Shown piece after piece: positions 1 to 64,000 of a stretch of 64,000 nucleotides of DNA. The translations under genes and the position numbers were made by a program. Numbering within the stretch: position 1 is the stretch's first letter; each line of letters opens with the position of its first letter. Under the pieces are notes generated by a model. The model searched no databases. It was not told the DNA's origin and saw only the letters and a program-made list of their open reading frames with translations. This stretch comes from Candidatus Woesearchaeota archaeon (GTDB lineage: Archaea > Nanobdellota > Nanobdellia > Woesearchaeales > DSVV01), in assembly GCA_018657385.1 (NCBI GenBank), contig JABHXF010000003.1:1-64000 (forward strand), in the 5' to 3' direction.

Positions 1-121
1 CATAGTTGCTGTTATATCCCCCGACTGGAGATTTTTAACGACCGAAGGGAGTATAAAATCGTAGGGAGAGCGCAGCGTGGTCAAGGTTTAAATTCCCAAA
101 GGGAATATTAAACCGCAGAAG

Positions 122-319
122 TCTCTAATTTTCCTGAGGACAGGGGCTTGGCGTAGTTTTCACTAACTGTATTTAGATTTAATAACTGCTTTAGCAGACT
201 ATAGTTTAGGGGGAGTTCTTGAGCCGAAGGCTCTTTCAGTTTAGTACATTAAGGGGGAGTTCCGTTTTATCTTTTGAGCGTAGCGTTACTTTGAAAACAA
301 GAAGAAAGGGGCGAGAAAA
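122..319. repeat. Left imperfect inverted flank of the defence-like module
   Basis: Blocks tctctaattttcct (122-135), ggggcttggc (143-152), ttttcactaactgta (157-171), gggggagttct (209-219), gggggagttcc (253-263), ggggcgagaaaa (308-319) recur in the same order in the reverse complement of 9015-9279. Confidence 0.75.
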
Positions 320-422
320 TTGTAGTTTTTAGTGTGTTAGGAAATTGTAGTTGCAGAAACACATAAATTTATAAATATGTGTTGATATTTGTTTATTTAG
401 TTTGTTTTTATAAGGGGCGAGA

Positions 423-578
423 ATGGAAGAAAGTAAGAATATCACATTGAAAGTTAATATTAAGTTATATGATAAGTATAGAGAACTCTGTAAACATGAA
501 GGTTGGATTGTCTCTCGTCAGTTTGAAAAGTTAATGGAAGAAGAGTTAAAGAAGAGGGGGCGAGAAAATGTCAAATAA
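423..578 (+). CDS. Small 51-aa ribbon-helix-helix-like protein (MEESKNITLKVNIKLYDKYRELCKHEGWIVSRQFEKLMEEELKKRGRENVK)
   Basis: ATG-TAA ORF below the 60-aa cutoff of the ORF track; overlaps the helicase start by 11 nt; RHH/CopG-like beta strand plus helices. Confidence 0.55.
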   Translation: MEESKNITLKVNIKLYDKYRELCKHEGWIVSRQFEKLMEEELKKRGRENVK

Positions 579-3500
579 CGATTTAACTTTTATAACAAAC
601 GAGAATGGACAGAGTTTATTAAATCGTTTCAACACTCTTACTAAAGGTACTAAATTTTTTGATTGTTTAGTGGGTTATTTTTATTCTAGTGGTTTTCATG
701 CGATGTATAAATCTTTAGAAAGTACAGAAAAGATTAGAATTCTTATTGGGATTAGCACTAACAAAGAAACATATGACTTAATTAAAGAATCTGAAAATCA
801 AGAAGAATTAGGTTTTTCCAGCAAAGAGGCTAAAGTTCATTTTGCAGATAAACTTGTGGAAGAATTTAATCACTCTAAAGATTCTAAAGAAGTTCAAGAA
901 GGGGCACTAAAGTTTATAGAATGGTTAATATCAAAAAAGTTAGAAATAAAAGTTTATCCTGCCGATAGAATTCATGCGAAACTTTATATCATGACCTCTA
1001 GTGGTGGTGGATTTGGCGATAAAGGAAGAGTAATAACTGGTTCTAGTAATTTTACAAAAGCCGGATTAAGCGATAATTTAGAATTTAATGTTGAATTAAA
1101 AGATAGTAGAGATTATGATTATGCAATTACAAAATTTAATGAGTTATGGGCAAATGCAACTGATGTTTCAGATAAATATGTTGAAACCATCAAGAATAAG
1201 ACTTGGTTAAATGATGAAATTACTCCCTACGAACTATTCTTAAAATTCATTTATGAATTTCTTAAAGAAAAGATTCAACTTGATCAACAAGAAATTAAGA
1301 ATGAATACAAACCAGAAAATTTTATGGAATTAGAATATCAAAAAGATGCAGTTAGAGATGCAGGACAAATATTAAATGAATTTGGTGGCGTATTTATTTC
1401 AGATGTAGTTGGTTTAGGAAAAACATTTATGACTACAATGCTCGCTCAACAACTGGAAGGTGGAACATTAGTTCTTGCACCACCAATTCTCATAAGTAAG
1501 AATAATCCTGGTTCTTGGAGGAACGCATTTTTTGATTTTGGTGTAAATAGGGCTGAATTTCAATCAATTGGTAAACTTGATCAAGTGCTTAAGCAAGGTA
1601 CTGATAGATATCAAAATGTCATTATTGATGAAGCTCATCGTTTCAGAACAGAAACAACTCAAATGTATGAAAAGCTATACAAAATATGTCGTGGAAAAAA
1701 GGTAATCCTTGTTACTGCTACTCCATTAAACAACACTCCAATAGATATTTTGGCTCAAATAAAATTATTCCAAAATGCACATAAATCAACACTTCCAAAT
1801 CCAAGAGTTCTTGACTTAGAGAAATATTTCAAACTTCTTCAGAATAAATTAAAAAATCTTCATAGACAAGAGAATAAAAAAGAATATTTAGAAGTAGTTA
1901 AAGAAAATGCTAAAGATATAAGAGAGAATGTATTAAAACATCTGATGGTAAGAAGAACAAGAACAATCATAGATAAATATTATAAAAAAGACTTAGCAAA
2001 TCAAGGGTTAAAATTTCCAACTGTTAAAGATCCAGAAGGAATAATTTATCAATTTTCAAAGGAAACTGATTCTATCTTTAATGAAACTCTTGAATTGGTT
2101 GCACATAAATTCAAATATTCTCGTTATACTCCATTGCTTTACCTAGTTGAAGAACTTCCAGAGAACCAACAGACACCACAAAAAAACATGGGAAAATGGA
2201 TGAAAATATTACTATTAAAAAGACTTGAAAGTAGTTTTTATGCGTTCAAAAAATCTATTTCAAGATTTATTTATTCTTATGAAAGATTTTTAGAAGAATA
2301 CGAAAAAGGTTACGTTTACATTAGTGAAAAATACACTTCAAAGGTATTTGAGTTATTAGATGATGAAGAAGTTGATGCTGTTGAAAAGTTGATTGAACAG
2401 GATAGGGCTAAAAAAATTGAGTCTAAGAAATTTAGTAAAGATTTTATAGACGATTTAAAGTCAGATCTCAAAATATTAAAACACATTGATGGAATGTGGA
2501 AAAAAGTTGATAACGACCCAAAATTAGAGACATTTGTTAAATTTCTTAATAGTAAAAAGCACTTAAAAGAGAATAAATTAATAGTTTTTACAGAATCAAA
2601 AGAAACTGCTGAATATTTAGAAAGTAAATTAAATCCTCTTTTTAATAACAAAGTGATTTCTTATTCAAGTGTTTCAACAGAAGCTGTAAGAGAACGAATT
2701 ATTGATAATTTTGATCCTGCTTCAAAGAGCAAAAAGAGTGATGTGAGAATATTAATAAGTACCGAAGTTCTATCTGAAGGAGTAAACTTAAATCGTTCTA
2801 ATGTTGTGATTAATTATGATACTCCATGGAACCCTATCAGAATGATGCAAAGGGTTGGTAGAATTAATAGAGTTGGGAAAAATTTACCATTTGATGAAAT
2901 TTACACTTACAACTTCTTTCCAGCAGGTCCAATTGATGAAAAAATTAGTTTAATAGCAGCAGCAGAGGTTAAAATTCAATCATTTATAGAAATGCTTGGA
3001 AATGATGCGAAATTATTAACTGATGAAGATGTTAAGTCGCATGAATTATTTAGGCGATTGAATTCTAAAGAAATTCTGATGGGCGAAGAAGAAACAGATG
3101 ATCCTGAGTTAGAATGGCTCATTAAATTAAGAGAAATTAGAGATAACAATCCAAAATTATTTGAACAAATAAAGCGACTTCCTAAAAAATCAAGAACCAT
3201 TAAGAAAAATGCTTCTGAAAAAGGATTATTTACATTTTTTAGAAAAGGAAAACTAAGAAAATTGTATCATAATAATGGGGTTCTTATCAATGAGATTGAT
3301 TTTGAAGAAGCAATAAAATTATTGAAAGCAGAAGAGTCTAAAAAACAGAAAAGTGTTTTTACAGCAGAATTTTATAAACTTCTTGAAGAAAACACAACAG
3401 AATTTAAGAATTTTTTTATCAGTGAAGATATTTCTCAAACGGGGGGAAGTAAAGGACATGAAGGTAAATTAAAGAAGATCATCAAAGCGATGTTAAAGAA

Positions 3501-3765
3501 ACCAGATGGGCTAACTGATGAAGATGAGGATTATCTACAAAAAATTCTTAATATAATTCAAGATGGAGCAATACCAAAAGAAACACTTAAGAGAATTAAT
3601 AATTCTCTTAAAAAGGTAGAAATAAACAATTTAAAGATTCTTACAAAAATAAAAACAATTGTTCCAGACAATTCCGAATTATTCAAAGAAGCTTACGCAA
3701 GTTTTGCGGGGAATGTTGAAGGTCCAAGAGAAGTAATATTATCGGAGATGTTTCTAAATGAATGA
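568..3765 (+). CDS. SNF2-type helicase with N-terminal PLD-like nuclease domain
   Basis: PLD-like HAKLYIM...GSSNFTKAGL; Walker A VGLGKT; DEAH box (IIDEAHRF); LVTATPLNN; C-terminal STEVLSEGVNL...RMMQRVGRINRVG. Confidence 0.9.
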   Translation: MSNNDLTFITNENGQSLLNRFNTLTKGTKFFDCLVGYFYSSGFHAMYKSLESTEKIRILIGISTNKETYDLIKESENQEELGFSSKEAKVHFADKLVEEFNHSKDSKEVQEGALKFIEWLISKKLEIKVYPADRIHAKLYIMTSSGGGFGDKGRVITGSSNFTKAGLSDNLEFNVELKDSRDYDYAITKFNELWANATDVSDKYVETIKNKTWLNDEITPYELFLKFIYEFLKEKIQLDQQEIKNEYKPENFMELEYQKDAVRDAGQILNEFGGVFISDVVGLGKTFMTTMLAQQLEGGTLVLAPPILISKNNPGSWRNAFFDFGVNRAEFQSIGKLDQVLKQGTDRYQNVIIDEAHRFRTETTQMYEKLYKICRGKKVILVTATPLNNTPIDILAQIKLFQNAHKSTLPNPRVLDLEKYFKLLQNKLKNLHRQENKKEYLEVVKENAKDIRENVLKHLMVRRTRTIIDKYYKKDLANQGLKFPTVKDPEGIIYQFSKETDSIFNETLELVAHKFKYSRYTPLLYLVEELPENQQTPQKNMGKWMKILLLKRLESSFYAFKKSISRFIYSYERFLEEYEKGYVYISEKYTSKVFELLDDEEVDAVEKLIEQDRAKKIESKKFSKDFIDDLKSDLKILKHIDGMWKKVDNDPKLETFVKFLNSKKHLKENKLIVFTESKETAEYLESKLNPLFNNKVISYSSVSTEAVRERIIDNFDPASKSKKSDVRILISTEVLSEGVNLNRSNVVINYDTPWNPIRMMQRVGRINRVGKNLPFDEIYTYNFFPAGPIDEKISLIAAAEVKIQSFIEMLGNDAKLLTDEDVKSHELFRRLNSKEILMGEEETDDPELEWLIKLREIRDNNPKLFEQIKRLPKKSRTIKKNASEKGLFTFFRKGKLRKLYHNNGVLINEIDFEEAIKLLKAEESKKQKSVFTAEFYKLLEENTTEFKNFFISEDISQTGGSKGHEGKLKKIIKAMLKKPDGLTDEDEDYLQKILNIIQDGAIPKETLKRINNSLKKVEINNLKILTKIKTIVPDNSELFKEAYASFAGNVEGPREVILSEMFLNE

Positions 3766-6700
3766 AAAACAAGCTAAGGAGTTATTAGATTATACATTTA
3801 ATAAAGAATTTGATTTTGTTAATTTTTCCAATCTTTTGAAAGAATTACTGAATACTTCCAATCTTTACAAGCAAGATAAAACACAATTTATTGATAAACA
3901 GTTTAAAAATTATATATTAAATGTTATCAAACTAGGACAATATAAAGATGTAAGTAATAAATCCGTAGAAATTCTTGCGGTTAAACTAGCAACTCATTCT
4001 TCTTTAGATAGAGCAAGAACTATGCAGAGAAATTTTATTTCAACATGGTTATCAAAAAATTCAAATGAACCTGTTGGAGCTCTCGTTGCTTTTTATAGCG
4101 ATGAAAAAGATTGGAGATTTTCTTTTGTAAAATTAGAATATAATTTAATGAAAGATCAAAAAGGAAATCTAAAAGCACAAAAAGAACAAACTCCTGCTAA
4201 AAGATATTCTTTCCTTGTTGGGCCAAACGAACCTAATCATACTTGTAAAAGTCAATTTGTTCATCTGTTAGTTGATGATCATGATCCAACACTTAAGGAA
4301 ATAGAAAAAGCATTTGGTATTGAAAAAGTAACTAAAGAGTTCTTTGAGAATTATCAGAAAAGATACTGGGATTTAAGAGATTCTCTAGAGAGAGTAATAA
4401 AGAGAGATGCTAATGTCAAAGAAGAGTTTATGAGAATAGTTCAAAACGATGAAGAAGAACTTAAAAATTTTGTTGTTGAGTTCTCAAAAAAACTCTTAGG
4501 ACAAATAGTTTTTCTTTATTTTTTACAAAAAAAAGGTTGGTTAGGGGTTGGGATTTACGATAAATGGGGAACTGGACCAAAAGATTTTATGAGACGGTTA
4601 TTTGGTGGCGGAAAACAAAATTATAAACCATTAGTGAAGTATGATAACTTTTTCAATGATATCTTAGAACCATTATTTTATGATACTTTGGCAAGGAAAA
4701 GGGATGGGGATTATTGTAAATTTGGAAATGTTGCATTTAAGATTCCATTTCTTAATGGGGGATTATTTGAGCCATTAGATGGATATAAGTGGGAAGCAAC
4801 GGACATAACCATTGATGATAATATCTTTAAAGATATTTTAAATACATTTGATGAGTTTAACTTCACAGTTAAAGAAGATGAACCATTAGAAAAGGAAGTT
4901 GCGGTAGACCCAGAAATGCTTGGGAAAGTCTTTGAGAATCTTCTTGATGTTAGTGATAGAAAATCAAAAGGAGCGTTTTATACTCCTCGTGAGATTGTTC
5001 ATTATATGTGTCAACAATCTTTAATCAATTATTTAGAAACAAATACTTCTATATCACGAGAAGATATTGAAATATTTATTGAGATGGGAGATATTACAAC
5101 ATCCAATGATGAACGAATATTAATTCAGATTAAAGAAAAACAAGAAAAAGTTTCAAAAGGAATTATTTCTAGTGCCATTTTTGCTAAAGAAGTAGAAGAG
5201 TTATCTAATCAACTTAATCTCCCTAAATCAATCGTTCAAAATAAAGAACCAATTGATAAACTATTGAAAGATATTAAAGTAGTTGACCCTGCTGTTGGTT
5301 CTGGTGCTTTCCCTATGGGAATGATGAACGAGATAGTAAACGCTCGTTCTATCCTCTCTTTATTCTTCTCTGAAGAAAGAAATGTTTATGACATAAAGAG
5401 AGAATGTATAGAGAACTCTCTTTATGGGGTAGATATTATGCCCTCTGCGGTTGATATTTGTCAATTAAGATTTTGGTTGTCTTTAATTGTTGATGAGGAA
5501 GATAAAGATAAAGTAAAACCTCTTCCAAACTTAGATAATAAAATTATGTGTGGAAATTCTTTATTAGAAGAATTTGAAGGAGTTAAACTTTTTGATGAAA
5601 GTTTACTTGGTGAAGAAGTTAAGGATATAAGACCAGAATTAGTAAGAATTGATAATGAGATTAAAGAATTAAATCTTAAGATTGGTCAAATTATTACAGG
5701 TAAGATTAAAGGTGATTATAAAGAATTAAAGAAGGACGTTCAGAAAAAAGAACGTGAGAAAAAGAAATTGTTAGAAAAGCCTAATGAGGAAAGAAACACC
5801 ACTCTTGATAATATTGGAAATGTTAAAAGAAATGAAGCTAAAATCAAGTTAAGAAAATTTGAAGCAAAGCAAAAAGAATTCTTCAATTCATTTGATAGAG
5901 ATACGAAAACAAGATTGAAAAAAGAGATGGATCAATTAGAGTGGGAACTTATCAAAGTAACATTAGAAGAGCAAGGAAATGCAGAAGCATTGGGAAAACT
6001 TGATAAGATTATGCAAAGTAAGAGTAAACCATTCTTTTTATGGAAACTAAAATTTGCAGAAGTATTCCAGAGAAAGAATCCAGGATTTGATGTTGTTATA
6101 GCTAATCCTCCGTATGTTGAATTCAAAAATCTTGATAAAGATCAAAAAAACCTTTTAGAAAAAGTATATTCTTCAACTACTGGAAAATATGATCTCTATA
6201 TTCCATTTATTGAAAAATCTATTTCTCATTTGTCATGTCAAAAGGGATTTATTACTTTTATTTGTCCGACTAGATTTTTAAAAAGGGATTATGGTAAGGG
6301 GATTAGATTATTTATTAAAAATAATGCTAAAGTATTTGAAATTGTTAATTTCACGGATTATCAGGTTTTTTCTGAAGCTATGACCTATACTGGGATTTTT
6401 TCATTCATAAATGATTATGAGCCAAATTCAGAGATAATCTATAAGAAGGTAAAGAATAATGCTATTGTTAACAAAGATATTATTACTAGATTATTACATT
6501 CTAAAAAAGATAACGATTTAATTGAAGTAATCAATTCTACAATGAAAGATTTGGGTGATGCACAATGGTTTTTTCACAATAAAAAAAATGCTTTAATTAT
6601 CAACAAAATGGTTGATAATTCTGCTACTCTCCGTTCAATAAGTGAAGGAATTTATCAGGGGATCGCTACTGGAAAAGATGGTGTTTTTGTTATAAAAGAA

Positions 6701-7429
6701 TCTGAAATACATAAAAATGGATATGAAATGCCCATATTACAAAAATTCTTAAAAGGTAAAGATGTGGATAAGTATCTGCTCAAATGGTCAAAAAATTATG
6801 TAATTTATCCCTATGATGAAAATGGAAAAGTGATTTCAGAGAATATATTAAAACAAAATTATCCTAATATTTATTCTTATTTAATCAGTCAAAAAAATAA
6901 TCTTTCAGGAAGAGGTTATTTTGATAAATCACCAAAGAGATGGTTTGAACTTTGGAACCAACGTTCATTAAATAGATTCAAACAAACTAAATTGCTAACA
7001 TTAGATAATGCTAAAAAAAATAGTTTTGCTTTAGATGAATTAGGATTTACAGGTTCTACAACTGTATATTCAATAATTCTTAAAGATAAAAGTAAAGAAA
7101 ATTACAAATATATTCTTGCACTTCTTAATTCAAAACTAATGAATTATTATCATAAGAATACCACAATACCACAAGCCGGTGGTTTTTTTAGATATCAGGC
7201 AATATTTATTGAAAATTTTCCCATTAAATTTAATGATCAAAAACATAATATTGTTGAGGTTGTAGACAGAATAATTACAATCACAAAAAGTGCAGATTAT
7301 TTAAATAATATGGATGAGCAAAATCATGTGAAAAGTTTAGAAAAACAAATTAATAAGTTAGTTTACAAAACTTATGAGTTGACTGACAAAGAAATTGAGA
7401 CAATTGAAAAATATACCAAAAATGAGTAA
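3758..7429 (+). CDS. Eco57I/TaqI-like DNA N6-adenine methyltransferase
   Basis: Motif I VDPAVGSGAFPMGM, motif IV VIANPPYVEF, C-terminal TaqI-like specificity region; overlaps upstream helicase by 8 nt. Confidence 0.9.
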   Translation: MNEKQAKELLDYTFNKEFDFVNFSNLLKELLNTSNLYKQDKTQFIDKQFKNYILNVIKLGQYKDVSNKSVEILAVKLATHSSLDRARTMQRNFISTWLSKNSNEPVGALVAFYSDEKDWRFSFVKLEYNLMKDQKGNLKAQKEQTPAKRYSFLVGPNEPNHTCKSQFVHLLVDDHDPTLKEIEKAFGIEKVTKEFFENYQKRYWDLRDSLERVIKRDANVKEEFMRIVQNDEEELKNFVVEFSKKLLGQIVFLYFLQKKGWLGVGIYDKWGTGPKDFMRRLFGGGKQNYKPLVKYDNFFNDILEPLFYDTLARKRDGDYCKFGNVAFKIPFLNGGLFEPLDGYKWEATDITIDDNIFKDILNTFDEFNFTVKEDEPLEKEVAVDPEMLGKVFENLLDVSDRKSKGAFYTPREIVHYMCQQSLINYLETNTSISREDIEIFIEMGDITTSNDERILIQIKEKQEKVSKGIISSAIFAKEVEELSNQLNLPKSIVQNKEPIDKLLKDIKVVDPAVGSGAFPMGMMNEIVNARSILSLFFSEERNVYDIKRECIENSLYGVDIMPSAVDICQLRFWLSLIVDEEDKDKVKPLPNLDNKIMCGNSLLEEFEGVKLFDESLLGEEVKDIRPELVRIDNEIKELNLKIGQIITGKIKGDYKELKKDVQKKEREKKKLLEKPNEERNTTLDNIGNVKRNEAKIKLRKFEAKQKEFFNSFDRDTKTRLKKEMDQLEWELIKVTLEEQGNAEALGKLDKIMQSKSKPFFLWKLKFAEVFQRKNPGFDVVIANPPYVEFKNLDKDQKNLLEKVYSSTTGKYDLYIPFIEKSISHLSCQKGFITFICPTRFLKRDYGKGIRLFIKNNAKVFEIVNFTDYQVFSEAMTYTGIFSFINDYEPNSEIIYKKVKNNAIVNKDIITRLLHSKKDNDLIEVINSTMKDLGDAQWFFHNKKNALIINKMVDNSATLRSISEGIYQGIATGKDGVFVIKESEIHKNGYEMPILQKFLKGKDVDKYLLKWSKNYVIYPYDENGKVISENILKQNYPNIYSYLISQKNNLSGRGYFDKSPKRWFELWNQRSLNRFKQTKLLTLDNAKKNSFALDELGFTGSTTVYSIILKDKSKENYKYILALLNSKLMNYYHKNTTIPQAGGFFRYQAIFIENFPIKFNDQKHNIVEVVDRIITITKSADYLNNMDEQNHVKSLEKQINKLVYKTYELTDKEIETIEKYTKNE

Positions 7430-7862
7430 AAAAAATATTTTAGATATTAAAGGAATTTGTTTTTCGGCAATTCCAGAACACATTGAAAGAATCTTCAAAA
7501 AGAAGGACATATTATTTCCAAAAATATTAGTCCATGATTCTTTGCCTCTTTATTGTATAGCTGGTCAAAAGTTTTTTTTCTATAAATCTCACTCCAAAAA
7601 AGAAATTGTAGGAGAAGGAACCATTAAAAGTTTATCAATGCTAACTTATAATCAATTCCTATCAAAATTAAGTGATTCTTTTATTACGAAAAAAGAATTA
7701 GAGAATTATGTTAATAACAGATATGATAAGAGAATTATTTCGTTTAAGATATCTAATCTATTTTATTATAAAAAACCAATTAAACTAGATTATTATATAA
7801 CTATGGGAGGGAAATATATTACTAATAAAGAGTATTATAAATGGTTTCATAAAAATAAGTAA
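7422..7862 (+). CDS. Possible PUA/EVE-like (DUF365-type) protein
   Basis: MSKKNILDIKGICFSAIPEHIERIFKKKDILFPKILVHDSLPLYCIAGQKFFFYKSHSKKEIVGEGTI; ATG overlaps methylase stop (ATGAGTAA); TTG at 7395 is a less likely start. Confidence 0.5.
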   Translation: MSKKNILDIKGICFSAIPEHIERIFKKKDILFPKILVHDSLPLYCIAGQKFFFYKSHSKKEIVGEGTIKSLSMLTYNQFLSKLSDSFITKKELENYVNNRYDKRIISFKISNLFYYKKPIKLDYYITMGGKYITNKEYYKWFHKNK

Positions 7863-8222
7863 ATGGCATCATATGGTTTTAAAATAATGAAAGGGGATCA
7901 TCCTGGAGATTTGCACGTTCATGTATATTATAATGCTAAAAGTGGATATGGAAAGCAATTAGGCAAGTATAGGATTCCATCTTTAGAACCATTACCTGGA
8001 ACAAAACAAAAATTAAATGAATCTGAAATTAAATTTTTAAAAAATTGGCTTAATCAAGATAAGCAAATGAAAAAACTTAATGATTGTCTTAAATCAACAG
8101 TTTTTAGTTCACACGAAATAGGAAAAAGTGCAATGAGGAGAGTTAAGCAAGGCAATCTTTTAAAAGAAGGTGGTGAAACATTCATTGTAATAAAAATTCC
8201 TATTGTTGATAGAATAGAATAA
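7863..8222 (+). CDS. Hypothetical protein, DUF4160-like N-terminus (GDLHVHVYY)
   Basis: Starts immediately after the preceding stop; FKIMKGDHPGDLHVHVYYN... resembles DUF4160 by eye only. Confidence 0.5.
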   Translation: MASYGFKIMKGDHPGDLHVHVYYNAKSGYGKQLGKYRIPSLEPLPGTKQKLNESEIKFLKNWLNQDKQMKKLNDCLKSTVFSSHEIGKSAMRRVKQGNLLKEGGETFIVIKIPIVDRIE

Positions 8223-8456
8223 AATCACATAAAATTCAGCCCCTCAAGTTTAAGTTTATTAAAAAATAATCTTAGATGCTTCTGGTTAAATTTCAATAAG
8301 AAGATTAAACGCCCAGATTCAATATTTCCATCTTTACCCTCTGGGATGGAATAAAGTTCTGAAAGGACATTTTGATTTCTTTATGAGAAAGAGAGAAATG
8401 CCTGAAGCTTCAGAAGAGTGTGGGTTTTGTAAGTGGATTAATATAAATAATAATTT

Positions 8457-8948
8457 TTAATCAGTGTTTAACTTCAAAATTCTATCAAATATTTTCTCAT
8501 TCTCTATTTCAGTTAAAAAGTTTTTCAGAAATTTGTAATTGAGTTTAGTCATTTCTTCAGGTTTTTTAAAATTAAATTTTGGTCCTCCACCCATCCATTT
8601 ATATCCTGCCCAATATTCTATATTTTTTGGATTGAAGTAAATTCTTGCCCAACATCCCTGACCACATTCTCGTGGTTCATGCGCCCATGTTCCACCAAAG
8701 ACCCATAAGTTTTTACTAGATTTATGAAAAATTCTCGCCCCCTCTTCACTCTTCAAAAATTCATCTTTCCATTCAAATAGTTTTTTACAGATTTCAATTT
8801 TCTCGCCCCTCTTAGAACTCTCGTTTTGTCTGAAAAGTTTACGTTGTTTCTTATCTTCTTGTTCTTCAGTTATATCCTGTAATTGTTCTTTTTCTTCTTG
8901 TTTCTTCTGTTTATCAAGTGCAGTTTTGAAAGATTTTGGTACGTTCAT
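8457..8948 (-). CDS. Hypothetical protein, charged N-terminus
   Basis: 163-aa ORF, no recognised family. Confidence 0.55.
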   Translation of the reverse strand: MNVPKSFKTALDKQKKQEEKEQLQDITEEQEDKKQRKLFRQNESSKRGEKIEICKKLFEWKDEFLKSEEGARIFHKSSKNLWVFGGTWAHEPRECGQGCWARIYFNPKNIEYWAGYKWMGGGPKFNFKKPEEMTKLNYKFLKNFLTEIENEKIFDRILKLNTD

Positions 8949-9014
8949 GCCATCTTAAAAGTTATTCTGATTTAAATATTTTATTGAACAATATATTCTT
9001 ATTGGAATATTTAG

Positions 9015-9279
9015 TTTTCTCGCCCCCTCTCGTTTTTTTAGTTTTTAGTTTAGTTTTAGTTAGGAACTCCCTCCCGTTAAATTTAGTTTTTTAGAAAGTT
9101 AGAACTCCCCCGTTAGTTTACAGTTAGTGAAAATTTGGGAGAATGAAATGAACCGCATAGACAATGTTATAGATAGTTACGAAGTAATTGTCGTCTTTTG
9201 TCTTTTTGTCGTCTATGCGAAGCCAAGCCCCGTTAAGTGTTCAGGTTACTTTGTCGTTCCCACAAAGGAAAATTAGAGA
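9015..9279. repeat. Right imperfect inverted flank of the defence-like module
   Basis: ttttctcgcccc (9015-9026), ggaactccctcc (9063-9074), agaactccccc (9101-9111), tacagttagtgaaaa (9119-9133), gccaagcccc (9222-9231), aggaaaattagaga (9266-9279) mirror the left flank. Confidence 0.75.
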
Positions 9280-9288
9280 TTGGATATA

Positions 9289-9358
9289 ACACATATTAGA
9301 CGAACCACTATCCAAAATATCTTCTATTTTGGGTGTAATTAGAGGTTAATATGTGTTA
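9289..9358. repeat. Nested inverted repeat taacacatatta...taatatgtgtta with inner hairpin ccaaaat-atcttct-attttgg
   Basis: Exact complementarity of both nested arms read directly. Confidence 0.7.
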
Positions 9359-9504
9359 GTGTCTACTGGAGGAAATGGGCTAAAATAAGGGGTTCTTTAT
9401 AAATTAACACGTAAGATTTTCGAGATTCTTTGATTTCTATCATAGCACTGGACAAGTAGGTGTGAAGCTTATAAAGAAAAGATGTTCTTAAATGGTTATG
9501 AATG

Positions 9505-9596
9505 TAAAAAACAACAACTTGGCCAGGCGAGCCGAAGGCGAGTAGGATTTTTCTGAAAGAAAAGTCCGTCTGTGCCATGATTGTTGTTGTTTTTTG
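9505..9596. other. Structured repeat element, copy A
   Basis: aaaaaacaacaac TT GGCCAGGCGAGCCGAAGGCGAGTAGG-hairpin-GTCCGTCTGTGCC...gttgttgtttttt; outer arms complementary. Confidence 0.75.
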
Positions 9597-9623
9597 CTAT
9601 ATTAAATAAAAAGAGGTAAGAAA

Positions 9624-10424
9624 ATGAATAACTTCAGAATCATGCATATGGAAATGAAAATAAGAGGTTTTAGCAAGAGAACAATAGAAACATATCTATA
9701 TCACAATCAAAAATTCCTAAAATACACTCAGAAAAGCCCTAGAAGTGTAAATAACATGGATGTTAAGCAATATCTTGAATCTTTAGTAGATAAGGGACTA
9801 AAAAATACATCATTAGCAATGACTTATAATGCTCTTAAATTCTATTATTACAACATTCTAGGAAGAAGGTTTTTCATTAACATAAAAAGACCAAAAATAG
9901 AAAAGACAATACCTTTTGTATTGTCAAAAGAAGAGATTCACAAACTAATATCTGTAACTACAAACCCCAAACATCAGTTGCTAATAAAAATGCTTTATAG
10001 TTCAGGATTAAGAGTTTCTGAATGTTTGAATTTAAGATTCAAAGATATAGACAAATGCATTGTGTTTGTTAAATCAGGAAAAGGCAATAAAGATAGATTA
10101 TCAATATTAGCTAACTTATCAAAGGAAATCAATGTTTTTAACACAGGAAATCCAAATGATTATATTTTCAAAGGAAAAAATAGCCATTTAACTATTAGAT
10201 CTGCTCAAATGATACTAAAAAAAGCTGCAGAAATAGCTAAAATTAACAAGAATGTTTCTCCACATTGCCTAAGAGCATCATTTGCAACTCATTTAATCGA
10301 TCAAGGTGAACATTTAGGAGATATAAAGGAATTATTAGGGCACAGCAATATTAGAACAACTTATGGATATATAAGGCCAAATCCTTCAAGAATATCAAAT
10401 ATAAAAAACCCTTTAAAACCATAA
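9624..10424 (+). CDS. Tyrosine recombinase/integrase (XerA-like)
   Basis: GLRVSE, SGKGNKDR, HCLRASFATHL, LLGHSNIRTTYGY catalytic motifs. Confidence 0.92.
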   Translation: MNNFRIMHMEMKIRGFSKRTIETYLYHNQKFLKYTQKSPRSVNNMDVKQYLESLVDKGLKNTSLAMTYNALKFYYYNILGRRFFINIKRPKIEKTIPFVLSKEEIHKLISVTTNPKHQLLIKMLYSSGLRVSECLNLRFKDIDKCIVFVKSGKGNKDRLSILANLSKEINVFNTGNPNDYIFKGKNSHLTIRSAQMILKKAAEIAKINKNVSPHCLRASFATHLIDQGEHLGDIKELLGHSNIRTTYGYIRPNPSRISNIKNPLKP

Positions 10425-10456
10425 AATATATAAACTATAGTCAACTATAGTCTGCT

Positions 10457-10675
10457 ATGGCAACTACAATACAAATAAGTGAAGAATTAAAGGTTAAATT
10501 AGCTAAGAGGAAGATGTATAATAAAGAGACATATGAAGAAGTTATTTGGGATTTATTAGAGGACACTATGGAATTAAGCAATGAAACAAAAAGGAATATA
10601 AATGAATCAATGAAAGATATAAAAGCAGGAAGAACTAAATCTTTATCTCAAGTAAAGAAAGAGATGGGGTTCTAA
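10457..10675 (+). CDS. Putative antitoxin (RHH/RelB-like)
   Basis: 72 aa, MATTIQISEELKVKLAKRKMYNKETYEEVI; directly upstream of a RelE-like ORF. Confidence 0.75.
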   Translation: MATTIQISEELKVKLAKRKMYNKETYEEVIWDLLEDTMELSNETKRNINESMKDIKAGRTKSLSQVKKEMGF

Positions 10676-10677
10676 CA

Positions 10678-10944
10678 TTGTTTGACATAGAATTTACAGC
10701 CAAGGCTGAAAAACAACTATATAAACTAGAAAAAGACAATCAAATTAGAATTATTTCAGCTTTAGAAAGGATTAGGATAAGGCCTTTATCTTATGTGAAA
10801 AAGCTTGTTAGTAGCGATTATTTTAGGTTAAAAATTGGAAAATATAGGGTGATTTTAAACATAAAAACAAACAAATTAATAATATATGTGATTGAGTTAG
10901 GACATAGAAGAAACATTTATAAAGCCTCAAAATCACTTTCATAA
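10678..10944 (+). CDS. RelE/ParE-like toxin (TTG start)
   Basis: FDIEFTAKAEKQLYKLEKD...RLKIGKYRVILNI...VIELGHRRNIYK. Confidence 0.85.
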   Translation: MFDIEFTAKAEKQLYKLEKDNQIRIISALERIRIRPLSYVKKLVSSDYFRLKIGKYRVILNIKTNKLIIYVIELGHRRNIYKASKSLS

Positions 10945-10945
10945 A

Positions 10946-11809
10946 ATGCAAGAAAAAATATTTGATATGTTGTTCAATGAAGAAGATATTACATGGAAAA
11001 ACATTATTTTTGAATCTGTTAAGAAAGAAGAAATGAATCCATGGGATATTGACATCTCTGATCTAGCTAAGCGTTTCTTGGAAATGGTTAAACAGCTTAA
11101 GAAGATGGATTTTAAAATATCTGGTAAAATTATTTTAGCAGCAGCTATTTTGTTAAGATTAAAGTCTAATAAATTGTTAACAGATGATATTGGGGAATTA
11201 GACAGACTAATAGCAATGTCTGAACAAACTGAAGAAGAGTTTTATGAAGAATTAGAGTCAGAAGATTATGCAGAAAAAAATAGACTTCTTAATGATGAAG
11301 AAAAATATAAGCTAATACCTAGAACACCTCAACCAAGAAAAAGAAAAGTTAGTGTTTTTGATTTAGTTGAGGCACTTAATCAAGCTTTAGAAGTCAAAAA
11401 AAGAAGAGTAAAAAGACATCAAGATTTTGATGATATAATAGTTGAGATTCCAGAAAGAAAAAGAGATATTACAGATATGATTGGTAATATTTATGAACAA
11501 ATTATGAATTATTTCTTGCAAAAAAAGATGAATAAAATGCAATTTTCACAATTAATTCCTTCTGATTCAAAAGAAGATAAAATATTTACATTTATTCCTT
11601 TGCTTCATTTAACAAATCAACAAAAGGTAAGTATGGAACAAGAATATCATTTAGCTGATATTGAGGTTTATGTTTCTGAAGACATGAAAATTACTCCAGA
11701 AATGATTAAGCAAGAGGTTGAAGAAATCAAAACTGCATATAAAGCAGAGGAAGAAGTAGTTGAACAAAGTGCTTTAGAGATATTTGAGAAAAAGCCGGAG
11801 AAGAAATAA
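10946..11809 (+). CDS. scpA: Segregation and condensation protein A
   Basis: NPWDIDISDLAKRFLEMVKQLKKMDFKISGKIILAAAILLRLKSNKLL. Confidence 0.85.
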   Translation: MQEKIFDMLFNEEDITWKNIIFESVKKEEMNPWDIDISDLAKRFLEMVKQLKKMDFKISGKIILAAAILLRLKSNKLLTDDIGELDRLIAMSEQTEEEFYEELESEDYAEKNRLLNDEEKYKLIPRTPQPRKRKVSVFDLVEALNQALEVKKRRVKRHQDFDDIIVEIPERKRDITDMIGNIYEQIMNYFLQKKMNKMQFSQLIPSDSKEDKIFTFIPLLHLTNQQKVSMEQEYHLADIEVYVSEDMKITPEMIKQEVEEIKTAYKAEEEVVEQSALEIFEKKPEKK

Positions 11810-11810
11810 A

Positions 11811-12497
11811 ATGCATATACTAAAAACAAGTTATCAGGGAAATCCAAATGTTGGTTTATTTGGTTGGGCAAATGACAAGGTTTGTTTAATTGGTACTGGC
11901 TTTAAGAGTAAAGTAGTTAATGATATAAAAAAAGTTCTTGATGTTCCTGTATATGAAATTAGTTTGTGTAATACAGATTTAATTGGGGTTTTTTGTATTG
12001 GTAATAATGAAGCAATTGTAGTTCCAGACACTATATTGGATTTTGAAATTGAAGAATTAAAAAAAATCTGTAAAAAAGTAGGTTTAGATTTAGAAATAGT
12101 TACAACAAATCTAAATGCTCTTGGAAATAATATTTTATGTAATGATCTTGGAGCATTAGTTAATCCTGATTATAGTGCAAGAGTTAAAAAACAATTAAGG
12201 CAAGTGTTAAGAGTAAATTTAAAACCTGGCACAATTGCTTTGCATGGTATCCCTGGATCATTATGTGTTATTAAAGGAGAAAATGCAGTTGTTAGCAATA
12301 ATATTCTTGAAAAAGAAGAAGACAAATTAAAAGAATTGTTTGGTGTAAGTAATATAACACATGGAACAGTTAATTTTGGATCACAAAACATAAGATCTGG
12401 AGTTCTTTGTAATAAGAATGGTTTTATTGTTGGTGATATGTCTTCTGGAGTAGAGATGACTGATATTGATGAAGGTCTAGGATTTTTAAATCAGTAA
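11811..12497 (+). CDS. eif6: Translation initiation factor 6 (aIF6)
   Basis: MHILKTSYQGNPNVGLFGWANDKVCLIG...; ATG 11811 preferred over ORF-track start 11784. Confidence 0.92.
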   Translation: MHILKTSYQGNPNVGLFGWANDKVCLIGTGFKSKVVNDIKKVLDVPVYEISLCNTDLIGVFCIGNNEAIVVPDTILDFEIEELKKICKKVGLDLEIVTTNLNALGNNILCNDLGALVNPDYSARVKKQLRQVLRVNLKPGTIALHGIPGSLCVIKGENAVVSNNILEKEEDKLKELFGVSNITHGTVNFGSQNIRSGVLCNKNGFIVGDMSSGVEMTDIDEGLGFLNQ

Positions 12498-12640
12498 GTA
12501 GTTCTAATTTAGAAGTAAGAAGTGGGTAAGTAGTTAATTAGTTATTCGGTCTTCGTTCTTCGTAACGAAAACCGAAATACGAATAACGAACAACTAATTA
12601 TTCCTCCTACAAACTTAGAACTTATTACTTATAACTATTC
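12498..12640. repeat. Long imperfect inverted repeat between convergent genes
   Basis: ttaattagttattcggtcttcgttc / aacgaaaaccgaaatacgaataacgaacaactaatta plus outer agttctaa...ttagaact. Confidence 0.65.
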
Positions 12641-13349
12641 AATTCTTATCAATAATATCTTCTACATCCCCTTTTTTTAACTCAGGAAACATCTTTTCAA
12701 TAAAGAATATTTTAGAATTAACACAATCCCATAATAATGTACCAGAGAATTTATGATCTTTTCCAGTTTCAATAATTATTTCAGGAGGGATAAAGTATGA
12801 GCTGTATGTATTTTCTTTAATTGTATCTTTTGTTAGCTTTGTTTCATTTTCAATATCTAACTCTTTTATTTCTTTATGGATTAATTTAAATGCATCAATA
12901 ATTTCTTCTCTTCCATCATAATTCACACAAAAATTTAGAAAAAAGTTATCATAATCTTTGGTTTTATCAATCATTTGTTTAATTGACTCAACAACCATCC
13001 CTGGAAGGGAATACCACTTTCCTAAAACTGATATTCTAATTTGTTTTTCATTAATAATTTGTTCTTCTTTTAATTGTTTAAAAAATTCAATTAAAGATTC
13101 AACAATGACATCATGGGATTGTGCTTTTTCGTTCTTTTCAGATAACAAATAAATAGTCATAATTGGTATGTTTTTCTTTACCATTAGGTTAATAAGATCA
13201 GTAATTATTGTATTTCGTCTTAAAAAAGCTTCTTCAAATGGTTTATCATTTTTTTGTGCCCATCCAATAACATCTTTTACAGAAATAGCTATATGTTTTA
13301 TGTCTACAGGCTTGTCCTTTTTCTTTAGAAAGTTTAATACATCAAGCAT
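12639..13349 (-). CDS. UppS-family cis-prenyltransferase homologue with degenerate active site
   Basis: HIAISVKDVIGWAQ, VNYDGREEI, ETGKDHKFSGTLLWDCVNSKIFF. Confidence 0.75.
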   Translation of the reverse strand: MLDVLNFLKKKDKPVDIKHIAISVKDVIGWAQKNDKPFEEAFLRRNTIITDLINLMVKKNIPIMTIYLLSEKNEKAQSHDVIVESLIEFFKQLKEEQIINEKQIRISVLGKWYSLPGMVVESIKQMIDKTKDYDNFFLNFCVNYDGREEIIDAFKLIHKEIKELDIENETKLTKDTIKENTYSSYFIPPEIIIETGKDHKFSGTLLWDCVNSKIFFIEKMFPELKKGDVEDIIDKN

Positions 13350-13404
13350 ATTAATAGAGAGGATAATAAAGTTTATATAGTTTGTTGTTTTTTAGAATAT
13401 TGAA

Positions 13405-14406
13405 ATGAACACAATAATATTCACAATAGGACTAATTGCGTTATTAATTGGCTCTTTTACAGATCTAAAAAAAAGAGAAGTTCCAGATTGGGTTAATTTC
13501 GGGCTGATGTTTATTGGAATTGGTGTTTCTCTGTTGTTTTCAATTATTTCTGGAAATTACTTTATAATTCTTGGCAGCATTATAGGTTTAACATTAATGT
13601 ATGCACTTGGTAGTTTAATGTTTTATACTGGCCAATGGGGTGGTGGTGATAGTAAAATGTTAATGGGCCTTGGTGCTTTAATTGGAATACCATTATTTCT
13701 TCCCATCAAAAATATTTTTATGTTTTGGAAAGCTGATTTACCATTTTTATTTATTTTTGTGATATATATAATGGTTACTGGTGCATTTTATGGTTTGTTA
13801 TGGAGCATTGGCTTAGCAATTATTCATAGGAAAACATTTGTTAAGGATATTGTTGAAAGACTAAATACAAAAAAAGCAAAACTGATTAAATATGTGTTAT
13901 TTGGATTATCAATAGTTGCAGTTATTATTCTTTTTTTAGTTGATAATTTAATTTTTAAATTATTTCCAATTTGGTTAACAGTATTATTAGTTCTTTTATT
14001 TTATATGTATTATTTTATTAAATCAATTGAAAAATGTTGTATGATTAAGCTTGTTGAGCCAGAAGAATTAACAGAAGGTGAATGGATTAATAAGGATATT
14101 TATATTGATTTGAAAAAAGGTAAAGCAAAGATTGGCAAGAAAACAGATAAAGAAGTAACAAAAAAATTAAAAGCAGCAAAAAATGTAAATACAGAAGAAA
14201 AAGCAAGAAAAGAATATATTTGCGGACCTAAAGACTTAGGTATTAGCAAAGAGCAGATAGCAACTCTTCTTAAATTAAAGAAATCTAAAATATATACTAA
14301 AAAAATAGAAATAAAAATAGGAATACCTTTTGTTCCTAGTTTTCTAATTGCTTATTTGATAAGTTATTTTGTGGGTATTGGTTGGATTGTTGTGTTGTTA
14401 AGCTAA
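13405..14406 (+). CDS. A24 prepilin/preflagellin peptidase-like membrane protein
   Basis: IGSFTDLKKREVPDWVNFGLM, GQWGGGDSKMLMGLG (GxGD), multiple TM segments. Confidence 0.85.
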   Translation: MNTIIFTIGLIALLIGSFTDLKKREVPDWVNFGLMFIGIGVSLLFSIISGNYFIILGSIIGLTLMYALGSLMFYTGQWGGGDSKMLMGLGALIGIPLFLPIKNIFMFWKADLPFLFIFVIYIMVTGAFYGLLWSIGLAIIHRKTFVKDIVERLNTKKAKLIKYVLFGLSIVAVIILFLVDNLIFKLFPIWLTVLLVLLFYMYYFIKSIEKCCMIKLVEPEELTEGEWINKDIYIDLKKGKAKIGKKTDKEVTKKLKAAKNVNTEEKARKEYICGPKDLGISKEQIATLLKLKKSKIYTKKIEIKIGIPFVPSFLIAYLISYFVGIGWIVVLLS

Positions 14407-15162
14407 ACTTCTTGTTTTGTAAGGATTTTCTCTTCCACCATATATTGCTGGTTTATTTAATCCTAAATAAGCAACCCATTCTCTATCTCCCATAGAAAAG
14501 TGCCACCATTCACCTGGAAAGTTAACAAAATTTCTTTTTGTCATTGCTTCAATTAACATTATCCTGTTATCTTTTTGTTTTTCACTTATGCAATTTGCAT
14601 TAGTAATAATTGCAGGACAATCAAAACCTCTTATTTCACTTCCCATATCTAATTCTTCTCCATTATCATATGTTAATGTAAGATCTATTGCTCCTCCAGT
14701 TGAGTGTGCAGCAGGTTTTAATGGATCTAATGAAGGTGGAAAAATAAAATTAAATGCTTTCAATTGTATTTGCTCTAAGCTAAGACTTGAATCATTTGCT
14801 TTTATTTCATTACATATTCTATTATACCATCTTTCTTGAACTTCAAATGGTCTAAATGCATCATATACTTTAAGTCTTAATGGTGCAATGTCTTTTGCAA
14901 TTTCTGAAAGTTGTTCAGCAACACTTTCTCTAGCATATAATGTATCTTCTCCTTCCACTTTCCTATCTTCTTTAAAATAGATTATTACATTTGGTACATA
15001 ATCAACTATTCTAACAAGAGGTTCATTACATTCTTCTATGTCTATTGTATTAACTATTACTTCAGGTAATACATCTTCCATAGTTCTTTGTAATGCTATT
15101 TGTTGTTCTTGTTCAAACTTATCTTTTTGTAGAGCTATAAGCTCTGTTAGTTTTTTATTCAT
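14398..15162 (-). CDS. M15D D-Ala-D-Ala dipeptidase-like (VanX-like)
   Basis: KVYDAFRPFEVQERWY, AHSTGGAIDLTL, EWWHFSMGDREW. Confidence 0.85.
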   Translation of the reverse strand: MNKKLTELIALQKDKFEQEQQIALQRTMEDVLPEVIVNTIDIEECNEPLVRIVDYVPNVIIYFKEDRKVEGEDTLYARESVAEQLSEIAKDIAPLRLKVYDAFRPFEVQERWYNRICNEIKANDSSLSLEQIQLKAFNFIFPPSLDPLKPAAHSTGGAIDLTLTYDNGEELDMGSEIRGFDCPAIITNANCISEKQKDNRIMLIEAMTKRNFVNFPGEWWHFSMGDREWVAYLGLNKPAIYGGRENPYKTRSLA

Positions 15163-15171
15163 TGTTTTTAT

Positions 15172-16176
15172 TTAAACACAATCATAATTTTTCTCTCCTC
15201 TCCAATAACTTTCTCTTAAAGGACAGCTGTCATATGGTGTATCTCTTATTTTCTTTGCTTCTTCTCCATCCCATATTTCCTTTAATGATTGTATTTTGAA
15301 TCCTCCTAGCAATTTCTTTGAACCTGTACAAGGGTATGCTTCTCCTAATATGTTAACATAAATTGCATAGTGTAATTGTCTACACCAAACACCACCCATG
15401 TATGGAAGAGTTAATCCATATTTAATTCCAAATTCTTTTTCATCAATTTCTCTTGCTTTCTCATACATTACTTTTGTTTCTTCTTTGGTTATTTCCCATT
15501 CTTTAACATTAATTGCTGCTCCAATTGGCATTAATGGTCTGAATAATGGAAATACTTTATTTTCTCTGCACCATCTAAGGTTGTCAAAAACTTCATCTTT
15601 GTTGATGTTAGTAATTACAAGATCTCTACCAAGACGTGTTGGGTTAGTTTTATTAAATCCTTTATCCATTAACTTTTGTAAAACTACATTTCTTATTTTT
15701 GCATAACCTTCTTTACCAACCATTTCATCTTCTTTTTTCTCATCCATTGAATTACATTTTACAATTAAAGAAACATTCATGTTATACAATTTTTCTATCT
15801 TCTCATCATCTAATAATGAACCATTAGTAAAAATCATAACCCACATTCCTAATTCATTTGCTAATTTAATCATATCCCATACACCTGGGTCTGCAAATGG
15901 TTCACCTGCCCCTGTGATTTTTATTGTTTCACAACCTAATTCTTTTGCTTCTTTGATTAATTCTAATCTTTTTGCTAAAGATAATTCATTCTTCAATGCT
16001 TCTTTTGTTCCATAAACATCTCTGAAACAATATTTACAATTTAAGTTGCAAACATTAGATGTTTCTAAATCAATTAATAGCATTTTATTTTCTTCCTCTG
16101 TTTTTTGAAGTTTTGTGTTTGTTAAATCCAATCCTTTTAAGATTGGTACAGTTTCATTTATTGGTATTGCAGTCAT
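15172..16176 (-). CDS. Radical SAM protein with SPASM-like C-terminus
   Basis: NVCNLNCKYCFRD (CX3CX2C), TGAGEPFADP, C-terminal CX(n)C cluster. Confidence 0.88.
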   Translation of the reverse strand: MTAIPINETVPILKGLDLTNTKLQKTEEENKMLLIDLETSNVCNLNCKYCFRDVYGTKEALKNELSLAKRLELIKEAKELGCETIKITGAGEPFADPGVWDMIKLANELGMWVMIFTNGSLLDDEKIEKLYNMNVSLIVKCNSMDEKKEDEMVGKEGYAKIRNVVLQKLMDKGFNKTNPTRLGRDLVITNINKDEVFDNLRWCRENKVFPLFRPLMPIGAAINVKEWEITKEETKVMYEKAREIDEKEFGIKYGLTLPYMGGVWCRQLHYAIYVNILGEAYPCTGSKKLLGGFKIQSLKEIWDGEEAKKIRDTPYDSCPLRESYWRGEKNYDCV

Positions 16177-16221
16177 TTTATTTCCTCCATTTAATTTTCT
16201 TCGTACTTTTTATTTTACAGT

Positions 16222-17178
16222 CTATTGTTTTTGTCCAATTGCAACATTTACATCTAGTTTTTCTTTTCCATACAATAATGTATTAATGTTCCATTCAAAC
16301 GGCATATCATTTCTGTATGTTTTATTTAATCCTGCAGCTTCAATTGCTTCGTCTACAGAATTTAATTGTTGTTGTTGTGGTACATAGACAAATCTTAATC
16401 CATTGTCAGTAAATTGATTCTGGAAAGGATTACATTGTGCAACTACTAAATAACCACCTGGTTTTACTAATCTGCCAATCTTATCAATTGTTGTTCTTGC
16501 AGTTGGAATCCTGTCAAGAGCATTACAAATAATTGCAACATCAATTGATTCTTCTGCTAATGGTAGATCTTGTGCATCTCCAACAAAAAATCTTCCTCTG
16601 TTGTATTCTCTTTTTGCTCTATAAACCATAGAGGAAGAAATATCACAACCAAGAACTCCATTTAGGTTTTTTTCATTTGCTAAAGTAATTATATTATCAC
16701 CTGGTCCCATTCCAATTCCAAAATAAATACCTTGGTTTGGTAATAATTCTCTTACTTTTTTTGGCAAGACAAATGTTCCTTGATATGCTAATGCTTTATT
16801 TTCACATTCATATCTAAAAGCACCAATTGCAGATAATACTTGAGCAAGTTGTTTCTCATCATTAATTCCTCTTCTAGAAATTACTTCGTTGAACCTATCT
16901 AGATAACCTTTTAGTTTATCTTTGTTAATTGCATTGTCTACTAATTCTCTTTGAATTATTTGATATATTGTTCTCAAGCTTCTTCCTTCTAAACTATTTA
17001 TAACAATTGTATCTTCAAAATTTTCACCTTCAATAGTTTGTTCTCCATTTCCAGATAATAAATTAACCACACCAATTTCATTTGAATATTTTGTTACTAA
17101 TGTTTCAAATGTTGTTAATTCTCCATCTTCTGGATCTCTAAATATTTCTAATTCATTATTCATTTTATTCATCTCCAT
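16222..17178 (-). CDS. Class I SAM-dependent methyltransferase
   Basis: IYFGIGMGPGDNIITLA, GCDISSSMVYRAKREYNRGRFFVGDAQDLPLAEESIDVAIICNALDRI. Confidence 0.8.
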   Translation of the reverse strand: MEMNKMNNELEIFRDPEDGELTTFETLVTKYSNEIGVVNLLSGNGEQTIEGENFEDTIVINSLEGRSLRTIYQIIQRELVDNAINKDKLKGYLDRFNEVISRRGINDEKQLAQVLSAIGAFRYECENKALAYQGTFVLPKKVRELLPNQGIYFGIGMGPGDNIITLANEKNLNGVLGCDISSSMVYRAKREYNRGRFFVGDAQDLPLAEESIDVAIICNALDRIPTARTTIDKIGRLVKPGGYLVVAQCNPFQNQFTDNGLRFVYVPQQQQLNSVDEAIEAAGLNKTYRNDMPFEWNINTLLYGKEKLDVNVAIGQKQ

Positions 17179-17195
17179 CTCTTAATGAAAAGTAT

Positions 17196-17280
17196 TGAAG
17201 GTTTGGAGTTAGGAATGTTTGGAGAGTAATCACTACTTCCTTCCAAACCCTCCAGACCATCCTAACCTTCAAAACCTTCT
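17196..17280. repeat. Quasi-palindrome (gaaggtttgg.../...aaccttc), family member P1
   Basis: G-rich arm followed by complementary C-rich arm; contains CCCTCCAGACCATCC also found at 61.8 kb. Confidence 0.6.
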
Positions 17281-17550
17281 TAAATCTAAATAGAACATCA
17301 CTTATGATGAATACAACCAGTCCTTATTGGACATTTCTCCTCATTGTTTATTTTCATTTTATTAACCTTATTATTCAAACTCATAAAACCTATAATACAG
17401 AAGGAGTATAATATACTTTACCCGCTATAGTGCGGTTATTGTTAAATTAGTATGTGTTCTGGTATTATATCAAAACAAAAAAGAAAATTCCTGAGAAGCA
17501 CGTCCTCCGGACCTAGTTGTGTGGTGGTTCATGATTCAATCTTTTTATAC

Positions 17551-17631
17551 AAAAAACAACTTGGCCAGGCGAGCTGAAAGCGAGTAGGACTTTGGAACAA
17601 AGTCCGTCTGTGCCTTTGTTGTTGTTTTTTG
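17551..17631. other. Structured repeat element, copy B
   Basis: aaaaaacaacTTGGCCAGGCGAGCTGAAAGCGAGTAGGACTTTGGAACAAAGTCCGTCTGTGCCTTTGTTGTTGTTTTTT. Confidence 0.8.
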
Positions 17632-17649
17632 TTCAGATATTATAAATAA

Positions 17650-18348
17650 TCACACATTCTCTTTCAAACTAGGAATAATTTTACCTTCAGCTTTTCTCAA
17701 GTGTTCTCTATATGTAGAAAGAGAAACACCCATTATTTTAGCTAGATCTCTTAATTCAGTTTTCCTTGGATAATTAAAATAACCTTCTTCACTAGCTAAT
17801 TCTAATGCTTTTCTTTGTCCAGGAGATAAATCAGGAAGTATTTGTGGGAAATATATTTCACTTAGCTTTGTTTTTTCAATTTTCAATATATTAAATTCAA
17901 TCATATCTTTAATTTTTGATTTTGTTTCTTTGATAAAGTCCATTAGATTTTGTTTATTCCATGATGCAATTTCCCAATATTCATATCCTTTTTCATCTAC
18001 AATAATTGGTTTTAGAAAAAAGGTTTTTTTAGAATAATGTGATGTAGGAACGTCATATAAATTAACTTCATAAGCAAAAAAGAACATGTTTCCTTCTATT
18101 TCTAGATGTTTTAGCTTTTTGTCTTTCTTAAAATCTGCAAAAAACTTCTTAATTTGTTTTTCTTCTCCATATATTCTTTCAAAATGTAAATAATAATACT
18201 TCTTTATTTTCTTACCTTTAACTTTAAAATCTTCTTCATAAAAGTCAATAGGATAACCTATTACTTTCACATTGTATTTTTCACATCTATTTCCTATGAT
18301 ACAATCATGTTTCCATTTTAGTTTACATATCCACATATTACTACCCAT
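17650..18348 (-). CDS. HTH_10 (bacterio-opsin activator-like) transcription regulator
   Basis: LSPGQRKALELASEEGYFNYPRKTELRDLAKIMGVSLSTYREHLRKAEGKII. Confidence 0.9.
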   Translation of the reverse strand: MGSNMWICKLKWKHDCIIGNRCEKYNVKVIGYPIDFYEEDFKVKGKKIKKYYYLHFERIYGEEKQIKKFFADFKKDKKLKHLEIEGNMFFFAYEVNLYDVPTSHYSKKTFFLKPIIVDEKGYEYWEIASWNKQNLMDFIKETKSKIKDMIEFNILKIEKTKLSEIYFPQILPDLSPGQRKALELASEEGYFNYPRKTELRDLAKIMGVSLSTYREHLRKAEGKIIPSLKENV

Positions 18349-18447
18349 ACTATCGCGGGTTTAAATAATTTTTGGAAAGATATATAGTTATTGTTGTTCT
18401 GGTTACTACAACACTTATTTATATATTATAAAGTACTACTTACTAGT

Positions 18448-19152
18448 ATGGTTAGTGATGATGATAGTGGTGAAAGTAATATTAGAGGTGAAAGACATAA
18501 TCCATTAGAACAGATTATGGAAGAACCTTCCTTTAGATCTGAAGGGAATGGTAATTTATCAACTAATAAAGCAATAATTGTAAGTAATACTAGAGGTGAA
18601 AGACATAATCCATTAGGACAGATTAAGGAAGAACCTTCCTGTTTATTTCAAGGAAAGATTAAATCAATTAATAAAGCAACTAAGGATTTTGCATTATATG
18701 TGCTTGTTACAACTTGGGATACTAGTTTTGACAACCAAAAATATCTTGAAAATACAGATGGAAGTTGTATGGTACAAGAAGTGGGTTTATCTGTTGAAGA
18801 AGTAAATGAAGGAAGAAGGATAAATTTTATTGATAATTACTTACAACCCTATATTGAAATATATAAAGCATCATATTTAATAGATAAAATGTACGATAAA
18901 GGACTTAAACCTGTACATAATAATGATTCAGATGGATTAACTATGCCACATGTTGATTCTATTGAAGATGCAATTCAAGTAGTGTCTGGTGCCACAGGGG
19001 TATTAACAAATACATCAAAATTATGGGAATATATTGGTAAGAAAGGTAATACAAATGATCTTTTTCGTAAGACTATAAATCGATTTTATGAATTAACCAG
19101 TTCTTCTAGATTACATGATCAGCTAGATAGTTGTCTTGAGTATCATAAATAG
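18448..19152 (+). CDS. Hypothetical protein with N-terminal 36-aa tandem duplication
   Basis: NIRGERHNPLEQIMEEPSF.../NTRGERHNPLGQIKEEPSC...; ATG 18448 preferred over 18391. Confidence 0.65.
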   Translation: MVSDDDSGESNIRGERHNPLEQIMEEPSFRSEGNGNLSTNKAIIVSNTRGERHNPLGQIKEEPSCLFQGKIKSINKATKDFALYVLVTTWDTSFDNQKYLENTDGSCMVQEVGLSVEEVNEGRRINFIDNYLQPYIEIYKASYLIDKMYDKGLKPVHNNDSDGLTMPHVDSIEDAIQVVSGATGVLTNTSKLWEYIGKKGNTNDLFRKTINRFYELTSSSRLHDQLDSCLEYHK

Positions 19153-19273
19153 TTATTTCTATATCCTACAAAACAAATATCTTTATAAAACATGAATTGA
19201 TTGCAATAAATTATAAGAAAAGTTTCTTAAAACATTTAATCATTACTAATATTTGACAAAAAGAGGCATTTGA

Positions 19274-20221
19274 ATGAATATTGAACAAACAAATAACAAT
19301 AATGGATCACAGGTTGATCTTAATGGCAATAAAGTTACAGAAGTAGCTCCAGCAGATAGAAAACCTGAAAGTATAAAATCAGATAAGTTTCCAAGAGTCC
19401 AATCACCATCTTCTATAAACACATTCAAGCAATGCCCAAGAAAATATTATTTTCATTATATTGAAAAGCTTGCTAGTTTTCCATCTATCCATTTGATTAG
19501 GGGAAAATTAACACATTCAATTTTAGAAGATTTTTTTGATGTTAATGTTGAACATTTAACAAAAGATAATTTTATGTTTGATTCAAGGGTAGTTCTTACT
19601 GAATTATTCAAAAAACATTGGGAAGCTAATAGAAATGAAATGGAAACATTAAAATTAACTCCTGCTGAACTTAAGTTTTACAAAGATGAAACCTTTTATA
19701 TGGTAATGACATGGCATAAGCGATTTGTACATGAAGTTGCAGAGCAAATGAAAACAAAGAACTTTAAAGAAGCTTTTAATTATCATACGCCAATAAGAGA
19801 AGAAGAATATAGATCTGAAACAAAAGGTGTTAGGGGTTTTATAGATGCAATTTATGAGTTTGAAAAAGAAGTTAATGGGGAAATTATCAAAGATATTCAG
19901 GTTATTGATTATAAAACAAGTAAACGTGCAAAAATGTCTCCTGATTATAAATTACAATTAGCAATATATGCAATGTTATATGAAGAAAAACATGGTTTTC
20001 TTCCTACAAAAGTAGGTATTGATTTTTTAAAATTTGATGAACCACATTTATGTTTAGATGTTGATAGAAAATTAGTAGAATTTGCCCAAAAGGAAGTTGC
20101 AATGATACATGAGAAAACAGTAAGTAAAGAAAAGCTAGATTATCCTAAAAGAATTACTGCATTATGTAGATGGCACTCTGGCCAATGTGATTTCTATGAT
20201 TTGTGTAAAGATGATGATTAA
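19274..20221 (+). CDS. PD-(D/E)XK nuclease, RecB/Cas4-like with Fe-S cysteines
   Basis: SSINTFKQCPRKYYFHY, RGFIDAIYE, VIDYKTSK, CRWHSGQCDFYDLC. Confidence 0.85.
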   Translation: MNIEQTNNNNGSQVDLNGNKVTEVAPADRKPESIKSDKFPRVQSPSSINTFKQCPRKYYFHYIEKLASFPSIHLIRGKLTHSILEDFFDVNVEHLTKDNFMFDSRVVLTELFKKHWEANRNEMETLKLTPAELKFYKDETFYMVMTWHKRFVHEVAEQMKTKNFKEAFNYHTPIREEEYRSETKGVRGFIDAIYEFEKEVNGEIIKDIQVIDYKTSKRAKMSPDYKLQLAIYAMLYEEKHGFLPTKVGIDFLKFDEPHLCLDVDRKLVEFAQKEVAMIHEKTVSKEKLDYPKRITALCRWHSGQCDFYDLCKDDD

Positions 20222-20295
20222 TTAATTTCTCGTCGGAAATCTTCCGAAAAATTAAGGAAAAAATATTTTAACTTAGAAATCTTATACTCTTATTT

Positions 20296-20754
20296 ATGTA
20301 TAAACTAAAAAAAGAGGATTTCGGAAATCTTACAAATAAAAAGTACTTATTAGATACATGTATTTGGAGAGATTTCTATGAAGATAGATTTAGTAAGATT
20401 AATAGGCCTTTAGGAAAATATGCTCATGATTTATTTATGAAGATAATTAAGAATAAAAATAAAATCTATTTTTCTGATATTATAATTAGAGAGTTAAGAA
20501 AAGATTATTCTGAACAAGATATAAATGAAATGTTAACTATCTTTTTTATGAATGGTGTTTTAATCAGGATAAATATTAGTGGAGAAGAACATTTCGAATC
20601 TAAAAAATTATCAAAAGAAAGAAATTTGCCTTATGCTGATTGTTTAATTGCAATACAAGCAAGAAATTATGATGCTATTTTGGTATCACAAGATACTCAT
20701 ATTATTAATGATCTTAAAGATATTGTAGGATGTGTTAGACCAGAGAAAATTTAA
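20296..20754 (+). CDS. PIN-domain protein
   Basis: KYLLDTCIWRDFYEDR ... LPYADCLIAIQARNYDAILVSQDTHIIND. Confidence 0.8.
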   Translation: MYKLKKEDFGNLTNKKYLLDTCIWRDFYEDRFSKINRPLGKYAHDLFMKIIKNKNKIYFSDIIIRELRKDYSEQDINEMLTIFFMNGVLIRINISGEEHFESKKLSKERNLPYADCLIAIQARNYDAILVSQDTHIINDLKDIVGCVRPEKI

Positions 20755-21017
20755 CTGAATTTTTTATCTAACTCTTCCATTAGTTCTTTACTAACAATTT
20801 CCCTTGTTCTTCTATTTTCTTCATAAGTTGTTTTAACTTTTGACTTACCATAATATTTCATAAATTCTTTCATTAAATCTTCTTTATTTAGTTCATGTAA
20901 TTTGTCTCTAACAGCTTCTCTAATGAATTCAGTTCTAGAATTAAAATTATTTATGGCAATGCTTTTATCTATCTTTTTTAATACTTTTTCTTGGAATTTT
21001 ACAGTTACAACTTGCAT
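20751..21017 (-). CDS. Ribbon-helix-helix regulator
   Basis: MQVVTVKFQEKVLKKIDKSIAINNFNSRTEFIREAVRDKL. Confidence 0.8.
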   Translation of the reverse strand: MQVVTVKFQEKVLKKIDKSIAINNFNSRTEFIREAVRDKLHELNKEDLMKEFMKYYGKSKVKTTYEENRRTREIVSKELMEELDKKFS

Positions 21018-21151
21018 GGTATGTCATTGTAATACTATGTAATATTTAAATGTTTCGGATTTGCATAGCAAATACGAAGCTTGCTAAAGCTATTCTTTAG
21101 CATTGTTTCTATTTTATTATATTTTCTTGAAATTATTTAAGAAAACAGATG

Positions 21152-21280
21152 AAAAAATAACAACAATGGCCAGGCGAGGAATGGCTTGTGAGCGAGTTCA
21201 CGGGCTCACTCGCTAGTCACTCTGAGTAGAATTTTTTCGAAGAAAAAGTCCGTCTGTGCCATTATTGTTTTTACTTTTTT
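21152..21280. other. Structured repeat element, copy C (expanded internal hairpin)
   Basis: aacaacaaTGGCCAGGCGAGGAATGGCTTGTGAGCGAG...AGTCCGTCTGTGCCATTATTGTTTTT. Confidence 0.75.
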
Positions 21281-21357
21281 AGTTATTATAACAAAAAAAA
21301 AGAAATTAACAGGAAACATGGACTCCGTCCCTAGTAAAAAAATAAAATAAGAAAAAA

Positions 21358-21996
21358 TTAAAGAACCTTTAATATCTTTTTAAACACTTTATTAATTGGA
21401 AGTAATCCATTAATATCAACTAAATTCCCTTCTTTTTTATAAAAATCAATTAATGGTTGTGTTTGTTTCTTATATACTTTTAATCTATCTCTAACAACAT
21501 CTTCTTTTTGGTCATTTCTTTGATAAAGCTTTCCTGAACATTTATCACACTTACCTTTTTCTTGCTCAGGTTTAGTGTAAGTATTAAATATGTCTCCACA
21601 ATTCTTGCAGGTCCATCTTCCAGAAATTCTTTTTACAACTTCTTCATCAGAAACAATAATATTAATTACTTTATTTAATTTTATTTTTCTCTTTTCTAGT
21701 GATTGCTTTAAACTTTCAGCTTGTACAATTGTTCTTGGGAATCCATCTAAAATAAAACCAATTTTACATTCTCCTGTTTCAATACATTTATCAATAATGC
21801 CAAGAACTATATTATCATTAACTAATTTACCAGAATCCATAATTTTTTTTGTTTTTAATCCTAATTTACTCTTTTTCTTAATTTCAGCTCTTAAAATATC
21901 GCCAGTAGAAATATGTGGTATGTCATATTTTTCTTTCAACATATTTGCTTGTGTTCCTTTGCCTGAACCCGGAGGCCCTAATAATATTAATCTCAT
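21358..21996 (-). CDS. adk: Adenylate kinase with Zn-binding LID
   Basis: MRLILLGPPGSGKGTQANML, CKNCGDIFNTYTKPEQEKGKCDKCSGKLYQR. Confidence 0.95.
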   Translation of the reverse strand: MRLILLGPPGSGKGTQANMLKEKYDIPHISTGDILRAEIKKKSKLGLKTKKIMDSGKLVNDNIVLGIIDKCIETGECKIGFILDGFPRTIVQAESLKQSLEKRKIKLNKVINIIVSDEEVVKRISGRWTCKNCGDIFNTYTKPEQEKGKCDKCSGKLYQRNDQKEDVVRDRLKVYKKQTQPLIDFYKKEGNLVDINGLLPINKVFKKILKVL

Positions 21997-23090
21997 ATTT
22001 TCACCTCTTCAATCTTCTTATTTATTAGTTTAATTCCAACTCCAAAATCATTATCTAACTTTTTATTATTTAGTTTTTTTAGCATATTTTTATATTTATC
22101 TAACTTTGAAAACCACTTTTCTAGGCTTTCCTTATTATATTTATCAGCATTTATACCATAACCAAGATTTTCTAAGTAATGTGCATTCATTATTTGTTCA
22201 AAATGACTAACAGGATGTACATATAATGGTTTTTTCAGGTAAATTGCTTCACTAATTAATGAAAGCCCAGCAGTTGTAATAACTGCTTCACAATCTGCTA
22301 AGTCTTTAAAAAATTCTTTTTCTTTATGTGTCTTAAACTGAATATTTTTAACATTCTTGTTAATGTTGATATCATAAACTATAAATTTCTTGTTAATATT
22401 AATGCTTTGTAAGATCTCAATTAGCTTGTGATTAACTTGTGGTGAATTATATACTAAGACTAAGTTTTTTTTATATTTTGGTCTTAGTTTCTTAATCTCA
22501 TCTCTTATAATAATTGGCAAAAAGGTTGTATTTTTTTGATATTTTTTCTTAATCTTTGGATAAAAAAAAGAAGTAATAAAATAATAATTAGCTTTTGGAA
22601 CAATTAGTTTAACAAAAACATATGATAATAATTTTTTAATCCAACTATTACAATTTTTCACTTTAGTATTTCTTATTAAATGTTCGTTATCTATAGAAAT
22701 AATTGGAATCTTTCTAGATTTTGCAATTCTTGATGTCCATGGTTCAAAATCAGTAATTACTAAATTAGGTTTGAACTTATCAAATAGTTTATTTATTATT
22801 TTTAATGATTTTATATGTTTATGTGCTCTAAAAATGTTATATATTCCAGTTTTAATATTTTGTATTTCATTATTTTTTAATTTAAATCTGAGTGATTCAA
22901 TCTTGACAATATTATTTTTTAGTTTCATTAGTTTTTTATCTTCTTTGAATGATTTTGATAAGAATTCATAAGCTCTTCCACCACACACAATTTTAATATC
23001 ATGTGTTTTACTTAATTCTTTAATCATAACAATACTTCTAGTTGCATGTCCTAATCCCTCTCCTGCTAATGCATATATTATTTTTGCCAT
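21993..23090 (-). CDS. MurG/GT28-like glycosyltransferase
   Basis: YALAGEGLGHATRSIVM, EAVITTAGLSLISEAIYLKKPLYVHPVSHFEQIMNA; overlaps adk by 4 nt. Confidence 0.8.
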   Translation of the reverse strand: MAKIIYALAGEGLGHATRSIVMIKELSKTHDIKIVCGGRAYEFLSKSFKEDKKLMKLKNNIVKIESLRFKLKNNEIQNIKTGIYNIFRAHKHIKSLKIINKLFDKFKPNLVITDFEPWTSRIAKSRKIPIISIDNEHLIRNTKVKNCNSWIKKLLSYVFVKLIVPKANYYFITSFFYPKIKKKYQKNTTFLPIIIRDEIKKLRPKYKKNLVLVYNSPQVNHKLIEILQSININKKFIVYDININKNVKNIQFKTHKEKEFFKDLADCEAVITTAGLSLISEAIYLKKPLYVHPVSHFEQIMNAHYLENLGYGINADKYNKESLEKWFSKLDKYKNMLKKLNNKKLDNDFGVGIKLINKKIEEVKI

Positions 23091-23096
23091 AATAAA

Positions 23097-23186
23097 GAAG
23101 GCTAGTAAGGCTTGTAAAGCTTGTTGGGCTTGTAAGGTTTAATTGACCTTACAAACATTACAAGCTATAAGCCTTACAAGCCTTTA
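23097..23186. repeat. Quasi-palindrome (aaggcttgtaagg.../...ccttacaagcc), family-like member P2
   Basis: Two complementary arms of microrepeats between divergently composed halves. Confidence 0.55.
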
Positions 23187-24050
23187 TTTCACCTCTTTAA
23201 TAAATTTCAATATTTCCTTACTTAATTGTATTGGTGCTCTCATTGTAACTAAATGATCAATTCCTTTTATTATCACTGTTTTTCTAACATCCATTGATTC
23301 AAGTATTTGTGCATGTGGTTCTTGATAAGGAACAATATCATGTTCACCATAAACTAATAATACTGGTTTTTTAATTTTTTTAAGATGGGGTACTAAGTTA
23401 ACTTTTATCATTGATTCAATACTCCAACTATAAGCTGCTTTTGGGGTTCCAATCATATCTAAAATAAATATATACCATCTTCCATCATTAATATGCTTGT
23501 CATATCTTATTGTTGGATAAAATTTTCTTCTTCCTAAAATCATTCCTAATATCCCAGTTGGATAAACAAAAAATGCTCTAAAAAACCATGTCAAAGGCTC
23601 TGCTTTTTTATGAACAAATATTTTTGTTGGATTTCTTAATGGTGCACCAACTAATACAAGTCCTTTTGATTCTGTCTTTCTATAAACTTCATTATATAAT
23701 ACAACCATACTTCCATAACATTGTCCAACAACAATGTGGTTTGTAATTTTTTCATGTCTAAGAATCTGCATAATATAATTTCCTTGATTTTTCACTTCAT
23801 AACATTTCTTCCTCATTACTTTTTGTGAGTCTCCATGTCCTAATAAGTCAATTACAATAAATGATTGTTTATGTTTAGTCATATATTCCATATGTCCTTT
23901 CCATACTGTATGATTTCCTGTTAAACCATGCTGGAAATAGACAAATGGTTTATTATTATTAAATCTCTTGATTAGATAATGTATTTTATAACCTTCTTTG
24001 GTTGTGAAATATTTACTTATTGGTTTATTACTGGTTTTTTCTTTTTTCAT
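23184..24050 (-). CDS. Alpha/beta hydrolase with Cys at the nucleophile elbow
   Basis: FQHGLTGNHTVW, DLLGHGDS, VVGQCYGSMVV, GEHDIVP, GIDHLV. Confidence 0.85.
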   Translation of the reverse strand: MKKEKTSNKPISKYFTTKEGYKIHYLIKRFNNNKPFVYFQHGLTGNHTVWKGHMEYMTKHKQSFIVIDLLGHGDSQKVMRKKCYEVKNQGNYIMQILRHEKITNHIVVGQCYGSMVVLYNEVYRKTESKGLVLVGAPLRNPTKIFVHKKAEPLTWFFRAFFVYPTGILGMILGRRKFYPTIRYDKHINDGRWYIFILDMIGTPKAAYSWSIESMIKVNLVPHLKKIKKPVLLVYGEHDIVPYQEPHAQILESMDVRKTVIIKGIDHLVTMRAPIQLSKEILKFIKEVK

Positions 24051-24082
24051 TTTTATCTGTTGATTGTAAATGCTGTTTTTAA

Positions 24083-25297
24083 TTATTTACTTAACTCTAA
24101 ATACTTACAACACCATAACATTGAATCATCACTTAGATAAAATAATGATTTGTATGGTTGTCCTTTTTCAGTATATAACTCAAGAAAGTTACTATATTTT
24201 TCTATTTGTTTTTTATATGATAATAAGTATTTTTTTAATAGTTTTTTATCTACACAAGCAACAATATCTAGGTAGCATAAACCAAGATGCATCCAAATAG
24301 TGTTGCCTTCATAGTTTTTTGCAAACAATGATGGCCAAAATAAGAATCTTCCATATTCTGATGATTTTTTATTTGAATATTTTAATGGGAATGGTTTATC
24401 TAGTTTATTTTTCTGTATTGCTTTTACAGATTGTTTTAACATCTTTAATTCTTTTTTATTCATTATTTTTCCTTTGCTATTAACAACAGCAAATATTTCA
24501 CACCAATATGGAAAAACATTTGCATCTCCTGTTGCTACATCATTGTCAAGATCATCTTTGAAATAACCTTTTTTTGCATTCCAATAGTATTTTCTAATTA
24601 GTTTTTTGTAATCAAATGCGTTGAATGGATTCTTTAATTTTAATTTATCAGCTTCTTTACTAATCATTGCTAACATACAGTTGTCATAACAGCTAGAATT
24701 ACGAATGGCATGATCTTTCATGCTGCTAAAATACTCTTTTTTAACTAAACCTTTTTTTGAATTAGCTTTAACTACAATTTTATTAAAATATCTTTGTATT
24801 TCTCTTTCTAAAAATGGTTTGTATGCTTCAACTAATCCATTTATCTTGTATTTTTTAGCAACTCTTAGAGAATAAAGTAAAAAAGCTAAACTATCTGGAG
24901 CAATATTAAAGAAATCTTTGCATGAATTATCTTCATTTCTGCTAAATGCAATATCATGGTAATCTGTGTTTTTTAATCTTTTTAATTCTTTTTCAATTGG
25001 TATTTTTGGGGTGATTGTTGTTGTTATTTTTCCAAATTCTGCATAATTAGACATTGCATATGTTAAAGTTCTTTCAATTTCTTCTTTATATCCTAGTTTT
25101 AATAATGCTTTTATACACATTCCAAAATCTCTTATGTAGAAATTACTAAAATGACCTTGGCTAACTTGAAAAAAGATTCCATTGAAACATCTCTCAACTA
25201 TTTGGCTACATATGAATTCTTCATTTCCAATATATCTGTGTATTGCTTTCTCTCCTTTTATCCTTCTTTTTAACATATATAATGATTCTTTAAGCAT
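24083..25297 (-). CDS. Six-hairpin-type glycosidase-like protein
   Basis: FSNFYIRDFGMCIKALLKLGY, RNSSCYDNCMLAM, GDANVFPYWCEIF; (alpha/alpha)6-like composition. Confidence 0.5.
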   Translation of the reverse strand: MLKESLYMLKRRIKGEKAIHRYIGNEEFICSQIVERCFNGIFFQVSQGHFSNFYIRDFGMCIKALLKLGYKEEIERTLTYAMSNYAEFGKITTTITPKIPIEKELKRLKNTDYHDIAFSRNEDNSCKDFFNIAPDSLAFLLYSLRVAKKYKINGLVEAYKPFLEREIQRYFNKIVVKANSKKGLVKKEYFSSMKDHAIRNSSCYDNCMLAMISKEADKLKLKNPFNAFDYKKLIRKYYWNAKKGYFKDDLDNDVATGDANVFPYWCEIFAVVNSKGKIMNKKELKMLKQSVKAIQKNKLDKPFPLKYSNKKSSEYGRFLFWPSLFAKNYEGNTIWMHLGLCYLDIVACVDKKLLKKYLLSYKKQIEKYSNFLELYTEKGQPYKSLFYLSDDSMLWCCKYLELSK

Positions 25298-25430
25298 ATT
25301 TTATGTATATATATATCTATATTTATAAATATTGGTTTTGGTTGGGCTCTTTTTGTTGTTCTTTATAAAGGAATTACACATGAAATAGAAACCTTTATAT
25401 ATAACTAATAATCTTTATTACTTTGAAGGG

Positions 25431-25456
25431 GTAACAACTAATGTAGTAACAACTAA
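25431..25456. promoter_or_regulatory. Direct repeat GTAACAACTAA x2, candidate RHH operator
   Basis: gtaacaactaa at 25431-25441 and 25446-25456 (15-nt period), just upstream of RHH start 25462. Confidence 0.55.
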
Positions 25457-25461
25457 ATAAA

Positions 25462-25647
25462 ATGAAACACGTATTTACAGTATCACTGGATATAGAAACA
25501 GTAGCTAAGATCAGAGAAGCAGCTAGATCTAGTAGGTATAGAAATAAATCTCATTTAGTAGAAGAAGCCCTTAAAGATTTCTTAAAAAATAATTCTAATA
25601 ATAATTCAAATAGTAACTCTAAAACCTCTAAGGAGGTGGGAGAATGA
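25462..25647 (+). CDS. CopG/RHH-like protein
   Basis: MKHVFTVSLDIETVAKIREAARSSRYRNKSHLVEEALKDFL. Confidence 0.8.
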   Translation: MKHVFTVSLDIETVAKIREAARSSRYRNKSHLVEEALKDFLKNNSNNNSNSNSKTSKEVGE

Positions 25648-28523
25648 CTTCTGAATCATTAGAGCAAAGATTAGATAGTTTAGTAACTCAAAATCCTAAT
25701 AAATATGAACCTGAAGTAGTTGAAAGAGTAAGTAGTTTACTTCAATATGAACAAAATAATCCTGGAAAAAGAAAAAAGTATAGAAAAGTTCTTGGTAAAG
25801 ATGAAAAAGGACCTGCATTAGAAGAACATGCATTTCCTGCTTATGTTTTATATCATGCAATTCATCCAGAATGGCAAGGTTTAACACCAAAACAATTAGA
25901 AAGAAGTAGAGAATCACGTGGGGATTCTTTTTATCAGTCTCTGAATGTAGTTGTTAGAGAGATTGCTTGTGGTAATAAAAAAGATGCTCAAGCTCTTAAA
26001 GACAAAATATTTACTAATAGTAGTATTAAGTACAGAGATTGGAAAGATTCTGAACAGGCAATTGCTAATTTGGAACATGCCTTGTATACTGATATTCCTG
26101 AATTAGAAGAGTTAGGTAATGTTCCTGACTCAACTGTTAATAAAGATAAGGTTGCTGAGTTAATTAAAGCAAGAATTAAAGATCATAATTATATCGCTAA
26201 TTACTTTTCTCATCTTGAAGTTAATTCAGCTGCATCAAAAAAACATTGTCCTGTTTTCAAAGGAAACAAACATTATGCAATTGCAACTGCATTAAGTAAA
26301 TTTGGATTAGATCCAATTGCAGATTTAGGTGGGAGATATACTGGTTGGAAGGATGCTGAATTAGCAATAGCAAATGGAAAGAATGCATTATTTAGTAATA
26401 TTCCAAGACTAAAGGAATTAATCCAAAATCCACTTGAAGGAAAAGCAGAAGCAGCTGAACTATTGAAGAAGAGGATTGAAGAATATGGTAAAATAGAAAA
26501 ATATCTCATAAAAATTAAAATTAGGTCATCCAGGAACCCTAATCTTTGTCCGGTTTTTGAAGGTCTAAGTTCAAAGGTAATCACAAAAAGTCTTCATGAG
26601 TTTGATTTCCATCCTGTACATGATTTAGGTTTAAATTATACAAATTGGGGTGATTCAAAACAAGCAGAAGAAAATGTTAGAGATGCTGTTTTCCATGATA
26701 CTCCTGAATTATTAGAACTAGCTAAAGACGGAAGAATAAACAAAAGAGAAGCACTTAGATTAATCCATAATAGAATTGACGAATTAGGTGAAGGTAATAT
26801 TGATCTTTATTTTATTAATGCTAAAATTTCTACAGCTGGTATGAAAGGTGCTTGTCATCATTTTGATGGCAACAGATACAATGCATTAGCTAAAAGTTTG
26901 CATGAGTTTGGCTTTACAATGCAGGAATTAATGACAAGACCACCTCCATTGTATGAACATATTAGGGATGTGTGTGCTGAATTTAATGTAGATGATACAA
27001 TAGAAAATGTTAGTAAAAAGATTATTGATTATGGATATTTAAAATTCACAGCAATTTCAAGAGGAATACCACTATTAGCAAGAACACTTGTTGCAGAGCA
27101 TCAATGGGCTTATGTTGAAGCAAGAAGAGAAGCAACATTGCCTGCTGTATATGATGAAGGTTTACGTGCACATTTTAATTTAAATCCACGTAATCTTTGG
27201 AAAACTATTCAATCACTGGATGCATTAAATATTTTGAAATTAGCACAAGATGAAAATGGTAATTACTTATCACAACAAGATTACTCTGCATTTATTAGAG
27301 AAGTTTTAGACGACAAAATATTTTTAGAAAGAAATCTAGGAAATGCAGCAGAAGAATTTGAAGCTTATCTTGCTAATGGAGATTATTCAGATGTATCAAT
27401 TATTGAAGAATTGATAGATGCAGGATCTAAAAATCCTAATTTTAGAATTAGAATGTTGCTTGCAACAAATCAAAATCTTCAATCTAATGAAACATTAGAT
27501 ACTTTTGTAAAATTATATTCTGCAGAAGAAGAAGAAACAAGAAATTTTGAAGCTGCAATGATTAATTATCTTAATGACATTGTTGGGTTAGAGTCTGTTG
27601 GGAAAGCAAGAACAGCTAAATTAGCTACAAAGATACATGTAGAAAGAGAAAATGGTGATGGATTAACTACTTATTTCCAATCTCTTAATATTATTAAGAA
27701 TAGGGAAGATGATTCTGCATCATATGCTTTAATAATCCCTTATGTAAATATCTCTACATTACATGAACATGTTAATGAAAATCCAGATATGAAAAAAGAA
27801 CTCTTAGATGAAGTAACAGAAGCTTTATACGAGCTTCATTCAAAAGGTATTGCTAATCTTGAAAGAATCTCTGAGATGGCTGATAAGGATTATGAAATCT
27901 TAAAATCTGGTCTAAGATTAAAAGATTACAGGGAAAAGAGTAATAAATTTGTATTTACAGGAACAGAACTTGCTGGAGTTTATTCTCAGCTTGGTATTGA
28001 TGATATATTGAATGATAGTGCATTTAGTTATACATCAGTTATACATGGAGATGCACATCCAAAGAACATTGCAGTTAATACTGGAGGGAATTATATTTTC
28101 TTAGACGCTGAGATGGCTGCTTTAGGAGCTCCTCAAATAGATGAAGCAAGATTATATGCACATAGGGACTTTGGATTATCAATTGATGAACAAACTGAAC
28201 GTGTAAAACAATCAGCAGAAAAAAGAGGAGTTAAAGATGTTGATGATTATTTAATTGGGTATCATGCAGCAATTATTTTCAAAACATTAGAGCATGCAAG
28301 ATATGTACATAGTAATTTAGATGATTATGGTGTTAAAAAAGCACAAAAACTTTTAGATGCTGATTTTGATATAATCAGAGAGCATGGTAACAGAATTTAC
28401 TCAAATGAAGATGTTTCTATGTTAGTTGATGCTGCAATAAATGAATTCAAATTAAAGAAATCAATTGATGAGACAGAATATAAAAAACAGCCTAATGAAA
28501 CAGAATATAATAAAGCAGCTTAA
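25644..28523 (+). CDS. Large protein: N-terminal ~100-aa repeats plus C-terminal APH-like phosphotransferase
   Basis: Repeats YRDWKDSEQAIANLEHAL / YTGWKDAELAIANGKNAL / YTNWGDSKQAEENVRDAV; kinase motif VIHGDAHPKNIAVN...IFLDAEMA; ATGA overlap with RHH. Confidence 0.7.
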   Translation: MTSESLEQRLDSLVTQNPNKYEPEVVERVSSLLQYEQNNPGKRKKYRKVLGKDEKGPALEEHAFPAYVLYHAIHPEWQGLTPKQLERSRESRGDSFYQSLNVVVREIACGNKKDAQALKDKIFTNSSIKYRDWKDSEQAIANLEHALYTDIPELEELGNVPDSTVNKDKVAELIKARIKDHNYIANYFSHLEVNSAASKKHCPVFKGNKHYAIATALSKFGLDPIADLGGRYTGWKDAELAIANGKNALFSNIPRLKELIQNPLEGKAEAAELLKKRIEEYGKIEKYLIKIKIRSSRNPNLCPVFEGLSSKVITKSLHEFDFHPVHDLGLNYTNWGDSKQAEENVRDAVFHDTPELLELAKDGRINKREALRLIHNRIDELGEGNIDLYFINAKISTAGMKGACHHFDGNRYNALAKSLHEFGFTMQELMTRPPPLYEHIRDVCAEFNVDDTIENVSKKIIDYGYLKFTAISRGIPLLARTLVAEHQWAYVEARREATLPAVYDEGLRAHFNLNPRNLWKTIQSLDALNILKLAQDENGNYLSQQDYSAFIREVLDDKIFLERNLGNAAEEFEAYLANGDYSDVSIIEELIDAGSKNPNFRIRMLLATNQNLQSNETLDTFVKLYSAEEEETRNFEAAMINYLNDIVGLESVGKARTAKLATKIHVERENGDGLTTYFQSLNIIKNREDDSASYALIIPYVNISTLHEHVNENPDMKKELLDEVTEALYELHSKGIANLERISEMADKDYEILKSGLRLKDYREKSNKFVFTGTELAGVYSQLGIDDILNDSAFSYTSVIHGDAHPKNIAVNTGGNYIFLDAEMAALGAPQIDEARLYAHRDFGLSIDEQTERVKQSAEKRGVKDVDDYLIGYHAAIIFKTLEHARYVHSNLDDYGVKKAQKLLDADFDIIREHGNRIYSNEDVSMLVDAAINEFKLKKSIDETEYKKQPNETEYNKAA

Positions 28524-29422
28524 CCAGTTATTAGTCCTATCAAAGCTCCTATTGGATCATGAACACATCTCATTGCCATTGATGCCTGTAATATTATTTT
28601 TCCATTTGTTTTTTCAACAGAATTATTTAGTTCGTTTGTTATTTTTTTCTTAAGTTCAAGTACATCATTAATTATTTTAAAATCTTTTTTATAGTATGCA
28701 TCATAAAATTTATTGAACATCATAAATAGGTTGTCTAAAATATTGCTTGTATTCTTAGTGATTGTTTTTTCCTTTTCAAGAAAAACATAGATATATACTA
28801 ATTTTATTGAGAATAAATAAATATTAGAAAAGATAATTGAGTTATATTGTATTTCATTTGGATTTTTGGTTGTTTTTATTGTTGTTCTTATTGCATAATT
28901 TATTAATCTTCTAATATTCTTGTTCATTGATTTTATGTTATCTAAATTTCTAAACTTTTTTAACTTAATATCTTCTTGTATTGTTGTTTGAATGTCTTTA
29001 ATCAAAAAAAAGCATTTTCTTATTACAGTTTCAATTTTTTCTTCATCTTCTAGACTAAAGCTGCTGATTGTACAATAATTATTTCCAACATCTGTAACTT
29101 CATATCCAATTGTAAGGGCAGATAATGTTTTGTTTACTGTATCTAATGGTGGCTTAGTATTAAATATTATTTTTAGCTCATCAACCCCTTTTTTGTAAGA
29201 ATTAGTGATAATCCTGCTAATAAACTCTGATGAGTGTTCTTTTATTTCTATTTCTTGTTTAACATGCTTTTGCTTTGCTTCTGTATCTATAACTATCCTG
29301 TTGTTTTCTTCCTCTACATTAACTTCATCACCTCCCATTAAATGGTTCTTGTCTACCCATTTCTTTGGGAGGTATAAAGTGAGGCCCCCTCCGCCGCCTT
29401 GCTTGATTAGTTTACGTTTCAT
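28520..29422 (-). CDS. AbrB-PhoU-type regulator (paralogue 1)
   Basis: MKRKLIKQGGGGGLTLYLPKKWVDKNHLMGGDEVNVEEENNRIVI followed by PhoU-like helical region. Confidence 0.85.
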   Translation of the reverse strand: MKRKLIKQGGGGGLTLYLPKKWVDKNHLMGGDEVNVEEENNRIVIDTEAKQKHVKQEIEIKEHSSEFISRIITNSYKKGVDELKIIFNTKPPLDTVNKTLSALTIGYEVTDVGNNYCTISSFSLEDEEKIETVIRKCFFLIKDIQTTIQEDIKLKKFRNLDNIKSMNKNIRRLINYAIRTTIKTTKNPNEIQYNSIIFSNIYLFSIKLVYIYVFLEKEKTITKNTSNILDNLFMMFNKFYDAYYKKDFKIINDVLELKKKITNELNNSVEKTNGKIILQASMAMRCVHDPIGALIGLITG

Positions 29423-29479
29423 TATAATAAAGGTAAGTGTTCTTATTTAAATAACTTTCTATTTTTCATATCCTGGATA

Positions 29480-29519
29480 TGATTCATATCAAAAAGATAT
29501 TAATACTGCATATGAATCA
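29480..29519. promoter_or_regulatory. Candidate operator/promoter of divergent pair 1
   Basis: Perfect inverted repeat TGATTCATAT-20nt-ATATGAATCA; contains ATATCAAAAAGATATTAATA (29486-29505). Confidence 0.6.
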
Positions 29520-29626
29520 CTTAATAGTAACAATAAGGGTTTTGAGACAATAATGCCAAACAACGTACTTGAGAAACTTTGAGATTGTTTCTAGTGTTAT
29601 TTGGTTATTAGTGTGGGGAAATAATA

Positions 29627-30478
29627 ATGTCAGAAAATAGAATCAACCAAATCACAATTGATGAATTTGTAAAAAGAGTAAAGCCAGAAAATGGAATTAT
29701 ATTTGTTTTAGATCGTGATAAAGCAACACAATCTATTAGATATAGAAATCCTTCTGATGACTTTGATGAAGATGGTCAAAGGACAGGTTATAAAAATAAT
29801 GATTTTTCTAATTCTGCTTCACATTGGAACAGAACAGTTGAATTAGCAAGGTTTAATTTAGCAAGATTAGGTGTTCCTTCTATTACTGTTTCAGGCAATG
29901 ATCTAAGGGAAGCAGAAAATATAGAAGATATGCCTGAAAAACTTGTTGCACATTATGATGATGTAATTACTCGTTACAAAGAAATACTTCAAGGAGAGAG
30001 AGATGAATTACCAGTTTGTAAAGAAAGAGCAACCTACGAAGCTTTTGCAGAAGAAAGAGGTATTAATGTAAATATTGTTCGTGATCTAATTAAACATAAA
30101 CCAGAAAGTCAATTAGCTTTTGACTATGAAATGAGACAAAATGGAGTTCTTGTAACAGAGTATAGTATAAAGGAATTATCTGAAGAAACAATTCCTTCAG
30201 TAGAAGCACTTAAACAAAATGAGTTAGCTTGGTTACAACCTATTTTTGATGAAGGTAAAGCACTTTGGGTTCCTGATTGTTTATGTTGTTTAGGTGAAGA
30301 ACAAGTAACAACAATGGCTTCACTTTTTGAAGAACAAAAAGTTGGAATTCTTACTGGAGAAGATCATTGCGGGATAACTAATCCTCAAGGTCATGGTATC
30401 TATAATCATTTCTATGTCAATGATAGAAATTACATGCAACATTTCCAGTTTACAAAACCACAGATGGGGGAAAAATAA
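29627..30478 (+). CDS. Hypothetical protein (operon 1)
   Basis: 283-aa ORF, first gene after the divergent promoter. Confidence 0.75.
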   Translation: MSENRINQITIDEFVKRVKPENGIIFVLDRDKATQSIRYRNPSDDFDEDGQRTGYKNNDFSNSASHWNRTVELARFNLARLGVPSITVSGNDLREAENIEDMPEKLVAHYDDVITRYKEILQGERDELPVCKERATYEAFAEERGINVNIVRDLIKHKPESQLAFDYEMRQNGVLVTEYSIKELSEETIPSVEALKQNELAWLQPIFDEGKALWVPDCLCCLGEEQVTTMASLFEEQKVGILTGEDHCGITNPQGHGIYNHFYVNDRNYMQHFQFTKPQMGEK

Positions 30479-30480
30479 AA

Positions 30481-31850
30481 TGTCAATATTAACAAATCAA
30501 GAGCTTGAAACATTAATTGATGGATGGAGTGATTCTTTTGTAGCAGCAAAGCTTGGAGTGAAAACATTTGTGTATGATTCTGAGAGACGATCAAAGTATG
30601 CTATACTCTGTCTTGAAACACTGATGGCGGATAAGGAATTAGCAAAAGAGAAGATTGTATTTGAAACACCTAAATGGGAAGATAGTCCAGGTGTAAATAT
30701 TCTCACTGTTTTAAGCAGCATCAAGGAAGATCAACGTGAAAGTTATATTAATCAATATCTTGATTGGTGTGTTGCTCCTGAAAATAGAGATCTTTTTGAC
30801 CATGCATTAAAGATAGCAAGCAATTCTAAATTTAAAGATTACAATTTAATAGAAAGAATTAAACCACATGCTGTTAAATATTTAGAAGAAATAGTTGGAA
30901 AAATCAAAAATCCTGATTCAGTTGATTTATTTAACACTCAAAATATTTTAGATATAGCAAAAACATTTGGATTAGATACTTCAGAATTAGATCAGCTTTC
31001 TAAAGTTGTTAAGATATTTGATGAATATGGCAGAGTTGGTGATTATGATCCAGAAAATATTGATTCTGCCTTGGAAATTGCTCAGAACTTATGGACAAAT
31101 ACTAAAAATGCAGACAGATTATACGAATTATTTACTAATAAAGATTTCCAAGCAAAATACGCTAATAACGAGACAGCAAGAGAAATGGCTAAGGCAGTTA
31201 TTGCTGATAAGATTAAAGGATTTGGCCATCATAAACCACATATTGAAAAAGCAAAAGAATTAGCAAAAGCCTACAAACTAGGGGGAATGAAAAAGGAAGC
31301 AGGGGAAGCTATTGATCATTATTTAGTCAAAGGAGAGTTTGAATGTGTAGATAACATTTCTGAAGTGTTTGGTTACGAAATTACAGATGAAGGATTAGCT
31401 ACAGCTAGAGAAAAGATTATAGCAAATTATAGTGAAAAGATACAATATTTCAATTCAAGAAAAGAATTAGCTGAAAAACTTAAGGCTTTTGATCTATACA
31501 AAGAAAATGGCTTGGATATCAATAATGTCCCTGTTGTTATTTTACCTGAAGGATATAGGGGAAGATTTATGTTATTTGAATTTCAGGATCAATTGTTTTT
31601 TAGAGCTACAGATACAAAAGCACATGGAATAATTGAAAACAAATTTAGAGATGAGATTAGAATGTATGGTTTTAGGGGTCATACAAATAATAAGGGCGGT
31701 GGATCTGTGGGTTATACAGATGAAGGCGCAATAATTCTTAGTGATAAAAGTCGAGATTATGGTGAATGCGATAAAGATGCAGCAAAAAAATTGTTGGAAA
31801 AAGCATTTCCTAAAAAAGATGTATACACAAAAAGAGCAGAAGGATGGTGA
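30481..31850 (+). CDS. Hypothetical helical protein (operon 1)
   Basis: ATG 30481 (MSILTNQEL) after gggggaaaaataaa; ORF-track start 30393 overlaps the upstream gene. Confidence 0.75.
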
Positions 31851-31864
31851 TGGGGGAAAATAAA

Positions 31865-32836
31865 ATGTCAGAAGAAGAACAAAAAACACCAATAGTACAA
31901 CTTCCAGTATTGGAAGCAATGAAGAGAGTATTACCACAATATGATTTTGAAAAAAGATATGATGAAAATAATAAACAGCTAAGAACTATTCTAGAATCAC
32001 ACTTAGCTGAAAAGCCAGGACATTATGCTGTCAATCTTCAAGGATTTATGGATCCACCAGGTGGAATTATTATAAAAGTTGATGTTGATGAATATTTAAC
32101 ATTATTAAAACAGATGATTCAAGATGACACTGCAATTTTAGATCATGTAGATAAATTTCCAAATCAATATTTAATGGAAATTGAAAATTACTTAAAAGGT
32201 TGGGAAGTAATTGATAAAGAAGGTTCATTAGACCTTGAGAACAATCAAGATAACAGAATTTTCTTAATCAGACGTTTCTTTGGTCTTGGCCATAAGAATG
32301 CATATATTGCAGCTTCATTAGATACAGAAATTTTCTCACCAGAAGATTTTGAAGAAACTGGAAAGATTAGAGGCCCAGTAATTGATTGGATGAAAAATAC
32401 TTTACTTGAAGGATATAGAGCTCATAAATATATATTAAAATATAGCGTTGAAGATATTGAGAAAGGAGAAAGGTCATTAGCTGATTTTGCAGACGTCACT
32501 TCAATGGATGACTTAGCAACAAGTTTGCAATTGCCTTTGACACATGCTGAATCTGAACTATCTGCTTATTTTGCAGCAAGTAGTTTTACTTTTTGCAGTG
32601 CTGGTATAAGTCCAAACTCTTTGTCATTTCATTTTTCAACTTCTGGATATCCAAGTAATAGGATTGATAGGCATTTTCCAAGTGGAAACAAAGAAATGGA
32701 TATGAAACGATTCAATGAACTAGAAAGACTGATGAATACAATCAGAGCAAATCCAAATGTGGAATCTATGTTGTATCATCCTGGACCTTACGTGTTGATC
32801 AATCCAATGTATGAAAGAACACAAACAGTTAAATGA
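31865..32836 (+). CDS. Hypothetical protein (operon 1)
   Basis: ATG 31865 (MSEEEQKTP) after gggggaaaataaa. Confidence 0.75.
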   Translation: MSEEEQKTPIVQLPVLEAMKRVLPQYDFEKRYDENNKQLRTILESHLAEKPGHYAVNLQGFMDPPGGIIIKVDVDEYLTLLKQMIQDDTAILDHVDKFPNQYLMEIENYLKGWEVIDKEGSLDLENNQDNRIFLIRRFFGLGHKNAYIAASLDTEIFSPEDFEETGKIRGPVIDWMKNTLLEGYRAHKYILKYSVEDIEKGERSLADFADVTSMDDLATSLQLPLTHAESELSAYFAASSFTFCSAGISPNSLSFHFSTSGYPSNRIDRHFPSGNKEMDMKRFNELERLMNTIRANPNVESMLYHPGPYVLINPMYERTQTVK

Positions 32837-32847
32837 GGTAAAATAAA

Positions 32848-33600
32848 ATGCAACAATTAGAACAGAAACTTGAAATGCAGAACATTGGCTTAGCTTTGAT
32901 AGAAGAGTGTTGTAATACTGTTGACAGGTCTTTTTATATTGATGAAAAGGAGGTGGCTAATTTTGGTTTTGGATTTGTTGGTGGAGCCACTGCAGTAGTT
33001 TGTTTTGGAGTTGGATTAATCTGGGGAGCTAATTCTTCAATTGAAGTTTTAGAGGGAGTTATGGAACAACTAGTTCCTGCATATAATTCTTTTCTTGAAG
33101 CAACTCAGATTAATGGCAATCTTTTATTATATCTGTTAGCACAGCCAATAGCAATAATTGCACCATTTGCAGGTGCTACTGCAGTAACAGGAGTAACAGC
33201 AAGAAAAGCGTATGAAGAAGAATATGGTTTGCCGATGCAAAATAGAGATTTAGAGTTTGCAAAAGATTATGATAATATTGTTGATGCTATATTAGAACAT
33301 CAAGAAGAAGTTGGAGAAGAAAAAGGAGTTGCACATTCAGGATTAATTAGACATAGAGAATTAACAAGAGCACCTACATTTCAAGATTTACATTCACGTT
33401 ATCAAGCTGCAGTATTACTGGATTATCTTATTGCAACTAGTGATAATGATATTCTAGACTCAAATGTTTTTTCTGTAGTTGATGAAACTATCGACAAGAA
33501 ATACAGACCAGCTTTAGATAAAATAGTTGGTTTAGCAGTTAACAAAACAATGTTAACTGAAATACAACCAGCACAAGAATTAATTTATGGGGGAAAATAA
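32848..33600 (+). CDS. Hypothetical membrane protein (operon 1)
   Basis: Two hydrophobic segments (FVGGATAVVCFGVGLIW; LLLYLLAQPIAIIAPFAGATAV). Confidence 0.7.
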   Translation: MQQLEQKLEMQNIGLALIEECCNTVDRSFYIDEKEVANFGFGFVGGATAVVCFGVGLIWGANSSIEVLEGVMEQLVPAYNSFLEATQINGNLLLYLLAQPIAIIAPFAGATAVTGVTARKAYEEEYGLPMQNRDLEFAKDYDNIVDAILEHQEEVGEEKGVAHSGLIRHRELTRAPTFQDLHSRYQAAVLLDYLIATSDNDILDSNVFSVVDETIDKKYRPALDKIVGLAVNKTMLTEIQPAQELIYGGK

Positions 33601-33602
33601 AA

Positions 33603-34697
33603 ATGGTAGGAATATTATATACAGCAGCAGTTGTTGCAAGTGCAGTTAATGCACAGCCAGCTGAGTTAAAAGAAAGTTACATAAAAGAAGATTCGCAATT
33701 ATGTTTTCAGGTTGATTCTTGTTTTTATAGAAGTTTTGGTCAAGAAGTAAGTGACAACATAAGAGCACAAGGTAGTGAAATATTTTTACATTATATTAAA
33801 GGATTAGTTAACAAGGATTTGTTAGACAAACAAACAGCAAGTGAAACAACAGATCGTGGTTTATTAGTTACAAAATGTAATAATCTAAGAAGTTCTGGAG
33901 TAAAAGAAGAAGTATATCAAAGTATTTGTGATGTTTGCATGGTCTTAGACATGCAGAGTCCTGATGTACAAGATGCAATCTTTACTGATTTTGGTGTTGA
34001 AGAAAAAACAGATCATACAATTGTTTATGGTGCAAGTGTTAGTAGTTCAGCAACTTCATACATAACTTCTGATAGTACTGGAAGAAAAACTGACAGAACA
34101 ATATCAAAAAGAAATGTGGAAACTTATGTTGCAACTAATAGATCAAAACCGTATGTTAGTGCATTAAGTGATATTATGGATGTTGTTGGTTATGATAATA
34201 CCAGAAGAAATGAAATCTTGAAAAATATTGCTGATGAAAACGGAGTGATGAGTAGAGATGCAGCAAAAGGTTTGTATCACAAATGGATGGATGTTATTGA
34301 ATCTTACAAAGATCCAAAACAAAACAAAAAAACAAAAACAAGAATGAAGAAAATCAAGGTAAATGAATCACCTATTAAGAAATCAGAGAGAGATTTAAAA
34401 AATAGGTTCAGAAATGACCAAGATGCTGCAAAAAGATTATATAATAAACATGAAAAAGATGCAGAAGAATTGTTCAATAGAAAACAAAAAGAACTAGAAC
34501 AAGAATTCAATGATGCGCAAAAACAAGGCGAAGAATGGTTTGATGAACAACAAAAACAAGGTGAAGACTGGTTCAATGAACAACAAAAACAAGGTGAAGA
34601 CTGGTTCAATAAACAACAAAGACAAGGCGAAGAATGGTTTAATCAACAACATGGACCAAATAAGATGCCTGGTAGTCTTGGAAAAAGACACAGGTAA
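33603..34697 (+). CDS. Secreted hypothetical protein with hendecad repeats and MPGSLGKRHR tail (operon 1)
   Basis: N-terminal signal-like MVGILYTAAVVASAVNAQP; QGEEWFDEQQK repeats; C-terminus KMPGSLGKRHR. Confidence 0.75.
   Translation: MVGILYTAAVVASAVNAQPAELKESYIKEDSQLCFQVDSCFYRSFGQEVSDNIRAQGSEIFLHYIKGLVNKDLLDKQTASETTDRGLLVTKCNNLRSSGVKEEVYQSICDVCMVLDMQSPDVQDAIFTDFGVEEKTDHTIVYGASVSSSATSYITSDSTGRKTDRTISKRNVETYVATNRSKPYVSALSDIMDVVGYDNTRRNEILKNIADENGVMSRDAAKGLYHKWMDVIESYKDPKQNKKTKTRMKKIKVNESPIKKSERDLKNRFRNDQDAAKRLYNKHEKDAEELFNRKQKELEQEFNDAQKQGEEWFDEQQKQGEDWFNEQQKQGEDWFNKQQRQGEEWFNQQHGPNKMPGSLGKRHR
34524..34655 (+). repeat. 4 x 33-bp coding tandem repeat (11-aa QGExWFxxQQK)
   Basis: QGEEWFDEQQK QGEDWFNEQQK QGEDWFNKQQR QGEEWFNQQHG. 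Confidence 0.9.
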
Positions 34698-34727
34698 TTT
34701 TTATTTTTTTATTTTTCGAGGTAAAAA

Positions 34728-35237
34728 ATGACAAACAATAACGATCAAAGTGAAATACAACAATCTAATAGTATTTGTGGTGTGTTGGGAAAATTAAAAG
34801 ATGGCTATAAAGGGTTAGACATAAAGGAAAAGTTAGCTCTGTACATAGTAGCTGGATGTTTTGTGTCAACTGCTTCAGTAATTACTATTGCTTGTTTATC
34901 TGAATCACCTAAAATACCTTATGTTGAATCTTTTTTTGGTTACAAAGTAGATAAAAGGGCAATAGATATGCTAAATATTATTGCTGATTTTTATGATGGG
35001 GTTCCTATTAAAGCTGATATGAAACCAGATGGTGGTATTGATCTTAGTGCAGAATCAAATTTAGACCAAAGAACAGGGGGGTGCCTCCTTACTACTTATA
35101 GAAATGCTGACACAGGTGAGAATTATTATATCACAATGGATGAAGCTAAGGCATTATTTGAAAGAACTTTTAGGCTTAATGTTGTTGGAAATAATAATCA
35201 GAAAATGCCTGGAAGCTATTGTAAAAGAAATAGGTGA
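34728..35237 (+). CDS. Hypothetical membrane-anchored protein with MPGSYCKRNR tail (operon 1)
   Basis: TM LALYIVAGCFVSTASVITIACL; C-terminus KMPGSYCKRNR. Confidence 0.7.
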   Translation: MTNNNDQSEIQQSNSICGVLGKLKDGYKGLDIKEKLALYIVAGCFVSTASVITIACLSESPKIPYVESFFGYKVDKRAIDMLNIIADFYDGVPIKADMKPDGGIDLSAESNLDQRTGGCLLTTYRNADTGENYYITMDEAKALFERTFRLNVVGNNNQKMPGSYCKRNR

Positions 35238-35265
35238 TTAACTAATTTTTTTCGGGGAAACTAAA

Positions 35266-36471
35266 ATGGTAGAATGCAAAATATTTAATAATCCAACACA
35301 TAATTTATCAATGGAACAGTTAGATGAATTAATTTCAGCAACAACTTTAAATCAAAACTTAAATGATTGGATTATTGAAGGGATAAGGCAGCAGGCTGAT
35401 ATAGTTTCTACACCTCATAATCCTGGTCGTGTTTCAAATATTATACCTGATGATGATCTTGAAAAAATTACTAGTGGTTTGCTTGATTCTTATCATAACC
35501 CTGATTTTATCTTTAAGGTTAGGGGAGATAATATTGAATTAGTAAGAAATTTTGATTTTCATCCTATAAAAGGGATTGAAGGATATAAAAAAAATCATAA
35601 TAATCCTATTTTAAAAGCAGTATTAGATGTTTTATTTAAGTATAGGGAAAGAAATATATCTTTTTTGGAAGACGCCTATAGAAAAATTGCAGCTTATCAG
35701 ACGCCTTTTTTGTCGTCATTAAAAACAAGTGATTTAAAACCACTTTCAATATCCAAAATAGCTAAAATATTGGACCTACCAGAACATAGCACAACTTATT
35801 TTAGAATGTTGAGTAACAGGTTTATAGGAATTGATTCAGATGCTGGCAAAGTTCCTTTTTTCCCTGCAATGTTTATGGCACCTAAAGATCATTTAGTGAG
35901 TCTTTATACTGTAGCAGATGAAGTTAATAAATATTTGAGAACAGAATTTGAAAAAAATATTGAATGCTTTAATCTTGGTTTTAACAGAGGTATTGCTTAT
36001 AGTGATCAAGAAATATCTTCGTTATCTGGCAAATTAGCAAGAAGAACTATTGCAAAATATAGGCTTTTGGCAAATATTCCTGATAATTTTGAAAGAGTTA
36101 GCTCTTACAAAAAAAGAGATAGGACTAGTCCTTATATGATTCGTACTCTTACTGATATTTATATCCATTTAGGTAAGCATATGGGGATGGAATATGAAGA
36201 AAATAAAAATGGTTTAGTTTCTGTAGATGAGATTCCAATACCTGTTGATACAAATAAGATTGATCATAGGGTTTATCTTTCTCGTAAAGAATTTAATAGG
36301 AACAGAAATGAAGTTCTTATGGATGTATACAAATCTATGCAAGGATCTGATTCTATTTATCCTCAAATTGCTGAGACTGGATTATTTACAAAATATAATG
36401 GGGCACCATTAACTAAATTAGGGGTTATGAATTTAGTTGGAAGTATTAAAAGAAATAGTGGAGGAAACTAA
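35266..36471 (+). CDS. Hypothetical protein (operon 1)
   Basis: 401-aa ORF after ttcggggaaactaaaATG. Confidence 0.7.
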   Translation: MVECKIFNNPTHNLSMEQLDELISATTLNQNLNDWIIEGIRQQADIVSTPHNPGRVSNIIPDDDLEKITSGLLDSYHNPDFIFKVRGDNIELVRNFDFHPIKGIEGYKKNHNNPILKAVLDVLFKYRERNISFLEDAYRKIAAYQTPFLSSLKTSDLKPLSISKIAKILDLPEHSTTYFRMLSNRFIGIDSDAGKVPFFPAMFMAPKDHLVSLYTVADEVNKYLRTEFEKNIECFNLGFNRGIAYSDQEISSLSGKLARRTIAKYRLLANIPDNFERVSSYKKRDRTSPYMIRTLTDIYIHLGKHMGMEYEENKNGLVSVDEIPIPVDTNKIDHRVYLSRKEFNRNRNEVLMDVYKSMQGSDSIYPQIAETGLFTKYNGAPLTKLGVMNLVGSIKRNSGGN

Positions 36472-36472
36472 A

Positions 36473-37342
36473 ATGACAAGAAAAGAAATGACATTAGGTA
36501 GTCAAATATTTATGACTGGAAAAGATCAAAAAGTGCATTCATTAAATTTAGAACCAGATCAAACAAAAATTATTGTTGATGGTGATCAAAGAATAGTTGA
36601 ACTTCCTGGAAGATTAAGGGATGCACTTAAAGCTCCAGAACATGTAATGGTTTTATTAAAAGCTATTAATGCAGACCCTGGAAGTTGGGGAGCAAGAAAT
36701 ATCAAGAAAGTTTATGATGGATTAAAGTCATTTGTACATTATGATGGTCCAGGTGGTGGAATTGATCATGTTGTTGACTACATGGAAACAGGAAGTGGTT
36801 TTGATTCAATGTTTAGATTGGGATATAATATGAGTACAAGTGCTGATGGGATTATTAATGTACTTGGTATTAATCTTGTTGGTATTGAACCAAGAGATGG
36901 TTATAATCTAACAAAAAATGAACTTGAAAGATTTGTTGGAGAAAATAGAACTTTTCATGGCTTTTTTGAACAAGTAAATTATGAAAATGTTAATATGTCT
37001 GTTTCAAAAGATGTTAATTTAGTTATGCATTATGATGTTTTTAATGAAGGCTGGCATGTTTCATGGGAAACAAAGAATGATAATGGTAACTTTACTTATA
37101 AAATTTTTGAACAAGATAATAGACTACATTATGGTGTACATTCAGGATTTAGAAAAAATAATATCAAAGTTCTTGAATCAGAATATCAAATGTGGAGATC
37201 TGTTGATGGTCATCTTAGTATAATTTCATATGTTAATGATGGTAATAAAATCTATTTAAAAAACATAGGTCCAGAACAAGTTGACATGAAGTTACGTAAG
37301 GCAGATGATTCAGTCTTAAGACAAATGAAAAACTTAGATTAA
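36473..37342 (+). CDS. Hypothetical protein (operon 1)
   Basis: ATG 36473 (MTRKEMTLG) after ggaggaaactaaa. Confidence 0.7.
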   Translation: MTRKEMTLGSQIFMTGKDQKVHSLNLEPDQTKIIVDGDQRIVELPGRLRDALKAPEHVMVLLKAINADPGSWGARNIKKVYDGLKSFVHYDGPGGGIDHVVDYMETGSGFDSMFRLGYNMSTSADGIINVLGINLVGIEPRDGYNLTKNELERFVGENRTFHGFFEQVNYENVNMSVSKDVNLVMHYDVFNEGWHVSWETKNDNGNFTYKIFEQDNRLHYGVHSGFRKNNIKVLESEYQMWRSVDGHLSIISYVNDGNKIYLKNIGPEQVDMKLRKADDSVLRQMKNLD

Positions 37343-37393
37343 CACTCAAACGTGTTTGGCAGAGTGGGGGCTGGGAGAGATCCTGGCTTTCTC

Positions 37394-38275
37394 TTATTTT
37401 ATCAATACACTTACTATTCTAGAGCTTAGACTAAACATAAATTCCATAACAACAGATAATGCAGGAGGATATTCTCTGCTAATGTAAAGTTTGTCTCTTT
37501 CTGCTGCCATTAAATCATGCATTTTTAATGCACTTGTAATATCAGATTTAAGGTAAGATTTTTGTAATTGTGAAAACCATTTTTCTATTTTAATTAAGTA
37601 ATTTTTTGTTTCTTTTTTGAATTTAGGGCTTAATTTATTATAGGAAGAACAAAACCTACTTAAAATACTTGTAATCTTTTTATGCAATAATATTATTATG
37701 TTGTATTCATATGATTTACTTTTTCCAAAATTTGTTGAGAAAATTATTCTTCTGCAATAATTACCTTGTTTTGTAACTGCTTTTTTTAATTCCTTTATTT
37801 CTTCAATATGTGAAACATCGCCTTCAAATAATTCTATTGCTTTAGTTATTTGATAATGGGTTGTGATGAATATTTTGTTGATTATTTTTTCAACATCTTC
37901 AATATTTTCAGAAGCTACATTTTTTATCTCTATTTTATTATCAGATTGGTCTGTAACAACTAAACCAACTAAACTTCCAACTAATTTATTTACTTTAACT
38001 ATTTTAAAAGGCTTTTTTGATATTAGTATTATTGTTTCAAAACCTTGCCAATATGCTGAAACAAGAGCAATTTTTAGTGAGTTATCATTCATTTCTGTTG
38101 TATTAATTGTTATTTTTTCATTTTTTATAATTTTTTCAGGAGTGATCATCAAAGTATTTCCATCTTCTTCTACATCAATCTCATCTCCTGGCTTTAGATT
38201 AAGTCTCTCACTCCATTTTTTAGGAACATAAAATGTTAGCCCACCTAATCCTTGTTTTATTAGCTTTCTTCTCAT
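37394..38275 (-). CDS. AbrB-PhoU-type regulator (paralogue 2)
   Basis: MRRKLIKQGLGGLTFYVPKKWSERLNLKPGDEIDVEEDGNTLMI. Confidence 0.85.
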   Translation of the reverse strand: MRRKLIKQGLGGLTFYVPKKWSERLNLKPGDEIDVEEDGNTLMITPEKIIKNEKITINTTEMNDNSLKIALVSAYWQGFETIILISKKPFKIVKVNKLVGSLVGLVVTDQSDNKIEIKNVASENIEDVEKIINKIFITTHYQITKAIELFEGDVSHIEEIKELKKAVTKQGNYCRRIIFSTNFGKSKSYEYNIIILLHKKITSILSRFCSSYNKLSPKFKKETKNYLIKIEKWFSQLQKSYLKSDITSALKMHDLMAAERDKLYISREYPPALSVVMEFMFSLSSRIVSVLIK

Positions 38276-38318
38276 ATTTTATGGTATTATTCTTGTATAT
38301 TTAAATCTTTCGTTTTTA

Positions 38319-38356
38319 ATATTATTAATATTAATAATATCAAAAACATATTAATA
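38319..38356. promoter_or_regulatory. Candidate operator/promoter of divergent pair 2
   Basis: Perfect 22-bp palindrome atattattaatattaataatat (38319-38340) overlapping ATATCAAAAACATATTAATA (38337-38356). Confidence 0.6.
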
Positions 38357-38398
38357 ATCTCCTTTGTTGTAACTTGTTAGTGAGTGTGGGGTGGAATA

Positions 38399-38701
38399 AT
38401 GACTAAATCAAACAGAAAATTAGAAGCTTTGGTTGCAACTTTATTGATAGCTGGAACAGCAGCAATGCCTGGTTGTTTACCAAAAAGAGTTAGTATTGGT
38501 GTTCCTGTTTCATACTATTGGAGTTGTCATAGGCATGGATATAACGAACATTGTCATTTAACCAATGGTAAACATAAACATAAAGTAGATAATCAGAATC
38601 ATAAAAAAAAGCAAGGTTGTCATGTATATTATAATCAACTTGGGTACATAAAAAAATGTCATTTTCGTAAAGGCAAACATAAACATTATCGAGGTAAATA
38701 A
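38399..38701 (+). CDS. His/Cys-rich small lipoprotein (operon 2)
   Basis: MTKSNRKLEALVATLLIAGTAAMPGC lipobox-like; duplicated CHxx...CHxxxGKHKH units. Confidence 0.7.
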   Translation: MTKSNRKLEALVATLLIAGTAAMPGCLPKRVSIGVPVSYYWSCHRHGYNEHCHLTNGKHKHKVDNQNHKKKQGCHVYYNQLGYIKKCHFRKGKHKHYRGK

Positions 38702-38703
38702 AA

Positions 38704-39156
38704 ATGATGCCAGAAGAATTAAGTTCATATAAAAAAAATATGCAAGCAGGTGGAGAATTTAGGAAAGCTTGGGAGCATAAAGAAGTAGGTAGTTGGTATA
38801 GTCCAAATACTACAAAAGCAAAAGTAATGGGTGGTTTGTTGTTATTCTTAACAGCAATGGTTGGATTAAAAAATTGTGATAGATTATACCAAAATGATGC
38901 TGAAAAAGCTGAAAACAGTTCAATTTTAGGAAATACAACAGGTTTAGAATTAGTTTTAGAAGAAAAAACTTTTGATGAATCTGATAGGTTAGTATTTGCT
39001 GAAAAACATTTTGATGATGGGAAACATATAATGATGGATAGGAAGTATAATGCTAATGGTGGCTATACTGAAACAGTCCAAGAATATCAATCAAGTTTGT
39101 TAGTTAAAACTACTGAAACATCATATAATGCAAATGGTCAACCTTTACAAAAATAA
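38704..39156 (+). CDS. Hypothetical single-TM protein (operon 2)
   Basis: TM VMGGLLLFLTAMVGL. Confidence 0.65.
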   Translation: MMPEELSSYKKNMQAGGEFRKAWEHKEVGSWYSPNTTKAKVMGGLLLFLTAMVGLKNCDRLYQNDAEKAENSSILGNTTGLELVLEEKTFDESDRLVFAEKHFDDGKHIMMDRKYNANGGYTETVQEYQSSLLVKTTETSYNANGQPLQK

Positions 39157-39161
39157 TATAG

Positions 39162-39545
39162 GTGAAAAAAATGATGGATGATAATATAGAAAGTAAAATA
39201 GATTGTAAAATTGATGAGAAAGTAGAGATAAAATCTTACAATAATGGAGTTTACAATTCATTAAAAAATATGTTTTATGTTGCATTAGGTACATTATTAC
39301 TTTCAAGCTGTGCAACAACATTAAAACCAGAAGTAAAAGAAATTAATAATGGTATTTTTGCTAGAGCTTGTTCTAGTATGGGTGATGTTTCTACTAAAAG
39401 AGATATGACTGAATATGAAGCTAAAACAATGATTGCTGATTATTTAACAGAGGGTAAAGGTGGCGAAATAACATTAAGTGGAACAATGACAAGATACAAA
39501 AGACAAGGCGATAAAATCTGTGCTGAGGTTTATATGAAAAGATGA
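39162..39545 (+). CDS. Hypothetical lipoprotein-like (operon 2)
   Basis: MFYVALGTLLLSSCATT; alternative start at the ATG ATG near 39171. Confidence 0.6.
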   Translation: MKKMMDDNIESKIDCKIDEKVEIKSYNNGVYNSLKNMFYVALGTLLLSSCATTLKPEVKEINNGIFARACSSMGDVSTKRDMTEYEAKTMIADYLTEGKGGEITLSGTMTRYKRQGDKICAEVYMKR

Positions 39546-40375
39546 TAATCAAACCAACACCTGAATCATTTCAGGGATTAGAAAATACAATTACAGAATC
39601 AACTGGATTAGTTGATGATCAGGGAAGAGAAATAGTTAAGAAACATGAAGTAGGTTGTGAACTACCTATTTTTGCTAGAAGAACATATCAAAAAGGTGAA
39701 GATGATTTGTTAGTTGAAGCAGTTGATAGTTTTATTGGATTTGATGAATCTGGAAAACCTGAAGATATGCCTGAATATTTCAAACAAAGACATCCTGTTA
39801 TGCAAAAACTAATCGTTGGTGCAGTCTATGGATTAGCAGCATTAGCAGTTTTTGGAGTTGTATTGCCTGGTTGTAGTGGAGTTACAACCAATACTAAAAC
39901 TAAAGTTACTAATTTTGATCTTAAATTTGGTTATGCAACAACATCTATGGATAGTCCTAATTCTTCTAATGATGATGATGTAAGGGTTCATGGTATCTAT
40001 TTGGGTGGAAAAGGTTTCATTGATGAAAAAGCTTCAGTATATTATGGAGATGGATTAAACACTAGATTAATTTCAAAATCAAACATTAGATATTCACAAG
40101 AACTAACAGGGATGACTACTTTTGGAGAAAATTCATTATTTGAAATGGGTTATAATATTGGCGTTGGTTTTTATTCACCAAAAGCAAAATCAAGTGCTGA
40201 AATAATTATAGGGCTACCAAGAATTGGTGCAACTTCTGGAAATAATGTTATGTGGACTCCTAAAGTTGGATTAGCTTTTAGTTATGGGCCTGTAGATGCA
40301 GAAATTAGTTTTGATTTCAAAGTTGGAAAAGAATATGATTTTGGAATGGGTGCAATGGTTGGAGTAGGTATTTAA
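39542..40375 (+). CDS. Hypothetical membrane/lipobox protein with beta-rich C-terminal half (operon 2)
   Basis: LIVGAVYGLAALAVFGVVLPGCSG then alternating Gly/aromatic strands; ATGA overlap with previous gene. Confidence 0.65.
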   Translation: MIIKPTPESFQGLENTITESTGLVDDQGREIVKKHEVGCELPIFARRTYQKGEDDLLVEAVDSFIGFDESGKPEDMPEYFKQRHPVMQKLIVGAVYGLAALAVFGVVLPGCSGVTTNTKTKVTNFDLKFGYATTSMDSPNSSNDDDVRVHGIYLGGKGFIDEKASVYYGDGLNTRLISKSNIRYSQELTGMTTFGENSLFEMGYNIGVGFYSPKAKSSAEIIIGLPRIGATSGNNVMWTPKVGLAFSYGPVDAEISFDFKVGKEYDFGMGAMVGVGI

Positions 40376-40388
40376 TGAGGTAATAAAA

Positions 40389-41243
40389 ATGACAAATAAT
40401 AGTAGAAGAAAATTCATAAAACAAATATTAGCAGGAACAGTAGCAGTTGCAACTTCAGGAGTAACAAGTAAAGTATTTGCTGAAGTGTATGATGATGGAC
40501 CAACAAAAAAAGAAAAGTTAGCACATGTAATTGAATGTTTAAAAAACATTGATAACTATGATTTAAGAATAACAAAATATGCTTCTAAACAATTACCTAT
40601 TGGTTTTATTGCAAAATTAGATGTTGATTTTGTTGATGTTATTACTAATAAATCATGTGATATTAGTTTTGGTGTAAATACTAATGAATACTCATCATCT
40701 TATTTCCCCCATGCCATCTTATCAGGTGGGGAAATTTATATAGATGGTGAAGTTTGTGCTAAGTATCAGGATGAGTTTGTTAAATTAAGGGATTTTTATG
40801 TTGCTGAACATATAGCAGATCTAAGAAAAAATGTTGCTGAAAACAGATTTGGACTTGATAGTGAAGTAAAAGATACTGTTTTTTCATGTACAAAAGATTA
40901 TTTATCCTTATATACTAAGAAGAAGATTGGTAACTACTATTTTAGGTTGATTTATACACTTCTTGATACAAATGGAGATGGAACACCTGATGAATTAATT
41001 ATTAGGCAAAGACCAGAATATGGTAAGGATTCAAAAGTTATTCTTCACACTTTGCGTGATCCTAATTTTTTAGGTACGAAAAGTAATCCTGGTTTATATG
41101 ATGGTCTATTTAAAGAAGTTTATGACCATCTTCAAAGAGAGACTAATATAGGTAAATCAGTTCCATCTGATAAGGCTCTTGAGAAAGAATTAGAAAACAC
41201 ATTAGATAAAGCATTAGAAGACACAATGATGAAAATGCGTTAA
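40389..41243 (+). CDS. Tat-exported hypothetical protein (operon 2)
   Basis: NNSRRKFIKQILAGTVAVATSGVTSKVFAE twin-Arg signal; LDTNGDGTPDELI Ca-binding-like loop. Confidence 0.7.
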   Translation: MTNNSRRKFIKQILAGTVAVATSGVTSKVFAEVYDDGPTKKEKLAHVIECLKNIDNYDLRITKYASKQLPIGFIAKLDVDFVDVITNKSCDISFGVNTNEYSSSYFPHAILSGGEIYIDGEVCAKYQDEFVKLRDFYVAEHIADLRKNVAENRFGLDSEVKDTVFSCTKDYLSLYTKKKIGNYYFRLIYTLLDTNGDGTPDELIIRQRPEYGKDSKVILHTLRDPNFLGTKSNPGLYDGLFKEVYDHLQRETNIGKSVPSDKALEKELENTLDKALEDTMMKMR

Positions 41244-41352
41244 TTTTTTTATTTTTATTTTAATAATTCATTTTTCTGTGTAAATTTCTGTTGTAGCTAT
41301 CAAGACAGCACTTCTTAATATAGTTCTAATGCCTATATTATTAATAGAAGGC

Positions 41353-41428
41353 AAGAAACAACATGGCCGGGCGAGCCGATAGGCGAGTAGGACTTTAGTA
41401 CGTCCGTGCCTTTGTTGTTGTTTTTTGC
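41353..41428. other. Structured repeat element, copy D
   Basis: gcaagaaacaacaTGGCCGGGCGAGCCGATAGGCGAGTAGGACTTTAGTACGTCCGTGCCTTTGTTGTTGTTTTTTGC. Confidence 0.75.
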
Positions 41429-41499
41429 ATAATTATCAGATAAAACCAAAATTACATAGGTTTAAATAACATTACTAAGAGCAGATAAGTCTTATCAAA

Positions 41500-41601
41500 A
41501 TGATATGCAAACATTGTGAATTTAAAATGAATACAAAAGTAAGAGATGATGTATTTAGATCTATATGTTTCTGTCCTGTTTGCTTAAGAAGATTGAAGTA
41601 A
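41500..41601 (+). CDS. 33-aa double-CxxC microprotein (MICKHCEFKMNTKVRDDVFRSICFCPVCLRRLK)
   Basis: ATG-TAA ORF with CKHC and CPVC; below ORF-track cutoff. Confidence 0.45.
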   Translation: MICKHCEFKMNTKVRDDVFRSICFCPVCLRRLK

Positions 41602-41602
41602 G

Positions 41603-42223
41603 TTATCTTAACATTGTTTCTGCTAATATTTTTGTAATCATATAATGTTCAGGAACATGTGATTTATCAGCATTTATTTCAAGCTGTGCAATCTGCACTT
41701 TATTAGAAGATGCATCATAACTATTTTTGTTACCTTTTACATAATTTGGATTATTATATCTTTTATGTACACCTCTAATCTCTTGCCCACCAGTAAATTT
41801 AATATTATCATCAAATATTACTCCATGCTCATCTAATCTTTCTTTAAACATTCCTTTTAATGCAATATCTAAAGATTGATCACTTAATGTCCCTAATTCA
41901 ACTAAATTTCTATCTTTTGGTTCTGCTACTCTTATTTTATGTTTTCTTCGATGTAATGAGATTATCCCTGCTCTTCCATAATATGCAACAATATTATCAA
42001 TTATTCCATACATTGCATCTTGAGTTCCTCTCCAACAAGTTTCTCTATCTCCATGGTAAATAAATGCATATGTTCCTAAGTCTTGATGTAGTTTTCTTGC
42101 AATTTCTACTGTATTTCTTTCTTTGTTATGTATAGCAACAGCTATTACTGGCAATCCCCCATAAAGAATTGTAATCTTATCTGTTTGTATACCAATGTCT
42201 ATAGCTGGCTCTGACATAATCAT
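41603..42223 (-). CDS. Hypothetical protein (possible amidohydrolase-like fold)
   Basis: 206-aa ORF; family not confidently recognised. Confidence 0.6.
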   Translation of the reverse strand: MIMSEPAIDIGIQTDKITILYGGLPVIAVAIHNKERNTVEIARKLHQDLGTYAFIYHGDRETCWRGTQDAMYGIIDNIVAYYGRAGIISLHRRKHKIRVAEPKDRNLVELGTLSDQSLDIALKGMFKERLDEHGVIFDDNIKFTGGQEIRGVHKRYNNPNYVKGNKNSYDASSNKVQIAQLEINADKSHVPEHYMITKILAETMLR

Positions 42224-42286
42224 TTGTATGTGTTAGGGATTAATAAAGAAGTGTAGTAGTTTAGAGTACAACAGAGAAATAAATAA

Positions 42287-42375
42287 CGGACCTGGGGAGA
42301 TTCGAACTCCCGACCTACTGCTTTCTTCACAATGTGTAGGAGGCAGTCGCCCGATCCAGACTAGGCCACAGGTCC
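42287..42375 (-). tRNA. tRNA-Arg(CCT) with short intron at 37/38
   Basis: Reverse complement GGACCTG...GCCTAGTCTGGATCGGGC...ACTGC-CTCCTA[cacattgtgaagaa]A-GCAGT...GGGAGTTCGAATCTCCC-CAGGTCC-G. Confidence 0.85.
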
Positions 42376-42480
42376 ATTTAGATAAGAAAAATGCTTGTTT
42401 ATTTATATAATTTTCCAGCTAGAAAATCCACAAACTATATATATTAAATAAAATCTAATACATCAAAACGAGGTGTTAAT

Positions 42481-42756
42481 ATGAAAAAACTATTTACAAT
42501 TATGTTATTGCTTTTAGTTGCTGTTATGGTTATTGGTTGTGTTACAGAAGTTCCAACAGATACTACTGAAAACACAAGACCTGAAGAAAAAACAGAGGAT
42601 ACAACAACAGAAGATACAACTCTTGATGTTGTTGAAGATCTTCCAGAAACAAAGGAAACAGCTGAAACATTTGATGAAGTCACAGAGATTGAAGCTGATC
42701 TTGGTGATGAAGACCTAGAAAATCTTGAACAAGAATTAGATGAGATTGATTGGTAA
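42481..42756 (+). CDS. Acidic, Thr/Glu-rich lipoprotein
   Basis: MKKLFTIMLLLLVAVMVIGCVTE lipobox. Confidence 0.75.
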   Translation: MKKLFTIMLLLLVAVMVIGCVTEVPTDTTENTRPEEKTEDTTTEDTTLDVVEDLPETKETAETFDEVTEIEADLGDEDLENLEQELDEIDW

Positions 42757-42791
42757 TTTTTTCTTTTTTTTAAAATTATTTCTTAACTAAA

Positions 42792-43427
42792 TCACTTTTG
42801 CATTCTTTTTAAAACTTCGTATGCTTTTACAACAAATTCTTCTTTTAAATATATTAATAATTCAGGGCTTGCAGTCAACAATTCTGTTATAAAAACATCA
42901 TTTACAGCTAATTCTTTTGTTACACTACATAATATTCCCTTTGCATCTACTACTTTGTCATCAAACATTAAACTTATTTCAGAAATATTTTTATATTTAT
43001 TCTTTACTTTAAACATCTTAAGTAGATCTTTTACTTTTGCTTCATTCTTTTCATCAATAAACAATTTAACAGAACCAGATCCAACTACTATTTTGAGTGT
43101 ATCTCCTTTATCATAATCTGTATTTGCAATTAACTTATCTAATTTTCTAACTAATTCTTTTTCTTTTTCAAAATCAAATATAATTATATTATCTTTAACT
43201 TGTGTTTTAATTCCTTTGAATATATCTTTATTTTTCTTACTAATTTCTTTAAATTGAAACCTTCTTAACATAGCTATGACTGCATCTACTTGGTTACTTT
43301 TTGCAATCCCTTGCTTAATTAAATACCTTGCAAGGGATCTTCTATTAATAAGACCTTCTTGGTAACAGCTTTCAACTTCTGGGTTTTTACTTAAGAAAAG
43401 CCTAAATTCTTGTTCTATTTGTGACAT
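42792..43427 (-). CDS. Possible ACT-like regulator divergent from trp operon
   Basis: N-terminal helical/HTH-like part (RRSLARYLIKQGIAKSNQVDAVIAMLRRF); C-terminal ISEISLMFDDKVVDAKGILCSVTKELAVNDVFITELLTASPELLIYLKEE ACT-like. Confidence 0.6.
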   Translation of the reverse strand: MSQIEQEFRLFLSKNPEVESCYQEGLINRRSLARYLIKQGIAKSNQVDAVIAMLRRFQFKEISKKNKDIFKGIKTQVKDNIIIFDFEKEKELVRKLDKLIANTDYDKGDTLKIVVGSGSVKLFIDEKNEAKVKDLLKMFKVKNKYKNISEISLMFDDKVVDAKGILCSVTKELAVNDVFITELLTASPELLIYLKEEFVVKAYEVLKRMQK

Positions 43428-43433
43428 ATTCAC

Positions 43434-43510
43434 CTAATATGTGCCACTTATTAATAAAGTTTTCTATTTGTGACACTATCTTTAAATGTATTGGGCACAA
43501 TATAGTTGTT
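43434..43510. promoter_or_regulatory. Divergent regulator/trpE intergenic region with repeated GTGnCA-type words
   Basis: TATGTGCCAC, TTTGTGACAC and reverse TATTGTGCCC within 77 nt. Confidence 0.4.
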
Positions 43511-45091
43511 ATGAAATCAAAAATTAAAATAGATAAAATCAAAATAAATATTAGATGCAGAGAAATAAAGTATCAAGATCCATTTAAATTATACTCTAAG
43601 CTTTCAGATAATGGGAATAATACAAGTTTGCTTATGGAATCTAAGTCTTTAAATCTGAAATATGGTAGGCAAAGCATTATTGTTCCAGATCCAGCAGTTA
43701 AAATAACAGCTAAAGGAGAAACATTTACAATTAAAGCATTAAATGAATTTGGAAAAAAGATTTTAACTCTTTTTAGTAACTCAGATTTCTTTTTTGCATA
43801 TAATCTTCTTATTTCTACAGATATTATCAAAGGCAAAGTAAAAAAAGAGATTGACAAAAATATAACTAGTGATAATATCATCAAAATGAAAAATGTTTCT
43901 ATTGTTCTTAAGACAATACTTAATAAATTTGATTCTAATTGTAGTTATGCTGCTTTATATGGTGCATTTTCATATGAATTCTCAAAAAACTTTCATAATC
44001 TTACTTTAATCAAAAATTCTAAATCTAATTTAATCAAAAATTCTGAATCAGTGGGTGATTTTGTTTTCTTTATTCCTTCATCTGTATATGTTTTTGATGA
44101 TATTAAAGAAAAAGCAGAATTATTAGAATTCTCTTTTGATAGTATTTCTAATTCAAATATTAACGGATATATAATTACAGAAAAATTAAAACCTATATCC
44201 TTAGAACAATCTAACTCTTTATCTATAGATAAATCTTCATATTTAAATTATAATCATGCAAAAAAAAAATTATCATATGACATGTCTGAGCAGGAATATA
44301 AACTAAAAGCAGATCAGGTCATAAAGGACATAAGAAATGGTAGGGCAATGCAATGTGTTTTATCACGAAGTATAACCTTACCTCTTATTCAACATCCATT
44401 ATTATCATATACTAAATTAAGAAAGATAAATCCTTCACCTTATTCTTTCTTTTATAATTTTGGAGATAATGAATTTTTGTATGGTGCTTCTCCAGAAATG
44501 CATATTGTTGTTAAAAAAGGTGTTATTGAAATTAGACCAATAGCTGGAACCATTTCTAGATCAAATAATGTGTTAAAGGATGCTTCTGCAAGAATAAATT
44601 TGTTAACTGATGAAAAAGAAAAAAGAGAACATACGATGTTAGTTGATCTTGCAAGAAGTGAACTTCATGCAATATGTGTTGATGATTCTGTATATATTTC
44701 TGATTTATTCACAATTGAAGAATATCCTAATCTATATCATCTAGTTTCTGGTGTAAAGGGGGAGCTTAAATCTAAAATTAATGCAATTGATGCTATGTTA
44801 ATTACATTACCTGCTGGAACATTAAGTGGTGCACCAAAATTAGAAGCAATGAAGATGATTGAACAATATGAATCTTCTCCTAGAAATTTCTATGGTGGTT
44901 CAATTGGTTTTCTTTCTTTTAATGGGGATTGCAATACAGGAATTACAATCAGGTCTGTTCATGTTAAAAATAATTTTTCTATTATCAGAGCCGGTGGTGG
45001 GATTGTTTCTCTATCAAATCCTGAAAATGAATTAAATGAAACAAAATTAAAAATGTCAAAAACATTATCTGTATTAGGGGTGGAATTATGA
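43511..45091 (+). CDS. trpE: Anthranilate synthase component I
   Basis: YGASPEMHIVV...EIRPIAGTISR...TLPAGTLSGAPKLEAMKMI; ATG 43511 preferred. Confidence 0.95.
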   Translation: MKSKIKIDKIKINIRCREIKYQDPFKLYSKLSDNGNNTSLLMESKSLNLKYGRQSIIVPDPAVKITAKGETFTIKALNEFGKKILTLFSNSDFFFAYNLLISTDIIKGKVKKEIDKNITSDNIIKMKNVSIVLKTILNKFDSNCSYAALYGAFSYEFSKNFHNLTLIKNSKSNLIKNSESVGDFVFFIPSSVYVFDDIKEKAELLEFSFDSISNSNINGYIITEKLKPISLEQSNSLSIDKSSYLNYNHAKKKLSYDMSEQEYKLKADQVIKDIRNGRAMQCVLSRSITLPLIQHPLLSYTKLRKINPSPYSFFYNFGDNEFLYGASPEMHIVVKKGVIEIRPIAGTISRSNNVLKDASARINLLTDEKEKREHTMLVDLARSELHAICVDDSVYISDLFTIEEYPNLYHLVSGVKGELKSKINAIDAMLITLPAGTLSGAPKLEAMKMIEQYESSPRNFYGGSIGFLSFNGDCNTGITIRSVHVKNNFSIIRAGGGIVSLSNPENELNETKLKMSKTLSVLGVEL

Positions 45092-45792
45092 TTAAGAGAT
45101 ATACAGATAAAATAATAGCAACTAAAAGAAGAGCAACTAATAAACTTATCAAAATATTGTTTATTGATAATTATGATTCTTTTGCAAATACTATTGCTGC
45201 TTATTTTAGAAAACAAGGAGCAGAAGTAATTATGTATAAAAGTGATTGTTCAATTGATATTATTGATGAATTCTTAGAAAAAGAAAAACCAGATTTTATT
45301 CTTTTAGGGCCAGGACCATCTGGACCAAAACAAGCAGGAAATTATTTAGAGATTATTGATAAGTATCATAAGTTTATTCCATTATTTGGAATCTGTCTTG
45401 GTTTTCAAGCAATTATGGAATATTTTGGTGTTTCACCAAAACCATTAAATTTATCAGAAGTAGTTCATGGAGATTCTGTTAGTATTTTAAATGATGGTAA
45501 AACAATTTTTAAAGAAATAAAAAAGAACCAGAAATTTGCAAGATATAATTCTTTAGGTGTTTATGAAGTTCCAGCTTGTTTTGAGATTAGTGCAAAAACC
45601 AATGTTGGAATTAATAATAATTCTAAATTACCTATCATAATGGCAGCAAGACATAAATCTTTACCAATTGAATGTATACAATTTCATCCTGAATCAATAT
45701 TATCTATGGAAAATGATGCAGGGATGAAATTAATAGGGAATGTGATAAGCAATAATACTTTTGTAAACAATGTGGGTGATAAACATGATTAA
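45088..45792 (+). CDS. trpG: Anthranilate synthase component II (glutamine amidotransferase)
   Basis: LLGPGPSGPKQAG, FGICLGFQAI, QFHPESIL; ATGA overlap with trpE. Confidence 0.95.
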   Translation: MIKRYTDKIIATKRRATNKLIKILFIDNYDSFANTIAAYFRKQGAEVIMYKSDCSIDIIDEFLEKEKPDFILLGPGPSGPKQAGNYLEIIDKYHKFIPLFGICLGFQAIMEYFGVSPKPLNLSEVVHGDSVSILNDGKTIFKEIKKNQKFARYNSLGVYEVPACFEISAKTNVGINNNSKLPIIMAARHKSLPIECIQFHPESILSMENDAGMKLIGNVISNNTFVNNVGDKHD

Positions 45793-46927
45793 AGAAATGA
45801 TAGATAAATTAATAAAAAAACAAGAACTTGATAAAAATGAGGTTAAATATATCTGTTCACAAATTGAGAATAATGAATTTGATGAAATTCAATTATCCTC
45901 ATTGTTAGTTGCTTTGCAATCAAAGGGTGTATCTTCAGATGAATTAACATATTTTGTTGATGAGATGATGAGTAAAGCTGTTCTTATAGAAAAAAACGCT
46001 TCTGAAGAATACAAAGATTGTATTGATTTATGTGGGACTGGTGGTGACAAAACATCTAGCATTAGTACATTTAATATTTCTACAGCAACTGTTTTTGTTG
46101 TAGCTGCATGTGATGTAAAAATTGCAAAACATGGCAATAGATCAGTTTCTTCAAAAAGTGGTAGTGTAGATGTTTTAGAAGCTTTAGGAATAAACATTAA
46201 TTTAGATGAAGAAAAAGCAGAAATTTGTTTTAATAAGACAGGCATTAGATTTCTTTATGCATGCAAACATCATCCAGTCATGAAAAATATATCTACAGTA
46301 AGAAAAAGATTAGGTATCAAAACAATATTTAATATGATTGGGCCCTTATTGAATCCAGCAAATGTTGAAAAACAATTACTTGGTGTTTTTGATCCTAAAC
46401 TTACTGAACTTTTTGCTATGGTTCTTAAAAGAAAAGATGTAAAAAGAGCTATGGTTGTTCATGGAAATAGTTTAGATGAATTAACAATAACTGGAAAAAC
46501 AAAAATTACTGAATTAAATAATGGTAAAATCGATACATATGAATTTGATCCTTTTGATAATTCTATTGGTATTTGTAATTCAACTAATAAATCTACAGAA
46601 AATGATTTTAAATATGGAACATTAGAAGAATTAAGGGCTGATACAAAAGAAGATAGTGCACAGATTATAAAAGATATTTTTTCTGGAAAAAAAACAGATA
46701 GAAAAGATATATCAAGAAGAAATATTGTTGTTCTTAATTCAGCTGCAGCTCTAATTATTGCAGGAAAAGTATCTAATTTTAAAGAAGGAATTGAGATGGC
46801 CAAACAAGTTATTGATTCAGGTAAGGTATTAGATAAACTTAATCAAGTGATTGAAATAACATCTTCAAATTCTTATCAAGTGATAAGTAAAGTTAAACAA
46901 GACAAGGAGATGGTGTCTTATGGTTAA
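45785..46927 (+). CDS. trpD: Anthranilate phosphoribosyltransferase
   Basis: DLCGTGGDKTSSISTFNIST, KHGNRSVSSKSGSVDVLEALG. Confidence 0.95.
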   Translation: MIKEMIDKLIKKQELDKNEVKYICSQIENNEFDEIQLSSLLVALQSKGVSSDELTYFVDEMMSKAVLIEKNASEEYKDCIDLCGTGGDKTSSISTFNISTATVFVVAACDVKIAKHGNRSVSSKSGSVDVLEALGININLDEEKAEICFNKTGIRFLYACKHHPVMKNISTVRKRLGIKTIFNMIGPLLNPANVEKQLLGVFDPKLTELFAMVLKRKDVKRAMVVHGNSLDELTITGKTKITELNNGKIDTYEFDPFDNSIGICNSTNKSTENDFKYGTLEELRADTKEDSAQIIKDIFSGKKTDRKDISRRNIVVLNSAAALIIAGKVSNFKEGIEMAKQVIDSGKVLDKLNQVIEITSSNSYQVISKVKQDKEMVSYG

Positions 46928-48560
46928 TATTATTTCAGATATTATAGAAAATAAAATTAGGGAAGTAAAAACTTTAAAAAATAAACTACCATTATATCAG
47001 ATGTTAGTAGAAATGAAAGGTAATTTTTATTCTGATAGAAGCTTTCTTAAAGCAATAAAAGGAAAGAATAATATAATTGCAGAAATCAAATATAGTTCTC
47101 CAACAAATAGTATTATTAGGGATTTGTCTTCAAATAAGTATTTAGATAAAATAAAGGACATAAAAAATATTGTAATTGCTTATGGTAAATATGCCTCTGC
47201 AATATCTGTAATTACAGATGAAAAATTCTTTAGTGGGAATTTAGGTTTTATTAAAGAAGTAAAAAAATATACTGCATTACCAATATTAAGAAAAGATTTT
47301 ATAATTGATTTATATCAAATATATGAATCTAAATATTATGGTGCTGATGCAGTTCTTTTAATCTCATCTTTGTTACATAAGGATATATTAAGATTGATGA
47401 TAAATACTGCAAAAAAGCTTAGAATGGATTGTGTTGTTGAAGTATCATCAAAAAAAGATGTTGAGAAAGCATTAGGCGCAGGTGCAGAAATAATTGGTAT
47501 TAATAATAGAGATCTAACGGATTTTAGTATTGATATTAATAGAACTATTAAGTTAAAAAATATTATTTATAATCATATCAATAACAACAACAACAATAAC
47601 AATAACAACAACAACAATAACAATAACAACAACAACAATAACAATAACAACAACAACAATAACAACAACAATAACAACAACAACAATAACAATAACAACA
47701 ACAATAACAACAACAATAATAACAACAATAATAATGATGTCATTATTATTTCTGAATCTGGTATTTCAACTAGAGAAGATATACTTTATGTTGATACTAA
47801 TGCTGTTCTTATAGGCACTACATTGATGAAATCAGAAAATTTAAATGCCATATCTGATAAATTATCCTCATTACATATATCTAAAATAAAAATATGTGGT
47901 ATTACTAATTTAGAAGATGCAGAAAATGCAATTAAGGTAGGAGTTGATTTTTTAGGTTTTAATTTTTATAATGGTAGTCCAAGATATATTTCATCTGAAA
48001 AAGCTAAAACTATAATCTCTGAATTACAAAATAAATATCCTTATAAATTTCAAACAGTTGGTATTTTTGTTGATTCATCTGTTAATGAAATAAATGAAAT
48101 AATTAGATCTACAAATATTGATTTTACTCAAATGCATAATCCTGAAAAATATTTTGGAAATGAAAAAATAAACAGTCATGTTATCAAGGTATCAAGAATT
48201 AATGAAAATATTTTAATCAGTTCAAAATTATTAAAATCATATGCAACCCTTCTTGATACATACTCAAAAGAAGCATATGGTGGGACAGGTACAACATTTA
48301 GTTTAAAAAGTATTATGGATAAATCTAATAAATTGAATTTACCTGGTAAAATATTTATTGCAGGGGGACTTAATTCAGAAAATATTAAAGAAATTATTTC
48401 AAAAGTAAAACCATTTTGTATTGATATTTGTTCTGCTGCTGAATCTACTCTTGGGAAAAAAGATAATGTTTTGATTAAAGAGATTATGGATATTATGCAT
48501 TCTATAAATATAAATCACAAAAATATAAATGAGAAAGAGGTGATTGCTAATGAAGCTTAA
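46920..48560 (+). CDS. trpCF: TrpC-TrpF fusion (IGP synthase / PRA isomerase)
   Basis: [41 protein letters not shown]; TrpF part [17 protein letters not shown]...GTTFSLKSI...[11 protein letters not shown]. Confidence 0.93.
47580..47735 (+). repeat. 52-codon Asn (AAC/AAT) tract within trpC domain
   Basis: 156 nt of AAC/AAT codons; first part has a 21-bp higher-order unit (AAC)4-AAT-AAC-AAT. Confidence 0.97.
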
Positions 48561-49728
48561 TACTAAATTTGGTGAATTTGGTGGGGTGTATATTCCTGAG
48601 ATGATGGTTGCAGCAATGGAGACTCTAGAAAATTCATTTATTAAATATATTAATTGTTTTAAATTTAAAAAAGAATTAAATCAATTATTAAATGTTTTTG
48701 CTGGTAGACCAACTGGTTTATATCTTGCAAAAAATATATCTTTAGATTTAGGATTTAAAGTATATCTGAAAAGAGAAGATATGTTACATACTGGTGCTCA
48801 TAAAATTAATAATGCTCTTGGCCAAGTTTTACTTGCAAAATATATGGGGAAGAAAGAAATTATAGCTGAGACTGGTGCTGGACAACATGGTGTTGCTGTT
48901 GCAGCAGCAGGTGCTTTTTTAGGAATTCCTGTAAAAGTATTTATGGGTGAAAAAGATATTGAAAGACAAAAACTAAATGTTTATAGGATGAAACTTTTTG
49001 GAGCAGAAGTTGTTTCTGTCAATTCAGGATCAAAAACATTAAAAGATGCTGTAAATGAAGCCCTAAGATATTTCATAACAAATGTGAAAACTTGTTATTA
49101 TCTTATTGGTAGTGTTGTTGGTCCACATCCTTATCCATTGATTGTACAAAAATTTCAAGAAATAATCGGTAAAGAAACAAAAGAACAGATTTTAGCTATT
49201 GAAGGAAAACTTCCCTCGGCAATAATTGCATGTGTTGGTGGTGGTTCAAATGCAATTGGAATATTTAATGAATTTTTAGATGATAAAAATGTAAACTTGA
49301 TTGGTGTTGAAGCAGGTGGAAAGGTAAAAAAACATGGTAAAACATTATCAAATGGTTCAATTGGTATTTTTCATGGTAGTAAATCATATGTTCTTCAGGA
49401 TAAAGACGGTCAGATAAAAGAAGCATATAGCATCTCTGCTGGTTTAGATTATCCAGGTGTTGGACCAATTCATAGTTTTCTTAAAAATTTAAAAAGAGCA
49501 GTTTATGGTAATGCTACAGATGAAGAAGCAGTTGATGCATTAAAGTATCTTTGCAAAACTGAAGGTATTTTACCAGCATTAGAATCATCACATGCTATTG
49601 CATATCTTTTGAAGAATAAAAATAATTTTAATAATAATGATATTGTTGTAATTAATTTATCTGGAAGAGGAGACAAAGATGTCAATCAGTTGATATATGC
49701 AGATTCTGATCTTTATGGGGGATGTTAA
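48550..49728 (+). CDS. trpB: Tryptophan synthase beta chain
   Basis: [49 protein letters not shown]. Confidence 0.96.
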
Positions 49729-49729
49729 A

Positions 49730-50557
49730 ATGCAATATAAAATTCCATCTAAAATACAATATAAAATAATTGGGAACAGAAAAGTATTACCAAACAGATT
49801 TAAAAAGAAAGTATTTATTCCTTTTCTTATATTAGGGGACCCTGATTATAATACATCTCTTGAAATAATTAAATCTGTAATTGATCATGGGGTTGATGAA
49901 TTAGAATTAGGTTTTGCATTTTCAGATCCAATTATGGATGGTATAACAATACAGAAAGCAAATAATAGGGCATTATCGTTTGGTATGAATATAAAAAAAG
50001 CTTTTGATTTGTTAAATGATATTAGAAAATATTCTGATGTTCCTATTAGTTTAATGCTTAGTTTTAATCTAATATATAACTATGGTATTGATAATTTTCT
50101 TTCTGAATGTAATAAATTAAATATTAATGCAGTTTTATGTCCAGATATTCCTTTAGAAGAATCAAATGAATTAGTAAATTTAGCTATAAAGCATGATGTT
50201 AATATTCCTTTTATTATTTCTTTAACAACCTCTTATGAAAGAATAAAAAAAATATGTGATATCTCTTCAGGTTATATATACTTAGTATCATTACTTGGTA
50301 TAACTGGAAAAAGAGAAAATATAAATTATTCTTTTTTAGAGCAGATTAAATTAATAAGGGGTTTAACTGAATTACCAATCTATGTTGGTTTTGGGATCTC
50401 AAAATCAGAACATGTTAAGCATATATTAACTAATGGTGCAGATGGTGTTATTGTGGGAAGTGCAATTATTAATTTAATTGATAAAAATTTAGAAAATAAT
50501 CAAAAAATGATATCTGAAATTATTATATTTGTTGATAAATTAATGGTGAAAAAATGA
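49730..50557 (+). CDS. trpA: Tryptophan synthase alpha chain
   Basis: VDELELGFAFSDPIMDGITIQKAN, YLVSLLGITGKR, VGFGISKSEHV. Confidence 0.95.
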   Translation: MQYKIPSKIQYKIIGNRKVLPNRFKKKVFIPFLILGDPDYNTSLEIIKSVIDHGVDELELGFAFSDPIMDGITIQKANNRALSFGMNIKKAFDLLNDIRKYSDVPISLMLSFNLIYNYGIDNFLSECNKLNINAVLCPDIPLEESNELVNLAIKHDVNIPFIISLTTSYERIKKICDISSGYIYLVSLLGITGKRENINYSFLEQIKLIRGLTELPIYVGFGISKSEHVKHILTNGADGVIVGSAIINLIDKNLENNQKMISEIIIFVDKLMVKK

Positions 50558-50733
50558 ATAAAATCATTAAATTAGTCGAAAGTTTTATATATCATTTGTA
50601 CCTACCTAATGGTATCATGGAAGATTCATTTAGAAATATTAATGTATGTTTACCAATTAATATAGCTTGCAATCTCTCATCAAATAAATTCTTTTCTGAA
50701 TCTTTTAGTTGGTTCTATTTTTATTTTAATTAG

Positions 50734-50860
50734 GCCTGAGTTTAGATAACTGGTCTCCTGCATCTTTAATATCTTATTTAATTTTGCATTCTAATCTCAG
50801 GCGTTTCAAAGAAGCTAGTTATTAAACTAAAGTATAAAAATGGATGATGCTTTCCATCAT
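50734..50860 (+). promoter_or_regulatory. Candidate structured leader upstream of DAHP synthase
   Basis: GCCTGAG(50734-50740):CTCAGGC(50796-50802) interleaved with ATAACTGG(50746-50753):CTAGTTAT(50815-50822), followed by hairpin ATGATG-ctttc-CATCAT (50844-50860). Confidence 0.45.
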
Positions 50861-50910
50861 AAAAACAATGAAAAATAAGGAAAAACAAGTAATAAACGGA
50901 GGAAAATAAA

Positions 50911-51942
50911 ATGATAATTGTACTAAAACCACACACAAAAAAAGAGGAAATAGACAATATTATAGCTAGAATTGAGGAAAAAGGACTAAAACCAGTAACT
51001 TTCGAAGGAGTAGAAAGGACAGTTATACACATTCATGGAGATTCAAGGGGAGAATCTAATAGATTTGCGTCAATTGATTGTGTAGAGAAAGTAGTTAAGG
51101 TTATGAAACCTTTCAAACTTGCAAGCAGAGAGCATCATTCTGAAACAACAGTCATAAAAATTGCAGGTATAAATGGGGATGTTTCAATTGGGAATGGGGA
51201 ATTTGTTGTAATCGCTGGACCTTGTTCAATTGAAAGTGAAGAACAGATAATGAAAGCAGCAAGATTATTGAAAGAAATGGGTGTAAAAATAATGCGAGCA
51301 TCTGCTTTCAAACCTAGGACATCACCATATGATTTTCAAGGCATGGGTATTGAAGGCTTAAAGCTTTTGAAAAAAGTTAGGGATGAAGTTGGTTTACTTG
51401 TTGAAACAGAAGTTATGGATGTTAGAGATGTAAGAATTGCTGCAGAATATGTAGATATTTTAAGAGTTGGGGCAAGAAACATGCAGAACTTTGATCTTTT
51501 GAAAGAAATGGGTAAGATTAACAAACCAGTTATTTTGAAAAGAGGTAGTTCAGCAACTATTAATGAATTTTTGATGGCAGCAGAATATATACTTGCAAAT
51601 GGAAATAAGAATGTAATATTATGTGAAAGAGGAATAAGAACATTCGAAACTGCTTACAGAAATACTCTTGATATTAATGCAGTTGCATTATTGAAAAGAG
51701 AAACTCATTTGCCAGTTATAGTTGATCCAAGTCATTCAGCTGGGGTAAGAGAAATAATCATACCTATCAGCAAAGCTTCAGCAGCAGTTGGAGCAGATGG
51801 TTTGTTAGTGGAGATGCATCCAAACCCTGAAGAAGCATTATGTGATGGTGCACAATCTTTACATCCACATCAACTTGCTCAGTTACTTGGTGAATTAAAA
51901 CCAGTTTGTGAAGCAGTTGGTAAAAAAATAATTTTGGGTTAA
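50911..51942 (+). CDS. aroF: DAHP synthase, type I-beta with N-terminal ferredoxin-like domain
   Basis: VIAGPCSIESEEQ, MRASAFKPRTSPYDFQGMG, VDPSHSAGVRE. Confidence 0.95.
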   Translation: MIIVLKPHTKKEEIDNIIARIEEKGLKPVTFEGVERTVIHIHGDSRGESNRFASIDCVEKVVKVMKPFKLASREHHSETTVIKIAGINGDVSIGNGEFVVIAGPCSIESEEQIMKAARLLKEMGVKIMRASAFKPRTSPYDFQGMGIEGLKLLKKVRDEVGLLVETEVMDVRDVRIAAEYVDILRVGARNMQNFDLLKEMGKINKPVILKRGSSATINEFLMAAEYILANGNKNVILCERGIRTFETAYRNTLDINAVALLKRETHLPVIVDPSHSAGVREIIIPISKASAAVGADGLLVEMHPNPEEALCDGAQSLHPHQLAQLLGELKPVCEAVGKKIILG

Positions 51943-51969
51943 TCTTCAACCCACAAGTTAATAGATAAA

Positions 51970-54558
51970 ATGAAAACAATTAATGTAAACATTCCATCAA
52001 ATAAGAAAGAATACAAAGTTTTAGTAGGCAGTGGAATATTGAATGAATTGAAAAATTTCATTAAAGAAAATCATAAAGGTAAAAGGATTGTGATTATTAC
52101 AGATGATAATGTAAATAAATCACATGGTAAAAGATTGCTTTTGTTATTGTCTGATCTTTTACCTGATGATAATTTATTAGATGACGTATCTTCTAATAAT
52201 TCTCCTTTTTTAATTTCAATCCCTGCTGGTGAAGAGAGTAAATCAAGAGAACAAAAACAAGAGATTGAAGATTTGATGCTTGATGAAGGTTTTGGAAGAA
52301 ATTCATTAATTATTGCTTTTGGTGGTGGTGTTGTAGGTGATTTAGCAGGTTTTATTTCATCAACTTTTAACAGGGGAATTCCATTAATACAAATTCCAAC
52401 AACTTTGTTATCTATGGTAGATTCATCAGTTGGTGGGAAAACTGGAATAAACACAAAACAAGGTAAAAATCTGATAGGTACTTTTTCTCAACCAGAAATA
52501 GTAATTGCAGATATTGATTTCCTTAATACACTTTCAGATGAAGAATTTAGAAATGGGGTTGCAGAAATTGTAAAGATAGCTATTGCATTAGATGAAGACT
52601 TTTTTACTTTTCTAGAAAACAATATAGGTTCTTTAGTACCAAATGTAGAACCTTTAATACCTCAAAGAATAAAATTGGATAAAGAAATCCTTATTGATAT
52701 TATTAGCAAGTCAATAAAGCTTAAAGCAAATGTTGTAGAAAAAGATGAACAAGAATTAGGACTAAGACAAGTGTTGAATTTAGGACATACAATAGGTCAT
52801 GCAATTGAAACAGCAAGAAATTTCAAAGAAAAACATGGGTTTGCTATTTGTACCGGTATAGTTATTGAAAGTAAAATTTCAGAGATATTAGGGTTAATTA
52901 GTTCAGAACAACATAATAAAATAATTAATTTGTTGAAGCAATTAGGATTACCTGTAAATATTGATGAAAATCTTGATTCAAATAATTTAATTGAATTAAT
53001 GAAATCTGACAAAAAAAATACTAGTAACAAACCTAAAATAGTTTTACTTGAAAAAATTGGTAAGATAAAAAATAAAGATAATGAATTTTCATTTGAAATT
53101 GATGAGGGTAAAATAAAACAAGCAATTGATATTTGTTGTGAATCTAGTGTAAATAAACAGGGAATTAGTGAGATAAAATCAATTTCAGAAAAAATCATTG
53201 AGATAAAACCAATAACTAAATTAGATGCAGAAATAAATATTCCTGGGAGCAAGTATGTGGCTAATAGAGTTTTAATGATTGCTGCACTTGCAGATGGAAC
53301 TTCCATATTAAAAAATGTTCCTGATAATGATGATATAAACAAAGCAATAATTGCTTTAAAACAATTTGGTGTATCTATTAAAAGGGAAGGAAGTAGTCTT
53401 GAGATTATAGGGACTGGTGGGAACATTGAAACAATAGAGACTGAAATTCATGTTGGTGAATCAGGAACTTTACTTAGGTTTATCACAGGAATTGCTTCCT
53501 TAGCAGAAGGCAAAATTAAAATAACTGGTAGTAAAAGGATTCAAGAAAGACCAATTGCTCCTTTAATTAATACATTAGAACAATTAGGTGTTAATATTGA
53601 AAGATTAAATCAAGTAAATAAAGATTGTTGTCCAATTGTTGTGGGTGGTGAGAACTTAAATGGAAATAATGGCAATAGTAATAATTTGAAAAGCAACAAA
53701 GTTGTTATTGATGCATCTCTTAGTAGCCAGTTTTTAAGTTCATTATTATTAATTGCTCCAAGTATAGCAAACAAATCTAAAAATGATGTTGAAATAATAA
53801 CAACTGGTGAAGTTGTTTCAAAAAGTTATGTTGATCTTACAATCTCTTTAATGGAAACATTTGGAGTTAAGATTGAAAGAGATGATTACAATAAATTCAT
53901 CATCAAAACTAATCAAAAATTCAATGCAATGGGATTTACAATTCCTAGTGATTGGAGTTCAGCAAATTACTTTTTAGCTGCAGCTGCAATTGTTCCAGGC
54001 AAGATTAAAATTAATCATTTAGACTTAGATTCAGTACATGGTGAAGCTAAATTTGTTGATGTATTAGAAAAAATGGGTTGTGAAATTGAGAAAGGAAAAG
54101 ATTTCATTGTTTTAGATGGAAAAGATTTTATTGCATTAAAAGGCCCTAATAAATTAGTTGGTGTTGAGGTTGATATGTCTTCAATGCCTGACTCAGTACA
54201 AACATTAGTTGCAGTTGCTGCATTTGCAAATGGAAACACAATTATCAAAAATATTAGTAATATCTCCTTAAAAGAAAGCGATAGGATTAATGACACCATA
54301 AAGGAACTTAATAAACTTGGAGTAATTGCTAAATCAAATCATGATGAAATCATGATCTCAAAAGGTTTACTTAATGGAAGGGAAGGGCATATCTCCATCA
54401 TAATTGATCCACATAATGATCATAGGATGGCAATGAGTTTTGCTTTAATTGGTCTTAAAATAAGTGGAATTAAAATCAATAATCCTGGATGTGTCAATAA
54501 ATCATTCCCTGGATTTTGGAAAAAGCTTGAAGAAATTGGCGTTGAGATTGTAAAATGA
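51970..54558 (+). CDS. aroBA: Fusion: 3-dehydroquinate synthase + EPSP synthase
   Basis: DHQS: IAFGGGVVGDLAGF, PTTLLSMVDSSVGGKTGIN, NLGHTIGHAIE; EPSPS: ESGTLLRFITG, KRIQERPIAPL, DPHNDHRMAMSFA. Confidence 0.95.
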   Translation: MKTINVNIPSNKKEYKVLVGSGILNELKNFIKENHKGKRIVIITDDNVNKSHGKRLLLLLSDLLPDDNLLDDVSSNNSPFLISIPAGEESKSREQKQEIEDLMLDEGFGRNSLIIAFGGGVVGDLAGFISSTFNRGIPLIQIPTTLLSMVDSSVGGKTGINTKQGKNLIGTFSQPEIVIADIDFLNTLSDEEFRNGVAEIVKIAIALDEDFFTFLENNIGSLVPNVEPLIPQRIKLDKEILIDIISKSIKLKANVVEKDEQELGLRQVLNLGHTIGHAIETARNFKEKHGFAICTGIVIESKISEILGLISSEQHNKIINLLKQLGLPVNIDENLDSNNLIELMKSDKKNTSNKPKIVLLEKIGKIKNKDNEFSFEIDEGKIKQAIDICCESSVNKQGISEIKSISEKIIEIKPITKLDAEINIPGSKYVANRVLMIAALADGTSILKNVPDNDDINKAIIALKQFGVSIKREGSSLEIIGTGGNIETIETEIHVGESGTLLRFITGIASLAEGKIKITGSKRIQERPIAPLINTLEQLGVNIERLNQVNKDCCPIVVGGENLNGNNGNSNNLKSNKVVIDASLSSQFLSSLLLIAPSIANKSKNDVEIITTGEVVSKSYVDLTISLMETFGVKIERDDYNKFIIKTNQKFNAMGFTIPSDWSSANYFLAAAAIVPGKIKINHLDLDSVHGEAKFVDVLEKMGCEIEKGKDFIVLDGKDFIALKGPNKLVGVEVDMSSMPDSVQTLVAVAAFANGNTIIKNISNISLKESDRINDTIKELNKLGVIAKSNHDEIMISKGLLNGREGHISIIIDPHNDHRMAMSFALIGLKISGIKINNPGCVNKSFPGFWKKLEEIGVEIVK

Positions 54559-56726
54559 AAAAAAACATTGTACTCATAGGATATAGAGCAACTGGAAAAA
54601 GTTCAGTTGCGAGAGAATTAAGTATTAAACTAAATATCCCCATGATTAGTACAGATGAAACTATTGTTAAACAAATTGGATCAATTGCTGAATTTGTAAA
54701 AGAGTTAGGATGGAAATCTTTTAGGGATGTTGAATTTGATGTTATTAAAAATATTTCAGTAATCAATAATAAAGGGAAGGCTTGTATTGTTGATTGTGGT
54801 GGCGGTGTTGTTGAAAATAAAGATAACATCAAACATCTTAGAAAGAATAGTATCATTTTTTTGCTTGATGCTTCTCCAGAAATAATCATAGATCGATTGG
54901 GTTTAAATGGAAGTAGGCCAACACTCACTGGTTTAGGCACAAAAAAAGAGGTACAAGAGGTTTTGTCAAGAAGACAACCACTATATGAAGAAGCAGCTGA
55001 TTTTATTATTAATACAGCTAATGGGGACATAAAAGATATTGCTGCTGAGATTAAATTAGTTGTTGATATGCTTGAAGAAAAAATATCACATCAAAAAAAC
55101 ATACTCCATAATCTAAAAATTGCTGCAGTTGTTGCTGAAGATAATCTTAATGATACTCTTAAAATGCTTAAGAAATCAGAAAATGTTGCAGAAATTGTTG
55201 AAGTTAGAATTGACCACATCAAAAATATAAGTGAGAATGATGTGAAAATTATAATTGAAAACAAGAAAAATAATCAAAAAATTATAATTACTAATAGAAG
55301 AATAAGTGAGGGGGGACTTTTTCAAGGAACAGAAGACGAAAGAATTAATTTATTAAAAACAGCAATTGATGTTAATGCAGATTTTGTTGATATTGAACTA
55401 AGTTCAGGAATTGATGTTGTGAAAAATATCATTACTCTTGTAAAAGAAAAAAATAGTAATGCAAATACAACAGATAACAAAACAAAACAAGACAAGACAA
55501 AAATAATCTGTTCATTTCATGATTTTAAAAAATTACCTGATAATATTAATGATGTACTTGAAGAGATTAAATCAACAGATGCAGATATTATAAAAATTGC
55601 TTGTATGGGTAATTCAGCTGTTGATAATATTATTATGTTTAATCTCATTGAAAAAACAAAGTCTATGAATAATGGGGATAAACAAAAAGAAATGATTGGA
55701 ATAGTCATGGGTAGACATGGCAAAATATCAAGGGCATTATCTGGAATATTTGGTGGATTTATTTCAACATTTGTTCCTGTTTGTAAAGATATTGATAATA
55801 AAACAAGTGTACCCTCTGAAAATCAAAGCGCTCCAGGACAAATTAGTATTGAACAGATCAAAGAAATACAACAAAGATTAGTATTTCAAAAAGTTTGTTT
55901 GTTAATTGGTGATCCTGTTGCCCATAGTATGAGTTCAATCATGCATAATGCAGCATTTGAGAAAGTAGGTTTAGATATTGTATATGAAACCAAATGTGTA
56001 AAAGCAGATGAATTGAAAAATACTGTAAAGAATTTACGTTCATCAAATATTACTGGATTTAATATTACAATTCCACATAAGCAAAATATAATTAATGAGT
56101 TGGATGAAATAGATAGTGTTGCTAAACAAATTGGTGCAGTTAATAGTGTACTAAATGAAAATGGAAAATTAAAAGGATTTAATACTGATTGGTTAGGTGC
56201 ATTAAAAGCAATTGAAGAAAAACTAGAATCTGAAGGGAACAATTTGAAAGATATGAAAGTTGTACTAGTTGGAGCAGGTGGAGCTGGAAGAGCAATTACA
56301 TATGCTATGTCAAGCGTTGGCATCAAAGGTGATAATCTTATTATTATGAGTAAGAAAAAAGAAGATGCAGATAAACTTGCAGATGAATTTAATGGAAAAT
56401 CTGTTGACATATCTGAACTCAATAATATTAAAGCAGATTTACTAATCAATGCTACACCTGTTGGTATGCATCCAAATATTAATGACACTATTACAACTTC
56501 AAACACATTAAAGAATTTTAAAATAGTGTTTGATATCGTTTACAATCCTTTAAAAACAAGATTGCTTAGAGAAGCAGAAGAAGCAGGATGTAAAACAATT
56601 GATGGATTAAAGATGTTAGTACATCAAGGTGCAGCAGCATTTGAATTATGGATTGGTGAAAAACCAGATGTAGATTTAATGTATGATGTTGTAAAAAAGG
56701 AACTGATGATAAATAAAAATCAATAA
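54555..56726 (+). CDS. aroKDE: Fusion: shikimate kinase + type I 3-dehydroquinate dehydratase + shikimate dehydrogenase
   Basis: SK: LIGYRATGKSS, DCGGGVV; DHQase: EVRIDHI, ICSFHDF, IIKIACMG, SAPGQ; SDH: GDPVAHSMSSIMHNAAF, NITIPHK, GFNTDWLG, VGAGGAGRAI. Confidence 0.95.
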   Translation: MKKNIVLIGYRATGKSSVARELSIKLNIPMISTDETIVKQIGSIAEFVKELGWKSFRDVEFDVIKNISVINNKGKACIVDCGGGVVENKDNIKHLRKNSIIFLLDASPEIIIDRLGLNGSRPTLTGLGTKKEVQEVLSRRQPLYEEAADFIINTANGDIKDIAAEIKLVVDMLEEKISHQKNILHNLKIAAVVAEDNLNDTLKMLKKSENVAEIVEVRIDHIKNISENDVKIIIENKKNNQKIIITNRRISEGGLFQGTEDERINLLKTAIDVNADFVDIELSSGIDVVKNIITLVKEKNSNANTTDNKTKQDKTKIICSFHDFKKLPDNINDVLEEIKSTDADIIKIACMGNSAVDNIIMFNLIEKTKSMNNGDKQKEMIGIVMGRHGKISRALSGIFGGFISTFVPVCKDIDNKTSVPSENQSAPGQISIEQIKEIQQRLVFQKVCLLIGDPVAHSMSSIMHNAAFEKVGLDIVYETKCVKADELKNTVKNLRSSNITGFNITIPHKQNIINELDEIDSVAKQIGAVNSVLNENGKLKGFNTDWLGALKAIEEKLESEGNNLKDMKVVLVGAGGAGRAITYAMSSVGIKGDNLIIMSKKKEDADKLADEFNGKSVDISELNNIKADLLINATPVGMHPNINDTITTSNTLKNFKIVFDIVYNPLKTRLLREAEEAGCKTIDGLKMLVHQGAAAFELWIGEKPDVDLMYDVVKKELMINKNQ

Positions 56727-56744
56727 TTACAAAGGTGAAATAAA

Positions 56745-57923
56745 ATGTCAAATACAATCGGTAAAATGTTTAAGATAACAAATTGGGGAGAATCCCATGG
56801 AAAAGCAATTGGGGTAGTTATAGATGGATGCCCATCATTATTAAATCTAAATGAAAAAGACATTCAATTAGATTTAGATAGAAGAAGACCTGGACAAAGT
56901 TCTTTAACTACACAAAGAAATGAGTCTGATGAAGTTGAAATATTATCAGGTGTTTTTGAAGGGAAAACAACGGGTGCTCCTATATCATTAATCATTAAAA
57001 ATAGTGATGCAGAATCAAAAGATTATGATAACTTAAAAGATGTTTTCAGACCTGGACATTCAGATATGACTTTACACCAAAAATTTGGAATTAGAGATCA
57101 TAGAGGTGGAGGTAGAAGTTCTGCTAGAATAACTGCAGGAAATGTTGCAGCTGGTGCAATTGCAAAAAGATTATTAAGAGAATTAGCAAATGTAGAAATT
57201 GTTGGTTTTGTTAAGCAAATAAAAGATGTAATTGCTGAAGTTAATTTAGATTCTGTTCAGGTTAATCAATTTACACAAGAAAATATTGATGGAAGTTTAG
57301 TGAGATGTCCTGATAAAAAAGCAGCAGCGGAAATGAAAATAACAATTGAAAAAGCAAAAGCAGAAAATGATTCAGTTGGTGGTATAATCACCTGTATTAT
57401 AAAAAATGTTCCTGTTGGTTTAGGTGAACCTATTTTTGATAAATTAGAAGCAGACCTTGCTAAAGCTATGATGTCAATTAATGCAACAAAAGGTTTTGAA
57501 ATGGGGTCTGGCTTTAATTCTGTTTTAATGAAAGGTAGTGAACATAATGATGAAATAATTATTGTAAATGAAAAAAATGTTTTAGATGGGAAAATACAAA
57601 CTAAAACAAATAATGCTGGTGGAGTATTGGGTGGTATTTCTAACGGGATGCCTTTGATATTCAATGTTGCTTTTAAACCAACATCAACAATTGGAAAAGA
57701 ACAAAAAACTATTGATATGAATCAAAATGTTGTTGAACTTGAAGCAAAAGGTAGACATGATCCTTGTGTTTTACCTAGGGCTGTTCCTATTGTTGAAGCA
57801 ATGGCAGCTTTAGTTTTATGTGATCATCTTTTAAGGCATAGGGCACAATCTATTTTTTTAAATAAAGGTAACAAAGAAAACAAGGGAAACAAAGAAAATA
57901 ATGGTGGGAATCATGAAAATTGA
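56745..57923 (+). CDS. aroC: Chorismate synthase
   Basis: TNWGESHGKAIGVVIDGCP, DHRGGGRSSARITAGNVAAGAIAK, KGRHDPCVLPRAVPIVEAM. Confidence 0.97.
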   Translation: MSNTIGKMFKITNWGESHGKAIGVVIDGCPSLLNLNEKDIQLDLDRRRPGQSSLTTQRNESDEVEILSGVFEGKTTGAPISLIIKNSDAESKDYDNLKDVFRPGHSDMTLHQKFGIRDHRGGGRSSARITAGNVAAGAIAKRLLRELANVEIVGFVKQIKDVIAEVNLDSVQVNQFTQENIDGSLVRCPDKKAAAEMKITIEKAKAENDSVGGIITCIIKNVPVGLGEPIFDKLEADLAKAMMSINATKGFEMGSGFNSVLMKGSEHNDEIIIVNEKNVLDGKIQTKTNNAGGVLGGISNGMPLIFNVAFKPTSTIGKEQKTIDMNQNVVELEAKGRHDPCVLPRAVPIVEAMAALVLCDHLLRHRAQSIFLNKGNKENKGNKENNGGNHEN

Positions 57924-58995
57924 ATCATTAAGAAAACAAATTGATGATATTGATGATACTATCATTAAATTATTAAAAAGCAGACAAGATATTGTTGATG
58001 CTGTTGCAAATTTTAAAGCAGAAACAAATTTTCCTATTCTTGATGTTGTTAGAGAAGGCGAAATAGTTGATAGACTCAAAAAAAAAGCAATTGAAAACAA
58101 TATTGAACCAAGTTTTGTTGAAAATATAATCAAGATAATTATGACTCATTCAAAGAAACATCAAGCAAGTAAATTATTAAGTTCAGAAAATAAAACATCT
58201 CAAAATAAATCAAATTCATCTTTACACCTCTCAGATTCAAATACAGACAAATCTGGATTTAGAATAGGGATTATTGGATTTGGTAGGTTTGGTAAATTAT
58301 TAGTTAAAAATTTAGCTGTTGATTTTGATATTTTTGTTTTTGATATTAACCATGATAAAGAAAGTGTAATTGCTTCAGGTGGAAAACTTTTATCCCTAGA
58401 AGAAGTATGCAAATCAGATATTATTATTCCTGCTGTCCCTATATCTGAATTTGAGAATATAATTAAACAAATTTCACCATTACTTAAAAAAGGTGCGATT
58501 GTTATGGATGTCTGTTCAGTAAAAGAATTTCCAGTTGAGATTATGAAACAACATTTGCCTGAAAATATTGATATTATTGCAACACACCCTATGTTTGGCC
58601 CAGATAGTGCAGCAGATAGTATTAAAGATAAAAAAATAGTTGTATGTAAAGTTAGGGTAAATGATATGCGTTTTAAAACAATTATTAATCTTTTTAGACA
58701 TAAAGGTTTGATAGTTATTGAAACAACCCCTGAAGAGCATGATAAGCAAATTGCTATGACTCAAGTTCTAACACATTTTATTGGTCATGCATTGATTGAT
58801 ATGGGGGCAGAAGCTCATGAAATAGACACAGAAGGTTACAAAAGATTATTACATATACTTGGTGTTGTTTGTAATGATACTTATCAATTATTTGAAGATA
58901 TTAATCATCAAAATAAATATTCAGATGAAGTTAGGAAAAAATTAATTTCATCATTGAAAAATATAGATGATAAATTAAAACAAAGTAGGGGATGA
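57913..58995 (+). CDS. tyrA: Chorismate mutase-prephenate dehydrogenase fusion
   Basis: AroQ domain ESLRKQIDDIDDTIIKLLKSRQ; IGIIGFGRFGKLL, THPMFGPDSAADS. Confidence 0.9.
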   Translation: MKIESLRKQIDDIDDTIIKLLKSRQDIVDAVANFKAETNFPILDVVREGEIVDRLKKKAIENNIEPSFVENIIKIIMTHSKKHQASKLLSSENKTSQNKSNSSLHLSDSNTDKSGFRIGIIGFGRFGKLLVKNLAVDFDIFVFDINHDKESVIASGGKLLSLEEVCKSDIIIPAVPISEFENIIKQISPLLKKGAIVMDVCSVKEFPVEIMKQHLPENIDIIATHPMFGPDSAADSIKDKKIVVCKVRVNDMRFKTIINLFRHKGLIVIETTPEEHDKQIAMTQVLTHFIGHALIDMGAEAHEIDTEGYKRLLHILGVVCNDTYQLFEDINHQNKYSDEVRKKLISSLKNIDDKLKQSRG

Positions 58996-58999
58996 AAAA

Positions 59000-59860
59000 A
59001 TGAAAATCGGATTCCAAGGTATAAAGGGTGCATATAGTGAAATAGCTGTAAATCAATATTTTAAGAATTTATGTGGGAATATTGATGCAATTAGTTTTGA
59101 TGGTTTTGATGATGTTTTCGAAGCAGTTAAAAACAAAGAAATTGATGCAGGAGTTATACCTTTTGAGAATACTATAGCTGGAAGTGTTGCATCTAATTAT
59201 GATCTGCTTGTTCGTGATGGGTTGGTTATAGTTGGAGAAGTATTTGTAAAGATAAATCATTGTCTGCTTTTCAATAAAGGTACAAGTTTTGATAATCTTA
59301 AAACTATTTATTCACATCCTGTTGCATTAGATCAATGTAAAGATTTTATCAAGAAGCATAAACTTAAAGCTGTTCCTGTTTATGATACAGCTGGTGCTGC
59401 AAAGATGGTTAGTGAAAGATTAAGAATTGATGAGGCAGCAATTGCTTCTAATTTATGTGCTGAAATCTATAATTTAAATAAAATTGATGAATCTATTGAA
59501 AGTCATGTAAGTATTACAAAGTTTTTCGTAGTTGTATTACCTGAAATGGTTGATAGGATTAATTTAGAGACTATTCAATCTACTAATGAAAATATTAAAA
59601 AAGAAAAAACTTGTATTGCTTTAAAGACAAAACATTATCCCGGTGCTTTAGTAAATGCTTTGCAAAGACTTTCTATGCATAATGTTAACATGACTAAATT
59701 AGAGTCTAGACCAATACTTGGTACTCCATGGGAATATATGTTCTTTGTTGAGATAGATGGTGGAATAGATGATGAAAATATAAAAAAAGTATTAGTAGAG
59801 ATAGAAGCAACATCATTGTTCTTTAAAATATTAGGTAGTTATCCTAAAGGAACAGAATGA
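59000..59860 (+). CDS. pheA: Prephenate dehydratase with C-terminal ACT domain
   Basis: GFQGIKGAYSEIAVNQYF, GVIPFENTIAGSVASNYDLL, HVSITKFFVV, TKLESRPILGTPWEYMFFVEIDG. Confidence 0.95.
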   Translation: MKIGFQGIKGAYSEIAVNQYFKNLCGNIDAISFDGFDDVFEAVKNKEIDAGVIPFENTIAGSVASNYDLLVRDGLVIVGEVFVKINHCLLFNKGTSFDNLKTIYSHPVALDQCKDFIKKHKLKAVPVYDTAGAAKMVSERLRIDEAAIASNLCAEIYNLNKIDESIESHVSITKFFVVVLPEMVDRINLETIQSTNENIKKEKTCIALKTKHYPGALVNALQRLSMHNVNMTKLESRPILGTPWEYMFFVEIDGGIDDENIKKVLVEIEATSLFFKILGSYPKGTE

Positions 59861-59907
59861 TTATTTAGATAAGAATAATTAATAAAAAAATAAAAATAAA
59901 AAAAGCT

Positions 59908-60486
59908 CTATTTGCCTCTTCTTTTGTTTGCTCTTAGGCTAGGTCTGATTTTCTCTGCACCTTTACCTTTATTTCTTAATCCACGAGATTTTCTTCCAGC
60001 AGATGTTTTGCCTCTGAAAACTCTTGCTCTGTGTTTTGGAGCAGCAGTCCATCCAAGACTTTTATCACTTTTAATTGCAGGATGTTTATTATCAACTAGA
60101 ATAATTTCATACCATACATAAATTGCATCTTCTATTACCCAATAGCTGTTAAGAACTTCGCAATTAACATATTTTCTATTAGCTCTTTCTTCAGCAACTT
60201 GCTGATAGCTTTTACCTACATTTTTTCTTCTTGTATATCTTCTAGGTTTTCTACCACCTGCAGGTTTAGGTCTCATCCTTCCCCCTCTCTTTACTTTTTG
60301 TCTAACAACAATAATTCCAGGCTTTGCTTTGTAACCTAAACTTCTAGCTCTATCTAATCTTGTAGGTCTTTCAATTCTAACTGTAACTGGTTCCCTTCTC
60401 CAAGAAATAAGTCTTTTTGTCCATAACTCCTTCATATTAGCCTTAGGCTTTTTCCAAATGTTTCTTATATGTTTGTAAACTCCCAT
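59908..60486 (-). CDS. rpl15e: Ribosomal protein L15e
   Basis: [14 protein letters not shown]...[44 protein letters not shown]. Confidence 0.97.
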
Positions 60487-60579
60487 TTTCGCACTTCCAT
60501 TATTTCATTACTCATCACAGATTCAGGTAAGTGACTACCCACATCTCTGTTGTACCAATGGATTGAGTTACCCTTTATA

Positions 60580-60665
60580 AAGGTTTTGAAGGTTGGGAGG
60601 GTAAGGAAGGTTCAGAAGGTAAAAAACAATCCAAACATTCCAAACTCCTAACCTTCCAAACTCTT
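60580..60665. repeat. Quasi-palindrome, family member P3
   Basis: aaggttttgaaggttgggagggtaaggaagg... / ...atccaaacattccaaactcctaaccttccaaactctt. Confidence 0.6.
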
Positions 60666-60744
60666 ACAATTATAGCCTAAATCACAACAAACTATATATA
60701 TTAATATATATAATATACAATATTAATTAAAAGGAGTGGGTAAT

Positions 60745-61716
60745 ATGAATGAAATTAGACAAGTTATATTAGATATGCCTAAGCATATAGTAGATGCAGT
60801 TTCTATAGTTAAAGATTTTAGAGTAGATGGGTTAATTAATTCAGTTGTAATTACTGGAATGGGTGGTAGTGCAATAGCTGGAGACATAATGAAATCATAT
60901 CTATCAGATCTTAGAGATTTAAGAGTTGAAGTTAATCGCGGATATAAGCTGCCTGTTTGGGTGGATGAAAATACTTTAGTTATTGTTTGTTCATATTCTG
61001 GTAATACAGAAGAAACAATTTCTTGTTATAAAGATGCAATTAGAAAAAAATCTAAGGTTTTGGGGATTGCAACAGGTGGTAAAATAAAAGATATGTTTAA
61101 TAAAAACAATCATCCTTTGTTAATTTTGCCAAAAGGAATGCAACCAAGAAATGCTATTTGTTATTTATTCTTTACATCATTGAAAGTTTTAGAAAACTCT
61201 CAATTAATTCCAAAACAAACAACTTTTATTAAAGATACAATCAAAGCATTGAAAAAACCAATGTTAGATAAAGCTGCGCAAGATCTTGCTAAAAGTTTAG
61301 TTAATAAAATTCCATTAATTTATGCATCTAGTAATTTAAGTGTTGTAGCTTATAGATGGAAATGTGAATTTAATGAAAATGCTAAGATACATGCATTTTC
61401 TGCAACCCTACCAGAATTAAACCATAATGAATTAGTTGGTTTTACAAAAAGATTAGCTGATTTTCATGTGATCTTCTTAAGAGACCAAGATGATGATAAG
61501 CATATTAAGAAAAGAATCAAGATTACAAAAAGTTTAGTTAAACAATATAATGTTCCTGTTACTGAGATTGGTATTTCTGGTCCTGATAAATTAACTAGAA
61601 TGTTCTCTGCTATTTTTATGGGTGATATGACTAGTTTTTATTTAGCAATAGAACATGGGGTAGATCCAGAACCAGTTGAGATAATTGAGAAGTTGAAAGA
61701 TATGTTGAAAGATTAA
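60745..61716 (+). CDS. Bifunctional phosphoglucose/phosphomannose isomerase
   Basis: TGMGGSAIAGDIMKSYL, VNRGYKLPVWV, VCSYSGNTEETISC; ATG 60745 preferred. Confidence 0.92.
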   Translation: MNEIRQVILDMPKHIVDAVSIVKDFRVDGLINSVVITGMGGSAIAGDIMKSYLSDLRDLRVEVNRGYKLPVWVDENTLVIVCSYSGNTEETISCYKDAIRKKSKVLGIATGGKIKDMFNKNNHPLLILPKGMQPRNAICYLFFTSLKVLENSQLIPKQTTFIKDTIKALKKPMLDKAAQDLAKSLVNKIPLIYASSNLSVVAYRWKCEFNENAKIHAFSATLPELNHNELVGFTKRLADFHVIFLRDQDDDKHIKKRIKITKSLVKQYNVPVTEIGISGPDKLTRMFSAIFMGDMTSFYLAIEHGVDPEPVEIIEKLKDMLKD

Positions 61717-61808
61717 GGTTTGAAAGGCTTGGAAGGCTTGAAAGGCTTGGAAGATTGCCATTGGCACCCTCCAGACCATCCAAACATTCCTAACCCTTCT
61801 AACCTTCA
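61715..61808. repeat. Quasi-palindrome, family member P4
   Basis: aaggtttgaaaggcttggaaggcttg... / ...ccctccagaccatccaaacattcctaacccttctaacctt. Confidence 0.65.
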
Positions 61809-61824
61809 TAAACGGAGGTTAAAA

Positions 61825-62691
61825 ATGCCTAAAGCATTAGGGATTGACATTGGTGGTACATACATAAAAGCAGGGTTTGTAGACAAGAGAGGCAAGTTAT
61901 ACGAACATACTAAAGTATTAACAGAAGCAAAAAAAGGAACAAACAAAGTTATAGAAAATATTATTTCTCTTATTGAAAAATTAGGACCAAAAGAAATTCG
62001 TGCAATTGGTGTTGGCATTCCAGGATCAGTTGATATTTCTAAGGGAGTAATTATTAACACCCCTAATTTACCTTTACATGGTATTCATATTCAAGAGATT
62101 CTAAAAAAACATTTTAAGAAAAAAGTTAAAATTGAAAATGATGCTAATTGTTTTGGTATTGCAGAGGCAAAAGCTGGAAATGGAAGTAAATTTCAAAATG
62201 TTTTATGTCTAACACTTGGCACAGGCATAGGAAGTGCAATGATTATGAAGAAAAAGTTGTATAAAGGCCGTGGTAATGCTCCTGAACTTGGCCATACAAT
62301 AATTCATTTTAAAGGTCTTCCTTGTAAATGTGGTGTTCAAGGTTGTGTTGAAGAATATATTTCTACTAGAGGTTTATTAAGGATTGCAAAAAATAAAGGA
62401 TTAAAAGTTAAGGACACATTTGATATATTTTTAGCAGCTGAAAGACATAATAGAAAAGCAATTCAAATATTTGAAATCTATGGTGAAATCTTAGGGATTG
62501 TATTAGCTAATTTTGTTAATACTTTTGATCCTGATGTTATTGTTCTTGGTGGTCAAATAACTGGTTCTTGGCGTTTCTTTAATAAGACAATGACAAGGGA
62601 ATTAAATAAAAGAAGCTTCATCCCTGCATGTAAGGTAGTAAGAACAGAAATGAAAGAAGCTGGTGTTATTGGTGCAGGGTTATTAGTTTAA
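61825..62691 (+). CDS. ROK-family sugar kinase
   Basis: ALGIDIGGTYIKAG, ENDANCFGIAEA, CLTLGTGIGSAM, CKCGVQGCVEEYIS; N-terminal extension from 61720 is repeat-derived. Confidence 0.93.
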   Translation: MPKALGIDIGGTYIKAGFVDKRGKLYEHTKVLTEAKKGTNKVIENIISLIEKLGPKEIRAIGVGIPGSVDISKGVIINTPNLPLHGIHIQEILKKHFKKKVKIENDANCFGIAEAKAGNGSKFQNVLCLTLGTGIGSAMIMKKKLYKGRGNAPELGHTIIHFKGLPCKCGVQGCVEEYISTRGLLRIAKNKGLKVKDTFDIFLAAERHNRKAIQIFEIYGEILGIVLANFVNTFDPDVIVLGGQITGSWRFFNKTMTRELNKRSFIPACKVVRTEMKEAGVIGAGLLV

Positions 62692-62797
62692 TCTTGTTTG
62701 ATTTTTTAAAATTTTATCTTTATCTTTATTCTGTTGTCCTTACCACTACTACTTCTATTTATATACTCTAATCTCCTATTTATTATAGGTGAGATAA

Positions 62798-63568
62798 ATG
62801 AATAATGTATTAACAGTACTTTCAATAGTTGCTAAATTAATCTTTGCAGATCCAGTTTCTTATATTGGTAATGAACCTAATAAAGAACTTTCTCCCACAA
62901 ATATTGAAAATGTTGTAATGCAAGCTTCTGAACCACTAGAACAAGAAGGTTATCCTGGGCAGGCCCAAGATTTAATGGATATTTTTACAGAAGACTCCAA
63001 TAAAATACAAAGTTATATGTCTTTTAGTTATATGATTCCAACAAGTAATTTTGCAAATAATATGGACCATCTTTATGATCTACTTATTCTTGCTGCAGAT
63101 GTAGAACAAGATCATCCTAAACATTTTTCTGGATTTAAAAAAGCAATTGATGATTTAAATGTATTTTACAAAGGTGATTTAATGAATAAACATCAAGATA
63201 TTCTAAATAATGGTTTTGTATTATCTGATGCAATTGAATCAAATTATGAGTTAATGCAGCATTATCAAGAAAATGGTGATGTTGAAGCAATGAGTGATTT
63301 TGCTAGAAAAGTAAATCAAGATTATTTATCTTTTTTGGAATCAGTTAATGAATCTGTTTGGGGAGATCTTGATGCTTTATCTGGTGTTGTTAAATTCCTT
63401 AGAACACAACCAAAAGATCCTATTACTTATGAACTAATGGATTTAACAGTTAAACTTGCTGAGAATAGAATTTATTTATTAAATGAAACTAGGTATTTGT
63501 ATCATGAATTATCACAAAGTACTTTTGAAACTTGTGATAATACATATACTATGGTTAATAGTAATTAA
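62798..63568 (+). CDS. Hypothetical protein, possible signal peptide
   Basis: MNNVLTVLSIVAKLIFADP; helical remainder. Confidence 0.65.
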   Translation: MNNVLTVLSIVAKLIFADPVSYIGNEPNKELSPTNIENVVMQASEPLEQEGYPGQAQDLMDIFTEDSNKIQSYMSFSYMIPTSNFANNMDHLYDLLILAADVEQDHPKHFSGFKKAIDDLNVFYKGDLMNKHQDILNNGFVLSDAIESNYELMQHYQENGDVEAMSDFARKVNQDYLSFLESVNESVWGDLDALSGVVKFLRTQPKDPITYELMDLTVKLAENRIYLLNETRYLYHELSQSTFETCDNTYTMVNSN

Positions 63569-63578
63569 AAATAAAAAA

Positions 63579-63999
63579 TTAATGTTTATATTGTGTTGTA
63601 GCTACACGACATGTAACTGAATCAGGTGCAATTCTATCAAATCTTGTAAATAGTTCATCAAATTGTGCATCTAATGTTTCTTGATTATACTTAACTGCTT
63701 CTGCCTCAACAAATTCTTTTGGAGCCAAACCATTTAAATTAGGAACAGCTTTTTGAGTAACATATTTTGTAGAAGTTTGTTCAACAAAATCAACTAGTGA
63801 TTGTGCTGCTTCTTTCACTACACCATCAGTATTAACTTGCCCATTTGAAGCAGCTTTTGCATGGTCAGCGTACCATTTAAAATACTTTCCAGCTGCATAA
63901 TCTCCAACCATTTCCTTAGCTTGTACAACAACTGGATCTTCTTCTTGAACAGTATCATTTTTTTTATCATTAAGGGTATTTGTTACATAATCCCTTACA
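63579..63999 (-). CDS. Hypothetical protein, 5' end truncated by window edge
   Basis: The frame of the 63579..63911 ORF stays open upstream (VRDYVTNTLNDKKNDTVQEEDPVVVQAKEMVGDY) to the window end. Confidence 0.7.
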   Translation of the reverse strand, partial: VRDYVTNTLNDKKNDTVQEEDPVVVQAKEMVGDYAAGKYFKWYADHAKAASNGQVNTDGVVKEAAQSLVDFVEQTSTKYVTQKAVPNLNGLAPKEFVEAEAVKYNQETLDAQFDELFTRFDRIAPDSVTCRVATTQYKH

Positions 64000-64000
64000 C

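Follow-up and report, generated by a model that had tools for sequence, protein, structure and literature searches.

We found that an archaeal contig carries the five enzyme domains of eukaryotic AROM, in AROM order, on two overlapping fusion genes, and that this arrangement very probably arose by local, stepwise fusion of adjacent aro genes in an operon that was already ordered aroB-aroA-aroK-aroD-aroE (B-A-K-D-E). AROM is the textbook multi-enzyme protein of fungi and protists, with the domain order B-A-K-D-E. The window analysed here is the whole 64,000-nucleotide stretch of contig JABHXF010000003.1 from a Candidatus Woesearchaeota archaeon.

Results

Two overlapping genes encode five shikimate pathway domains

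Gene 1 (51970-54558, plus strand; 862 aa) encodes an AroB-AroA fusion, with AroB at about residues 1-390 and AroA at about residues 409-862. Gene 2 (54555-56726, plus strand; 723 aa) encodes an AroK-AroD-AroE fusion, with AroK at residues 1-170, type I AroD at 188-440 and AroE at 446-717. Both genes were delimited by ORF calls, Pfam and NCBIfam profile matches and AlphaFold models, and the Pfam and NCBIfam matches run in the order B-A-K-D-E across the pair. All four curated NCBIfam equivalog cut-offs were passed: AroB (TIGR01357, 368 bits versus a cut-off of 305), AroA (TIGR01356, 381 versus 287), AroD (TIGR01093, 155 versus 139) and AroE (TIGR00507, 250 versus 200). AroK is a P-loop kinase with a Walker A motif (SKI, PF01202, 119 bits versus 22). 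Chance is ruled out for these matches, with whole-protein E-values down to 1e-114. In the alignments we observed the catalytic motifs of every domain: GHTIGH and EIVK in AroB; the K, R, D, E and HR positions in AroA; Walker A and GGG in AroK; His, Lys and Arg in AroD; and K and D in AroE. Within each domain, AlphaFold predicts the fold with confidence (mean pLDDT of 90 for gene 1 and 88 for gene 2). A sequence-only reading of the window had proposed this domain content and order, the five sets of motifs and a kinase of bacterial P-loop type, all of which are borne out; no archaeal GHMP-type shikimate kinase (TIGR01920) was found in the rest of the 90%-complete genome.

The two genes sit within a 16-kb trp-aro operon (43421-59860, plus strand) that places 17 enzyme domains on 12 genes: trpE, trpG, trpD, a trpC-trpF fusion, trpB and trpA (43421-50557); aroF, DAHP synthase, step 1 (50911-51942); aroBA; aroKDE; aroC, chorismate synthase, step 7 (56745-57923); a chorismate mutase-prephenate dehydrogenase fusion, CM-tyrA (57901-58995); and pheA, prephenate dehydratase with an ACT domain (59000-59860). 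We assigned trpD and trpCF by HMM, trpE, trpG, trpB and trpA by ORF reading and matches to related loci, and aroF and the genes downstream of aroKDE by profile matches. Because TrpC-TrpF and CM-TyrA are fused as well, the operon as a whole is fusion-prone. Within the TrpC domain, 52 asparagine codons (AAC/AAT) follow one another at 47580-47735, and the run divides the IGPS match in two.

The contig had been read as archaeal, and its genes agree: ribosomal L15e lies directly downstream of the operon (59908-60486), and eIF-6 and an archaeal prepilin peptidase are also present. GC content and codon use are alike in the operon and in the rest of the contig. We therefore rejected a mis-binned bacterial contig, given archaeal genes on the operon's flanks and even composition. 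Elsewhere in the window, an HKD-plus-SNF2 helicase adjoins a type IIG restriction-methyltransferase (568-7429), probably as a defence pair, and a block of ORFs without evident family, a minority of them searched, spans about 25.6-41 kb. This block holds a hypothetical ORF (33603-34697) with 33-nt repeats at 34464-34651 that encode EEWFN(Q)QQKQG-like units.

Relatives share the gene order and differ in which joints are closed

We scanned the genomes of 85,462 species with gene 1 and separately surveyed 353 genomes of the same taxonomic order; all genomes compared are metagenome assemblies. None of ten members of the same family (G001-G010, a genus-mate included) had a gene 1 match, nine of the ten also lacked AroC, and the whole aromatic operon is apparently absent from these ten genomes of the same genus or family. 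Its distribution is therefore patchy, by gain through transfer or by loss in the others. The order B-A-K-D-E was present in 12 further archaeal genomes of the same taxonomic order and in 4 Fidelibacterota, the carriers including Woesearchaeota ARS74, ARS106 and Zod_Metabat.672, the unplaced archaeon SI037_bin40 and further archaea. Many other archaea of this taxonomic order have B-DE-A-K instead.

The B-A-K-D-E loci fall into five states of fusion: B|A|K|DE (L002, L004, L005, G130, G135, G136, G137 and G564), B|A|KDE (L003, G235, G342, L006, G566 and G567), B|AK|D|E (G247), B|AKDE (G141) and BA|KDE (the window). G141, an archaeon of the same taxonomic order (L303 6731-10141 plus L302 1-1083), has AroB, a single in-frame TAG and then an A-K-D-E frame of about 1108 codons, which we joined inside AroD from two contigs with identical 48-nt ends. 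The TAG and five codons separate AroB from the AroA ATG, and the two are in the same frame; as assembled, only that stop codon keeps G141 from encoding a complete protein in AROM order. All four AROM joints are thus closed somewhere among the B-A-K-D-E genomes and none examined closes all of them. The sequence-only reading had pointed to relatives as the place to look for fully fused or split versions; split and differently fused ones were found, and no five-domain B-A-K-D-E ORF turned up among the genomes examined. Mapped by parsimony onto the trees of AroB and AroA, the joint between K and D changed at least 6 times, A-K at least 2 times and B-A at least once. The fusions seen in B-A-K-D-E operons are B-A, A-K, K-D-E and A-K-D-E. 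In Bacteroidota with operons ordered B-DE-A, two have a B-D-E fusion instead (959 and 878 aa in G1089 and G1097; L324 2855-5734 and L325 3769-6405), and fusion order therefore follows operon order.

Several of these fusions have known counterparts. AroD-AroE fusions also occur in some archaea and bacteria, and a survey of archaeal fusions lists aroD-aroE and aroE-aroK, so that shikimate enzymes are fused in other archaea as in the window (PMC11237513); B-A, A-K, K-D-E and A-K-D-E fusions are unnamed in the passages of that survey cited here. The D-E fusion is also common to gene 2 and plant DHQ-SDH (2gpt), and the predicted D-E arrangement of gene 2 resembles 2o7s (TM 0.74 on target length). 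Gene 2 differs from bifunctional AroD-AroE in having shikimate kinase in front and an overlap with aroBA, and it scored 168.5 bits against the cut-off of 598 for the bifunctional model NF006802. The Fidelibacterota operon (L006, G566 and G567) has the same order and a K-D-E fusion, and it and the window share a clade on the trees of AroA, AroB and AroK. It differs in that AroB and AroA are separate and AroD and AroE lie on another branch than the window's.

Domain phylogenies place the window with archaeal and Fidelibacterota genes

We built one maximum-likelihood tree per domain and ran AU tests on constrained trees. AroA, AroB and AroK of the window fall within a group of B-A-K-D-E archaea and Fidelibacterota (the BAKDE group): AroA is in a BAKDE clade with support 99/100, AroB is sister to G247 (100/94) and AroK is with the BAKDE group (91/83). 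AroD and AroE are also sister to G247 (100/99 and 95/96). Grouping the window AroD with the other BAKDE AroDs was rejected (AU p 0.032), and the same constraint on AroE gave p 0.46. Gene 2 therefore joins pieces with partly different histories, D, or perhaps D-E, having been replaced within the operon. A common ancestry of the K-D-E fusions in the window and in L003/L006 is unsupported, as the window AroD pairs with that of G247, where D and E are separate, and the window K-D-E fusion is probably independent.

In all 13 AroA sequences checked, from the window (53194-54555) and its BAKDE relatives, Tyr stands where E. coli has Ser23 (GSKYVANR), and AroA of the BAKDE clade has GESGTLLRF around Gly96. 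This active-site variant of EPSP synthase could be relevant to glyphosate sensitivity.

Common descent with fungal AROM is unlikely

The window resembles AROM/Aro1 (6hqv, 7u5s) in its N-to-C order, P-loop kinase and type I dehydratase, and a source mentions AROM in prokaryotes in passing (PMC7052976). There are four differences: (i) the window has two polypeptides with a native A|K break, where AROM is a single polypeptide; (ii) its AroE is of general bacterial/archaeal type, scoring 147 bits against the 196-bit cut-off of the AROM-type AroE model TIGR01809; (iii) on the trees its domains fall with single genes of archaea and Fidelibacterota; and (iv) its modelled D-E arrangement is nearer to the plant enzyme. 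Among solved structures, a fungal AROM matches gene 1 best over its whole length, and nothing but AROM chains covers all of gene 1, because AROM holds both domains. Comparing domain placement in the window models with the AROM structures gave an rmsd of 17-22 A and speaks neither for nor against a likeness to AROM.

We asked how far eukaryotic AROM and the window operon might descend from a common B-A-K-D-E ancestor, with AROM as its fully fused descendant. The identical order, which is not that of the pathway, speaks for such descent, as does the placement of fungal AROM among woesearchaeal AroB in the AroB trees (AU p 0.018 against a placement with Proteobacteria). Our AROM sample, from the PDB, is fungal only; each domain is represented by no more than two or three sequences, which sit on long branches, and in this sample a grouping of AROM with the BAKDE group was supported in none of the five domain trees. 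Holding the two together costs 13.1 (A), 7.4 (B), 19.0 (K), 32.9 (D) and 16.6 (E) log units; AU p values are 0.30 for A, 0.37 for B, 0.09 for K and 0.17 for E, so that the clade is not rejected in these four, and 0.044 for D, where it is rejected. The five domains combined give a Fisher p of 0.041. The AroD result calls for caution, because AroD of Candida is inactive and degenerate (PMC9074039) and the AROM sample is fungal only. Also against a common ancestor, AROM AroA is nearest to gammaproteobacteria, with scores of 268-293 bits where the window gives 176-185, and the window AroE falls below the AROM model as given above. Taken together, the sequences make common descent with fungal AROM unlikely. 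It would be just as surprising if AROM came from a BAKDE operon by a route whose living intermediates are the window (B-A | K-D-E) and G141 (B | A-K-D-E). Of the ideas in the sequence-only reading, a precursor-like stage holds as an analogy, from operon order to fusion order, and fails as demonstrated AROM ancestry; the per-domain phylogenies align the window with archaeal and Fidelibacterota relatives, not with fungal AROM.

The B-A junction indicates joining, and the A|K break a native gene boundary

AroB and AroA of gene 1 are joined by an 18-codon linker (53140-53193, plus strand) that has no in-frame ATG, GTG or TTG and is modelled at low confidence (pLDDT <50 at residues 394-406). At the ancestral AroA start position, by comparison with G141, the window has ATC (53194-53196): it reads AAA ATC ATT GAG ATA AAA CCA where G141 reads AAA ATG ATT GAA ATA AAG CCG. 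This start-codon scar indicates joining and not splitting. No other open frame across AroB and AroA was present in about 1,000 genomes and 80 scan loci, and the B-A fusion is so far known only from the window among the genomes examined. The junction also contains a weak tandem repeat over 53169-53213; by hand count, 53164-53223 reads as two imperfect 30-nt copies that are about 70% alike. We offer as a suggestion only that a short stretch at the AroA start may have been duplicated and so given rise to the linker.

Genes 1 and 2 overlap by the four nucleotides ATGA (54555-54558), with the gene 1 stop overlapping the gene 2 start on the same strand, and both ORFs and this overlap are as first read. 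AroA ends in EIGVEIVK* in the window and in EIDVEIKNV* or EIGVEIKNV* in relatives; AroK begins with MKKNIVLIGYRATGKSS, matching the relatives' MSKCIILIGYRGSGKTT. Since the AroA end and AroK start match the positions in unfused relatives, where A and K also overlap but in a different frame, the A|K break is, on this comparison, a native gene boundary.

A complete B-A-K-D-E protein could still be made if a fraction of ribosomes slipped by -1 at GTA-AAA-TGA (54550-54558), where AAA re-pairs perfectly and is followed, in the new frame, by the ATG that starts gene 2. We consider this improbable, as the sequence is not kept in relatives and such sites are a common by-product where ATGA overlaps follow A-rich codons. 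More doubtful still is a sequencing or assembly error within a native five-domain ORF, a concern raised by the sequence-only reading. A 1-base insertion in the four-A run at 54552-54555 would bring gene 2 into the gene 1 frame; the run is only four long, however, and a proper stop and start stand at the positions seen in relatives, which overlap in another frame. We rejected the error on these gene boundaries. Transfer of a eukaryotic AROM followed by its split into two genes, also proposed earlier, shares the domain order and the full-length match of gene 1 to AROM chains alone among solved structures, and is hardly credible given that its nearest relatives in trees and operons are genes of archaea and Fidelibacterota that are either unfused or fused in other ways, that the A end and K start are at ancestral positions and that the B-A scar indicates joining.

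Discussion

The local-fusion account is built on sequence, gene order, relatives, scars and tree positions; activity, coupling and selective reason are inferred. In the fusion of B and A, the AroB stop would have been lost and the AroA start changed from ATG to ATC; in gene 2, K would have been joined to D-E. Of the three options first raised, convergence, through local fusion, fits best, as relatives carry the same order unfused or differently fused. Most likely, the window and eukaryotic AROM came to their identical order by convergence, with fusion order copying operon order.

AroB and AroA catalyse steps 2 and 6 of the pathway, and AroK, AroD and AroE steps 5, 3 and 4. The two proteins would jointly convert DAHP to EPSP, flanked by AroF (step 1) and AroC (step 7). 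The ATGA overlap is expected to couple translation and to yield near-equal amounts of both proteins, which may assemble into a complex. Substrate hand-over cannot explain the B-A fusion, because B catalyses the first of the five reactions and A the last, with no intermediate in common. More likely, the fusion would serve to fix stoichiometry or to aid co-assembly, or operon fusions would simply have become fixed in a lineage prone to them.

These fusions show that a giant enzyme can be built piecewise from an operon: each AROM joint is seen closed in some prokaryotic genome, and the window and G141 are one break short. As the B-A joint connects the first step with the last, it speaks against hand-over of substrates being the general driver, and natural partial fusions are now available for asking what fusion gains. 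The odd order of AROM would record the operon order in AROM's own ancestor, and that AROM order is a fossil of operon order becomes a testable proposition.
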